A stretch of DNA of 40,767 bases from a virus. This document shows positions 1 through 40,767 of the stretch, one piece after another. Each line of letters starts with the position of its first letter. Position 1 is the first letter of the stretch. Where the stretch lies: IMG/VR virus record IMGVR_UViG_3300040751_004063, positions 1 through 40,767 of that record, one strand, 5' to 3'. The notes under the pieces are model-generated. The model did no database searches, had not been told where the DNA came from, and was given only the letters and a program-made list of their open reading frames with translations. Made by a program: the position numbers and the translations under genes.

Positions 1-270
1 CAATATAGCTTATCATCACCAGAATATTACTGGCTTGAAGAGCAAATTGATTTTAGCGAATGGCGTGTAAGAGTTTATTGGAACGGGACATTAAAATTCA
101 ATCAAACTTATAACCAAGAAATTGATATACCGACATCCGTCCAAGGCTCGGATAACTACACATATGACGCTGGGACAACGCAAGGTGGCGGATACTTCGC
201 AGTTACACAAACAATCCCAGGAATTTTGGCGACAGGATACTATAAAAACATTTACGAAGGTGGGTCATAA
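1..270 (+). CDS. Fibre-like virion protein, C-terminal fragment
   Basis: An open frame runs from the first base to the TAA at 268-270, so only the last 89 residues of a longer protein are present. It is rich in Gly, Tyr, Thr and Asn, as phage fibre tips often are. Its end (ATGYYKNIYEGGS) resembles the end of the 570-aa protein at 1073-2785 (ATGYYRLLWEGGA), so the two are probably related surface proteins. Each is followed by a member of the same family of about 180 aa. The exact role, fibre or other appendage, cannot be decided from this fragment. Confidence 0.7.
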   Translation, partial: QYSLSSPEYYWLEEQIDFSEWRVRVYWNGTLKFNQTYNQEIDIPTSVQGSDNYTYDAGTTQGGGYFAVTQTIPGILATGYYKNIYEGGS

Positions 271-282
271 TAGGAGAAAGAT

Positions 283-843
283 ATGAATAACCCAATTATA
301 GACCAAGCAATTAGCGCAAGATATGAAGATTCCTCATATTCCACGGTCTTAGTAGAATGGAAAGGACAGGACGGGAAAATACGCATTCACAGCATTCCTG
401 CTGATCCAAGCAATACAGATTATCAAGATTTAGTTGCTTCTGGATATACAGAAGAAATACTTGTAAGAACTACGGAAGCATATAAAAGACAGGCTTCTCG
501 AGATATTAATGTTCTTATTCAAAAAGCAGCACAAGAGCTTGCTGATAAAACTATTGAGATCAAACTAAAAGAAAAGGTTGACGAACTCAATAAAAGATTA
601 CAAGCTGCAGGTGCAAGAGAATTAGAAGCTGAAACGAAATCGGCCGAGATTCAAAAATCTTTGGACACCGGTGTTTGGGAAATGATTTCAAAATCCGATG
701 ATAATAAAGATGAGCTTTTTAAATTTAAATTATGGGCACTTGAACAAGAAGCTGTAAAGAATGCGTCTTCGGATGCCAAGAAAGAATTAAGAAAGCAAGA
801 GTCTTTGTTTAAAGCGATTTCTTGTTACACAAGTCTATTATAA
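283..843 (+). CDS. Conserved phage protein, paralogue of the 175-aa protein at 2798-3325
   Basis: This 186-aa protein has no family I can name. A beta-rich N-terminus (about residues 20-60, including VLVEWKGQDGKIRIHSIPAD) is followed by a charged, probably helical middle (70-130) and a C-terminal segment (FKFKLWALEQEAVK). The 175-aa protein downstream has the same layout (RVEYNDGDRIRGYVIPAN, FGFKMWAIDSELMK), so the two are paralogues. Each directly follows a fibre-like gene. A role as accessory virion protein or fibre chaperone fits the position but is inference. The start has a good ribosome site (AGGAGAAAG) 12 bases after the preceding stop. Confidence 0.8.
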   Translation: MNNPIIDQAISARYEDSSYSTVLVEWKGQDGKIRIHSIPADPSNTDYQDLVASGYTEEILVRTTEAYKRQASRDINVLIQKAAQELADKTIEIKLKEKVDELNKRLQAAGARELEAETKSAEIQKSLDTGVWEMISKSDDNKDELFKFKLWALEQEAVKNASSDAKKELRKQESLFKAISCYTSLL

Positions 844-846
844 ATA
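839..846 (+). promoter_or_regulatory. T4-type late promoter TATAAATA
   Basis: This is an exact match to the T4 late promoter box recognised by the gp55 sigma factor with the gp33 and gp45 co-activators. It overlaps the stop codon of the 186-aa gene. The predicted start of transcription is near 852, which leaves about 30 bases of leader before the 62-aa gene. The flanking sequence resembles that at 7367, upstream of another small gene. Confidence 0.75.
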
Positions 847-884
847 AATCTAATAACTTTATAACCGTCTGATAGGAGATAAAG

Positions 885-1073
885 ATGCCAATTAAAGTAG
901 CAAATGACATTGTGATTAGCAATGACAAGCATTTAGAAAACATCGCCGATGTTGATACAACAACAAGCAACACAATTAACGACAATCTTGTAGCAAGAGC
1001 AAACAAACTTGTAGTTAAGAATGCGGCGGGAACTGTTGTAAAAGAAATTTATGGAGCCGAGGACCGTAGCTAA
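885..1073 (+). CDS. Small late protein, probably structural
   Basis: This 62-aa protein is not assigned to a family. It contains two short repeats of a polar pattern (IVISNDKHLENIADVDTTTSN, then LVVKNAAGTVVKEIYG), as in small beta-rich virion or fibre-associated proteins. A TATAAATA late promoter lies 39 bases upstream, and the ribosome site TAGGAGATAAAG precedes the ATG. Its TAA overlaps the ATG of the 570-aa fibre-like gene (TAATG), so the two are translationally coupled and probably work in the same structure. Confidence 0.7.
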   Translation: MPIKVANDIVISNDKHLENIADVDTTTSNTINDNLVARANKLVVKNAAGTVVKEIYGAEDRS

Positions 1074-2785
1074 TGGCTGTCCGTTCAACTGTTCTAAAGC
1101 TGAATGGTCAGAATGAGTTTCAGATCATGTCGGCAGCCGAGATGCAATTAATCGGCGAACAGGCAATTCACCAATATAGTTTAAATCCATCGGTGTCGCT
1201 TAGTGTGGTTGCCAATAGCGGTAATCTAAATCAAATGATTGACCGTAGGTATCAAGCAGGTGCGGCAGCATCAACTAATACAGGATTTCCAGATGGGCCT
1301 GACGTACAGGCAATTGATACCGTATGGGATACTATGGATCAATCCGTGGCATCTCCTGCAAATACGTGGGATGATTCAAACGTAAATATTGCATATCCTT
1401 TATATCTAAATGCGTCTAATGAATTTGTCGCAATGACAAGACAAGATTTTTACGATACTTTTATTGCGCCGACAATTGCGGAATGGTTTGCACCAACCGG
1501 TTCAGGAAACTATGCAGGCGCAGGACAGTACGCAATTTATGACGACTATCCAACAAAAACAGGTTTTACTTTAGTTAGTGCAAACCCTGTCTTTTCCGAT
1601 ACAATTTCTGACGATTCAATAAGAACAGGTACTATTCCTGAAAACCCGCTTGACCAACCTGCAACAGAAAACACTTGGTATTTGTATGTTAAAAATTCAA
1701 GTGCAGTACAAGCAAGCTTGCCTTTTAAAATTGATACTAATGGCGATATCGTTCAATATACTGAAGCTGATTTTAATTCTATGCTACAATACCATATGCG
1801 ATATGCGATTGTTTCATTGTCAGGATCTCAGATTCGTTATCAAATTGAAAACCAAGATGGCACACAAGGTCGTGTAAGCGGCCAAGGTATGACTGATACT
1901 CATTACAATTCATTTGACCGTAGGACTCGTCAAGTTAATGATACGTATTATTCACAAGAAGTTCCTGCAGGCTCTGTCACCACAAGGAATACGTGGTATT
2001 TAAAAATTGTTAATAGTGGTGATGTTTCGGGAACCGACCAAACAGAAACGTTCTCGGCATCAGCAAATCCATCAGGCAGTGTTAACGAAGGCGAATCAGT
2101 TACATTTACACTTAATACAAACAACGTACCGGATGGTAGAGCAATTGCTTATACCATTTCAGGTATAACAGCCGACGATCTTTCCTCAGGACAATTATCA
2201 GGCAGCGTAACAATCAGTGGTGCATCAGGCTCAACATCAATCACATTGGCAAATGATGCAGGAACTGAAAACGAAACAGTTACTTGTACGTTCGCAACTT
2301 CTGCAGGAAACGTCGCAGTGTCAGTTGATGTTGTAGATATTTTAGAGGAAGTAGGACAACTTGAAGGTACTGTTTCACAACCAAAAGTAAGTGGAGATAT
2401 ACCTTTACCCGGATCCAACGGTATGGAGCTTGGGTGGATGTTCAGAACCGACGGCAAGATTGCATACATTGATGATACTGATACTCGAGTAACAGTGACA
2501 AGCCGATTCCAACCTTGGAGTAATACTGTAAACCCAACTGGTACTTGGTACGTTCGTTGTACTTCAAGAACTGGCCAAGGTACAATACAAGGCGGTTGGA
2601 GTTTAAATACTTGGTATAGAATTGACAGCACAGGTGGGACTAACAGATATTTCGTAATTGAAGATTTACGAACTCCAGGAACTTATCCAGGTGGCATGTC
2701 AATATTTACGTTCCAACTTTCAAAGGACCAGTCAACCGTTGAAGCAACTGGATATTACAGACTATTATGGGAAGGCGGCGCATAA
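1073..2785 (+). CDS. Fibre-like virion protein with an Ig/Calx-beta-like domain
   Basis: This 570-aa protein is rich in Thr, Ser, Gly and Asn. Residues of about 320-424 form a Calx-beta or Ig-like domain (SGSVNEGESVTFTLNT, then ITLANDAGTENETVTCTF), a fold common on phage surface proteins that contact carbohydrate. Repeated NTWYL(Y/K)(V/I) segments near residues 200 and 310, with related forms near 490 and 510, suggest internal beta repeats. The C-terminus resembles the fragment at 1-270. No enzymatic motif is visible. A late promoter at 839 and coupling to the 62-aa gene support a late structural role. It could be a fibre or another decorating protein. Confidence 0.75.
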   Translation: MAVRSTVLKLNGQNEFQIMSAAEMQLIGEQAIHQYSLNPSVSLSVVANSGNLNQMIDRRYQAGAAASTNTGFPDGPDVQAIDTVWDTMDQSVASPANTWDDSNVNIAYPLYLNASNEFVAMTRQDFYDTFIAPTIAEWFAPTGSGNYAGAGQYAIYDDYPTKTGFTLVSANPVFSDTISDDSIRTGTIPENPLDQPATENTWYLYVKNSSAVQASLPFKIDTNGDIVQYTEADFNSMLQYHMRYAIVSLSGSQIRYQIENQDGTQGRVSGQGMTDTHYNSFDRRTRQVNDTYYSQEVPAGSVTTRNTWYLKIVNSGDVSGTDQTETFSASANPSGSVNEGESVTFTLNTNNVPDGRAIAYTISGITADDLSSGQLSGSVTISGASGSTSITLANDAGTENETVTCTFATSAGNVAVSVDVVDILEEVGQLEGTVSQPKVSGDIPLPGSNGMELGWMFRTDGKIAYIDDTDTRVTVTSRFQPWSNTVNPTGTWYVRCTSRTGQGTIQGGWSLNTWYRIDSTGGTNRYFVIEDLRTPGTYPGGMSIFTFQLSKDQSTVEATGYYRLLWEGGA

Positions 2786-2797
2786 GGAGATTATATA

Positions 2798-3325
2798 ATG
2801 GCAGATTTTAGTGGTAAGGTAACTCGTGCCTATTACATAAACAAAGAATGTAATACAATCAGAGTTGAATATAATGATGGAGATCGCATACGTGGATATG
2901 TAATTCCTGCTAACGAACACAATCCCGACTATAAAGCTTTGGCGGCAGACGGTTGGGATGTTGAAAAAATTATGAATGCTACGGATGAGATGCGTATAGC
3001 AGACGGTAAGCGTTTTGCTCGGATTGTTAATGAAGAAGTTGAAATCCGTTTATCTGAAGTTCTGAAACGTCATAATTTACAATCATATCAAAATATCAGT
3101 AAGGTCGAAGAAGGAAAAACCGATACTGTTGAATTTTCTATTGACCATTCAAAATTTTGGGATATAATTGTTAATAACAACAAAAACAAAGATGCAGTAT
3201 TTGGTTTTAAGATGTGGGCAATTGACAGTGAGTTGATGAAGAAGGCCACAACAGATCAGAAAAAAGCATTGCGTAGATCTCAAACAATTCTTGAGGGTTT
3301 ATCCGTTTTATATTTAATGCAGTAG
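2798..3325 (+). CDS. Conserved phage protein, paralogue of the 186-aa protein at 283-843
   Basis: This 175-aa protein matches the 186-aa protein along most of its length: a beta-rich N-terminus, a central helical part, and a C-terminal block (KFWDIIVNNNKNKDAVFGFK, then MWAIDSELMKKATTDQKK). It sits 12 bases after the fibre-like gene with a strong AAGGAG ribosome site, just as its paralogue does. The repeated pairing suggests that each copy serves the fibre gene in front of it, for example as a chaperone or accessory subunit. That role is inference. I do not recognise the family. Confidence 0.8.
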   Translation: MADFSGKVTRAYYINKECNTIRVEYNDGDRIRGYVIPANEHNPDYKALAADGWDVEKIMNATDEMRIADGKRFARIVNEEVEIRLSEVLKRHNLQSYQNISKVEEGKTDTVEFSIDHSKFWDIIVNNNKNKDAVFGFKMWAIDSELMKKATTDQKKALRRSQTILEGLSVLYLMQ

Positions 3326-3332
3326 GTGATAT

Positions 3333-4397
3333 ATGTTATGGAGTCCAGAAGGTATCAAGGTTTTTCTTGATATTTCAACGTATTGCAATGCGGGTTGTCC
3401 TCAGTGCCATCGTACCGATAAAAATGGTTTAGGAAAACAAGGTTGGCTTCCGTTAATCCAATGGGATCTTGAAACATTCAAAAAAGCATTTCCTCCAGAT
3501 GAAGTAAAGAAGGTTAATCAGTTTAAATTCTGTGGAACTTGGGGTGATCCTGTAATGGCAAAGGATCTATTTGAAATGTGTAAGTATATTGTGGACAACA
3601 ATTACTTTTGCTTTATTTCAATTGATACAAATGGTAGTATTCGTAATGACGATTGGTGGTGGGATCTAGGAGTATACTGCGGTTCTCAACTTGAGGTCGT
3701 GTTTGCAGTTGATGGAATAGATCAGGAAATGCACCAAAAGTATCGACGATTTACTGAGTTAGATCGTGTATTATCTAATATGGAAACATTGAGCAATACA
3801 AACGCAAAGGTACGTTCTCAAACCGTTTTGTTTAAACACAATCAAGATTATAAAGAACAGATCAAAGAATTAGTTAAAGCACACGGCGCTGATATTCATA
3901 CGTTTGTTATATCAGATAGATTTGACCATACTCAAGATGGGGTAGATCGGTTTATTGATGAGAATGGAAACGAAGATACGTTTGAAAGAGCCGACCAGGA
4001 ATCTTTACCTGACGGAAAAATATCAGGAACAGATATATCTGAAAACGAGTATGAAATCAAATGCCGTTGGGCAAGGCCGCGTAACGAGGTTGTGATTAAT
4101 CCTGATGGACAAGTATTGCCTTGCTGTTTCCATGCGAATGCCCATTATAAAAATAGAGTTGATAAAACATATGGACGTGAAATTGAACGCCACGAAATAT
4201 ACGCTGATGACTATAATCAGAACTTAGAAAAGTATAACATATTTCACACTACATTATCTGATATTATTACAAGCGAATGGTTTGCGAAAAAATTACAAGC
4301 AAGTATGGAAGGAGATAACCCTGTTCCACAATGCGCACGCAATTGTAGTAATAGAATTAAAAAGCGTCATCAGTTAAGAGCATACCATGCAACCTGA
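3333..4397 (+). CDS. Radical SAM protein with SPASM-like C-terminus
   Basis: This 354-aa protein carries the radical SAM cluster motif CxxxCxxC at residues 18, 22 and 25 (CNAGCPQC), which would hold a 4Fe-4S cluster for S-adenosylmethionine cleavage. A second Cys-rich part near the C-terminus (CRWARPRNEVVINPDGQVLP, then CC, and later CARNC) fits a SPASM or twitch auxiliary cluster. Such enzymes usually modify peptides or proteins, and sometimes sugars. The gene follows virion genes and overlaps the next, glycosyltransferase-like gene by 11 bases, so it may modify a virion protein or act in glycan synthesis. The substrate is unknown. Confidence 0.85.
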   Translation: MLWSPEGIKVFLDISTYCNAGCPQCHRTDKNGLGKQGWLPLIQWDLETFKKAFPPDEVKKVNQFKFCGTWGDPVMAKDLFEMCKYIVDNNYFCFISIDTNGSIRNDDWWWDLGVYCGSQLEVVFAVDGIDQEMHQKYRRFTELDRVLSNMETLSNTNAKVRSQTVLFKHNQDYKEQIKELVKAHGADIHTFVISDRFDHTQDGVDRFIDENGNEDTFERADQESLPDGKISGTDISENEYEIKCRWARPRNEVVINPDGQVLPCCFHANAHYKNRVDKTYGREIERHEIYADDYNQNLEKYNIFHTTLSDIITSEWFAKKLQASMEGDNPVPQCARNCSNRIKKRHQLRAYHAT

Positions 4398-5001
4398 TAG
4401 TATTATATTTGTAAAACACGGCGACAAGTATAGCGCTTTACATGTAAATAGACTTTATAAGCAATTAGTTAAATATTATCCCAACGCAGATTTTTATTGC
4501 TATACTGAAAACAAGCAACATATTGATGCAAGAATCAATATTATTCCAATACTCAAAAAACCATCTTTAAGGTTTTGGTGGAATAAGCTTGCGATGTTTA
4601 GTAAAGATTTTCCAGTTAAAGGCAAGTGTTTATTTTTTGATTTGGATATGGATGTTAAAGAAGACCCATCTAATTTTATTAAATGGAATAATCTTACAGT
4701 TATCAATGCGTATTGGAAAAAAGATATGTATTTTGATAAACATGCCTATGACGTAAAAATAAATAGCTCAGTGATAACGTGGACAGCAAAACAGCAAGCT
4801 CATATATGGGATCACTTTATGACGAACCGCGATTACTTTATGCGAAAATACAAAGGCATAGATCGCTTTCTCGTTCACGAAGGTTTTGCTTTGGATACGT
4901 TTGCCGACGGGATTGTAAACAGTGTAGCTAACGAAAATTATATCGCACCAATTGATATGTATAATGGAATCGAATATGAATTACCGAGAATTGCTTTATA
5001 G
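4387..5001 (+). CDS. Glycosyltransferase-like protein, GT-A type
   Basis: This 204-aa protein has a DxD-type motif in CLFFDLDMDV at about residues 80-88. This is the metal and nucleotide-sugar site of GT-A glycosyltransferases. The N-terminal pattern (SALHVNRLYKQLVKYYPNAD) fits a Rossmann-like start. It is small for the class and could be a minimal enzyme. It overlaps the radical SAM gene upstream and the methyltransferase downstream, pointing to coordinated synthesis. The acceptor is unknown, with virion protein or host glycan both possible. Confidence 0.65.
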   Translation: MQPDSIIFVKHGDKYSALHVNRLYKQLVKYYPNADFYCYTENKQHIDARINIIPILKKPSLRFWWNKLAMFSKDFPVKGKCLFFDLDMDVKEDPSNFIKWNNLTVINAYWKKDMYFDKHAYDVKINSSVITWTAKQQAHIWDHFMTNRDYFMRKYKGIDRFLVHEGFALDTFADGIVNSVANENYIAPIDMYNGIEYELPRIAL

Positions 5002-5617
5002 AAATGCACTGAATGCCATTGACGATCTTTATGAAAAAAGTAAATGGAATCCTGACGTTGACCTTTTTCGTATACACGACATTATCAATTCAGTAAACGA
5101 AAACCAATTTGCTTCAAAGGAATGGTTGGTTAATAACCTAATGCCATTCATAGATAAAAAGGTTAACAACATTGCTGTCCTTGGATCGTGGTACGGATTA
5201 ATCAGTTTATTATTACGAGAGCAATTAGAAACAAACCCGCACATTCATAACGTTGATTCTGATCCTGAGACGGCACGTTTTGCTAAACTGTTATTTCAAG
5301 GAATGGAAAGCGACCGAACCTATTGTATTATTGAAGATGCTGAAGAATGGGTATTTGACAATATACAAAAATGTGATATAATTATTAATACAAGCTGTGA
5401 GCATATGGAGCCTGAAGATTTGTTGTTAATGACCCGAATGAAAGCACCGAATACTTTAGTCTGTTTTCAAGGTAACAACTATCACGAAATCCAATCCCAT
5501 ATCAATACACACAATAGTCTTGATGAATTTGTAGATTCGCTAGGTCTTCGAAAGGTTGAATGGAAAGGTTCTCTTGATGCTGGTAAATATGAAAGATATA
5601 TGGTAATAGGAAAATGA
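4976..5617 (+). CDS. Class I SAM-dependent methyltransferase-like protein
   Basis: The protein is 213 aa if started at the ATG at 4976. An in-frame ATG at 4964 is also possible, while the longer frame from the TTG at 4952 is unlikely. The sequence NNIAVLGSWYGLISLLL fits the glycine-rich SAM-binding motif I, and HNVDSDPETARFAKLLF fits motif II with an acidic ribose-binding residue. It lacks a classical catalytic motif that would name the substrate. It overlaps both neighbours, the glycosyltransferase-like gene and the tandem glycosyltransferase (ATGA at 5614), so methylation of the same product is likely. Confidence 0.65.
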   Translation: MNYRELLYRNALNAIDDLYEKSKWNPDVDLFRIHDIINSVNENQFASKEWLVNNLMPFIDKKVNNIAVLGSWYGLISLLLREQLETNPHIHNVDSDPETARFAKLLFQGMESDRTYCIIEDAEEWVFDNIQKCDIIINTSCEHMEPEDLLLMTRMKAPNTLVCFQGNNYHEIQSHINTHNSLDEFVDSLGLRKVEWKGSLDAGKYERYMVIGK

Positions 5618-7371
5618 AACGAGTAATATTTACAACTTACGACGATATTAATCGTGGCGAAAAAGTCAATAAAAGTCAGGCAACGGTTGATCTTGATTGG
5701 AAGGCAACTCGTCAGGCTGACATTGCCAAACAGAAATGCATTGAAGAATACTTTGACCGACTGCTACAAAACAAAAAAGATTATGCTGAAAAGATCGGCG
5801 TTGAATTTATTTTCTATCGCAATACGATGAAGGATTTTGAGGTTGATGTAAATTTAGAATTTGCGAAGGTCAATTTATATAAGCATCATTTGATGGCAAA
5901 CCTTGCTGAAGAATATGATGAAGTAATGTACGTTGATATGGACGTTGTATTTAATACAGACGAAAACGTATTTGAAGAATTAGATCTAAGCAAAGGCATT
6001 TATATTAGAGATCAAGATTACGATATTATTGGCAAGGACAAGCAGGATTTGCTATTTGATGTTATCGGATTACGTTCTCCTACTCTTAAATATCATATCA
6101 CAAAAGATTTGTTAGGTGGTAAGGATAACCACGTAATGAATACGGGCATTATGTTAGCAAGATCTGAATACATTAAACAGATTCAGTTTGTTGATAGATT
6201 ACCTTCCATTATTAATAAGCTCGAAGACATTAAAGATAAAGCTTTATCAACCGACGCAATCTTCGGTACAATTATGCTAAGTTATTATCCAAATAACGAA
6301 AGCATATTCTCATACATCCTTGAAGAATACAACATCCCATACGTACTAATGGATGAGGAATGGCATAAAATCTATTCGGAGTTACCAGCAGAAGGTTACG
6401 AAGGAAAGATCCTACATATTATCAATAAACAATTTGGTAGGTTTTTCAAAGATAAAACGAAACTGATTTTTTCTTTACATATTGATATTCCTGAGGAAAG
6501 ACTCGATAATCCAAAAGGTTATTCAGATAATCCTGAAAACAAAAGCGCAATAGCAAAAAGACAATTAAACAAATACCGAGAAAAAATATTAGATAATCAT
6601 AAAGATTATGCTAAACACATCGGTGCTGATTATGTTCATATCGGTCGTAATGAAGAATACGAACAATTCTATAAACGCTTTCCGCAATTATCAGAATATG
6701 ACGTAATCAATTTATATAAGATTTGGTTAACTGAAAAGCTAACAAAAGATTACGACCTTGTAATGTATGTTGACTTTGACTGTTTGTTTTTAAGTTATGC
6801 CGATGCGTTTGACCACGTTCCTTGTAGCCATGCTCTTTGTTGTTTTTATAATACTGCCGCGGAATTAAAAATTGATGGCAAGTCATCTGAATATCTTGTA
6901 AACTATAATAAAGATTTTCGTAATCCTCAAGCAAAGTATTGGAATTCACATGCACTACTAACGAACGACGATATTGAAAACGAAAACTACGCGTATAACA
7001 CTGGCGTTATTATAGCCAATAAAAAATCAATGGAACAACTTGATTTCTTTGGAGATATTGACGAAGTGCTTGATACAATGTTAGAACTTAAAGAAGATGA
7101 GTTTAGCATGTATCCTAGTAATATAAGAGCATCTTTTGGGTACGATAACGAAACAATCTTTTCCTATAAAACAATTAAGAACAACGTTCCTGTATTCAGA
7201 CTTGCAGCACATTGGCATTCTCAACATAACTATGATAATATAAAATCTTTTGAAATAGGTCATCAAGCATGGTATGCCGCAAGGAACAAATATAACGCAA
7301 GAAACATTGAAGACAAGGCTGTCATAAAACACTTTATTTCTAAAAACTTTAGCCTGTACTTTGAAGAATAA
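5614..7371 (+). CDS. Tandem-domain glycosyltransferase (two GT-A domains)
   Basis: This 585-aa protein is an internal duplication. In the first half NKKDYAEKIGVEFIFY, NLYKHHLMANLAEEYDEVMY, VDMDVVF and NTGIML recur in the second half as NHKDYAKHIGADYVHI, NLYKIWLTEKLTKDYDLVMY, VDFDCLF and NTGVII. Both halves keep a DxD motif (DMD, DFD), so both may be active, resembling GT8-like GT-A enzymes. Two domains in one chain could add two sugars in sequence. ATGA overlap couples it to the methyltransferase. Product and acceptor are unknown; fibre or other virion glycosylation and surface glycan modification are candidates. Confidence 0.75.
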   Translation: MKRVIFTTYDDINRGEKVNKSQATVDLDWKATRQADIAKQKCIEEYFDRLLQNKKDYAEKIGVEFIFYRNTMKDFEVDVNLEFAKVNLYKHHLMANLAEEYDEVMYVDMDVVFNTDENVFEELDLSKGIYIRDQDYDIIGKDKQDLLFDVIGLRSPTLKYHITKDLLGGKDNHVMNTGIMLARSEYIKQIQFVDRLPSIINKLEDIKDKALSTDAIFGTIMLSYYPNNESIFSYILEEYNIPYVLMDEEWHKIYSELPAEGYEGKILHIINKQFGRFFKDKTKLIFSLHIDIPEERLDNPKGYSDNPENKSAIAKRQLNKYREKILDNHKDYAKHIGADYVHIGRNEEYEQFYKRFPQLSEYDVINLYKIWLTEKLTKDYDLVMYVDFDCLFLSYADAFDHVPCSHALCCFYNTAAELKIDGKSSEYLVNYNKDFRNPQAKYWNSHALLTNDDIENENYAYNTGVIIANKKSMEQLDFFGDIDEVLDTMLELKEDEFSMYPSNIRASFGYDNETIFSYKTIKNNVPVFRLAAHWHSQHNYDNIKSFEIGHQAWYAARNKYNARNIEDKAVIKHFISKNFSLYFEE

Positions 7372-7374
7372 ATA
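7367..7374 (+). promoter_or_regulatory. Weak late-promoter-like box AATAAATA
   Basis: The box differs from TATAAATA at the first base. The segment ATAAATAAATC followed by AATAAC is shared with the late promoter at 839, and both precede a small gene by a similar distance. This supports a real late promoter feeding the 103-aa gene and probably the enzyme operon behind it. Confidence 0.45.
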
Positions 7375-7396
7375 AATCAATAACGGAGGATAAATT

Positions 7397-7708
7397 ATGC
7401 CTACACAAACAGTTACAGTTACACCCCCAGCTACAATGCCTGACGCAACGAGAGCACAGGTAATGGGTTATGTGCGCGAATTGTTGCCAACAAATGTACA
7501 GGATTTTCTTGCAACTGCAGAAGTTGATGGCGGCCGTACTACTGAGGTATCAGTTGCTGATGGAGTATGGACAGTTCAAAATACTTTTACTGATGCCGCC
7601 GCGGCTGAATATAAAACGCTCATGGCAGGTGTTTCTCAAACAGTTAAAGATACAATGACCGGTAACGGTTGGGCGATTTCTTTTTCCCCTGAGACTGCCG
7701 ACCTTTAA
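7397..7708 (+). CDS. Small acidic protein of unknown function ahead of the P450 operon
   Basis: This 103-aa protein begins with a Thr/Pro-rich stretch (TQTVTVTPPATMPDATRAQV), followed by a mixed alpha/beta region with AEVDGGRTTEVSVADGVWTV. It has no Cys, no membrane segment, and no carrier-protein Ser motif that I can identify. The strong GGAGG ribosome site and its own late-like promoter suggest abundant late synthesis. It stands between the glycosyltransferases and the P450 operon. It could be a virion protein, or less likely the protein substrate of the neighbouring enzymes. No family is recognised. Confidence 0.65.
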   Translation: MPTQTVTVTPPATMPDATRAQVMGYVRELLPTNVQDFLATAEVDGGRTTEVSVADGVWTVQNTFTDAAAAEYKTLMAGVSQTVKDTMTGNGWAISFSPETADL

Positions 7709-7725
7709 TCAACTTTTATTATATT

Positions 7726-8973
7726 ATGAGAAAAACTGATTTTGATATAACTCGTTCAGAGTTCCTTTATAAAATGGATGAACACGCGGAGTTTCTTTTT
7801 GAAAACGAACCGCGTGGATTCTTTTGGCACCCAACGTATAAGCATTGGATAATCTTTTCAATGGATCGCTTAAAAGAAGCATCCAAAATGAATGAAGCGT
7901 TCAGCTTAGCAAAAACTTCACCTGCACCGTTTGATCCAACTCCATTAGGTGGTATATGGCGTGCAGGTTATGCGTTGACTTTACGAGAAGGTCCTCATCA
8001 TCATTTAGCAAAAAAGCACAGCCTTGAATGGATTCGCCGTCGTGCTGACGATTTCCTTGATATTTTTACTAAGAATGTTAATGACTCATTAGATACAATT
8101 GAAAAAGGCAAACCATTTTTGTCTTATGATGTAATCGGACGCATCGCAACTGATACGCAAATTCAGACTATTGAATTTCCGTGGGATGAGCTTGACGTAA
8201 CTGAAGAACAAGTAAAAGATGGCTTTCACGAATGGATGAGACCTGGCAACGTATTCTCAAACTATAATCCAGATTTTGATTACGATAAGCCGGTTGCTGA
8301 AACAACTGAATTCTATAAAATGTTTTCTCAGGCTGTAAACGATACTCTTGATTATTATATGCTTGAAGGTCGTAACGAAGATACGATGGTCAATATGGCA
8401 TATAACCTAAGCGATAAGCAATGGGAATATAACGATAATCCAAAGCTGATGGGATATATGTTTATTCAGTCGTTATGGACTGTCGTGATTCCAACGTTTG
8501 CTTTGTCTTTATATCAGTATCTTGTAATGTGTTTAGCAAACCATCCTGATATTGTGAAAAGAATTCAAAAGGATCGCGAGCTTGTTAAAAACTTTACTCG
8601 AGAAGTATTACGTCTTGCTCCTCTTAAAGGCGGTATTCGAGATATTACAGAAACAATGGACTATCACGGATACAAGTTTGACCAAAATGGGCGTATTCTT
8701 TTATATACGTATGGCGCAAACCGAGATCCAAAATATTACAAGGATCCATTAGAATTTAAATTAGAACGAGACGACGAGCCGTATCCTGTTACGCTTGCTT
8801 ATGGACCGCACCATTGTACTGGCGATTTTTTAGTTAAAAAATATTTAGATGTTATTACGAATGCGTTGCTTGACCGATTTGAAACCTTTGAGATTACAAA
8901 GGAACCTGAAAGATTGGCAGCAATGTTTGGATCTACAACCGTATGGAAGGACTTGGAATTTAAATTCACATGA
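7726..8973 (+). CDS. Cytochrome P450
   Basis: This 415-aa protein has the full bacterial P450 length. The heme-thiolate loop is YGPHHCTGDFL with Cys364, the K-helix ExxR is E293-V-L-R296, and the usual ANRDP segment lies at 331-335. It would hydroxylate, cross-link or otherwise oxidise a substrate in the cytoplasm, with electrons from host ferredoxin or peroxide. The I-helix (SLWTVVIPTFALSLYQYLV) seems to lack the normal acid-Thr pair for oxygen activation: Ile and Pro occupy those places in my alignment. The ATG has no clear Shine-Dalgarno sequence. The stop overlaps the next start, so it leads a coupled operon. P450s are rare in phages. Confidence 0.93.
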   Translation: MRKTDFDITRSEFLYKMDEHAEFLFENEPRGFFWHPTYKHWIIFSMDRLKEASKMNEAFSLAKTSPAPFDPTPLGGIWRAGYALTLREGPHHHLAKKHSLEWIRRRADDFLDIFTKNVNDSLDTIEKGKPFLSYDVIGRIATDTQIQTIEFPWDELDVTEEQVKDGFHEWMRPGNVFSNYNPDFDYDKPVAETTEFYKMFSQAVNDTLDYYMLEGRNEDTMVNMAYNLSDKQWEYNDNPKLMGYMFIQSLWTVVIPTFALSLYQYLVMCLANHPDIVKRIQKDRELVKNFTREVLRLAPLKGGIRDITETMDYHGYKFDQNGRILLYTYGANRDPKYYKDPLEFKLERDDEPYPVTLAYGPHHCTGDFLVKKYLDVITNALLDRFETFEITKEPERLAAMFGSTTVWKDLEFKFT

Positions 8974-9497
8974 TAAAGCCAGAATTCAGAACAGAAATTT
9001 TATTTGAAGCAAACGAAGATCTCATGGAATTTGTCCATGCTTGTAAAGAACGTGGGTTTAAAAACAACGATTCACTCGAGCGTATGAATTTCTTTGTAAC
9101 AATTAAAGGTGGCGGTTGCTGGTTTGCCACGTACGATGAAGATAAAATTGTTGGAGTGAGTGGATTACATAAATTCAAAGATGGGTATAGGGCATTGTAC
9201 CGAGGATGCCAGTTATATTCAATTCCTGGTGGGTTAAGCCGTAACCATATGAATTGTTGGATGTTCAAATACCATTTGCCTTTAGCGATTGATATTGTTA
9301 ATAGAGAACCTATATACATTACAACAAATACCGAAAACGATGCAAGCGGTTCAATGCTTAGACTAAATCGCTTATATTATATTCTCGAAAAGAATGGTAT
9401 CGTTAGTCATGTTAGTAAAGAACAGGTACGCGGTGTGGAACAAAATATTTGGTTATTAAATCAAGAAAAGTATTTGAAAGTTAGAGGTGAAGCATGA
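8970..9497 (+). CDS. GNAT-like acyltransferase (tentative)
   Basis: This 175-aa protein has an overall pattern fitting the GNAT fold: an N-terminal helix pair, the strand CWFATYDEDKIVGVSGLHKF typical of the beta2-beta3 region, and later YITTNTENDASGSMLRLNRL resembling the segment after the acetyl-CoA site. The canonical Q/RxxGxG/A pyrophosphate loop is not clear, so the call is tentative. It overlaps the P450 and halogenase genes by 4 bases each (ATGA), a strong sign that all three products act in one process. N-acylation of an amine intermediate would be the expected role. Confidence 0.5.
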   Translation: MIKPEFRTEILFEANEDLMEFVHACKERGFKNNDSLERMNFFVTIKGGGCWFATYDEDKIVGVSGLHKFKDGYRALYRGCQLYSIPGGLSRNHMNCWMFKYHLPLAIDIVNREPIYITTNTENDASGSMLRLNRLYYILEKNGIVSHVSKEQVRGVEQNIWLLNQEKYLKVRGEA

Positions 9498-10663
9498 AAA
9501 TCGCAATCTTAGGAGCAGGCAGCGCAGGCATTTTAACCACCGGCTGTATTCTTAAAGATTTTAAAAACCGTGGTATTGACTGTGAAGTTACTCATGTTTT
9601 TGATCCAAACATTCCAATTCTTGGCGTAGGAGAAAGCACAACCTCAGAAGTAACCTTTGCGATTGGGCAAGCATTTGACTTTATATTTGCCACAGAGGCT
9701 AAGGAATTAAACAGCACGACAAAATATGGTACGCATTATATTGATTGGCGTGAAAAGGATATTATCTTTCCATTTCAAACTGGTTATCATGCCGTTCATT
9801 TTGATGCCCGTGATTTTGCAAAGATGGGTTTAGACAGATTACAAAAACTCTATCCAAATTATACATTACTTGAAGGAGAGGTTGGTGACCATCCAATGTG
9901 GGATAGCGCAGGTTGTGCATTAACAATCAACAAAGAGCTATGCGTTTTTGACTATGTGATTGATTGTCGAGGCAGACCTCAAGACTTTACTGATTATAAA
10001 GAATGTGATTTAATTTTAAACTCGGCATTGGTATACGACGATCCTGAACCTTCTGACTTTGGATTTACTCGTCACGTAGCTCATAAGTATGGATGGATGT
10101 TTGTAATTCCGTTGCAGCATCGCACCTCACACGGATTGCTATACAATAATAATTTTGCCGATAAGAAAATGGCAATTGAAGAACTTATTCGTATCACGAA
10201 TGCGACCGAGGATGATATTGAGGACTTCAGAACATTTCCAATTAAACCATATTATTGTAAAAAGACAGTCAACGGACGTATGCTCAAGAATGGTAACAGA
10301 GCGGTATTCTTTGAGCCTATGAGTGCTAACTCACTTTATATGGCTGTTAAAAATACTCAAATTTTATCGGATTACATTAGAGGCGAAATTAATGAAGATG
10401 AAGCAAACGAGTTGTGCGTATTAAATTACCGTGCTGTTGAAGATCTCATTAATTTGATATATCACGGTGGATCAATATATGAAAATGAATTTTGGGATTG
10501 GGCAAAAGACCGAGCCTCAAATAATTTAAAAGAAACTGATGTATTACAAAGATATGTAGCAGATCAGGAAGATCAGATGTTCAAAACAATAACCGAAAGA
10601 TTTATGGGTCATCACGTATTGCGATACGTAGACCGTGAATTTGGTTTTAATTACTTTAGGTGA
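9494..10663 (+). CDS. Flavin-dependent halogenase, tryptophan-halogenase superfamily
   Basis: This 389-aa protein starts with an FAD-binding GAGSAG at residues 7-12, followed by GVGESTT (44-50) as in flavin halogenases. Lys77 in TTKYGTHYIDW aligns with the catalytic Lys of PrnA (K79) that carries the halogenating species. The family motif WxWxIP appears as WMFVIP (201-206), with Phe for the second Trp. In EPMSANSL (274-281) the catalytic Glu of Trp halogenases (EPLEST) seems replaced by Ser, which argues against a Trp substrate. A marine cyanophage halogenase, VirX1 of Syn10, is known to halogenate varied aromatics. A flavin reductase is not in the window, so the host would supply FADH2. Confidence 0.85.
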   Translation: MKIAILGAGSAGILTTGCILKDFKNRGIDCEVTHVFDPNIPILGVGESTTSEVTFAIGQAFDFIFATEAKELNSTTKYGTHYIDWREKDIIFPFQTGYHAVHFDARDFAKMGLDRLQKLYPNYTLLEGEVGDHPMWDSAGCALTINKELCVFDYVIDCRGRPQDFTDYKECDLILNSALVYDDPEPSDFGFTRHVAHKYGWMFVIPLQHRTSHGLLYNNNFADKKMAIEELIRITNATEDDIEDFRTFPIKPYYCKKTVNGRMLKNGNRAVFFEPMSANSLYMAVKNTQILSDYIRGEINEDEANELCVLNYRAVEDLINLIYHGGSIYENEFWDWAKDRASNNLKETDVLQRYVADQEDQMFKTITERFMGHHVLRYVDREFGFNYFR

Positions 10664-10667
10664 ATAT

Positions 10668-11438
10668 ATGCCGTTAAGAACTTGGTACGATAATTATGAT
10701 GAGGATTATTTCCGTGATGCCGCCGAGAAAGGGATTGTAATTAAAACAAGTGGTTCATCTGGAGAGCCTAAGGAAATATTTCAACCTCCGTATAAATCAA
10801 TAGCAAATTCTCACGCTGCTATTGAAACGCAAGGTATTACTGGCAATTCAGTAATCTATACTTGTTTGAATCCACAAAGAGCAGGCGCATTGTTTGCCCA
10901 AACAATTCCAGGTTTAATGGCCGGAGCAACTGTTGACCTTGAAAAGTTCAACCCATATCGTTATGTGCAGATAGCCCATAAATATACACATACGCACTTA
11001 ACGCCGAAGCAAGCGTTAGCTGTGATGAGAACAAAAGGCTTTAAAGATCTTAACTTAAAAGATAAAGTATTTTTAGTTGGATCTGAGCCTGTCACGTTTG
11101 ATATTATTGAAGCATTCGTTGATCGTGGTGCAACTGTTATAACAATATGGGGAATGACTGAAATTGGAGTAAATGCTATTATGCATAAATTCCGTTCTAA
11201 ATTTGACGTCATTGCGGCATTAACTAAGCAACCAAAAAATGCAACGGTCCTTGGAAACATATTCCATTGCGAATGGAAGGTAGATGAAAACAATTGTCTT
11301 TGGGTAAAAGGCGATTCTTGCGTGTATGACGATTGGTTTAATACAAAGGACCAGGTCGTTGTTGATGATTGGGGATGGCTTTGGTATACTGGCCGTGATG
11401 GCACTCCTGTAGATTTTAAAAATCCAAGAAAAGGTTAA
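10668..11438 (+). CDS. Minimal AMP-forming adenylation protein (ANL superfamily)
   Basis: The start at 10668 is chosen because AGG precedes it by 7 bases; the longer frame would run back into the halogenase gene. The 256-aa protein keeps the ATP loop TSGSSGEPKE (A3), WGMTEIG (A5), and WGWLWYTGRDG (A7-A8). The N-terminal subdomain of usual ANL enzymes and the mobile C-terminal domain with the A10 Lys are absent: normal members are about 500 aa. It could still adenylate a carboxylic acid, or act as a partial enzyme with host partners. Sitting between halogenase and radical SAM genes, it may activate an acyl or amino acid for the pathway. Confidence 0.75.
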   Translation: MPLRTWYDNYDEDYFRDAAEKGIVIKTSGSSGEPKEIFQPPYKSIANSHAAIETQGITGNSVIYTCLNPQRAGALFAQTIPGLMAGATVDLEKFNPYRYVQIAHKYTHTHLTPKQALAVMRTKGFKDLNLKDKVFLVGSEPVTFDIIEAFVDRGATVITIWGMTEIGVNAIMHKFRSKFDVIAALTKQPKNATVLGNIFHCEWKVDENNCLWVKGDSCVYDDWFNTKDQVVVDDWGWLWYTGRDGTPVDFKNPRKG

Positions 11439-11439
11439 A

Positions 11440-12972
11440 ATGAAAATAGATAAACCATATGACATTATCATTATGACTGAAGGCAGCGATCCTATCTTTC
11501 AGGTAGCACGTGCTGTTGGCGGTTATAAGATTGCGTCACATATGCGTAACCTTGGGTATAGTGTGTTTGTATTAAACAACTTTACCCATTGGATTAAGAA
11601 CGGTAGAATGGAAGAGTTGCTTGATAAACTCATTGGTGAAAATACGTTATGGTGTGGATTTAGTTCTACGTTGTTTATGAGACGCGGCGATGATGTTTAT
11701 ACAAAACGGCATACTCGAGACGGTGCTCGAAAAAATATTCTGTGGCGATGGCCGACACAGGATGAAGATATTAAACAGATGACAGACTATATCCGTGCCA
11801 AAGGTGTTAAGACTGTTTATGGCGGAATGATGAATGCTCATCGCGCGCAAGAAAAAGAAGTTGCGGACTGTATTGACTATTATGTTGTTGGTATGGGTGA
11901 AGCAATGGCTGAGCATATTACTGACCATTTAAAAAACGGAACACGCCTTAATTACAATATTGCGTATGGTTCAAGTCCGAAGGTAATTGATTTTGACCAA
12001 AAAGGAAATCAGTTTGATTTTAGAAACTCGCAAATCAATTATGTGCCTGAGGATTTTTGGAATCCTGAAGACGCAATGGGAATTGAGTTCGGCCGAGGTT
12101 GTATTTTTAAATGTAAATTCTGTGCGTATCCATTAATCGGTAAAAAGAAAGGCGACTTATCGTTCCTTCGAGAAAAAGAAAAGATCAAACACGAGCTACA
12201 ACAAAATTATGATCTATACGGAACAACCAAATACGTAATCATTGACGATACATTTAATGAGCAAACAGTTAAGCTGCAGGCAATTGCCGAAGCGATTGAA
12301 GAATTGAATCTTCCTGAGCAATTACAGTTTTCAGCATTTATCCGTATTGATTTAATTGTAAGATATCCTGAGCAACTTGATTATCTGAAGCGAATTAATT
12401 GCTGTGCGTGGTTCTTAGGCATTGAAAGTTTAAATCCTGACGCGGCAAAAGCTATTGGAAAAGGTTGTAGTAAAGATAAGATCTTTGAAACAATCCGCCG
12501 CTCAAAGGAAGTATTCAATCAAGAGCTGAGTGTGTATGGTAGTTTTATTACAGGATTGCCACACGACAATGAAGAAACAATGGATGTATGGACAAAAGAG
12601 TTATTTAAAAACTCAGATCTATTTGATTCGTATTCGTTTAGCCCATTGGAATTAGGTACAGCATCAGAATTATCTATAAGGCACGAGGAATACGGTTTTT
12701 ATGTTGAGCCTGATACAAAACGTTGGATCCGCGACGATTGGACCAGTGTTGAGGCTGTTGAGTATACTAAAAAATTACAAGCCGAATTCATTGACGATAT
12801 TAAGGTAGCAACTTTTTTCCTTATGTTTTATCAATGCCTTGGGTATGAATTTTCAGAATTACGTAAGATGACGTTTACGCAATTGTTTGAAGATCCTGCA
12901 GTTAAAGAACGCGCTAAAGCGTATATGCAAAGAAGTTATTATGATAAAGTAGAAAGCTTTTTAGGACTATGA
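11440..12972 (+). CDS. Radical SAM enzyme, B12-binding-type architecture
   Basis: This 510-aa protein has the CxxxCxxC motif at residues 221, 225 and 228 (CIFKCKFC). About 210 residues precede it and resemble the Rossmann-like cobalamin-binding domain found before the radical SAM core in methyltransferase and cyclase families; a DxHxxG B12-ligand motif is not visible. VIIDDTFNEQ and LGIESLNPDAAKAIGKG after the cluster match the barrel of this class. Possible reactions are methylation at unactivated carbon, or ring formation. It begins one base after the adenylation gene stops and overlaps the next gene by 4 bases. The substrate is unknown. Confidence 0.8.
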   Translation: MKIDKPYDIIIMTEGSDPIFQVARAVGGYKIASHMRNLGYSVFVLNNFTHWIKNGRMEELLDKLIGENTLWCGFSSTLFMRRGDDVYTKRHTRDGARKNILWRWPTQDEDIKQMTDYIRAKGVKTVYGGMMNAHRAQEKEVADCIDYYVVGMGEAMAEHITDHLKNGTRLNYNIAYGSSPKVIDFDQKGNQFDFRNSQINYVPEDFWNPEDAMGIEFGRGCIFKCKFCAYPLIGKKKGDLSFLREKEKIKHELQQNYDLYGTTKYVIIDDTFNEQTVKLQAIAEAIEELNLPEQLQFSAFIRIDLIVRYPEQLDYLKRINCCAWFLGIESLNPDAAKAIGKGCSKDKIFETIRRSKEVFNQELSVYGSFITGLPHDNEETMDVWTKELFKNSDLFDSYSFSPLELGTASELSIRHEEYGFYVEPDTKRWIRDDWTSVEAVEYTKKLQAEFIDDIKVATFFLMFYQCLGYEFSELRKMTFTQLFEDPAVKERAKAYMQRSYYDKVESFLGL

Positions 12973-13553
12973 AATATTTTGAAAAAATGCCACTCCAAAA
13001 ATTTAGCGGTTTATTGAATGAAATAGAATTACTTAAACGAACAGGCGAGGTATCTTGGTTGCAACCTTCACACCCATTAAGTGCTGAACAGATTTGTTTA
13101 AATGCTGCTCCTGGATATACTGATGATGTTAATTTTGGAGCGGGATTTTTTGCCGACAAAGGTAAAAGCGATTTCTTTATCCGCCATACACCGGAAGGTG
13201 ACGTTAGAATTCCAATGAAACCTAGCTCAGTTTACGATTGGGAATTGTGCGATGTGTTTGTCGGTACTCTATTTGAAGATATGTATAATGTATTAAAGAA
13301 AAGGTTCAATATAGGCCGTGTAAGATTGCTCAAATCAAAACCACGTACTTGTATGAATTGGCACATTGATCCTATACCACGAGTTCATTATCCAATTCAA
13401 ACTGATGAAGGATGCCTTATGATTATTGAGGATGAGATATACCATCTTCCATTAGGAGAATGGACTTTTGCTCATACCGATAAAGGTTACCATACGGCAC
13501 TTAACGCCAGCGGAACAGATCGCATTCATTTTGTGGCGGATATATTGCCATGA
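12969..13553 (+). CDS. 2-oxoglutarate/Fe(II) oxygenase, aspartyl/asparaginyl hydroxylase-like
   Basis: This 194-aa protein has an HxD iron motif at H132-D134 (MNWHIDPIPRVHYPI), a distal His175 in KGYHTALNASGTDRIHF, and Arg185 in place to bind the 2-oxoglutarate carboxylate. That arrangement fits the Asp/Asn beta-hydroxylase (cupin) branch. It would hydroxylate a peptide side chain or small molecule using O2 and 2-oxoglutarate. ATGA overlaps on both sides couple it to the radical SAM enzyme and to a second oxygenase. Substrate not predictable from sequence. Confidence 0.8.
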   Translation: MKYFEKMPLQKFSGLLNEIELLKRTGEVSWLQPSHPLSAEQICLNAAPGYTDDVNFGAGFFADKGKSDFFIRHTPEGDVRIPMKPSSVYDWELCDVFVGTLFEDMYNVLKKRFNIGRVRLLKSKPRTCMNWHIDPIPRVHYPIQTDEGCLMIIEDEIYHLPLGEWTFAHTDKGYHTALNASGTDRIHFVADILP

Positions 13554-14056
13554 AAAAATATCTAACGCATTTGCCGATATCTAAACAATTGGTCGAAGAT
13601 CTTAAAGATGAGTTTTACGACAATCTTCATCGAGCTAAAAAGTATACTGCATCCAACGGAACAATTACTCGTACCCTTGAAGAGATGGATGTAATACGTC
13701 TTGACGATATGGTAGATTGCGATCTTGCGCATTCAATCGCAAACAGATTATCGCATATGATTGGGACTCGAGTTAAACCGCGATATTATAGACAGGCTGC
13801 GCATTCAGATTTAAATTCTCATCGTGATGTTGGCGCAACTGTTGCTATCAATATTATTTTAAATGGTGAAGGTCCTGTTACGTTTGATGATAAATATAAT
13901 ATATATTACAAATGCGCTATGTTAAACGTACAAGAATTGCACGGCGTTAAAACTGACGATACGCGTATTATGTGCCGCTTTACAATTGATGATATGGATT
14001 ATGATGAGGTGTTGGAAATGATTAAAGGTAAAGAAAGTGAACTCTTCGATATTTAG
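13550..14056 (+). CDS. Second 2-oxoglutarate/Fe(II) oxygenase-like protein
   Basis: In this 168-aa protein DLNSHRDVGATVAINIILNG gives an HxD pair (H91, D93). Distal His131 in QELHGVKTDDTRIMCRF with Arg139 or Arg143 completes a likely Fe(II) and 2-oxoglutarate site. It is divergent from its neighbour, so the pair is not a recent duplication. Overlap by 4 bases with the upstream oxygenase and by 20 with the methyltransferase keeps it in the coupled operon. It could hydroxylate or desaturate the same product. Confidence 0.7.
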   Translation: MKKYLTHLPISKQLVEDLKDEFYDNLHRAKKYTASNGTITRTLEEMDVIRLDDMVDCDLAHSIANRLSHMIGTRVKPRYYRQAAHSDLNSHRDVGATVAINIILNGEGPVTFDDKYNIYYKCAMLNVQELHGVKTDDTRIMCRFTIDDMDYDEVLEMIKGKESELFDI

Positions 14057-14696
14057 AAAGGCAAATGTGTTTGATATTTTTACACAGATTGTCGACGATT
14101 ATGAAGATAAGACTATTTTAGACTTTGGCGGCAACCGAGGTAATCTAATTGCTTCAAGCGAAGGCAAAATTAAACCAGAAAATTATACTTGTCTTGATGT
14201 AAGCACAGAAGCATTACGATTATGCGAAAAAGAAAACCCTGGCGTTTCAACAATCCATTGGGATTATTATCACGGGCACTACAATCCTGACGGCAATCCT
14301 AAAGAAAAATTTCCATTTATTCCACAATATTACGACATTGTGTTTGCGAATAGTGTCTTTACCCATATGGATATCTGTGAGGTAATGCTTTGCCTCAAAA
14401 CGCTATCCCATTATACGAAACAAATCGTGTTCACATACATTGATCCAGATAACGAACAGTTTATTCAAAAGTTTCGTGACAAGTATTATGATTTATATTT
14501 TGAAAAGAAAAACGTATCATATACGAAAGGTAAGTACGGACTGTTATGGAGTGCGTTTGATACTAACTATCTAATGTCTCGTATAAAGTTTACAAGAAAA
14601 GTTGAAGCAGGAAAAACATCTTGGTTCAATTACATGGTGTTGAATTGCCGGGATCCTGCTTTGCCGGTTTATTCTTTTACTCCATGGTATGTATAA
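14037..14696 (+). CDS. Class I SAM-dependent methyltransferase
   Basis: The start is GTG at 14037, with AAAGGTAAAG just upstream. No ATG occurs before the conserved region. The 219-aa protein has a clear SAM motif I, ILDFGGNRGNL (about residues 27-37), a motif II acidic residue in YTCLDVSTEALRLCEKE, and the motif IV region YYDIVFANSVFTHM. It is the last gene of the enzyme operon and could O-, N- or C-methylate the product. A late promoter for the next genes starts at its stop codon. Confidence 0.8.
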   Translation: MNSSIFRKANVFDIFTQIVDDYEDKTILDFGGNRGNLIASSEGKIKPENYTCLDVSTEALRLCEKENPGVSTIHWDYYHGHYNPDGNPKEKFPFIPQYYDIVFANSVFTHMDICEVMLCLKTLSHYTKQIVFTYIDPDNEQFIQKFRDKYYDLYFEKKNVSYTKGKYGLLWSAFDTNYLMSRIKFTRKVEAGKTSWFNYMVLNCRDPALPVYSFTPWYV

Positions 14697-14699
14697 ATA
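14692..14699 (+). promoter_or_regulatory. T4-type late promoter TATAAATA
   Basis: An exact TATAAATA overlaps the stop codon of the methyltransferase gene. The predicted transcript starts near 14705 and would carry the two DUF6356-like genes, about 22 bases before the first ATG. The following AAAGGAGGATGCG is a strong ribosome site. Confidence 0.7.
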
Positions 14700-14727
14700 A
14701 CATCGCACACAAAAGGAGGATGCGCTT

Positions 14728-14940
14728 ATGACTACACTAACTCAACATTTAAATAAGGCAAATACTGGATACTTCGGCCACATTAAGATCGGCCTAAACA
14801 TGGTCATTTGGTCTGTAGCAGTATTCGTAACAAGTTCAATCCATGCCCTATTCCCATTTGCTTTGGAGAAAGCATCTATGAATGCGGCGAAGAAACTGGC
14901 GAGCTTGGTAAACGAAACGTTTGAGCACCACGAGGTATGA
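14728..14940 (+). CDS. Small membrane protein, DUF6356-like (copy 1)
   Basis: In this 70-aa protein one hydrophobic stretch (IGLNMVIWSVAVFVTSSIHA, about residues 22-41) is followed by LFPFALEKAS. The order Gly-Tyr-Phe-x-His, hydrophobic segment, His-Ala-(Phe/Leu)-x-Pro-Phe is shared with the next gene and with DUF6356 proteins. Function is unknown; the hydrophobic segment suggests the inner membrane. It lies behind a late promoter, so a role late in infection, for example on the host envelope, is possible. Confidence 0.7.
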   Translation: MTTLTQHLNKANTGYFGHIKIGLNMVIWSVAVFVTSSIHALFPFALEKASMNAAKKLASLVNETFEHHEV

Positions 14941-14941
14941 A

Positions 14942-15226
14942 ATGAAGTTTGGTAATTTAGGCAGATATGGATATCTGATTAATACTGAGCACTTACAAGA
15001 AGTTCGTTCTGGATATTTTGAGCATATGTGGTTTGCTATCAAATTGAGTACATTTGGATTGGTAAATGCGATTACAGGTTATACCCACGCATTTCTACCG
15101 TTCTTGTTTCCTAACACTCCTCATAGAATTACTTTAAGACAGGTTGAACTCGCGGAAGAACTTATTGCTTCGCTCAGAGGAGTTATTGAGGCCGAGGACG
15201 CAGCTCGAGAAAAAAATATGAAATAA
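14942..15226 (+). CDS. Small membrane protein, DUF6356-like (copy 2)
   Basis: The start at ATG 14942 is preferred over the upstream TTG because GAGGT lies 5 bases before it. The 94-aa protein shows SGYFEHMWFAIKLSTFGLVN, then a hydrophobic segment and HAFLPFLFPNTPHR, a fuller version of the pattern in the preceding gene. The C-terminus is a charged helix. Its last codons and stop lie inside the repeated A-tract element that precedes early promoters. Two adjacent copies suggest hetero-oligomers or divergence after duplication. Function unknown. Confidence 0.75.
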   Translation: MKFGNLGRYGYLINTEHLQEVRSGYFEHMWFAIKLSTFGLVNAITGYTHAFLPFLFPNTPHRITLRQVELAEELIASLRGVIEAEDAAREKNMK

Positions 15227-15232
15227 TTTCAT
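15210..15232 (+). repeat. A-tract/inverted-repeat element upstream of early promoter, copy 1
   Basis: Seven A residues are followed by TATGAAATAATTTCAT. All 23 bases recur at 17124-17146, and the first 17 at 17577-17593. ATGAAAT and ATTTCAT form a 7-bp inverted repeat around one base. The 17-base core ends 24 bases before the TTGACA at 15251. It may be an UP-like element or a regulator site. Confidence 0.65.
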
Positions 15233-15250
15233 AATTTGTGAAAAAAGTTG

Positions 15251-15279
15251 TTGACATTGCTACGAACTTTAGATAGTAT
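15251..15279 (+). promoter_or_regulatory. Sigma70-type early promoter
   Basis: TTGACA at 15251-15256 and TAGTAT at 15274-15279 are separated by 17 bases. It precedes the 124-aa gene and the linked 69-aa and fabB genes. The A-tract repeat lies upstream. Confidence 0.85.
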
Positions 15280-15313
15280 AGATATATAAGGTAAATCAAC
15301 AAAGGAATACATT

Positions 15314-15688
15314 ATGAAATACCAAATCTTGCAAATCCGCGTTACCGATGCAGAAGCTGATCTAATCAACGAAACTGGTGATTTCAACGCTGTACCAAAG
15401 TTCAAAGCTCGTCGTGATATGGATTTCCCGCGCTTGGTTGGCAAGAAAATTGAAGAACTTGCTAAAGATGCTTTTGATGCTGAATACTACACTCACGTAG
15501 CAAACATTGAAGCTTCTGACCTTGAGCATGTTTTCCGTATCGGAAACATGGGTCCTGAAGAAAGCATTGAACGCCTTGATCGTATGCATTCTGTATCAGT
15601 TGGTGATATCGTAATTGACGGCAACAACATCGTATGGGTAGTTGCTGATTTTGGTTTTGAAGAAGTCTGTGAATTGGAGGCAGCATAA
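15314..15688 (+). CDS. Conserved small phage protein
   Basis: In this 124-aa protein the segment DLEHVFRIGNMGPEESIERL, followed by HSVSVGDIVIDGNNIVWVV, is a pattern seen in unnamed proteins of marine T4-like phages. The end looks like a small beta-barrel. It is the first gene after a sigma70 promoter, so it is probably made early and may act on host metabolism or regulation. It overlaps the next gene by one base (TAATG). No specific function can be given. Confidence 0.75.
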   Translation: MKYQILQIRVTDAEADLINETGDFNAVPKFKARRDMDFPRLVGKKIEELAKDAFDAEYYTHVANIEASDLEHVFRIGNMGPEESIERLDRMHSVSVGDIVIDGNNIVWVVADFGFEEVCELEAA

Positions 15689-15897
15689 TGTTTGGACAAA
15701 ATCTTTCCCTAACTCGTTTTAAATCTGGTCTTACATATGACGAAGCTGATGCTTTGGTCGAATCGTATCTTTCTACCATTCAGGACAAAGACGCAAAAAT
15801 TGCAGTACTTGCTTCTTTTTTGAAAACTAGTGTACGCGACAGTAAGCATACACGGGATGTAATCAGTCAACTTGTAGGAGAACGCAAACGTGCGTAG
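15688..15897 (+). CDS. Small protein of unknown function
   Basis: This 69-aa protein is mostly helical by composition, with a charged C-terminus (RDVISQLVGERKRA). It overlaps its upstream neighbour by 1 base and fabB by 8 bases, so it is translated together with both. GGAGG stands 8 bases before the ATG. No family recognised. Confidence 0.65.
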   Translation: MFGQNLSLTRFKSGLTYDEADALVESYLSTIQDKDAKIAVLASFLKTSVRDSKHTRDVISQLVGERKRA

Positions 15898-17098
15898 AGT
15901 TGTCGTCACGGGGATCGGTATTAGATCCCCAATCGGTAATGATCTTGAAACTGTAGAAAAAAACCTAAGAGAAGGTAACTCAGGAATTAAACATAATCCT
16001 GATTACGCAATTGTAGACATGCGATGTAATATTGCTGGCATGTGCGACTTTAAACCGGTTGACGTTGTAGACCGACAACACTATCGTTGGATGGGTCCTA
16101 CAGCAGCAATGGGTTATTTGTCTTGTCTTTCAGCAATTGAAGATGCAGGACTTACTGATAATGAAGTAAGCAACCCAGATACTGGCTTGTATTTTGGATC
16201 GGGTACTTCATCTTCTGAGTTTCAACAATATGCGCAAGACGTTTATGTTCGTAAAGGAGTTCATCGAGAACCAACTATTGTGTTTAAGATTATGAACTCT
16301 ACTACTTCTGCAAATCTTACAAAAGCTCTTAAGATTTATGGTGAAGGGTTTACAATCTCTTCAGCTTGTTCTTCAAGCGGCCACTGTATTGGTGAAGGAT
16401 TTAGAACCATTGCCAACGGTTATCAAGATCGTATGCTTGTTGGCGGTGCTGAAACTAATCATTATAGTATTGCTGCAATGCTCGATGCTTTAATGGCTTT
16501 ATCTTCAAAGTATAATGACAATCCTACCGCGGCATCACGTCCGTTTGATAAAAACCGAGATGGATTCGTTCCTGGAGAAGGTAGTGGCTGTTTGATCCTT
16601 GAGGATTACGATACAGCAATTGCTCGAGGCGCAAAGATCTATTGTGAAATTATCGGTTATGGCGCAACCTCGGACGGATATGATATGGCGCATCCATCTG
16701 GCGAAGGTGCTGTTCGTTGTATGCAAAAAGCAATGAAACCTAATTGGCCAGAAATTGACTATATTAATGCGCACGCAACTGGGACACCAGTGGGTGATAC
16801 AAAGGAACTACAGGCCATTAGATCAGCCTTTGGTCCGGACAATATACCACCAATTAGTTCTACAAAGTCTCTAACAGGACACGGTATCGGCGCAGCAGGT
16901 GTTCAGGAAGCAATCTATTCAATCATTATGATGAATAAAAACTTTATTGCTGGCACGGCAAACCTTCAAGAAACCGACGAAGGTTTTGAGGATTATCCTC
17001 TTGTCCGTCAAAGTGTTGACGCGGAACTGACCACAGTGATGTCAAATTCCTTTGGGTTTGGCGGAGCAAATTCGTCGTTGATATTCCGCAAGGTTTAG
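15890..17098 (+). CDS. fabB: 3-oxoacyl-ACP synthase I (FabB type)
   Basis: The GTG start at 15890 has AGGAGA 8 bases upstream and gives 402 aa, close to 406 in E. coli FabB. The Cys-His-His triad is complete: Cys160 in ISSACSSSGHCIGEG, His295 in NAHATGTPVGDTKE, His331 in STKSLTGHGIGAAG, with Lys326. YGATSDGYDMAHPSGEGAVR and ELTTVMSNSFGFGG are near-identical to FabB rather than FabF. The enzyme elongates acyl-ACP with malonyl-ACP and, in E. coli, is needed for unsaturated fatty acids. No ACP is in the window, so host ACP would be used. It may shift host lipid synthesis or feed the enzyme island with acyl chains. It is expressed from an early promoter. Confidence 0.93.
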   Translation: MRRVVVTGIGIRSPIGNDLETVEKNLREGNSGIKHNPDYAIVDMRCNIAGMCDFKPVDVVDRQHYRWMGPTAAMGYLSCLSAIEDAGLTDNEVSNPDTGLYFGSGTSSSEFQQYAQDVYVRKGVHREPTIVFKIMNSTTSANLTKALKIYGEGFTISSACSSSGHCIGEGFRTIANGYQDRMLVGGAETNHYSIAAMLDALMALSSKYNDNPTAASRPFDKNRDGFVPGEGSGCLILEDYDTAIARGAKIYCEIIGYGATSDGYDMAHPSGEGAVRCMQKAMKPNWPEIDYINAHATGTPVGDTKELQAIRSAFGPDNIPPISSTKSLTGHGIGAAGVQEAIYSIIMMNKNFIAGTANLQETDEGFEDYPLVRQSVDAELTTVMSNSFGFGGANSSLIFRKV

Positions 17099-17123
17099 GA
17101 ATATCCATATAACAAAAAATTCT

Positions 17124-17146
17124 AAAAAAATATGAAATAATTTCAT
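17124..17146 (+). repeat. A-tract/inverted-repeat element, copy 2
   Basis: The 23 bases are identical to 15210-15232, with the inverted repeat ATGAAAT-A-ATTTCAT at 17132-17146. The element lies between the fabB stop and the next TTGACA, with 13 bases from the core end to the -35 box. TTTTCC after the hairpin could also make it a weak terminator for fabB. Confidence 0.65.
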
Positions 17147-17153
17147 TTTCCTG

Positions 17154-17182
17154 TTGACATTCCTTTTCGTTTAGATTATTAT
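17154..17182 (+). promoter_or_regulatory. Sigma70-type early promoter
   Basis: TTGACA at 17154-17159 and TATTAT at 17177-17182 are separated by 17 bases. The start region GGTTATAT, then AAATAGGAAA, is nearly the same as at the 17608 promoter. It drives the 121-aa gene. Confidence 0.88.
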
Positions 17183-17212
17183 GGTTATATCAAATAGGAA
17201 AGGAACTAAATT

Positions 17213-17578
17213 ATGGGTACTGCTTCAATGATCGGTTGTTATAACGAAGACGGAACTGTTACAGCAACTTATTGCCATTACGACGGTTATATTTCTTATA
17301 ACGGCAAAATGCTTGTTGAGAACTATAACACTCCTGAGTTGGCAAAGAACGTTGCTAATGCTGGTTACTTGTCAAGTTTGAAAGCTGACCTTTACGAATC
17401 GGTTGTAGAATCAGTTCATAACGAACCATCAGTCAAATACGAATCCCCACAACATTTCTTTGACGAAGCTGCAGATTACGCAGGCGCTGATTATCTTTAC
17501 TTGTTTGATGGAGAGGCATGGTTTGTCCGCTCTGTCTATGGTAAGACAGGATATGATGAGGTTGAACTGCATCTTTAA
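17213..17578 (+). CDS. Conserved small phage protein (GTxSxIG...YCHxDGY type)
   Basis: The N-terminus of this 121-aa protein, MGTASMIGCYNEDGTVTATY then CHYDGYISYNGKML, is a signature of a family common in marine phages, and the C-terminus ends in a strand with AWFVRSVYGKTGYDEVELHL. No enzymatic motif is evident. It has its own early promoter and ribosome site (AGGAAAGGAAC), so it is a single-gene early unit. Function unknown. Confidence 0.8.
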   Translation: MGTASMIGCYNEDGTVTATYCHYDGYISYNGKMLVENYNTPELAKNVANAGYLSSLKADLYESVVESVHNEPSVKYESPQHFFDEAADYAGADYLYLFDGEAWFVRSVYGKTGYDEVELHL

Positions 17579-17593
17579 AAAAATATGAAATAA
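17577..17593 (+). repeat. A-tract element upstream of early promoter, copy 3 (short)
   Basis: Seven A residues and TATGAAATAA match the first 17 bases of the other two copies. The inverted-repeat half is lost. It ends 14 bases before TTGACA at 17608 and overlaps the stop codon of the preceding gene. Confidence 0.6.
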
Positions 17594-17607
17594 AATGAAA
17601 AAAACTA

Positions 17608-17636
17608 TTGACATTCGTTTCGTTTTGATTTAGAAT
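17608..17636 (+). promoter_or_regulatory. Sigma70-type early promoter
   Basis: TTGACA at 17608-17613 and TAGAAT at 17631-17636 have a 17-base spacer. An ATG at 17635 lies inside the -10 box and cannot be the start of the gene that follows. Confidence 0.85.
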
Positions 17637-17667
17637 GGTTATATTAAATAGGAAAAGGCAAAAACTT

Positions 17668-17931
17668 ATGACAAACTACTACGATCCAACAGCTAACGAA
17701 CTCATCCTTGCTCGTATTGGCCGTCGCTTGATGGACATTTCGGCAACCGCTCCTATGAAAGGTTTGAAGGATGCAGAAATTGGTCGTTATAATCGTATGG
17801 CTTCTTTCGGCGATGCTCTTACTCGAGTAGGTACTGTTTTCGGTCCTAGAGATTTGAGCAATCTGCTGTTAACTGCACAGGTTACTGTAGAAGAAGCTCA
17901 AGAATTTTTCAAAATTGGTCAGGAGTCTTAA
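17668..17931 (+). CDS. Small protein of unknown function
   Basis: The start at 17668 is chosen because the earlier in-frame ATG overlaps the promoter and because AGGAAAAGG precedes 17668. The 87-aa protein seems all-helical (ELILARIGRRLMDISATAPM, then TVEEAQEFFKIGQES). No family recognised. It is the first gene of an early operon that continues to 18778. Confidence 0.7.
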   Translation: MTNYYDPTANELILARIGRRLMDISATAPMKGLKDAEIGRYNRMASFGDALTRVGTVFGPRDLSNLLLTAQVTVEEAQEFFKIGQES

Positions 17932-17934
17932 ACC

Positions 17935-18408
17935 ATGAAACTTGTCATTCAAACTCAAATCCGCGAAAACTATGCTGCTCACAATGGCTTTAACGGTGAG
18001 TACTATTGGAAGTTCAAAGGTGGCAACACCTATGTAGTACGTAATCTTGATGCCCGCCAAGCTGAGCGCGCTCGTGGTGGCATTCCTACTCTTCAGAAAC
18101 TCATTGAAGAGAAAAACGACTATTACGAAGAGTATATCCTTGGCTTCGAGGTAGTAGAGGATGATGCCAACGAGTGTGAGGAATGGGAAACTCCAATCGA
18201 GTTTTCTTGGGGTGGCGACCGTTGGTTAGCAGACCGTATTGTTAAAAACGACGAATACGGCTATATGCGTCCAGAAATTGCTGCAGCTCACGAGTCTTGG
18301 ATCCCACAAGAAGGTGGTGAACGTGCTCACTTTAAACTCACCTATGAAATGCAATCTGGTGAGATGGTTCCTTTCAAAGATCTAAATAAAGTGTTGGAGG
18401 CGGCATAA
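17935..18408 (+). CDS. Conserved small phage protein
   Basis: The start of this 157-aa protein, MKLVIQTQIRENYAAHNGFN then GEYYWKFKGGNTYVV, resembles unnamed proteins of marine T4-like phages. It is rich in Glu, Trp and Tyr, and acidic in the middle (EEYILGFEVVEDDANECEEW). It lies 3 bases after the 87-aa gene and overlaps the next by one base, in the early operon from 17608. No function can be assigned. Confidence 0.75.
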   Translation: MKLVIQTQIRENYAAHNGFNGEYYWKFKGGNTYVVRNLDARQAERARGGIPTLQKLIEEKNDYYEEYILGFEVVEDDANECEEWETPIEFSWGGDRWLADRIVKNDEYGYMRPEIAAAHESWIPQEGGERAHFKLTYEMQSGEMVPFKDLNKVLEAA

Positions 18409-18548
18409 TGAAACAGTGGTTTGAAATCTCCATGTATGTCATTGGAATGCTTGCAATCGTTGCCTTGATAGTTTGGTATTTTTCTCATATCTGGTCTGAT
18501 TGCTTGGATGAAAACTCATTCCTTACTTGCTTGCGGATGTTATCATGA
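18408..18548 (+). CDS. 46-aa single-pass membrane protein
   Basis: A short frame starts at the TAATG overlap and stops at 18546-18548. Residues of about 7-28 (SMYVIGMLAIVALIVWYFSH) form one membrane helix with a short polar N-terminus; the tail carries two Cys. GTTGGAGG upstream is a good ribosome site. One-base overlap behind and ATGA overlap ahead argue that it is real. Such small early membrane proteins often alter the host envelope or respiration, but nothing specific is visible. Confidence 0.65.
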   Translation: MKQWFEISMYVIGMLAIVALIVWYFSHIWSDCLDENSFLTCLRMLS

Positions 18549-18778
18549 CGCCAGTAGAAATTTTTGAATACAAGATGAGATGGATGCCTGGCTTTCAGGT
18601 TCCATTTCATTCTGACTGGCGATCGCAAGCTGTTCTTTATTGTAAAAAGAATTTCCCTAAAGAGCAGTGGGCTCACACTACATACACCGATGTGTATGAA
18701 GATACAATGTGTTTTGAGGTTAATCAAGACGCAGATAAATTTCATATTTTTATGAAAAAAATTCAAAATACCTATTGA
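18545..18778 (+). CDS. Small protein of unknown function
   Basis: The protein is 77 aa from the ATG at 18545, which overlaps the stop of the membrane peptide (ATGA). It contains MRWMPGFQVPFHSDWRSQAV and FEVNQDADKFHIFMKKIQ, the latter suggesting a small alpha/beta fold. It is the last gene of the early unit before a new promoter. No family recognised. Confidence 0.65.
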   Translation: MTPVEIFEYKMRWMPGFQVPFHSDWRSQAVLYCKKNFPKEQWAHTTYTDVYEDTMCFEVNQDADKFHIFMKKIQNTY

Positions 18779-18803
18779 CATTCCATTTCAATTAGATTAT
18801 ATT
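18775..18803 (+). promoter_or_regulatory. Sigma70-type early promoter
   Basis: TTGACA at 18775-18780 overlaps the stop of the preceding gene. TATATT at 18798-18803 lies 17 bases on. TTTCATA and TATGAAA with a four-base loop form an inverted repeat shortly upstream, similar to the element before the other early promoters. It probably drives 18834 to 22162. Confidence 0.8.
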
Positions 18804-18833
18804 ATTAATATAAATTGAAACAAGGAAACACAC

Positions 18834-19133
18834 ATGGCATACGTCACATACAAAAACCGCACTTCCTCTGATTATCGTTTCACCGTTACTTCTCTTGACG
18901 ATCCTGCAATTGCTGACCTAAAGGCAATGTTGGTAAACGCAAACGAAGGTACCAAACGCTACCGCAAATCTATTTGGTTCAATTCAAAATATGATCGTCC
19001 TACTCACGGACTTCGTATTCGTCCTCGTGGTTCTCGTAAAACTAACGGTGTTGGTTTTAACGGTTGTTGCTACTATGATACTCCTATTGAAAACGCAACT
19101 CACTTTGACGTTTACATCCGGGAGTACAAATAA
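18834..19133 (+). CDS. Small basic protein of unknown function
   Basis: This 99-aa protein is rich in Arg, Lys and Tyr (RKSIWFNSKYDRPTHGLRIR, then PRGSRKTNG), which suggests nucleic-acid contact, but no fold is recognised. It is the first gene after the promoter at 18775 and overlaps the GIY-YIG gene by one base. Confidence 0.65.
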   Translation: MAYVTYKNRTSSDYRFTVTSLDDPAIADLKAMLVNANEGTKRYRKSIWFNSKYDRPTHGLRIRPRGSRKTNGVGFNGCCYYDTPIENATHFDVYIREYK

Positions 19134-19648
19134 TGTCTAAGTTACAATCACTTGCTGCAATTATAGAACAGACTGTCTTTAACGAAATTGAAGACTATTG
19201 GACTGAAGCAAAAACTTATGGAGAAATCCGTCTTTCACGGACCGACACAGGTTTTGAAACTGATCTTTTAACTCCACACATTAAAGATGGAAACCGCATT
19301 GCTGCAAACTATGCAAAAGGCATCTATCGTTGGGTTGAAAAGAAAACAGGAAAAATCCTGTATGTCGGTAAGACGGATGGAAAGACAATGTCTATTCATT
19401 TACGTCAATGTAATCATACTCGCTCTTTTCGCCGTCCTGATGAACATCACGAAGTATCAGGCCGCAAGTATCGAGAATATCTAAAAGAAAATGGTTTACA
19501 TTCAATGGATGTTGTGATACAATATATTGATACGGTTGAGTATGGCGATCTGAGTATTGCTCCTATTATTGAGGATGCGTCAATCCAACATTTTCAACCT
19601 ATAATGAATAGCGAAATTAAAGGTAGAGGTTCTCGTGATGAAGTATGA
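19133..19648 (+). CDS. GIY-YIG domain protein, putative nuclease
   Basis: This 171-aa protein has GIY at 63-65 and YVG at 77-79 (GIYRWVEKKTGKILYVGKTD), Arg91 in IHLRQCNH, and Glu147 before FQPIMNS with Asn159. This order fits the catalytic residues of the GIY-YIG nuclease fold. The first 60 residues are an extra N-terminal part. Phage GIY-YIG proteins may be homing endonucleases or host-DNA nucleases. This one is coupled to its neighbours in an early operon, so degradation of host or competitor DNA fits better than homing. No DNA-binding tail is evident. Confidence 0.7.
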   Translation: MSKLQSLAAIIEQTVFNEIEDYWTEAKTYGEIRLSRTDTGFETDLLTPHIKDGNRIAANYAKGIYRWVEKKTGKILYVGKTDGKTMSIHLRQCNHTRSFRRPDEHHEVSGRKYREYLKENGLHSMDVVIQYIDTVEYGDLSIAPIIEDASIQHFQPIMNSEIKGRGSRDEV

Positions 19649-19958
19649 TGCAGGTAAACCAAAAATTCATCTCGTTCCACCTGAGGCTATTATTGAAGCT
19701 GCAAAGGTATTTGGATTCGGTGCTGAAAAATATGGTGAGAACAATTGGCGGCAAGACATTGACAAGTTCCCTGTGTCTCGTCATTACTCATCCATTCAGC
19801 GCCATTTGATGGCCTATCATTCAGGTGAGGATCTTGACCCTGAATCTGGTTTGCCTCATCTTTCGCACGCTCTTACTCAAATGATGATCCTACTTATGAC
19901 CACTCTTGAAAGTGATCCTGAGCTAACTGACGACCGCTATAATAAAGGAGATAAATAA
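19638..19958 (+). CDS. DUF5664 / dATP-dGTP diphosphohydrolase N-domain-like protein
   Basis: The ATG at 19638 is chosen over GTG 19635. The 106-aa protein begins MKYDAGKPKIHLVPPEAIIE, continues VFGFGAEKYGENNWR, and ends with RHLMAYHSGEDLDPESGLPH then LSHALTQM. This is the typical helical MazG-like pattern with metal-binding Glu/Asp/His residues of DUF5664. A relative (MazZ) in Z-genome phages hydrolyses dATP and dGTP, but most members sit in phages without that modification. No PurZ is in the window, so a nucleotide-pool role is inferred only. It overlaps the GIY-YIG gene by 11 bases. Confidence 0.75.
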   Translation: MKYDAGKPKIHLVPPEAIIEAAKVFGFGAEKYGENNWRQDIDKFPVSRHYSSIQRHLMAYHSGEDLDPESGLPHLSHALTQMMILLMTTLESDPELTDDRYNKGDK

Positions 19959-20164
19959 TGCCCAGAACGAAAAAAGAATATACCCTTATTAATTTTAATA
20001 TACCAACTGACCTAAAAGAACGGTTTGATGATTTGGTAGATAGTAAAGGTTTTTCTCGGACTTCTCTTCTTAATCAATTTATTGAAGGATGGGTGCGGTC
20101 TGAAGAAATGCAAATCATTCAAGACCTGGATAACGTTAAATACATTAAGGAAAACTCAAAATGA
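19958..20164 (+). CDS. Ribbon-helix-helix DNA-binding protein
   Basis: This 68-aa protein has a basic N-terminus followed by a strand (YTLINFNIPTDLKERFDDLV) and a helix with the turn KGFSRTSLLNQFIEGWV, the Arc/MetJ/CopG plan. It would bind operator DNA as a dimer. Because it lies in the early operon, it may repress the early promoters; the inverted repeats ATGAAAT/ATTTCAT near those promoters are candidate sites, though this is inference. Overlaps of one and four bases with its neighbours. Confidence 0.75.
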   Translation: MPRTKKEYTLINFNIPTDLKERFDDLVDSKGFSRTSLLNQFIEGWVRSEEMQIIQDLDNVKYIKENSK

Positions 20165-20853
20165 ATATTCCATCCGTAAAAGATATGCGTGAATTCTTTA
20201 TCGGTGAACTTGCCGATGAAGCGTATACCATTGACCGCACTGGTGCTAAAACGATTGAGCTGATTGGCGCATCTTTTATTGCTGATAAGCCCGCAATCTT
20301 TGGTATACCGAAAGAAGAATACATTGATGCTGAAATTGAGTGGTACGAAACTCAGTCCACAAACATCAATACTCTTAAAGAAATCTACGGCAAATCGCCT
20401 GCGGCTTGGCAATATTCTGCAAACCAACATGGTGAAATCAATTCTAATTATGGTACCTTAATTTATTCACCTCAGTATTATAGTCAATATGAAAATGTAT
20501 TAAGCGAGTTATTGGAGAATCCTGATGGAAGGCGCGCTACTTGTGTTTATAATCGTCCTAGTATTTGGATTGATTTTGAAGCTGATGGCAAAAATGATTT
20601 CATTTGCACCAATGCTGTCACTTACTATATTCGTGACGGCCTGTTACATGCTGTGGTACAAATGCGTAGTAATGATGTAGTCTATGGCTATCGCAACGAT
20701 TATGCGTGGCAAAGATATGTTATGGAAAAACTTTGTTGGGATTTCAACCACGAAGATCGGTATGACCAAGGCCGAATGATTGAACCTGGTATGATGGTGT
20801 GGCAAGTTCAGAACTTACACGTCTACGAACGTCACTTTAACCTTGTAAAATAG
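20161..20853 (+). CDS. 42: dCMP hydroxymethylase (T4 gp42 type)
   Basis: This 230-aa protein belongs to the thymidylate synthase superfamily and resembles T4 gp42 throughout (TGAKTIELIGASF, GEINSNYG, RSNDVVYGYRNDYAWQ). The catalytic Cys is Cys149 in DFICTNAV (T4 Cys148). Asp180 in YGYRNDYAW stands where thymidylate synthases have Asn, which selects dCMP over dUMP (T4 Asp179). The enzyme uses methylene-tetrahydrofolate to make 5-hydroxymethyl-dCMP, which is later placed in phage DNA. The glycosyltransferases downstream would then cap it. It overlaps the RHH gene by 4 bases. Confidence 0.92.
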   Translation: MNIPSVKDMREFFIGELADEAYTIDRTGAKTIELIGASFIADKPAIFGIPKEEYIDAEIEWYETQSTNINTLKEIYGKSPAAWQYSANQHGEINSNYGTLIYSPQYYSQYENVLSELLENPDGRRATCVYNRPSIWIDFEADGKNDFICTNAVTYYIRDGLLHAVVQMRSNDVVYGYRNDYAWQRYVMEKLCWDFNHEDRYDQGRMIEPGMMVWQVQNLHVYERHFNLVK

Positions 20854-20865
20854 AAAGGAGGAAAT

Positions 20866-21417
20866 ATGATTGAAGGTTTTAAACCGCCTTGCGTAGTTTT
20901 TCAAACTCGTGTAAGGGATGAGACTATTGAAGGACCTAACCCATATACTTGGGATATGGTTACGAGCGATGATCTGTTTAAAGGAAAGCGGGTTGTATTG
21001 TTCAGCTTGCCAGGAGCGTTTACTCCAACCTGTTCAACTTATCAGTTGCCTGGCTTCGAAGAAAACTATAAACGTATTTGTATGGCAGGCGTAGATGAGG
21101 TATACTGTATCTCAGTAAACGACGCGTTTGTTATGAATGCGTGGGCAAAGCAGCAAGGAATTGAAAATGTCAAAGTAATTCCTGATGGATCTGGTAACTT
21201 TACTCGTTATATGGGTATGCTTATCGGCAAAAACCATTTAGGATTTGGTAACCGCAGTTGGCGTTATATGTGTGTTATCAATAACGGTGTTATTGAGAAA
21301 TGGTGGCAAGAGCCAGGAATCAATAACGATGGATCTGATGATGATCCATATGAAAACACTACGCCAGAAAAAATGGTTGACTACCTAGAAAGTCTTGAAA
21401 CTATCTCTAACGATTAG
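20866..21417 (+). CDS. Peroxiredoxin, Prx5 type
   Basis: In this 183-aa protein the active-site loop LPGAFTPTCSTYQLPG with peroxidatic Cys56 is typical of Prx5/AhpE-like peroxiredoxins. ISVNDAFVMNAWAKQQGIEN and VIPDGSGNFTRYMGMLI match later family blocks. It reduces hydrogen or alkyl peroxides with thiols in the cytoplasm. Prx genes occur in marine T4-like phages and may protect infection from oxidative stress. AAAGGAGGAAAT gives a strong ribosome site. It lies between dCMP hydroxymethylase and the DUF2693-like gene. Confidence 0.9.
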   Translation: MIEGFKPPCVVFQTRVRDETIEGPNPYTWDMVTSDDLFKGKRVVLFSLPGAFTPTCSTYQLPGFEENYKRICMAGVDEVYCISVNDAFVMNAWAKQQGIENVKVIPDGSGNFTRYMGMLIGKNHLGFGNRSWRYMCVINNGVIEKWWQEPGINNDGSDDDPYENTTPEKMVDYLESLETISND

Positions 21418-21426
21418 GATTATATT

Positions 21427-21681
21427 ATGGAACAAGAAGCAATCAAAGAAGCACTGAAAAACGGTGTTGTGGAAATTACTTTTAATAAGCTGAATGGCGA
21501 TAAGCGAGTAATGACTTGTACTCTTAATGAGAATATCGTACCACCTGCCACAAAGGAAGATCCTTTGACTCAGAAAAAGGTACGTGCTGTAAATGAAGAA
21601 GTGCAAGTTGTATATGATGTAGAAAAAGAAGGATGGCGATCCTTCCGCTGGGATTCTTTGGTTGGAGTGCGTCTTGATTGA
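21427..21681 (+). CDS. DUF2693-like small phage protein
   Basis: In this 84-aa protein GVVEITFNKLNGDKRVMTCT, then a PPA segment and VVYDVEKEGWRSFRWDSLVG match the DUF2693 pattern found in T4-like phages, probably a small beta-barrel. Function unknown. The start is preceded by TTATATTATG, a leader shared with the clamp gene. It overlaps the dCMP deaminase start by 8 bases. Confidence 0.7.
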   Translation: MEQEAIKEALKNGVVEITFNKLNGDKRVMTCTLNENIVPPATKEDPLTQKKVRAVNEEVQVVYDVEKEGWRSFRWDSLVGVRLD

Positions 21682-22162
21682 ACCGGTGTTTGAAAAAGGC
21701 TATCCTAGCTATGACGCGGTAAATAGCAATAAGTGGGATAAACGCTTTATGGAAATGGCTGAGGTCATTTCAAGCTGGAGTAAGGATCCGTCGAGTAAGA
21801 TTGGCGCAGTGATTGTCAATTCTGAAAGGCGGATCCTTGCTACCGGTTATAACGGGTTTCCTCGTGGCATTAACGATACAGAAAAACGATTGAACGATCG
21901 TGATGAAAAGTACCCACGTATTATTCATGCCGAAATGAATGCTTTGATGAACGCTTTATATAACGGTGTGTCTGTTAAGGATGCAACGTTATATGTTCAC
22001 GGTTTACCTGTTTGCCCTGCTTGCGCAAAATGTATAATTCAGGCAGGCATTAAACGTGTTGTCACTAACGACAAAACCAATAAAGGTTGCTGGGAAGAAG
22101 TATTTAATGCTCAATCGTTTCCTATGTTTCAAGAAGCGGGCGTTGAGGTCACCATTTTTTAG
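21674..22162 (+). CDS. cd: dCMP deaminase
   Basis: The start is TTG at 21674 with GGAG 6 bases upstream. The first ATG would cut into the conserved KWDKRFMEMAEVISSWSKDP region. The protein is 162 aa. Zinc ligands are in HAEMNAL (His, with catalytic Glu) and PVCPACAKC (two Cys). It converts dCMP to dUMP for thymidylate synthesis. Next to dCMP hydroxymethylase it shares the dCMP pool, as in T4, balancing T and hydroxymethyl-C supply. The gene ends one base before a new promoter. Confidence 0.9.
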   Translation: MIEPVFEKGYPSYDAVNSNKWDKRFMEMAEVISSWSKDPSSKIGAVIVNSERRILATGYNGFPRGINDTEKRLNDRDEKYPRIIHAEMNALMNALYNGVSVKDATLYVHGLPVCPACAKCIIQAGIKRVVTNDKTNKGCWEEVFNAQSFPMFQEAGVEVTIF

Positions 22163-22191
22163 TTGACAAAAATCATATATAGTTATATAAT
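22163..22191 (+). promoter_or_regulatory. Consensus sigma70 promoter
   Basis: TTGACA at 22163-22168 and TATAAT at 22186-22191 with a 17-base spacer: both hexamers and spacing are perfect consensus. Transcription would start near 22198, about 18 bases before the ATG at 22216. It drives the sugar-activation and glycosylation genes. Confidence 0.93.
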
Positions 22192-22215
22192 GTATTTGTA
22201 ATGATAGGAGTGAAT

Positions 22216-23691
22216 ATGATTAATGTCGTGATCCCTGCAGCGGGTGAGGCAACAAGACTCAAACCGTTAACTTCAAATTGCTCAAAGGCAATGGTTCGTG
22301 TACATGGCAAGCCAACCATTGAGTATATTATTGAATCCATCTACAAGAATACACCTGACGTAGGCGAAATCGTCATTGTAGACGGCAAGCATAATGATAT
22401 ACGCGAATGGGCAAAGAAAAGTAAGTGGAATAACATCAAGTGCGTTAAGCAAGGATCTTTGAATGGTCCTCGTGATGCTATTCGTGTAGGTATCTCTGAA
22501 CTTAGCAATATCAATGCTCCTTTAGTCGTTTGGCTTGGCGATGCTATTATCCTTGATGAAGATCTACCTTTAGGTAAGGATTTCTTACTGACCAAGGATG
22601 TTCACGACCATTTTGCATGGTGTATGTGGGATGGTCGTTCTTTTTATAATAAGCCCAATGAAACAATTCCTAACGCATCCGCACTCGTTGGTCTATACAG
22701 TTTTGCCAACGGATTCAAAGCCTGTGATGCCTTTGAAGGAACAGATGGATACGATATTTCTGACGCATTAGAATTATACTCTAATGACTATATGCGTGTC
22801 AATACAGTGCAATGGTATGACATTGGTGATATTGCCACATACCATAAAACATGCGCACAGTTTCTAACATTCAAAGCTCGTGAGTTCAATTCTTTTGAGT
22901 ATTATCCTGATCTAAATGCGATCACAAAGAATCCTAAAGAGAATGATCCGTTTGCCGTCAAAACGATTATGAACGAAAAGAATTGGTACGAATCTTTGAA
23001 CCCTCTTCAAGGTATGCTTGTTCCTAAAATTCTCAAAGACGATTATGCCTTATCAATGTCTTACGAGTCAGGCACTCTTTTGTCCGATCTTCTTATGCAC
23101 GAAGACCTTTCTAATAGTACGATTGACTATTTGATTGAAAAGGTAATCGTGACTATGCAAAAGTATTTCCATACAAAAGCAACGCTTGAGTTTACTGCTG
23201 ATTTCTATGAGAATGCTCAAAAGATGTGGATTGATAAAACAGAAAAACGTCTTGAAGATGACGATTTCTTTTATCGTGATGTTGCTGAACGTTGCTTGAA
23301 AAAGGTCAAACCTGTATCGGCAATGCACGGTGATTTGCATTTTGGAAATATTCTTTATAACCCATACAACGATAGCATTACTTTACTTGATCCACGAGGA
23401 TCTTATGGCGATCATATTGGTTGTGGTGGCGATCATATGTATGACCTCTGTAAGCTATCTCACGACCTGTACCACGGGTATGGTGAAATGGTATCAGGAC
23501 ATAAATATCCTCCGTATGTAGCAGAAAGCTTCGGCAAAATGATTTTTAAATATTATCCAGACGATTACGAAGAAATCATTGACGGTGGTGCATTGCTTAT
23601 TGCTACCTGTATTAAATTGCATTACGATTCACCTGATAGACAGAACAAGATGAGAAATTACATCAATGACTACGCAAACGCTCATAGTTGA
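22216..23691 (+). CDS. Nucleotidyltransferase-kinase fusion (sugar or alcohol activation)
   Basis: The ATG at 22216 follows AGGAG by 5 bases; the ATG at 22201 is too close to the transcript start. The protein is 491 aa. The N-terminal part (about 1-230) has INVVIPAAGEATRLKPLTSN with the conserved Lys of nucleotidyltransferases such as RfbA, GlmU and LicC. The C-terminal part is an APH/choline-kinase-like domain with catalytic HGDLHFGNIL at about 371-380 and LLDPRGSYGD near 390-398. Together they could phosphorylate a sugar or amino-alcohol and couple it to a nucleotide. Glycosyltransferase genes follow, so it may make a donor for DNA or surface glycosylation. The substrate is unknown. Confidence 0.85.
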   Translation: MINVVIPAAGEATRLKPLTSNCSKAMVRVHGKPTIEYIIESIYKNTPDVGEIVIVDGKHNDIREWAKKSKWNNIKCVKQGSLNGPRDAIRVGISELSNINAPLVVWLGDAIILDEDLPLGKDFLLTKDVHDHFAWCMWDGRSFYNKPNETIPNASALVGLYSFANGFKACDAFEGTDGYDISDALELYSNDYMRVNTVQWYDIGDIATYHKTCAQFLTFKAREFNSFEYYPDLNAITKNPKENDPFAVKTIMNEKNWYESLNPLQGMLVPKILKDDYALSMSYESGTLLSDLLMHEDLSNSTIDYLIEKVIVTMQKYFHTKATLEFTADFYENAQKMWIDKTEKRLEDDDFFYRDVAERCLKKVKPVSAMHGDLHFGNILYNPYNDSITLLDPRGSYGDHIGCGGDHMYDLCKLSHDLYHGYGEMVSGHKYPPYVAESFGKMIFKYYPDDYEEIIDGGALLIATCIKLHYDSPDRQNKMRNYINDYANAHS

Positions 23692-24022
23692 TATTGACGA
23701 TACCATATGTTTTCCTAATCATACTCAAACCAAGACATCATTAAAATACGGTCTTGCAGTACCTAACGAGCCAATGATTAAAAGCCTGCAGGTAGCAAAA
23801 GAACGCGGTTATAAAATTGTTCTTCATACCGCTCGCAGAATGCTTACACATAATGGGGACATAAATAAAATCATTGAAGATGTCGGAGAATGTACAAAGA
23901 ATTGGCTTGACCGCCATAACGTTCCCTACGACGAAATCGTGTGGGGTAAACCATACGGTGTTTACTACATTGATGACAAGGCAATGCGCCCAGATGAGTT
24001 TATAGAATGGATGGACAAATGA
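23666..24022 (+). CDS. HAD-superfamily phosphatase
   Basis: This 118-aa protein has a nucleophile motif VDIDDT (Asp9, Asp11), motif II VLHTARRM, and motif IV YIDDKA. This is the size and pattern of small capped or uncapped HAD phosphatases in capsule and sugar-nucleotide loci. It overlaps the kinase-nucleotidyltransferase gene by 26 bases and the next GT gene by 4. It probably removes phosphate from a sugar intermediate in the same pathway. Confidence 0.8.
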   Translation: MTTQTLIVDIDDTICFPNHTQTKTSLKYGLAVPNEPMIKSLQVAKERGYKIVLHTARRMLTHNGDINKIIEDVGECTKNWLDRHNVPYDEIVWGKPYGVYYIDDKAMRPDEFIEWMDK

Positions 24023-25275
24023 AAAATATTGGCTTTGCAAAATTGGGTAAATCTGTAAAGTTTCGTAAGAACAAGTATTCTCCTATCGGTGGTGATAATG
24101 AAGCAAGCTGTACTATTCGTGCACTTGCAAACCGTAATCCCGATAAAACCTTTTACTTGCTTGGCAGATCAGATTATGCTCAATTGAACGAAAAAGAAAA
24201 ATACGAAATCTTTCCGTATGATAACGTTATTGATATTTGGGGTGGAGAAAAGCTACGCCCAGGCAAGTATGATGATAGCTATTATCGTTGGATTATCAAT
24301 TACCTTAAAGAGAATGACGTCAAGCTTGACACAACCGTTATGATGATAGGTCAAGTTGGTACTGTTACAATTCCAAACAAAATCAAAAAAGTAAATGATG
24401 ACGACGGCAAACCTGCTTCTGTTATTGATATGACAAAAGGCTATGCTACTCCTCTTGCTGTTTGGTTGAATGAACAGAAACCGCATTATGTTGAAATCGT
24501 TAACGATCCACGTTACGTTATGAATCAATCTCGTGATATGTTTCATATGCCTTCAATCTCTTTGGGCCAATACGACTATACGTATAAATCAAACACTATC
24601 GTCTCGTATGAGGATCAGACAAGGATTATTCGTGAAGTACCGTCGGTATATGCAGGTATGGAAACAGCCTTCTGTCTTGATTACGAGTATCCCACTGAAG
24701 TCAATACAGATCGCAAAACCGATTTCATGGTTGTATTGAATGAAGGCAAGCCGTCTCGTTATAAAATGCTTAAAGAATGGGTTCTTGACCATAACGATAA
24801 TGTTGAGATTTATGGAAAATGGTCCGAAGTGGTTGAAGGAGATAATCGTTTCAAAGGTTCTTTACACATTGAAGAACTGCAAAGCAAACTGCAAGATGTT
24901 AAGTTTACGTTTATCATTCCAATCAAAAAAGGTTGGGTTACTTCAAAGTATATTGAAATGATCCATGCCGGAGTTATTCCTTTCTTACATCCAACTTACG
25001 ATGAGCAAAACCATTTGAATATTCCAGGATTCCTTAGACCAAAAACTCCTCAAGAGTTGGCAGAGCGAGTTAAGATGCTGTCTGAAAATCCTGAAAAGTA
25101 CAAAACAGTATTGAATGGCATCCGGGCTGCAATTCTTAAACCTGAATATTACGACGGCTCATTTTTAAATAATCAGATTATGTCAGCAATTGACTCAGAC
25201 TATGTTGCACCAGATTTGACACAATTTGCTGTTAAAGAAGAACCTATGTTAGGTTTGGAGAGTTTCTTTGGCTAA
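24019..25275 (+). CDS. GT-B glycosyltransferase, resembling T4 beta-glucosyltransferase
   Basis: The ATG at 24019 overlaps the HAD stop (ATGA) and is preferred over 24007. The protein is 418 aa. In the C-terminal half DFMVVLNEGKPSRYKMLKEW, NVEIYGKW, FKGSLHIEELQSKLQDVKFT, then IEMIHAGVIPFLHPTYDEQ and LAERVKMLSENPEKYKTVL follow the block order of T4 beta-gt (strand, fly-by peptide, FFG, FTG, then a WETM-like segment and terminal helices). With dCMP hydroxymethylase upstream it could glycosylate hydroxymethylcytosine in phage DNA. It is longer than beta-gt (351 aa) and divergent, so a surface-glycan GT is also possible. Confidence 0.65.
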   Translation: MKNIGFAKLGKSVKFRKNKYSPIGGDNEASCTIRALANRNPDKTFYLLGRSDYAQLNEKEKYEIFPYDNVIDIWGGEKLRPGKYDDSYYRWIINYLKENDVKLDTTVMMIGQVGTVTIPNKIKKVNDDDGKPASVIDMTKGYATPLAVWLNEQKPHYVEIVNDPRYVMNQSRDMFHMPSISLGQYDYTYKSNTIVSYEDQTRIIREVPSVYAGMETAFCLDYEYPTEVNTDRKTDFMVVLNEGKPSRYKMLKEWVLDHNDNVEIYGKWSEVVEGDNRFKGSLHIEELQSKLQDVKFTFIIPIKKGWVTSKYIEMIHAGVIPFLHPTYDEQNHLNIPGFLRPKTPQELAERVKMLSENPEKYKTVLNGIRAAILKPEYYDGSFLNNQIMSAIDSDYVAPDLTQFAVKEEPMLGLESFFG

Positions 25276-26401
25276 TATTATTCTTTTCACAACACGACCT
25301 ATTACGTCAAAGTATACCAAATCTTTGATTGAGCAGATGTGTATTTTAAAAGAATATCAAGATAAAGGCCATAGGATTATTTTATGGACTCCTAAGAAGA
25401 ATACACAAAATGCTGAATACATTGAAAGGGTTGCAGGTATTCGCATTGATGAAATGATTTGCTATATTGATGATTATAAACGGTGTATGACAAATCCTAA
25501 ACCAATTTACGATTCTTGGTACGAATTCCTTGAACGTGAAGATTGGATTTCTCAATTTGAAGATGTTGCTCAAATTGTTGTTTTTGGTGGAATGCTTTCT
25601 GATGCGTCAGGTTTGACACGAGAAAAGAACAAGTTCAATGCTATGCTAAAGACAAGAAATCAAATGAACTTTATTGCGAATGGTTCATTTCTTGTCGGTT
25701 TGTTACAGCTTGTTAAAATGTCGAGAGAACGTAAGATTCCTTTACACGAAATTTGTTTTGATCCTTGCGAAAATACATTGCATCAATTGACTGATTATCA
25801 GCCACACGAATTGCACTGTTACCATGGATACGATTGGCATGATTACAACTTAAAAAGACTTGATTCTTTACAAGCATATTTGAGTCAGGAACCTAAAGGT
25901 CTTATGACATTCTTTGACGATGAAGTTGAGAAGACTAAGGATCTATGCTTTGGGTTTACAGCATTGACTGAACATCGTGAAAAGCAATACGATGATGTAA
26001 TGTCAAGCATTCACACAAACGAGGTTGATGCAAAGCTGTTTATTCGTCATAAGAAACTTGGAATTGACACGTTTGTAAATCGCGATGAATATCTTGATAA
26101 CATTCGTGCTTCAAGATATACTCTAATGATTCCTCCATACGATTTGAAACACTTTTCAATATATCGCTTTGTGGAATCAATTTATAATGACTGTTTGCCA
26201 TTAATTACGTCGGATGTTCATACTGATGACTTTGTCAAGAGTTTTGGGATCAGTCCAGAAATCATAAATAAAATCACAGTTGAATACTCATCTATAGGTG
26301 ATAAGATCAAAGAATTGACTGAAGAGGTGCGGTTGCAACTCATTCAATACTTTAAAGATACTTGTTTATCGTATGAACGAAAATTGAATATAGGATTATA
26401 A
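25268..26401 (+). CDS. Second GT-B-like glycosyltransferase
   Basis: The TTG start at 25268 has GGAG 7 bases upstream and overlaps the preceding GT by 8 bases. The 377-aa protein has an N-terminus (NIILFTTRPITSKYTKSLIE then GHRIILWTP) that looks like a GT-B Rossmann domain. The C-terminal block YLDNIRASRYTLMIPPYDLK, followed by SIYRFVESIYNDCLPLITSD, matches the donor-binding region of exostosin-like GTs. It may add the same or a second sugar. The acceptor could be hydroxymethyl-C DNA or a glycan. Confidence 0.6.
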   Translation: MANIILFTTRPITSKYTKSLIEQMCILKEYQDKGHRIILWTPKKNTQNAEYIERVAGIRIDEMICYIDDYKRCMTNPKPIYDSWYEFLEREDWISQFEDVAQIVVFGGMLSDASGLTREKNKFNAMLKTRNQMNFIANGSFLVGLLQLVKMSRERKIPLHEICFDPCENTLHQLTDYQPHELHCYHGYDWHDYNLKRLDSLQAYLSQEPKGLMTFFDDEVEKTKDLCFGFTALTEHREKQYDDVMSSIHTNEVDAKLFIRHKKLGIDTFVNRDEYLDNIRASRYTLMIPPYDLKHFSIYRFVESIYNDCLPLITSDVHTDDFVKSFGISPEIINKITVEYSSIGDKIKELTEEVRLQLIQYFKDTCLSYERKLNIGL

Positions 26402-26402
26402 A

Positions 26403-27617
26403 ATGACAGATATTACTTGGGCACCTCTTATCCCATTGATTGGTGGACAAATGCTAGGGGCAGAAAAAGCGTTTGGAAAACCACCTGAAGCAATTTACTC
26501 ATTCCAAGGTTTTGAAGCTAACGATAGTCATTACGTTAACTATCAGCAAAATGTCAAAGGACGTGATATTAAGTACATTGATTTGACTGAAGCAAAGCCC
26601 GGTCGCCAGATTGACGTTATCTCAGGTACTCCTCCTTGTGCTGCATTATCTCAATTGAATACAGGAACATCAGCGGAATCAAAAGGTGCAGGTTGTGCTA
26701 AGAACGAATGGATGTATGAGGTATTTACTCGAGGAATTGATGACTTTAACGCAAAGGCTGTTGTGGTTGAAAACGCTCCTGCATTATTTACAAACAAAGG
26801 CAAACCTGTAGCTGATGCACTGTATCAAATTTGTAAAGAACGCGGATACAGTTTATCTCTTTATAAAACGTCTACCAAATATCATGGAATCCCGCAGGCT
26901 CGAGACCGCACCTTTGCGGTTGGTTGGAAATCTGAAACCGCACCTATTATGAATTGGTATAAGCGAGATCGTAAAACCTTCCTTGAGCATTTGAATGAGG
27001 TACCTTCTGATGCTCTTCAACAAGATTTAGTTATTCACAAGAATCTTGCCGAGGAACCGTATTTCCAATATATTCAAAGTACGACAAACCAAGATGCTCG
27101 ACAGGTTATGATTGACGCCGGCAGGATTACAGCTTTCAATTACATTATGAAAAACGGTTTGCTTGACGATGCCCTTCATTGGTTTGAGAAAACAAATAAC
27201 GAAAAAGGTATTAAGCTTGCGACTCATGCAAAGAACAAGTTTGCCATGAACAAAGGTATTTGGGATGGTTCGGTCCACGTATTTGATGAAGTTATGAATG
27301 CGGTTATCGGACGGAATATGAATGACACGATCCATCCTAAGGAGATGCGTTCTTTGACTATTCGTGAAGCATTGCATATGATGGGATTCCCACACGACTT
27401 TGAACTTGTTGGTGGATTGCCAAAAGCAAACCATATTGCTCAAAACGTACCTGTTCCTACGAGCCGAGATATCCATACTGAGATTGGCAAATTCATCCGT
27501 GGTGAATTGCAGATGTCGGAAGGAAATTATTTGCGTCAAAACAATCATAAAGAGTTGACAGAATACGATTCTTGTGGTAATATTAATATATCAACACTTG
27601 AGGAGTTTTTGGTTTGA
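26403..27617 (+). CDS. DNA (cytosine-5) methyltransferase
   Basis: In this 404-aa protein motif IV is GTPPCAALSQ with nucleophile Cys79, motif VI is VVENAPAL (Glu123-Asn124) and motif VIII is HGIPQARDRTFAVGW. The C-terminal SLTIREALHMMGFPHDFEL and NVPVP fit motifs IX and X. The target domain between them is long, with an unknown recognition site. It methylates C in DNA for protection or regulation. No partner endonuclease is nearby, so it is an orphan. With a dCMP hydroxymethylase in the same genome most phage C may already be substituted, which makes its target puzzling. Confidence 0.9.
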   Translation: MTDITWAPLIPLIGGQMLGAEKAFGKPPEAIYSFQGFEANDSHYVNYQQNVKGRDIKYIDLTEAKPGRQIDVISGTPPCAALSQLNTGTSAESKGAGCAKNEWMYEVFTRGIDDFNAKAVVVENAPALFTNKGKPVADALYQICKERGYSLSLYKTSTKYHGIPQARDRTFAVGWKSETAPIMNWYKRDRKTFLEHLNEVPSDALQQDLVIHKNLAEEPYFQYIQSTTNQDARQVMIDAGRITAFNYIMKNGLLDDALHWFEKTNNEKGIKLATHAKNKFAMNKGIWDGSVHVFDEVMNAVIGRNMNDTIHPKEMRSLTIREALHMMGFPHDFELVGGLPKANHIAQNVPVPTSRDIHTEIGKFIRGELQMSEGNYLRQNNHKELTEYDSCGNINISTLEEFLV

Positions 27618-28243
27618 GAAACGATTTCATTATTGACTTTGAGACCTTCGGTAAGGATGCTCAAAAATGTGCTGTAATTGATTGTTCAGTTATGGTATTC
27701 AATTGGGACAAGATGTTGTCCAACGATCCATATACAACTCGAGATATTAATCTTACACGGCGCTTTAAGCTGTCAGTAATGGATCAAGTCAAAAACTACG
27801 GATACGAGATTGATAAAGACACGGTATCCTTTTGGGAAGAGCAATCTCCTGAAGTACGTAGGCATATTAGTCCAAAGGATGGTGATTTGACTGTTGAAGA
27901 ATTCTGTAAGGATTTTCAAAACTTTTTAATCAATAGTCCTAAGATTGATTTTTGGTGGTCTCGTTCTAATACGTTTGATCCAATTATCCTTGGGCGGCTA
28001 TTCCAATCTCAAGATAAGCTATTGCATATGGAAGAATACCTTAAGTATTGGAGAGTGAGAGATACACGTACCTTTATTGACGCAAAATTGAATTTCCCAA
28101 AAAAGAATGGGTTCAATCCATTGGCTGATGAAGCATTGTGGGAATCAAGTTTTAAAGCACACGATAGTTCGTGGGATATTCTTGCTGATGTATTACGCAT
28201 TCAAGCAATCACCCGAGCAGAAAATGATATGGAGCAAGTTTAA
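27614..28243 (+). CDS. dexA: DexA-like 3'-5' exonuclease
   Basis: The TTG start at 27614 follows AGGAG by 8 bases and overlaps the methyltransferase stop. The 209-aa protein (T4 DexA is 227) has motif I IIDFETFG with Asp8 and Glu10, a central SRSNTFDPIILGRL with Asp, and the final HDSSWDILADVLR motif (DEDDh class). It degrades DNA from 3' ends, helping host DNA turnover and processing of replication intermediates. Confidence 0.88.
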   Translation: MRNDFIIDFETFGKDAQKCAVIDCSVMVFNWDKMLSNDPYTTRDINLTRRFKLSVMDQVKNYGYEIDKDTVSFWEEQSPEVRRHISPKDGDLTVEEFCKDFQNFLINSPKIDFWWSRSNTFDPIILGRLFQSQDKLLHMEEYLKYWRVRDTRTFIDAKLNFPKKNGFNPLADEALWESSFKAHDSSWDILADVLRIQAITRAENDMEQV

Positions 28244-29184
28244 TGGAAGAACAGCAAAAACCTAAAACAACCGAGGTTTCAATTGATGAAATCCGCAAGT
28301 ATTCTATCTTCTTAGGAACGCCGATGTATGGCGGCAATTGCGCAGGTACATTTACAAAATCTTGTACTGATTTGAGTATGCTATGCGCTGCAAATGGAAT
28401 CAATCTAAAATTCTATTTCCTATTTAATGAAAGTTTGGTTCAACGTGCTCGTAACTATGTGGTTGACGAATTCCTGCGCTCAGGTTGTACTCACTTAATG
28501 TTTATTGATTCTGATATTGGATTTAATGCTCGAGATATTCTATCGCTTCTTGCTATGAACATTACGGATCCTGACAATTATCAGATTATGACAGGACCTT
28601 ATCCTAAGAAAACAATTGCGTGGGAAAAGGTTCATCAAGCAGCCAAGGCAGGTGCTGGCGATGAGAATCCGTTCCAACTTGAACAATTCTCTGCTGATTA
28701 CGTATTCAATCCAATCGCAAGTGGTCAAACCAAGTTTAACCTTGGCCAACCAATTGAGGTTGCAGAAGCAGGCACGGGGTTCATGCTGATTCCTCGAGAC
28801 GTCCTTGAGAAGTTTGCTGAAGCATATCCTGAGTATCGCTATAAACCTGACCACGTTCGTACTGATGCGTTTGATGGGTCTCGAGAGATTACAGCATTCT
28901 TTGATTGTATTATTGACCCGGTAACAAAACGCTATCTGTCCGAGGACTACTTCTTCTGTAAGAAGGCTCGAGAGATCGGTATTCGAGTTTGGATGTGCCC
29001 ATGGATGCAGTTGCAGCATATTGGTACGTATATCTTCAAAGGATCCTTAGGTGCTATCGGTTCCTTAGGAATGACTGCAACTGCAAATAAGCAAAGCAAT
29101 AAGAAGGCTTATCAAAATAAATCTGTCGCAGGTGATAAAAAACCATTGACAAAAAAGAAAAACCGTAATAAAATAAACCGATAA
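28243..29184 (+). CDS. GT-A glycosyltransferase-like protein
   Basis: In this 313-aa protein CTHLMFIDSDIGFN holds a DxD motif at about residues 90-92, for metal and nucleotide-sugar binding. LVQRARNYVVDEFLRSGCTH before it and EDYFFCKKAREIGIRVWMCP after it follow the GT-A layout, the latter like the catalytic ED region of GT2 enzymes. A Lys/Asn-rich C-terminal tail (about 285-313) could contact DNA or another polyanion. It overlaps dexA by one base. Third GT in this block; its acceptor is unknown. Confidence 0.75.
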   Translation: MEEQQKPKTTEVSIDEIRKYSIFLGTPMYGGNCAGTFTKSCTDLSMLCAANGINLKFYFLFNESLVQRARNYVVDEFLRSGCTHLMFIDSDIGFNARDILSLLAMNITDPDNYQIMTGPYPKKTIAWEKVHQAAKAGAGDENPFQLEQFSADYVFNPIASGQTKFNLGQPIEVAEAGTGFMLIPRDVLEKFAEAYPEYRYKPDHVRTDAFDGSREITAFFDCIIDPVTKRYLSEDYFFCKKAREIGIRVWMCPWMQLQHIGTYIFKGSLGAIGSLGMTATANKQSNKKAYQNKSVAGDKKPLTKKKNRNKINR

Positions 29185-29209
29185 TCTAACAAAGGAGTTA
29201 CTTTATATT

Positions 29210-29872
29210 ATGCAATTATCTGAACAAACTCTGACTATTTTGAAAAGCTTTAGTGCTATCAATAAGTCAATTCTAATGCAACCTGGTAATGAACTCAAAA
29301 CCATTACCCCTGAGAAAACGCTTGTTGCAAAAGCAACTATCCCGGATCAAATTCCTGGTACTGCTTGCGTTTACGATTTATCAAGATTTTTGTCAATTTT
29401 ATCTCTCCACAAGGCGCCGGACGTGGAATTCGGAGATAAATATTTTGTGATTACCGAAGGTAAGCGTCGTACGAAGTATGCCTTTGCAGATGTTTCCATG
29501 ATTCACACACCGCCGGATAAGGAGATTACGATTCCTTCTGCGGATGTGCAGGTGAATGTGACATGGGATGATTTGCAGTCCGTTGTGAAAGCAGCAGGTG
29601 TACTTCAATTTACGGAGGTTGCATTCGTTGGTCAGGAAGGCAAAGTCTTTCTCAAGGCTGTAGATACTTCTTCGGCAAATGCTGATGATTACGGAATTGA
29701 GATTGGTGAAACTGCTGATGAGTTTTCAATCGTTATCAAAACTGATAACCTGAAACTTCTTCCGCAGGACTATCAGGTTACTCTTTGCGCAAAGGGTATC
29801 TCTGAGTTTAAGGGTGATAGCGCGACATATTTCGTTGCTATTGATACAAAGTCGACTTACAAGAAAGGATGA
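29210..29872 (+). CDS. 45: Sliding clamp (T4 gp45)
   Basis: In this 220-aa protein (T4 gp45 228) the start LSEQTLTILKSFSAINKSIL and AYSF-equivalent blocks such as RRTKYAFADVSMIHTPP fit gp45. It forms a trimeric ring that tethers the DNA polymerase and, in T4, also activates late transcription at TATAAATA promoters. It opens the replication block 45-44-62-regA. The leader AAAGGAG, then TTATATTATG at the start codon, may be a RegA target. Confidence 0.93.
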   Translation: MQLSEQTLTILKSFSAINKSILMQPGNELKTITPEKTLVAKATIPDQIPGTACVYDLSRFLSILSLHKAPDVEFGDKYFVITEGKRRTKYAFADVSMIHTPPDKEITIPSADVQVNVTWDDLQSVVKAAGVLQFTEVAFVGQEGKVFLKAVDTSSANADDYGIEIGETADEFSIVIKTDNLKLLPQDYQVTLCAKGISEFKGDSATYFVAIDTKSTYKKG

Positions 29873-29878
29873 TTATTC

Positions 29879-30163
29879 ATGAATGATCAAGTTGAAAACG
29901 GACAAGCTCAAGAACAGCAAGAACCTGTTCAGTTGTCTTTAAATGATATTGCCACGTTCGTACAGATCGTGGATATTGCATCTCGCCGCGGTGCTTTTGA
30001 AGGCCGTGAACTTCAAGGTGTAGGTACTCTACGCAACAAAGTAGAGGTCTTCCTCAACCAGCAGGCTCAAATGCAGGGTCAACAGGCTCAAGGCCAAATG
30101 GCACCAGCTGATGTTCCGATGGACGCGCCAATGGCGGATAAAGTAGTTGAAAAAGTCAACTAA
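29879..30163 (+). CDS. Small Gln-rich protein between clamp and clamp loader
   Basis: This 94-aa protein has an acidic Gln-rich N-terminus, a conserved-looking core (LNDIATFVQIVDIASRRGAF, then EGRELQGVGTLRNKVEVFLN) and a disordered Gln/Ala/Met/Pro tail. Comparable genes sit next to gp45 in other marine T4-like phages but I know no function. The position suggests a link to replication. It ends 4 bases before the ATG of a 40-aa zinc-binding peptide. Confidence 0.75.
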   Translation: MNDQVENGQAQEQQEPVQLSLNDIATFVQIVDIASRRGAFEGRELQGVGTLRNKVEVFLNQQAQMQGQQAQGQMAPADVPMDAPMADKVVEKVN

Positions 30164-30167
30164 AGAA

Positions 30168-30290
30168 ATGGGTGGGGCTTCGGCCCCACTTATTAAAACT
30201 CGTAAATGCGTTACCTGCGGTAAGGTATTTCGATTGGTGTTAGATCACCCGAGTGTTGTACATTGCTCGCTAAAATGCGTACAAAAATGA
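30168..30290 (+). CDS. 40-aa putative zinc-binding peptide
   Basis: A short frame starts at ATG 30168 and stops at 30288-30290. It has Cys14 and Cys17 (CVTC) and Cys33 and Cys37 (CSLKC), with His residues between, so it could hold one zinc. Basic residues surround the first pair. A strong hairpin with a UUCG loop covers codons 2-8, which would slow translation or end transcription. The Cys pattern favours a real gene, but the start has only a weak ribosome site. Confidence 0.5.
   Translation: MGGASAPLIKTRKCVTCGKVFRLVLDHPSVVHCSLKCVQK
30172..30189 (+). terminator. GC-rich hairpin with TTCG loop
   Basis: GTGGGGC and GCCCCAC form a perfect 7-bp stem around TTCG, an extra-stable tetraloop. CTTATTAAAA follows instead of a long T run, so it may be a weak terminator, an RNA-processing or stabilising element, or a brake between the clamp and clamp-loader genes. 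Confidence 0.6.
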
Positions 30291-30321
30291 TTTCTTTTTA
30301 TATTATGAAAATGGTGAATAA

Positions 30322-31272
30322 ATGGTTGATGCAAAATCAAACGAAGTACTTTGGGTAGAAAAATATCGTCCGCAAAAGATTAATGATACAATTCTGCCTG
30401 ATACTACAAAAGCAATGTTTCAAAAGTTCGTTGCTGATGACAATGTTCCAAACTTATTACTAACTGGCGGCCCAGGTGTTGGCAAAACTACTATCGCAAA
30501 AGCTATGCTCGATGAACTTGGCTGCGATTATATTGTTAAAAACGGTTCACTTAACGTCAATATCGACACTCTCCGATATGACATCTCCACGTATGCCTCA
30601 GCGGTATCCTTATCAGGTGGCAGAAAATACGTCATCTTTGACGAGGCGGACTATCTCAACGCAGCAAATGTTCAGCCCGCACTCCGAAATTTTATTGAAG
30701 AATATTCAAGCAACTGTGGGTTTATCTTTACTTGTAACTTTAAGAATCGTATAATTGCTCCTCTTCGCTCTCGACTGTCTGAAGTTGATTTCACAATCGA
30801 GCAATCCGAGCGTCCGAAGATGGCAGCTCAATTCTATAAACGTGTTCTACAAATTCTTGATAACGAAAACGTTGAATACGATAACAAGGTAGTTGCCAAA
30901 GTTATTGAAAAGCACTTTCCTGATTTCCGTCGTGTATTGACTGAACTCCAATCCTATGCAGCATCAGGTCGTATTGACGAAGGTATCTTTGTTAACCTGA
31001 AACAAGAATCAGTTGATGAACTGTTCCGTTTGTTAAAGGCAAAGAACTTTTCAGAAATGCGTAAATGGGTTGCAAAGAATTCAGATCAAGATATGAATGA
31101 AATGTTTCGTCGTATCTATGATATGGCAAATGACAAGGTTGAACTTCGTTCACAACCTGGTTTTATCGTAACACTTGCTGATTATATGTATAAGGCTAAC
31201 TTTGTTGCTGACCTTGAAATAAATATGGTTGCGTGTCTAACCGAAATTATGATGGAGGCAAGCTTCAAATGA
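30322..31272 (+). CDS. 44: Clamp loader large subunit (T4 gp44)
   Basis: In this 316-aa protein (T4 319) Walker A is GGPGVGKT (49-56), Walker B is YVIFDEADYL (Asp107), and LWVEKYRPQKINDTILP at the start is typical of RFC-like AAA+ loaders. LRSRLSE carries the sensor arginine region. With gp62 it loads the gp45 ring using ATP. An upstream TAA in frame fixes the start at 30322. A 17-aa frame beginning at ATG 30305 overlaps this start. Confidence 0.95.
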   Translation: MVDAKSNEVLWVEKYRPQKINDTILPDTTKAMFQKFVADDNVPNLLLTGGPGVGKTTIAKAMLDELGCDYIVKNGSLNVNIDTLRYDISTYASAVSLSGGRKYVIFDEADYLNAANVQPALRNFIEEYSSNCGFIFTCNFKNRIIAPLRSRLSEVDFTIEQSERPKMAAQFYKRVLQILDNENVEYDNKVVAKVIEKHFPDFRRVLTELQSYAASGRIDEGIFVNLKQESVDELFRLLKAKNFSEMRKWVAKNSDQDMNEMFRRIYDMANDKVELRSQPGFIVTLADYMYKANFVADLEINMVACLTEIMMEASFK

Positions 31273-31496
31273 CGAATACAGAAATCTATGGTATTATGCC
31301 ATTCACAGTAACCAGTGCTTATTCAACCATTGTCGTACGAGATGATAAGGTTGTCGTCGAGAAAACAAAGCATCTTCAAACGGCATCTGGTGTTACATCG
31401 GTTGAAAGCGTACAGCATGAATACACTCGTTATAACAGCCGCGGTGAACTTGTTCCTACTGAGCGACCAAACTCAACGATTGATATTTCGGTATGA
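31269..31496 (+). CDS. Small protein of unknown function
   Basis: The protein is 75 aa from the ATG at 31269, which overlaps the gp44 stop (ATGA). It is probably all-beta (FTVTSAYSTIVVRDDKVVVE, SVESVQHEYTRYNSRGELVP). It lies inside the replication block between gp44 and gp62, a place where T4 has no such gene. No family recognised. Confidence 0.7.
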   Translation: MTNTEIYGIMPFTVTSAYSTIVVRDDKVVVEKTKHLQTASGVTSVESVQHEYTRYNSRGELVPTERPNSTIDISV

Positions 31497-31690
31497 GTGA
31501 ATGGATGAGCCGTCTTATCGAGAAACACACTTGTGGTTTTTGCGATAAAAAGTTAAACAAAAAAGAGATCTATACAATTAACATTGATACCCTTGAAGGT
31601 CCTCATAAGATGACAGCCTGTGAACCTTGTGCAATGGAATTCAATGATGTATTGATTGAACTTGAGAAGATATACAATGGCGAAGAATGA
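31493..31690 (+). CDS. 65-aa zinc-binding protein
   Basis: CGFC (14-17) and CEPC (43-46) form a four-Cys zinc ribbon in this 65-aa protein. A short acidic helix follows (FNDVLIELEKIYNG). It overlaps the preceding gene by 4 bases and gp62 by 14, so it is coupled to the clamp loader. It may be a replication or transcription accessory factor; this is inference from position. Confidence 0.7.
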   Translation: MSEWMSRLIEKHTCGFCDKKLNKKEIYTINIDTLEGPHKMTACEPCAMEFNDVLIELEKIYNGEE

Positions 31691-32075
31691 GTTTACACCT
31701 TTTGATTTTATGAATGCCGTTTCCCTGACAAAGAAACATCTTATTCAAGAATCGGATAATCCTGAACTGACCGAAAAGGAATACATTCCGTATATGGTCA
31801 ATCGTGGCTTTGCTAACTTTGAAGATACTATCTTGCATGCCAATGAAATGAATCAACGTGCCCATATGTTTAATGGTGCTCAATTTGATTATTACTTTAG
31901 TGCCTTACGCAAACGCAAGCGGTTTTCAAAATGGCACAAAGCAGAAAAAAGTAAAGACCTTGACGCAATTCAGCAGGTCTATCAATGTAATCGTACCGTG
32001 GCAAAGATGTACCTAAAAGCTTTGTCTGCGGATCAATTGAAACAAGTGCATAGTAAGCTATTTACCGGTGGTTAA
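31677..32075 (+). CDS. 62: Clamp loader small subunit (T4 gp62)
   Basis: The ATG at 31677 is chosen because the family start FTPFDFMNAVSLTKK follows it and GAGAAG precedes it. The protein is 132 aa, shorter than T4 gp62 (187), as in other marine relatives. NGAQFDYYFSALRKRKRFSK is the most characteristic block. It works with gp44 to load the sliding clamp. Confidence 0.88.
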   Translation: MAKNEFTPFDFMNAVSLTKKHLIQESDNPELTEKEYIPYMVNRGFANFEDTILHANEMNQRAHMFNGAQFDYYFSALRKRKRFSKWHKAEKSKDLDAIQQVYQCNRTVAKMYLKALSADQLKQVHSKLFTGG

Positions 32076-32191
32076 ATTCAGAAAATGATAAATATTCTGA
32101 TGGTCATGGTGGACAACAGCATGAAAAATAATAACTATAATAAAAGGTGCTGCTTATTATGCAAACTGAAGATATTTTTAAAGGAGTCGGA

Positions 32192-32563
32192 GTGGAAATT
32201 AGACTTCCAACGCCGGATAGTTTTTTAAAGGTCAAAGAGACCCTGACTCGTATTGGTATTTCTTCACGTAAGGAAAAGAAGTTATATCAATCTTGTCACA
32301 TTCTCCACAAACAAGGTAAGTACTCAATTCTACACTTTAAAGAATTGTTTATTCTTGACGGCAAAAACAATACATTTACAGATGAAGATCGAGCACGTCG
32401 CAATACGATTGTGAACCTGCTTGAAGAATGGGATTTGATTGAAATCGTTGATCCTGCTAAATCGCAAGATCCGGTTGCTCCTCTTAATCAAATTAAAATC
32501 CTATCTCACAAAGAAAAAGATCAATGGATTTTGGAGGCCAAATATAATATTGGGAAAAAGTGA
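32192..32563 (+). CDS. regA: RegA translational repressor
   Basis: The GTG start at 32192 has AAAGGAG 5 bases upstream and gives 123 aa, matching T4 RegA (122). The start MEIRLPTPDSFLKVKETLTR and later LYQSCHILHKQGKYSILHFK then LLEEWDLIEIV are close to T4. RegA binds the start region of phage early mRNAs and blocks translation, including its own. An in-frame ATG at 32159 with a weaker ribosome site could give an 11-residue longer form. Confidence 0.93.
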   Translation: MEIRLPTPDSFLKVKETLTRIGISSRKEKKLYQSCHILHKQGKYSILHFKELFILDGKNNTFTDEDRARRNTIVNLLEEWDLIEIVDPAKSQDPVAPLNQIKILSHKEKDQWILEAKYNIGKK

Positions 32564-32568
32564 TTATT

Positions 32569-33075
32569 ATGAATGTATATAAAGTGAATGAAAAGGCTGA
32601 GATCCCCGCCTACGCAACTCAAGGATCTGCTTGTTTTGATATTAAAGCATGTATTACCAAAGGTCAATACCTAAAATCATATAATTCTTGGAACAGAGAA
32701 CAACCTATTGTTGTGAAAGGCGTTGGGACAAATCCTGACGCATTTCAATTACCTCCTGGGATTCGCGTTTTGGTTCCGACAGGATTAATCTTTGACATAC
32801 CCGAGAATAACGTTTTAAAAATGTTTATTCGTTCGAGTGTTGCATTGAAGAAAGGTCTTGTAATGGCAAACGGCACTGGCATTATTGATTCCGATTACGT
32901 TGAAGAATCATATATGATGTTACAGAACGTCACTGACAGCTTAGTTACAATTGAAAATGGCGACCGCTTAGTACAATGCATGTTGGTTCCTGTAGAACAA
33001 CACGAGCTTGTAGAAACTACAGATCGCCCAGAGCAAAAAACAGACCGTAACGGTGGTTTTGGCTCAACTGGTTAA
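32569..33075 (+). CDS. dut: dUTP diphosphatase
   Basis: The ATG at 32569 is preferred over the GTG at 32560. The 168-aa protein has all five trimeric dUTPase motifs: GSACFDIKA (1), IRSSVALKKG (2), GIIDSDYVEE (3), GDRLVQCMLVP (4) and RNGGFGSTG (5). A longer insert lies between motifs 1 and 2. It splits dUTP to dUMP, keeping U out of DNA and feeding thymidylate synthesis with the dCMP deaminase. Confidence 0.95.
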   Translation: MNVYKVNEKAEIPAYATQGSACFDIKACITKGQYLKSYNSWNREQPIVVKGVGTNPDAFQLPPGIRVLVPTGLIFDIPENNVLKMFIRSSVALKKGLVMANGTGIIDSDYVEESYMMLQNVTDSLVTIENGDRLVQCMLVPVEQHELVETTDRPEQKTDRNGGFGSTG

Positions 33076-33082
33076 TTTTTTA

Positions 33083-33113
33083 TTGACACAATCATAGTAT
33101 TGTGTTATAAATA
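33083..33113 (+). promoter_or_regulatory. Dual promoter: sigma70 boxes overlapping a TATAAATA late box
   Basis: TTGACA at 33083-33088, 17-base spacer, TATAAA at 33106-33111; extended to 33113 the -10 box reads TATAAATA, the late consensus. The hsp20 gene could thus be read both early by host polymerase and late with gp55. Predicted start near 33118. Confidence 0.8.
33086..33105 (+). promoter_or_regulatory. Inverted repeat between -35 and -10, candidate operator
   Basis: ACACAAT and ATTGTGT form a perfect 7-bp inverted repeat separated by 6 bases. It fills the promoter spacer, the usual place for a repressor dimer that blocks polymerase. The protein that would bind is unknown. Confidence 0.55.
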
Positions 33114-33115
33114 AT

Positions 33116-33142
33116 AATGGGAATGCCAAACGGGTTCCCATT
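33116..33142 (+). terminator. Hairpin at the predicted 5' end of the hsp20 transcript
   Basis: AATGGGAA and TTCCCATT form an 8-bp stem with an 11-base loop, followed by a short T run. For transcripts from dut it looks like an intrinsic terminator. For transcripts from the promoter just upstream it would sit at the very 5' end and could stabilise the mRNA. Confidence 0.65.
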
Positions 33143-33177
33143 TTTAAAATCTTGCTTAAACAAAAGGAGATAGCAAA

Positions 33178-33627
33178 ATGAATGCACGCAGAATTACTGC
33201 CAACCTATTAAATGACCCTTTCTTTATTGGTTTCGATCGCGTATTGGATCGTATGCACCAACAAACTCCGGGTCAAACAAATTACCCTCCATATAACATC
33301 GTAAAAGTTGATGACGACAATTATCATATTGAGATTGCGGTCGCAGGTTTTGGACGTGATGAATTGGATGTTGAATTGAAAGACGGCGTTCTTTCAGTGG
33401 AAGGTAAGAAAGAAGACAAAGAGACAGAAGGAAGTTATCTACATCGTGGAATTTCCGCTCGTCAATTCCGTCGTACCTTTACACTCTCAGACACAATTGT
33501 AGTTCGTGGCGCCGAGTTCGTTGACGGCATTCTTACAATTGAACTTGAGAACGTTATTCCTGAAGAAAAGAAACCGCGTAAGATCGCCATTGGTGGTTCT
33601 TCCGAGCCTGAACTTCTAACGGAATAA
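33178..33627 (+). CDS. hsp20: Small heat-shock protein Hsp20
   Basis: This 149-aa protein has an alpha-crystallin domain at about residues 38-135, with YHIEIAVAGFGRDELDVELK, LHRGISARQFRRTFTL, and a C-terminal IxI motif (RKIAIG). It acts as an ATP-independent holdase for unfolded proteins. Such genes are frequent in marine T4-like phages and may help virion assembly. AAAGGAGATAG is a strong ribosome site and the dual promoter lies upstream. Confidence 0.93.
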   Translation: MNARRITANLLNDPFFIGFDRVLDRMHQQTPGQTNYPPYNIVKVDDDNYHIEIAVAGFGRDELDVELKDGVLSVEGKKEDKETEGSYLHRGISARQFRRTFTLSDTIVVRGAEFVDGILTIELENVIPEEKKPRKIAIGGSSEPELLTE

Positions 33628-33638
33628 ATAAAAAGCTA

Positions 33639-33657
33639 GGAGGGTGAAAGCCCCTCC
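33639..33657 (+). terminator. GC-rich hairpin after hsp20
   Basis: GGAGGG and CCCTCC pair around a 7-base loop. ACTTTAG follows, with only three T, so termination would be partial. An AATAAATA late-like box at 33623-33630 lies just before it and could serve the next gene. Confidence 0.5.
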
Positions 33658-33714
33658 ACTTTAGAAAGAGCTTAAATGAATATTTGTAACCCACACATAC
33701 ACAGGAGACTAATT

Positions 33715-33942
33715 ATGTCAAATAAAAACCCATTCGAAATTCGTTCAGAAATGTTACAACTTGCAAAAGAGTATATGGATCAGCAATATCACATGAACGT
33801 GTCATTTGCTGAAAAAATGATGGAGCAAGGTAAGATGCAAATGGAAGAATTTCAAAAAGTTACAGAAATGTATTCTGTTGAAGATATGATGGCAAAAGCC
33901 AAAGAAATGTATTCATTCGTTTCTGATAAAGGCGACAAATAA
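33715..33942 (+). CDS. Small helical Met-rich protein
   Basis: The start at 33715 follows CAGGAGACTAATT; the upstream in-frame ATG at 33676 lacks a ribosome site. The 75-aa protein is all-helical and amphipathic (MLQLAKEYMDQQYHMNVSFA, KMMEQGKMQMEEFQKVTEMY), reminiscent of phasin-like or scaffold-type helices. It ends 2 bases before the end of the converging tape-measure-like gene. Function unknown. Confidence 0.7.
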   Translation: MSNKNPFEIRSEMLQLAKEYMDQQYHMNVSFAEKMMEQGKMQMEEFQKVTEMYSVEDMMAKAKEMYSFVSDKGDK

Positions 33943-33944
33943 TA

Positions 33945-35990
33945 TTACTGGACAGACCCGGGAACATTAACACTACCCATCCCGGGTCTTGTTCCACTTC
34001 CTTCTCCGCCGTATTGTATAACAGCAGCATCGCTACTGTTTTGAACCGTATCCCCGCCTTGTACTACATTATTTGTAACGCGATTATCGTTATAGGTTCC
34101 ACCGCCGCCACCACCTTTCGCCGCAAGTTGCTCGTGCATTGCTAAGTTTGCTGCAGAACCTGCATAATATTGACCTTGCTTCATTTGTTCAAAGAAATCT
34201 GCATTTTCGTCAGCTGATGGGAATCCACCAAAGAATCCTGCAGGCGCAGTTCTTGTTGTAACACCGCCAAGGCCAGTTGCCATGCCAGGTGTGATACCAA
34301 GATAAGATCCATTCATTTCATTATAACCCATTATAGCACGTTCAGCACGAGCATTCATTTCCGCACGAGTCATTGAGTCACCTTCTTCGTACGCTGTTTG
34401 TGCATCTAAATCTTTCTTATTCTTCCAATCTTCAAATGCCTGTTCCACTTGCTCGAGAATATCTTTCATCATCTCGCGGTGCTCAGGATCTGCAGGATTG
34501 TATGACATACCATACGTATCAAAGAAAGTACTTGTGGCAACTGCCATAATATCAACAGGTACACCTGATAGTGATGGTAGGAAAATTGAACCGCCTTCTA
34601 ATCCTGCTGATGTGATATCACCTTTTGCTAAACTTACAGCAGCAAACCAAGCACCGACCGCGGCACCCAAAACAGGCACAGCTTTAACTGCAACACCAAC
34701 CATTTTCTTTGCAATTAACTTAGCAACCTTTCCTTTATTTTCCGCTGCTAATTTTTTACCAAGGTCACCAGGTTTCATTGGTTCCACAGGCGGTTTAGTA
34801 GCCACAGTAGGTGATTTATCAAGATCAACAAGATTACCTGACATATTAGAAATAAATCTACCTTGTGAGCTATCAGCTCTTTTAATTGCACCGTCTTGTG
34901 TAGTAACGTATTTTGTGCCATCGTCACCGGTAAATGCAAAATTAGCTTTCTTTGGAGATTCAGACATAACCTCAGGTGCAGTTGCTTTTACTCCTGGTGC
35001 CACGGCAGTCGCATATTTACCACGGCCGGCAAGAGCATCTAATTGGTCAGGAGTTAACTTTTGTCCTTTTCTTAACTTTGCTTCGGCATCTGCTTTTGCT
35101 TTTGCAGCTTCTGCATCTGCCTTTGCTTTTGCAGCGTCTGCTTCGGCTTGTGCTTTTGCAGCGTCTGCTTTGGCTTTTGCACCATCAACATCAACATCCG
35201 CTTTAGGTGGTTTTCCTAATAACCCAGTAGATAATGCAGCAAGACCACCAACCGCCAGTTTTACTGCTGTTCTTCTTAAATTACGAGTTAATGCTTTCAT
35301 AGCAAATTTTAATGCCGCACCACCTGCTAATACAGCGCCTAGTCCTAATAAAGGATTTTCAATTAACCACGCAGTGACAGGAGCAATTGCATCAATAAAG
35401 CTTGTAATCTTTTCGTTTAAATCACCGCCTGGTGCTAATCTTGTAGTAAAGGTTAGCATTTTGTTAATGCCGTCCGAGAAATTGTAACCGCCTTCAGCTA
35501 AGCTTGTGCGAATCTGTTCCCAGTCTCCACCGATAAAATCATTAATGAATTTAGAAAATCCACCACCTGTTAAATTATCGGCAATACCTGTAACGAAACC
35601 ACCTAATGCAAGAGCACCAATACCACCAATTAAGAAATTACCTAAAGTACGCTGAAGTCCTTTAAGCATATTTGGAATTGCAGATCTGATTTCCTTTGCA
35701 AGATCAACCTTTTCGGTTTTCTTTTCATCTTCTTTCTTTTTCTTTTTGACTGATTCTAATTCTGCTTGCAATGCAGCCTTTTCACGCGCAGCTTTTTCTT
35801 GTGCGGCAGAATCAACAAGAACACTAGTTTGTGCTTGAAGGCTTTTTGCGACAGATTCCAAGACCCCGCTGAGGCGATCTAATTTTACATTCATTGTCCC
35901 AATAGAGTTGGTATTGTTACCTTCTCTTAATGCAACACCTTCTGCTTTAAGTGTTTCAATGATTGCTTTGGTTTCTGCCGATAATGCCAT
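33945..35990 (-). CDS. Tape-measure-like tail protein
   Basis: This 681-aa protein has an N-terminal coiled-coil (about 30-100, with a KKKKKEDEKKTEK stretch), then hydrophobic Gly/Ala segments at about 115-135, 205-230, 240-258 and 430-455. An Ala/Lys/Asp repeat of the type AKADAEAAKAKADAEA lies at about 265-305, and the C-terminus is Gly/Asn-rich. Coiled coils plus membrane-like segments are typical of tape measures that set tail length and help DNA entry. It follows the gp26-like gene and the small chaperone-like ORF, the order known from other tailed phages. No muralytic motif is seen. The ribosome site AGGTAAGG overlaps the preceding stop. Confidence 0.7.
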   Translation of the reverse strand: MALSAETKAIIETLKAEGVALREGNNTNSIGTMNVKLDRLSGVLESVAKSLQAQTSVLVDSAAQEKAAREKAALQAELESVKKKKKEDEKKTEKVDLAKEIRSAIPNMLKGLQRTLGNFLIGGIGALALGGFVTGIADNLTGGGFSKFINDFIGGDWEQIRTSLAEGGYNFSDGINKMLTFTTRLAPGGDLNEKITSFIDAIAPVTAWLIENPLLGLGAVLAGGAALKFAMKALTRNLRRTAVKLAVGGLAALSTGLLGKPPKADVDVDGAKAKADAAKAQAEADAAKAKADAEAAKAKADAEAKLRKGQKLTPDQLDALAGRGKYATAVAPGVKATAPEVMSESPKKANFAFTGDDGTKYVTTQDGAIKRADSSQGRFISNMSGNLVDLDKSPTVATKPPVEPMKPGDLGKKLAAENKGKVAKLIAKKMVGVAVKAVPVLGAAVGAWFAAVSLAKGDITSAGLEGGSIFLPSLSGVPVDIMAVATSTFFDTYGMSYNPADPEHREMMKDILEQVEQAFEDWKNKKDLDAQTAYEEGDSMTRAEMNARAERAIMGYNEMNGSYLGITPGMATGLGGVTTRTAPAGFFGGFPSADENADFFEQMKQGQYYAGSAANLAMHEQLAAKGGGGGGTYNDNRVTNNVVQGGDTVQNSSDAAVIQYGGEGSGTRPGMGSVNVPGSVQ
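33954..33989. terminator. Inverted repeat at the convergent gene junction
   Basis: AGACCCGGG and CCCGGGTCT form a 9-bp GC-rich stem with an 18-base loop inside the last codons of the minus-strand tape-measure-like gene, just beyond the end of the plus-strand gene. It could stop transcription from both sides, although T runs are absent. Confidence 0.45.
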
Positions 35991-35995
35991 TTGCC

Positions 35996-36157
35996 TTACC
36001 TATCCTGTTGTTTTTCTAAGTGTTCAGTCAACATACCAAAATATAGATCTCTTTCGTACGGCAACATATTTTCAATCTCCGTTATAGAGTATTTATGGTG
36101 CTGTGCCATGGCGAAAATTATTCTATAGTAATCTTTTAGATTAATATGACACAGCAT
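35996..36157 (-). CDS. 53-aa tail assembly chaperone-like ORF (likely frameshift extension)
   Basis: The ATG at 36157-36155 overlaps the stop of the gp26-like gene (TGATG). The product is acidic and helical with HHKYSITEIENMLPYERDLY then FGMLTEHLEKQ, the look of gpT-type tail chaperones. It lies in the -1 frame relative to the gp26-like gene, and a run of eight T precedes that stop, so it can be made as an extension of that protein (291 aa in total) by slippage. It ends 5 bases before the tape-measure-like gene. Free translation from its own ATG is also possible. Confidence 0.65.
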   Translation of the reverse strand: MLCHINLKDYYRIIFAMAQHHKYSITEIENMLPYERDLYFGMLTEHLEKQQDR

Positions 36158-36870
36158 CAGGAAAAAAAAGCGTTTATGCCTGCTACCTTAAATGTTTTTT
36201 CTGTGCCATCTTTCAATGCATATGGAATTTCGTATTTCATTGCTGGCATTGTATCAAAGAACTTTTCAATTCCTCGGACAACGTCAGATGATACATCTTC
36301 CATAAACTTATCAACTTCTTCTCGTTTATAATCTTTAAATTCAAATACCTCATCGTCAGAAGCAACCTTATCTAAACAAGAAATCAAAATAAAATAACTT
36401 GTTAGAGGATCGTTCGGATCAGACGTAGCAATTTGAATGAATTCGTCAATGGTTGGATATTTTAAAAACAATGTATAGTTTTCATTAATTGGTACACGAT
36501 TTGTGTGTTCATCGTGAGTTTCCAATTCAACCATTTCAAGATCTAATTCTAATTCAACCTTTTCACCTGTCTCTTCGTCTTGAATCTTGATTGGAATTTT
36601 ATTATCCACCGATCTTGAACGCAATGCTAACATTACAAATTCAAGGTCAAACATTGCAAATTCTGAAACGTCTCGGTCAATCAAACAGTTATTCACAATT
36701 TGTTTAACCGCAACGATTTGCTGCTCAGGTTCACCAGATTCTTGTGCCACCAACAAAATCTTTTCTTCCTTTACAGTAAAAGGACGATACTTGATTTTTT
36801 CTTTTGTTGATGGAAGAAGCATCTCGTAAATAGGCAAGTCAATTTTTGGTAAGGGTGCGCCCATATTCAA
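36157..36870 (-). CDS. 26: T4 gp26-like baseplate/tail assembly protein
   Basis: The start of this 237-aa protein, PLPKIDLPIYEMLLPSTKEK, with YRPFTVKEEKILLVAQES and a VAVKQIVNNCLIDRDVSEFA block, follows the T4 base-plate protein family (PF12322) that includes gp26 (208 aa). The protein is very acidic in its second half. In T4 gp26 takes part in baseplate hub assembly. Here its place directly before the tape-measure-like gene, with a frameshift-ready end, suggests it acts as the tail assembly chaperone. Ends NAFFS before the TGA. Confidence 0.8.
   Translation of the reverse strand: MNMGAPLPKIDLPIYEMLLPSTKEKIKYRPFTVKEEKILLVAQESGEPEQQIVAVKQIVNNCLIDRDVSEFAMFDLEFVMLALRSRSVDNKIPIKIQDEETGEKVELELDLEMVELETHDEHTNRVPINENYTLFLKYPTIDEFIQIATSDPNDPLTSYFILISCLDKVASDDEVFEFKDYKREEVDKFMEDVSSDVVRGIEKFFDTMPAMKYEIPYALKDGTEKTFKVAGINAFFS
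36162..36169 (-). promoter_or_regulatory. Slippery T8 run, candidate programmed -1 frameshift site
   Basis: On the minus strand the frame reads GCT TTT TTT TCC TGA. The heptamer T_TTT_TTT has the X_XXY_YYZ form in which both tRNAs can re-pair after a -1 shift. Shifted ribosomes read TTC CTG ATG CTG and continue through the 53-aa ORF. The site ends one codon before the zero-frame stop. Confidence 0.65.
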
Positions 36871-36877
36871 TTCTCCA

Positions 36878-37657
36878 TTATAATCCTATAGTATTCACCG
36901 TATTATTAAAACGATTTAGTTTATTTATTGCATCTTGGATACCTTGTGGTCTAAACCCAATATCCACGAGCTGATTAATTTGTCCGACGGTTGTAAGTAA
37001 ATCAAGCAAACCATAGCCACGTGATAATCTATTAGATGGGACACCAACTCGTTCACCATCATAATAAATGTTATCATAAGCAAAAGATACTGCCATAACT
37101 GCCGCCGAATCGCTATTAGACCAACTTAAATCTGTTGGAGATATTGTCGTTGGAAATGCGTTATCAAGTATTACTTCATAATAATATGGATCAAAAAGTC
37201 TTTCAAGAAAATTTTGATTTGGTTGATATGTACTATAATGACGAATAATCATGCGGCAAGTATATTCATCTTTAAAGCCAACTTCATACGGTAGCATTCC
37301 ATTAACTTCTGATAGATTACCACCTGCTGTACTGTAATTAACAACTTTCTGAAACCATCCATGTAAAAATCTTTGAATCTGATGGTCAGAATCTAGCATA
37401 AAGACACAGCTTGCAGGTTCGTTATTCATACCAGTTACAAATGTTTTTGGTCTTCCGCCAACTGACAAATAGTCCGAAGTTGTCGCGGTCATACCTGGTA
37501 TTTGTGCGTTTGAGCAAAAGAATGTTAGGTCTCGCTCTCGTGCATTTGTGCCGAATAAAATTGGTGTACCAACAAATTGAACTTGAAATAAACTCGTTCG
37601 AGCAGGACCGCCGAAGCGATTCATTTGTGATTTAAATTCATTAATATTAAATGACAT
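36878..37657 (-). CDS. Tail tube fold protein (gp54/gp19-like)
   Basis: The N-terminal block of this 259-aa protein, FKSQMNRFGGPARTSLFQVQ then FCSNAQIPGM, is typical of the T4 tail-tube family shared by gp19 and the tube initiator gp54. The rest is beta-rich, with YYYEVILDNAFPTTISPTDL. Length lies between gp19 (163) and gp54 (320). The neighbouring gp48, on the other side of the divergent promoter, makes a tube-initiator role (gp54) the better guess, but tube protein is possible. It ends 7 bases before the gp26-like gene. Confidence 0.65.
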   Translation of the reverse strand: MSFNINEFKSQMNRFGGPARTSLFQVQFVGTPILFGTNARERDLTFFCSNAQIPGMTATTSDYLSVGGRPKTFVTGMNNEPASCVFMLDSDHQIQRFLHGWFQKVVNYSTAGGNLSEVNGMLPYEVGFKDEYTCRMIIRHYSTYQPNQNFLERLFDPYYYEVILDNAFPTTISPTDLSWSNSDSAAVMAVSFAYDNIYYDGERVGVPSNRLSRGYGLLDLLTTVGQINQLVDIGFRPQGIQDAINKLNRFNNTVNTIGL

Positions 37658-37661
37658 ATTC

Positions 37662-38261
37662 TTATCCGCTTATAATCTTTCTTGAGTCTGAATAAACTTT
37701 ATTCTTACTTGCGCCAACAAAGTCAGCAGTCGGTAAAAACAACGCAATGTCCCATTCAGAAGGTTCCACATAAACAAATTGAGTTCTAACATATTGAGCA
37801 AGGTAATGCTTAATAGCAGGTTTAAACAATCTAAACTTTGATGCACTTTTTAAAATATCATACGATATACGTAGCTTTGTTGATGAATCTAATCTATCGT
37901 TGTTTGCTGTATCGTATAAAGCATCCATTAATTGTGCTCGTAATCTTGGCGGTAAATAATGAAAGTTAATTCCATAAAATCCACCTTTTGCTGGACCTAT
38001 TGGAAATATCAACGGAAACCTGTCGTAATATGGCAACTTACCTTTATGCTTTGCATCGTATCCAAAGAAATACATATTGCCATTTGCCTGTTCTTCACGA
38101 CGACGGTTTCTATCACTTGTTAATTGAGCTTCGGTAACTCTACCTTTTTTAATCTTTGCAGCTTGATTCCGATACCATTCACGACTTGCTGCTGTACGAC
38201 CTGGCGCTTCACCAGATCGGATACCTTTCAGCAATATATCATCAAATACTTTTGCTACCAT
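37662..38261 (-). CDS. Conserved morphogenesis protein, unassigned
   Basis: The segment MYFFGYDAKHKGKLPYYDRF then PLIFPIGPAKGGFYGINFHY and LPPRLRAQLMDALY in this 199-aa protein looks strongly conserved and is, I believe, shared with other T4-like phages, but I cannot name the T4 counterpart. The N-terminus is basic (about residues 20-55). The gene lies directly after gp4, whose TAA abuts its ATG, and before the tail-tube-like gene. It is therefore probably a virion or assembly protein. Confidence 0.7.
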   Translation of the reverse strand: MVAKVFDDILLKGIRSGEAPGRTAASREWYRNQAAKIKKGRVTEAQLTSDRNRRREEQANGNMYFFGYDAKHKGKLPYYDRFPLIFPIGPAKGGFYGINFHYLPPRLRAQLMDALYDTANNDRLDSSTKLRISYDILKSASKFRLFKPAIKHYLAQYVRTQFVYVEPSEWDIALFLPTADFVGASKNKVYSDSRKIISG

Positions 38262-38720
38262 TTATTTCGCTCCCGGTATATGGTCTTCTGTCCAAATCTG
38301 AAATTCCCATCCACGATCCGCACAATAATTTTTAGCGGCTTTCCATTTCGCTTCATTTATTCCCCAAGTACGAACCTCATTCAGATATCGCCTTGATAGT
38401 CGACCTTTTACCGTATTTTTATTCTTTACATCTGGAGGCCTTGTCTGAGCCTTCGGTTTAATTTCAATCATAATAGTTTTCCGTTTATTATCCTTAGTTT
38501 TTACGTGTGCAATAACGTCAGGAAAATATCGGTGTCGGCGTCCATCAATTGGCGATACATAAGGCACGATCACTTCTTCTGATTGCCACCATAATACATC
38601 AGGATGAATATCCATATCTCGGAATACTCTCATTTCCCACCAAGAGCGATAAATAATCCGAGTTGGGTCCCCTTTGTACTTTTGTGGGTTTTTCGGACGA
38701 AATCTACCACTATGCGCCAA
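38262..38720 (-). CDS. 4: Head completion protein (T4 gp4)
   Basis: This 152-aa protein (T4 150) starts SGRFRPKNPQKYKGDPTRII, YRSWWEMRVFRD, and continues RHRYFPDVIAHV and MIEIKPKAQTRPP. This gives the PD-(D/E)XK-like pattern known for gp4/gp50, which completes heads before tail attachment. Asp in FPDV and the ExK in IEIKPK are the likely metal-site residues. It is the first gene of the minus-strand operon behind the late box at 38760-38767. Confidence 0.85.
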   Translation of the reverse strand: MAHSGRFRPKNPQKYKGDPTRIIYRSWWEMRVFRDMDIHPDVLWWQSEEVIVPYVSPIDGRRHRYFPDVIAHVKTKDNKRKTIMIEIKPKAQTRPPDVKNKNTVKGRLSRRYLNEVRTWGINEAKWKAAKNYCADRGWEFQIWTEDHIPGAK

Positions 38721-38740
38721 CTTTCACTCCACTATTACAG

Positions 38741-38748
38741 TATAAATA
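38741..38748 (+). promoter_or_regulatory. T4-type late promoter TATAAATA, rightward
   Basis: An exact late box lies 37 bases before the gp48 gene. Transcription would start near 38754, which falls within a few bases of the leftward start of the opposing promoter. Confidence 0.78.
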
Positions 38749-38759
38749 ATCCATAGAGA

Positions 38760-38767
38760 TATTTATA
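38760..38767 (-). promoter_or_regulatory. T4-type late promoter TATAAATA, leftward
   Basis: TATTTATA on the plus strand is TATAAATA on the minus strand. It lies 39 bases before gp4 and would drive the minus-strand tail genes. It faces and overlaps the rightward late unit, with 11 bases between the two boxes. Confidence 0.75.
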
Positions 38768-38785
38768 TAAAAAAGGTAGGCTTTA

Positions 38786-39901
38786 ATGGCTGAGAACACC
38801 AATGTAAGCAAGAATTCGGTTGAAGCTGCTCGCCGCAAGTCAATACGTGGTAAAAGTAGCGACTTGCTGGTCTTTCCAACAAAGGAAACGCCGCACTCGA
38901 TTCTGCTTATCTTTAAAAAATACGAATATAAAAAATGGGCTGATTCACGCCGCGAGTTATTGTCAGAACCCACAAAAGGGCGCGCAACAGGCCGGCAGAT
39001 TGAGTTGAATGGTTCTGTAGGTATTCAATTGCCTTTCCCTAAACAGCTTACAGATTCAAACGATATTCGTCTCGCCTCATTTGAACGCAATGCTTTGGTT
39101 GAAGGTGCATTATCAAATCCTAAAATAGAATCGTTTTTAAAAGGACAAGGAAGCCTCAGTGATTTGGGATCAGGTTTAGCTGACATTGGTGGAGATATAT
39201 TTAATGCCACAAAAGGTATTGGCTCATACTTAACTGGCGCTGATGGTAAACAAATGTTTGAAGACGCAGGCAATTTTTTAAACAGTGTTGTAGATGCAAG
39301 AGGTGGTGGCGGGACAGCAGGACTTGCTTATTTGTTAAGAAGCCAAATCCATAACATTCCTGGAATGGGTGGTACTGCAATTAGTACTCTTAATGCCGCA
39401 CTCGGCCAAGTTGTTAACCCTCGAGAAACTTTGACGTTTGAAGGTGTAGGTTTAAAAAGCCATTCATTTAGTTGGCAATTGTTTCCGAGTAATAAACAAG
39501 ATTCAGAAATGATTCGTAATATTGTTCGTACTATTAAAAGAAACACATTACCTTCAACTGAAGAATTTGTCGGAATTCCTCGCGTTCTTTTGAATTTCCC
39601 AAGCACTGTTGATATGTATTTGCTTGGCGTTAATCAAGAACACTTTATGAAATTTAAAACTTGTATGGTTTCAAACGTTTCGGTAAATTATAGCGGCGGT
39701 GGTGGTATTACCGCAATCGCAAAAGGCGGCGTACCTGCTGCAGTTGAACTCTCGATGAGTTTCCAAGAACTTGATATTGAAACAGCAGATGATTATGAAG
39801 ACGCGGTAACTCCACCGGAAACAACAGCTGGCGAAAATGAAAACGGAGAAAATATTCCAAGCCAAGGTACAGCCGAAGGTACATCAGGAGGATCTACATA
39901 A
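38786..39901 (+). CDS. 48: Baseplate tail-tube cap (T4 gp48)
   Basis: This 371-aa protein (T4 gp48 364) has an N-terminal SSDLLVFPTKETPHSILLIF then KKYEYKKW, typical of gp48 relatives. The central GGTAGLAYLLRSQIHNIPGM and FEGVGLKSHSFSWQLFPSNK blocks resemble tube-fold proteins. It caps the baseplate hub and starts tube polymerisation with gp54. The acidic Gly/Thr-rich tail (last 30 residues) is probably flexible. The stop overlaps the gp53 start by one base. Confidence 0.75.
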   Translation: MAENTNVSKNSVEAARRKSIRGKSSDLLVFPTKETPHSILLIFKKYEYKKWADSRRELLSEPTKGRATGRQIELNGSVGIQLPFPKQLTDSNDIRLASFERNALVEGALSNPKIESFLKGQGSLSDLGSGLADIGGDIFNATKGIGSYLTGADGKQMFEDAGNFLNSVVDARGGGGTAGLAYLLRSQIHNIPGMGGTAISTLNAALGQVVNPRETLTFEGVGLKSHSFSWQLFPSNKQDSEMIRNIVRTIKRNTLPSTEEFVGIPRVLLNFPSTVDMYLLGVNQEHFMKFKTCMVSNVSVNYSGGGGITAIAKGGVPAAVELSMSFQELDIETADDYEDAVTPPETTAGENENGENIPSQGTAEGTSGGST

Positions 39902-40413
39902 TGGCTACAAAATATTTTGAAAATTTTCCAATTGTTGACTACGACGGATATAAAGTTCGAGATATTACTCGAAGAAATAGTTTTATTAAGAGCGTAACAA
40001 CAAACCCATTTGCCTTTCAGCCATACACAATCCACGAAGGAGAACGTCCTGAGGATATTGCTAATTTCTATTATGGCAGTACTGATTATACTTGGGTTGT
40101 TTATTTGAGTAATAACATCGTGGATCCTTATCACGAATGGCCAAAAGCGACAGAAGATTTTAATAACTATCTTATTGATAAGTACCGTGAAGAAAGCGGT
40201 AAAGAAGGAAACGATATTCTTGAATGGACTCGTGAAGAATCTGATGAGAATATCATTTATTATTATAGAGAAATTGACCCTGTATTTGAAGACAATGTAA
40301 TTTCTGTTGACGATTCTGAAAACTCAGACGTTGAAGTTGATTTAAGTAAAGAAGTTACAGAAACTGCAAGCGACGCAGGTGAGGATGGAACCGGCGGAGG
40401 TATTATTTACTAA
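39901..40413 (+). CDS. 53: Baseplate wedge protein gp53
   Basis: This 170-aa protein (T4 196) has a LysM-like segment YTIHEGERPEDIANFYYGST, then DYTWVVYLSNNIVDPYHEWP, which is a signature of gp53. It helps join baseplate wedges around the hub. The C-terminus is acidic and less conserved. One-base overlaps link it to gp48 and to the next small gene. Confidence 0.9.
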   Translation: MATKYFENFPIVDYDGYKVRDITRRNSFIKSVTTNPFAFQPYTIHEGERPEDIANFYYGSTDYTWVVYLSNNIVDPYHEWPKATEDFNNYLIDKYREESGKEGNDILEWTREESDENIIYYYREIDPVFEDNVISVDDSENSDVEVDLSKEVTETASDAGEDGTGGGIIY

Positions 40414-40667
40414 TGGCTGTTGAAATTATCAGACTTGCACCGGAATCATTCCGTACCATTTATCTTCGTGCAGAAGATAGAGTTATTTTGCGTACTGAAA
40501 CCGGTCGAAAGATTATCATCAAACGAATTATTCCTGATGAATGGAAAGCTTGGCGTATTTACGAAGACGAAGAAGCAAAAAATGATAACAAAAAAGAAAT
40601 CTTTTTAATTGATAAAAGGTTCTTACCACTTGTTGTAAAAGAATTTAAAAGCAAGATAAGTAGATGA
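40413..40667 (+). CDS. Small protein in the baseplate operon
   Basis: This 84-aa protein is beta-rich at the start (SFRTIYLRAEDRVILRTETG) with a Lys-rich middle and a hydrophobic C-terminal helix. It lies between gp53 and the next baseplate gene with one- and four-base overlaps, so it is very likely a virion assembly factor or small baseplate subunit. No family recognised. Confidence 0.7.
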   Translation: MAVEIIRLAPESFRTIYLRAEDRVILRTETGRKIIIKRIIPDEWKAWRIYEDEEAKNDNKKEIFLIDKRFLPLVVKEFKSKISR

Positions 40668-40767
40668 GCGAAGAAGATCAATCCAATCCATCATATACTA
40701 TTGAGAGTGCAATACTTAAACCGTATCTGCCTCCAAATGGTGATGTAGGTAACACTCCTTCAAATTC
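40664..40767 (+). CDS. Start of a further baseplate-operon gene (partial)
   Basis: The ATG at 40664 overlaps the preceding stop (ATGA). The first 34 residues are polar and Pro/Ser/Asn-rich (SEEDQSNPSYTIESAILKPY). The gene runs off the window, so it cannot be identified. Confidence 0.6.
   Translation, partial: MSEEDQSNPSYTIESAILKPYLPPNGDVGNTPSN

Follow-up and report, generated by a model that had tools for sequence, protein, structure and literature searches.

Possession of a compact block of genes for oxidative and tailoring enzymes, conserved as a group and under selection, by several distantly related phages, known from metagenomes only, suggests that infection by these viruses yields a compound of the phages' own making. 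We describe the block as it occurs in the window—that is, the whole stretch of 40,767 nucleotides analyzed, from the IMG/VR record IMGVR_UViG_3300040751_004063—and propose, with moderate confidence, that it constitutes a mobile, phage-owned, late-expressed operon that would draw on a host metabolite to build or tailor a small molecule resembling an amine or amino acid, with halogenation as an optional step.

Layout of the Block

Eight intact open reading frames (ORFs) occupy positions 7726–14696 on the + strand and encode proteins of 415, 175, 389, 267, 510, 194, 168, and 219 amino acids, the successive junctions (overlaps negative, gaps positive) measuring −4, −4, −29, +1, −4, −4, and −20 nucleotides. 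The 29-base overlap becomes a gap of 4 bases if translation of the adenylation gene (10635..11438, +) begins at an in-frame ATG, position 10668, the start used by its relative in contig L003; and with that probable start the ORF coordinates agree with the spacing given in the original prediction, of overlaps of 4 to 20 bases and gaps of at most 4. The true unit is wider than those eight genes. Downstream it adds two genes (14728–15226) for small membrane proteins of the DUF6356 family, the first of 70 aa with a hydrophobic stretch (14728..14940, +; PF19883, E 1.1e-7), the second (14921..15226, +; PF19883, E 3.6e-10) listed with a TTG start, versus the ATG at 14942 that is the start kept in relatives; upstream, in about half of the carriers, it adds a gene for a 103-aa protein (7397..7708, +), which is then the first gene of the unit, its product being a candidate substrate or carrier.

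Pfam recognized no NRPS, PKS, terpene-synthase core, carrier protein, transporter, or flavin reductase among the block proteins, which absence of a scaffold-building enzyme, carrier, transporter, and flavin reductase counts against reading the block as a biosynthetic operon. A ketosynthase (15890–17098), considered as the missing scaffold enzyme, was rejected: it is of the FabB type (NF005935, E 6e-154, 512.8 bits, below the cut-off of 630) and occurs in only 3 of 25 contigs. This FabB-type gene sits downstream, outside the block.

Distribution among Viral Contigs

Independent scans with five of the block enzymes retrieved only members of a single set of 21 contigs with a single gene order, in which the P450, the GNAT-fold enzyme, the minimal adenylation enzyme, and the B12-type radical SAM enzyme were present in every contig reaching their places. 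No scattered copy was encountered among close relatives, so that the search of viral DNA for the same gene order bears out the idea of one multi-gene unit; and since the block keeps its order beside differing flanks, chance adjacency of the genes can be discarded. For the gene-order comparison we used 14 of the 21 core contigs, omitting five near-identical ones (40806_002487, 17958, 23180, 09436, and 21185) and two short ones (47453 and 48033_001486), and dropped ORFs below 45 aa along with strongly overlapping ones; by this filter the adenylation gene of L010 was lost, which gene is nevertheless present by tblastn.

Not all members are constant. The halogenase was absent from 4 of the 19 contigs spanning its place, although its own scan, which yielded 15 contigs, located it inside the block in all of them; both 2OG-type genes are absent from L004, and across the carriers these two genes can be missing, decayed, or joined to the radical SAM gene. 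A QueC-like ATPase lies within the block in three carriers, but not in the window's. The original prediction had taken the eight genes as one pathway: the linked unit stands, whereas the set proves variable. That unrelated auxiliary genes simply lie side by side in a hypervariable region is a reading to which we accord very little probability: the halogenase, both 2OG-type genes, and the DUF6356 genes can indeed be lost, and lone halogenases do exist in cyanophages, but the same order in unrelated backbones, the gene fusion, and the return of one contig set by five scans largely refute it.

Among cultured phages the P450 found no match at E 1e-5 and the radical SAM enzyme none above 25%, and a DNA search in phages likewise gave no match. 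A portal search was positive in 0 of 10 contigs, but in none of the control genomes either.

The Enzymes and Their Motifs

The cytochrome P450 (7726..8973, +; PF00067, E 7.5e-12, 45.2 bits against a cut-off of 22.8) retains the heme ligand C364 (GxHxCxG) as well as E293 and R296 (ExxR) in 14 of the 14 aligned sequences. Its I helix reads S249-L-W251-T252, so that the Thr is kept with a Trp at the acid position, again in 14/14; the acid–alcohol pair, at what we take by eye against P450cam to be its site, is incomplete. The 175-aa protein (8970..9497, +) had no Pfam match, and a single-sequence structure prediction reached a pLDDT of only 35; the alignment-based model (pLDDT 84.6, pTM 0.81), however, has the GNAT fold (Foldseek best E 7e-6; best VIA Z 12.3, with an rmsd of 3.3 over 155 residues), which fold upholds the earlier GNAT-like call and, on the strength of the model, makes the protein a GNAT-fold enzyme and predicted acyltransferase.

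The halogenase-family protein (9494..10663, +; PF04820, E 2.7e-30, 106 bits against a cut-off of 21) is closest to PrnA-like enzymes, VirX1 matching the window family more weakly (4.7e-8). G7, G9, and G12 of the FAD-binding GxGxxG and K77, presumably the catalytic lysine according to its position in PrnA, are invariant in 10/10. Of the motif WxWxIP carried by flavin-dependent halogenases, the second Trp is replaced by Phe in 10/10 (W201-M-F203-V-I-P206). This optional member is a predicted halogenase.

The adenylation enzyme gave a partial match to the AMP-binding family (PF00501, E 2.5e-12) and keeps T38-S39-G40 of the phosphate-binding TSG loop together with the core-motif residues K46, E176, D239, and R254 in 10/10, but lacks the usual N-terminal part and the C-terminal subdomain, its relatives all stopping directly after the GR motif at 253–267 aa. 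In the ANL adenylate-forming enzymes that subdomain normally holds a catalytic lysine; its absence thus renders activity uncertain and counts against the biosynthetic reading.

The radical SAM enzyme (11440..12972, +; PF04055, E 1.2e-16) has its cysteines C221, C225, and C228 (CX3CX2C) invariant in 11/11. Its assignment to the B12-dependent type is by resemblance: PF02310, the B12-binding family, scored 14.7 bits against a cut-off of 32.1, and the NCBIfam B12-type models align from about residue 108, all below their cut-offs. The nearest types are PhpK, HpnJ, and MgmA, all far under the NCBIfam curated cut-offs, and MgmA was the sole PDB match (E 8.7e-6, residues 207–383).

Two 2OG-Fe oxygenases had been proposed, of which the first holds: the 194-aa aspartyl/asparaginyl beta-hydroxylase-like protein (12969..13553, +) matches PF05118 (Asp/Arg hydroxylase, E 1.3e-5), has the HxD...H triad and the 2OG Arg (H132, D134, H175, and R185) invariant in 10/10, and finds its closest solved relative in Cpz10 of caprazamycin biosynthesis. 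The second, the 168-aa protein (13550..14056, +), matched nothing in Pfam or among PDB sequences, so that its label as a putative 2OG-Fe enzyme derives from the H-x-D ... H ... R pattern alone; this is present in 8 of 10 relatives of the domain, L005 and L015 having RTE instead, which loss also counts against the biosynthetic reading. Gene fusion has made this type of domain the C-terminal end of the radical SAM enzyme in 8 of 14 non-redundant contigs. The last gene encodes the 219-aa SAM-dependent methyltransferase (14037..14696, +; PF08242, E 5.2e-7).

The signals from Cpz10, from PhpK, HpnJ, and MgmA, and from the PrnA-like family point to natural-product or cofactor enzymes. Neither scattering of the genes nor dead catalytic residues in most of them, either of which had been named as an argument against one pathway, was found among close relatives; in the P450, the halogenase, the radical SAM enzyme, and the Asp/Arg-hydroxylase-like protein the motif positions are invariant throughout the alignments.

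Such family signals also bear on whether the block might hypermodify nucleobases of phage DNA or tRNA. Base modification does employ enzymes of the radical SAM, GNAT, and methyltransferase classes, and the QueC-like ATPase of the three carriers would fit there; but the window's block lacks that gene, the family signals point elsewhere, and we know of no halogenase or P450 precedent in nucleobase modification, for which reasons we regard this explanation as highly improbable.

Transfer between Lineages and Selection

Between the window and contig G003 the five main enzymes are 60–81% identical, whereas the clamp loaders are 31% identical, the window's being closest to those of T4-like phages and that of G003 to those of PA5oct-type jumbo phages; from which disparity we conclude that the block moves between lineages, and the T4-like setting originally given to it has to be abandoned as too narrow. 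Outside the block only five weak matches joined these two contigs (ORFs of at least 70 aa; 26–45% identity, two over fewer than 70 residues), and in the DNA compared no virion gene was common to the carriers. The suggestion that a virion protein might be the substrate is made less likely by these results.

The block genes are under purifying selection, with dN/dS values of about 0.08–0.20 for seven genes in the pair L011–L014. Evolutionary distances among the genes agree in part (r 0.56–0.85), and in the window–L003 pair the dS of the halogenase, adenylation, and first DUF6356 genes is below that of the P450 and radical SAM genes, which unevenness indicates that the block is a mosaic and counts against our main reading.

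A cluster borrowed from a host was discarded as an origin: scans of 84,980 species genomes with two short peptide patterns each, by which distant relatives would be missed, gave no relative of the P450 or of the radical SAM core. Bacterial plasmid P450s were about 22% identical over most of the length. A defense system was likewise rejected; PADLOC returned one match to a candidate model (radical SAM enzyme versus PDC-M51A, 6.5e-14).

Expression Signals and Flanking Genes

In 12 of 14 loci the first gene of the block is preceded by a T4-late-promoter-like motif. The copy ATAAATA at 7368..7374 (+) lies 22 nt upstream of the 103-aa ORF, an arrangement found at all nine loci examined; another, at 14693..14699 (+), lies 28 nt upstream of the first DUF6356 gene, as in 8 of 10 loci examined. 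The total in the window, 20 against 17.3 expected, does not exceed chance (27 of 100 shuffles were as high), whereas its occurrence at 9 of 59 gene starts was the highest of 21 permutations of the same letters, the next, with 7, being a frame-shifted version of the motif; thus only the placement stands out, and from it we infer late expression of the block. A general scan gave 90 promoter-like sites versus 73 expected and 10 terminator-like sites versus 13.

In the viral collection 11 contigs hold the 103-aa gene, in all 11 immediately before the P450 gene and nowhere else; the protein had no match among cultured phages at E 0.01. Its C-terminal residues G-W-x-I-x-F-x-P-x-T-A-D-L are invariant. 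These features bring up the alternative that the enzymes modify a ribosomally made protein or peptide, be it the 103-aa product, as a RiPP-like precursor or small virion protein, or some other late phage protein: a halogenase and an aspartyl hydroxylase could well act on the invariant C-terminal Trp and Asp; the exclusive position and the late-type motif speak for it; a strong ribosome-binding site (median −7.5 kcal/mol over 8 loci) versus the weak ones of the P450 and GNAT genes (−2.9 and −3.0 kcal/mol) would suit a substrate produced in surplus; and MgmA, the closest solved radical SAM enzyme, modifies a protein. Yet the gene is present in 11 and absent from 9 of the 20 contigs showing its place, 6 of those 9 carrying the halogenase; the adenylation and GNAT enzymes would be superfluous; and among the block proteins scanned Pfam brought up neither a peptidase nor a transporter or recognition domain. 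We judge this alternative rather unlikely, while noting that late expression and the tail-fiber neighborhood may fit modification of a late protein equally well.

The block adjoins tail-fiber-like and glycosyltransferase genes, which neighborhood raises the further possibility of a decoration of surface glycans or lipids, on the host envelope or the phage tail fiber, for instance to block superinfection or mask the virion, the block finishing a sugar or lipid from the neighboring glycosyltransferases. A GT-MT-GT-radical SAM module (window 3333–7371) lies on one side of the block or the other in several contigs, the DUF6356 proteins are of a membrane type, and the hypervariable host-recognition regions of pelagimyophages contain glycosyltransferases and radical SAM cassettes (PMC7029224). 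Other carriers, however, lack that module or have one of low similarity (GT5614 was found in 7 of 25 contigs), and a halogenase, a P450, and an adenylation enzyme would be unusual glycan tools, so that we deem such a decoration improbable. As a part of the block itself the module was rejected, since its side varies and many carriers lack it.

The DUF6356 genes were present in all 14 halogenase-positive contigs reaching their place and in none of 3 halogenase-negative ones, which three seemingly belong to one lineage and thus amount to nearly one observation. Of the 18 contigs in the DUF6356 scan, two begin inside the block, and L072 and L073 hold distant homologues with no block enzyme in the DNA fetched; no DUF6356 was found in plasmids. 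The pair may export the halogenated form, place it in the membrane, or provide self-protection against it.

Proposed Pathway

To the observed gene order, conservation, purifying selection, lineage transfer, intact motifs, and motif placement, the small-molecule reading adds an inferred substrate, reaction order, product, and benefit. According to our proposal, the minimal adenylation enzyme would convert a carboxylic acid into its adenylate, the GNAT-fold enzyme would transfer an acyl group to an amine, and the B12-type radical SAM enzyme would methylate a carbon that is not activated; the 168-aa oxygenase domain, which many carriers have fused to that enzyme, would perhaps take the next step on the same intermediate. 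The Asp/Asn-hydroxylase-like enzyme might then carry out a beta-hydroxylation, the P450 an oxidation, and the methyltransferase the capping, while halogenation would be an add-on paired with the DUF6356 membrane proteins. As the window proteins scanned include no electron-donor candidate for the P450 and the halogenase, electrons would come from the host.

More tentatively still, lytic phages may here own a late-expressed pathway of natural-product type, the first that is not borrowed from a host, which would pass between T4-like and jumbo-type phages as a module—P450, GNAT, optional halogenase, minimal adenylation enzyme, B12 radical SAM with or without the fused oxygenase, optional hydroxylase, methyltransferase, optional QueC-like ATPase, and the DUF6356 pair—and its product, halogenated or not, could be set free at the burst as a signal, a toxin, or an agent acting on membranes.

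Relation to Known Phage Systems

The lone halogenases of T4-like cyanophages and pelagiphages, of the type of VirX1, which reportedly iodinates, belong to the same superfamily, that of S-MS29 being 35.5% identical to the window's. In four records of that type no P450, adenylation enzyme, or B12-type radical SAM enzyme is annotated within 9 kb; the halogenase region of HTVC008M has several 2OG/phytanoyl-CoA dioxygenase genes nearby, and the neighbors in S-RIM4 are mostly unannotated. By contrast, the window-family halogenase is not lone, lying in the block wherever it was found.

Phage-encoded biosynthetic gene clusters (Dragos et al., 2021, via PMC10452541) are likewise gene sets for a specialized product; they are described as rare, mostly in temperate phages, and mostly bacteriocins, with antiSMASH finding none in 153 cyanophage genomes. 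The present block differs in having no recognized core enzyme and in being common to unrelated phages. The P450s of giant viruses and of the Mycobacterium phage Adler are, as here, viral P450s without a redox partner, but, as described in PMC9405906, stand outside any conserved multi-enzyme operon. The radical SAM cassettes of pelagimyophages share with this block a hypervariable region beside tail-fiber genes and the company of glycosyltransferases, whereas the words "halogenase" and "P450" are absent from the main text of PMC7029224. We found no description of this operon in open-licence PMC papers.

The block would offer biochemists unusual enzymes: one for adenylation that lacks the C-terminal subdomain, a P450 bearing Trp at the acid position of the I helix, and a radical SAM–oxygenase fusion. 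If our proposal is true, phages of coastal or marine-type bacteria would conduct multi-step oxidative chemistry of their own at a late stage of infection, and the role of the lone phage halogenases would become testable, since the halogenase is accompanied here by its likely partners and natural halogenase-free versions exist for comparison.

Composition of the Tailoring Block

The original prediction of eight ORFs at 7726-14696 (+), each overlapping the next or separated from it by a few bases, was confirmed, and Pfam backed the P450, halogenase, AMP-binding, radical SAM, Asp/Arg hydroxylase, and methyltransferase assignments. The 175-aa protein, which has no match in Pfam, had been called GNAT-like, and a structure predicted from a 12-sequence alignment indeed adopted a GNAT fold (pLDDT 84.6, pTM 0.81). 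As to the two 2OG-Fe oxygenases proposed, the hydroxylase was upheld through Pfam; the 168-aa protein, for which no family match was found, is a putative 2OG-type enzyme by its HxD...H...R pattern. The closest solved relatives by sequence were p450tol for the P450 (6.6e-22), a tryptophan halogenase (9luq, 9.9e-14; VirX1 at 4.7e-8) for the halogenase, feruloyl-CoA synthetase for the adenylation enzyme (1.2e-5), MgmA (9ccb, 8.7e-6) for the radical SAM enzyme, and Cpz10 for the hydroxylase (1.1e-8). The NCBIfam matches (e.g., radical SAM with PhpK, 1.1e-20) all lay far under the curated cut-offs, and are thus evidence of kinship, not of function. The radical SAM gene (11440-12972) also matched the PADLOC candidate-defence model PDC-M51A (6.5e-14), which match probably reflects a general B12-radical SAM kinship.

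Conservation and Optional Parts

Five scans of metagenomic viral contigs—built on short conserved peptides, and therefore limited in reach to fairly close relatives—returned 20 loci for the P450, 20 for the GNAT, 19 for the adenylation enzyme, and 15 each for the halogenase and the radical SAM enzyme, together amounting to 21 contigs. In no contig returned by any scan did a scanned gene stand apart from the block, and we regard a chance company of unrelated genes as highly improbable. With the parts lost in some carriers in parentheses, the order was (103-aa gene), P450, GNAT, (halogenase), adenylation enzyme, radical SAM, (168-aa type domain), (hydroxylase), methyltransferase, (QueC-like), and (two DUF6356 genes). 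The hydroxylase precedes the 168-aa protein in the window and contig L003; most other carriers have a fusion of the radical SAM with the 168-aa type domain, after which comes the hydroxylase. The hydroxylase is inverted in L034 and L036, and L004 has neither it nor the 168-aa type domain.

The halogenase was missing from 4 of the 19 contigs spanning its place (31974, 21085, 21185, 45135). Among contigs reaching the place of the second DUF6356 gene (the pair lies at 14728-15226 in the window), that gene was present in 14/14 halogenase-positive versus 0/3 halogenase-negative ones, which association is suggestive only, since the three negative contigs look like one lineage; the first DUF6356 gene was absent from one of the 14 positives (31519). 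Distant DUF6356 homologues also occurred in two other viral contigs, L072 and L073, whose retrieved DNA showed none of the block enzymes. A QueC-like ATPase (PF06508, E 5.9e-8) lies between the methyltransferase and DUF6356 genes in L010, L011, and L014; nucleic acids as the target of the block nevertheless seem to us very improbable. The 103-aa gene (7397-7708) adjoined the P450 upstream in all 11 contigs having it and was missing from 9 of the 20 where its place can be seen.

Selection and Catalytic Motifs

Nei-Gojobori dN/dS values for the pair L011-L014 were about 0.09 (P450), 0.11 (GNAT), 0.12 (halogenase), 0.08 (adenylation enzyme), 0.08 (radical SAM with the fused domain), 0.17 (hydroxylase), and 0.20 (methyltransferase); for the window and L003 they ranged from 0.06 to 0.14 across the seven genes with unsaturated dS, saturation affecting the hydroxylase, the 168-aa protein, and the methyltransferase. 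Invariant were Cys364 and ExxR of the P450 (14/14), GxGxxG, Lys77, and W-M-F-V-I-P of the halogenase (10/10), CX3CX2C of the radical SAM (11/11), and HxD...H plus Arg of the hydroxylase (10/10). Counting against full integrity of the block are RTE in place of HxD in the 168-aa type domain of L005 and L015, a Trp at the P450 I-helix position usually held by an acid, a Phe for the second Trp of the halogenase motif WxWxIP, and an adenylation enzyme that stops past the GR motif, without the C-terminal subdomain.

Predicted Expression

The window has ATAAATA, the core sequence of late promoters in T4, 22 nt ahead of the 103-aa ORF and 28 nt ahead of the first DUF6356 gene. It was found upstream of the 103-aa ORF at 9/9 loci, of the DUF6356 genes at 8/10, and of the P450 at 3/5 loci without the 103-aa ORF, these loci including near-identical pairs (L005 and L054, L008 and L009); the expected frequency is ~0.014 per 70-nt stretch, and the total count in the window is at chance level. 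Of those five loci, the two lacking the motif, L011 and L034, have another radical SAM gene directly before the P450. Median ribosome-binding strength was high for the 103-aa ORF (-7.5 kcal/mol), first DUF6356 gene (-8.7), and halogenase (-7.1), versus low for the P450 (-2.9) and GNAT (-3.0), so that, judging from these predicted sites, production of the small proteins may exceed that of the enzymes. A sigma-70 consensus match (12/12; TTGACA-16-TATAAT, its second hexamer preceded by TG) occurs at 5355-5382, within a methyltransferase gene outside the block (4952-5617).

Movement Between Phage Lineages and Neighbouring Modules

Between the window and contig G003, identity was 74% (P450), 60% (GNAT), 81% (halogenase), 65% (adenylation enzyme), 71% (radical SAM), 42% (hydroxylase), 32% (168-aa type domain), 57% (methyltransferase), and 69 and 72% (DUF6356 proteins). 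Beyond the block, only five matches (26-45%; ORFs of at least 70 aa) were found, among them the clamp loader at 31%, which in the window is nearest to Stenotrophomonas phage DLP_6, Melnitz, and cyanophages (56-51%), and in G003 to PA5oct-type Pseudomonas phages (54.8%), then Agrobacterium phage Atu_ph07 (49.2%). These comparisons point to transfer of the block between lineages, an argument carried mostly by that one backbone gene. For four block genes the evolutionary distances agree in part only (r 0.56-0.85), so that single parts are exchanged as well.

A radical SAM/SPASM, glycosyltransferase, methyltransferase, and two-domain glycosyltransferase module (3333-7371) precedes the block in the window and L003, where the two share a strand, whereas in L007, L008, and L010 it comes after the block in the opposite orientation; this difference would make it a second movable module. 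Surface glycans or lipids as the target of the block itself we hold to be unlikely. At 22201-26401 a nucleotidyltransferase-APH kinase-like fusion is followed by a small HAD-like and two glycosyltransferase-like genes (these latter names assigned by eye), a group that might serve to activate a sugar or choline. In L034 and L036 the P450 is preceded by an array (66-10014 in each) of three SPASM-cluster and two further radical SAM genes, two QueC/PP-loop genes, and one GDSL-like hydrolase. A FabB-type ketoacyl-ACP synthase gene (15890-17098) occurs in 3 of 25 contigs, the two other copies being 70% identical; its cultured-phage matches look like bacterial DNA within the records.

Proposed Substrate

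In the DNA compared, the block is common to the carriers but no virion gene is; this speaks for a substrate present in all hosts and, by extension, for a metabolite, a reading whose chances we consider evenly balanced. The enzymes would activate, acylate, C-methylate, oxidize, halogenate, and cap that substrate; a product with its action at the envelope, or else following lysis, is suggested by the predicted late expression and by the DUF6356 membrane pair. The chief competitor of the metabolite reading, in which the 103-aa protein or some other late protein is modified, would suit the constant place of the 103-aa gene beside the P450, sits poorly with its absence from many carriers, and is doubtful, if somewhat less so than the glycan or lipid proposal.

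Relatives in Cultured Phages and the Literature

Among 50,697 phage records, the P450, GNAT, and 103-aa proteins had no match, the radical SAM had four (24-25%), the adenylation enzyme one (23%), and the halogenase 58, all below 60% (top 35.6%). Lone phage halogenases are already known; unlike the block, none of the four such neighbourhoods inspected had an annotated P450 or adenylation neighbour, and in phage HTVC008M dioxygenase genes adjoin the halogenase. Phage biosynthetic clusters are described as rare and mostly bacteriocins of temperate phages, with none detected by antiSMASH in 153 cyanophage genomes (PMC10452541), and viral P450s as known but rare (PMC9405906). Searches of the open-licence PMC literature brought up no description of an operon resembling the block, which we regard as a new form of phage-borne biosynthetic genes and, were a product shown, possibly as more than that.
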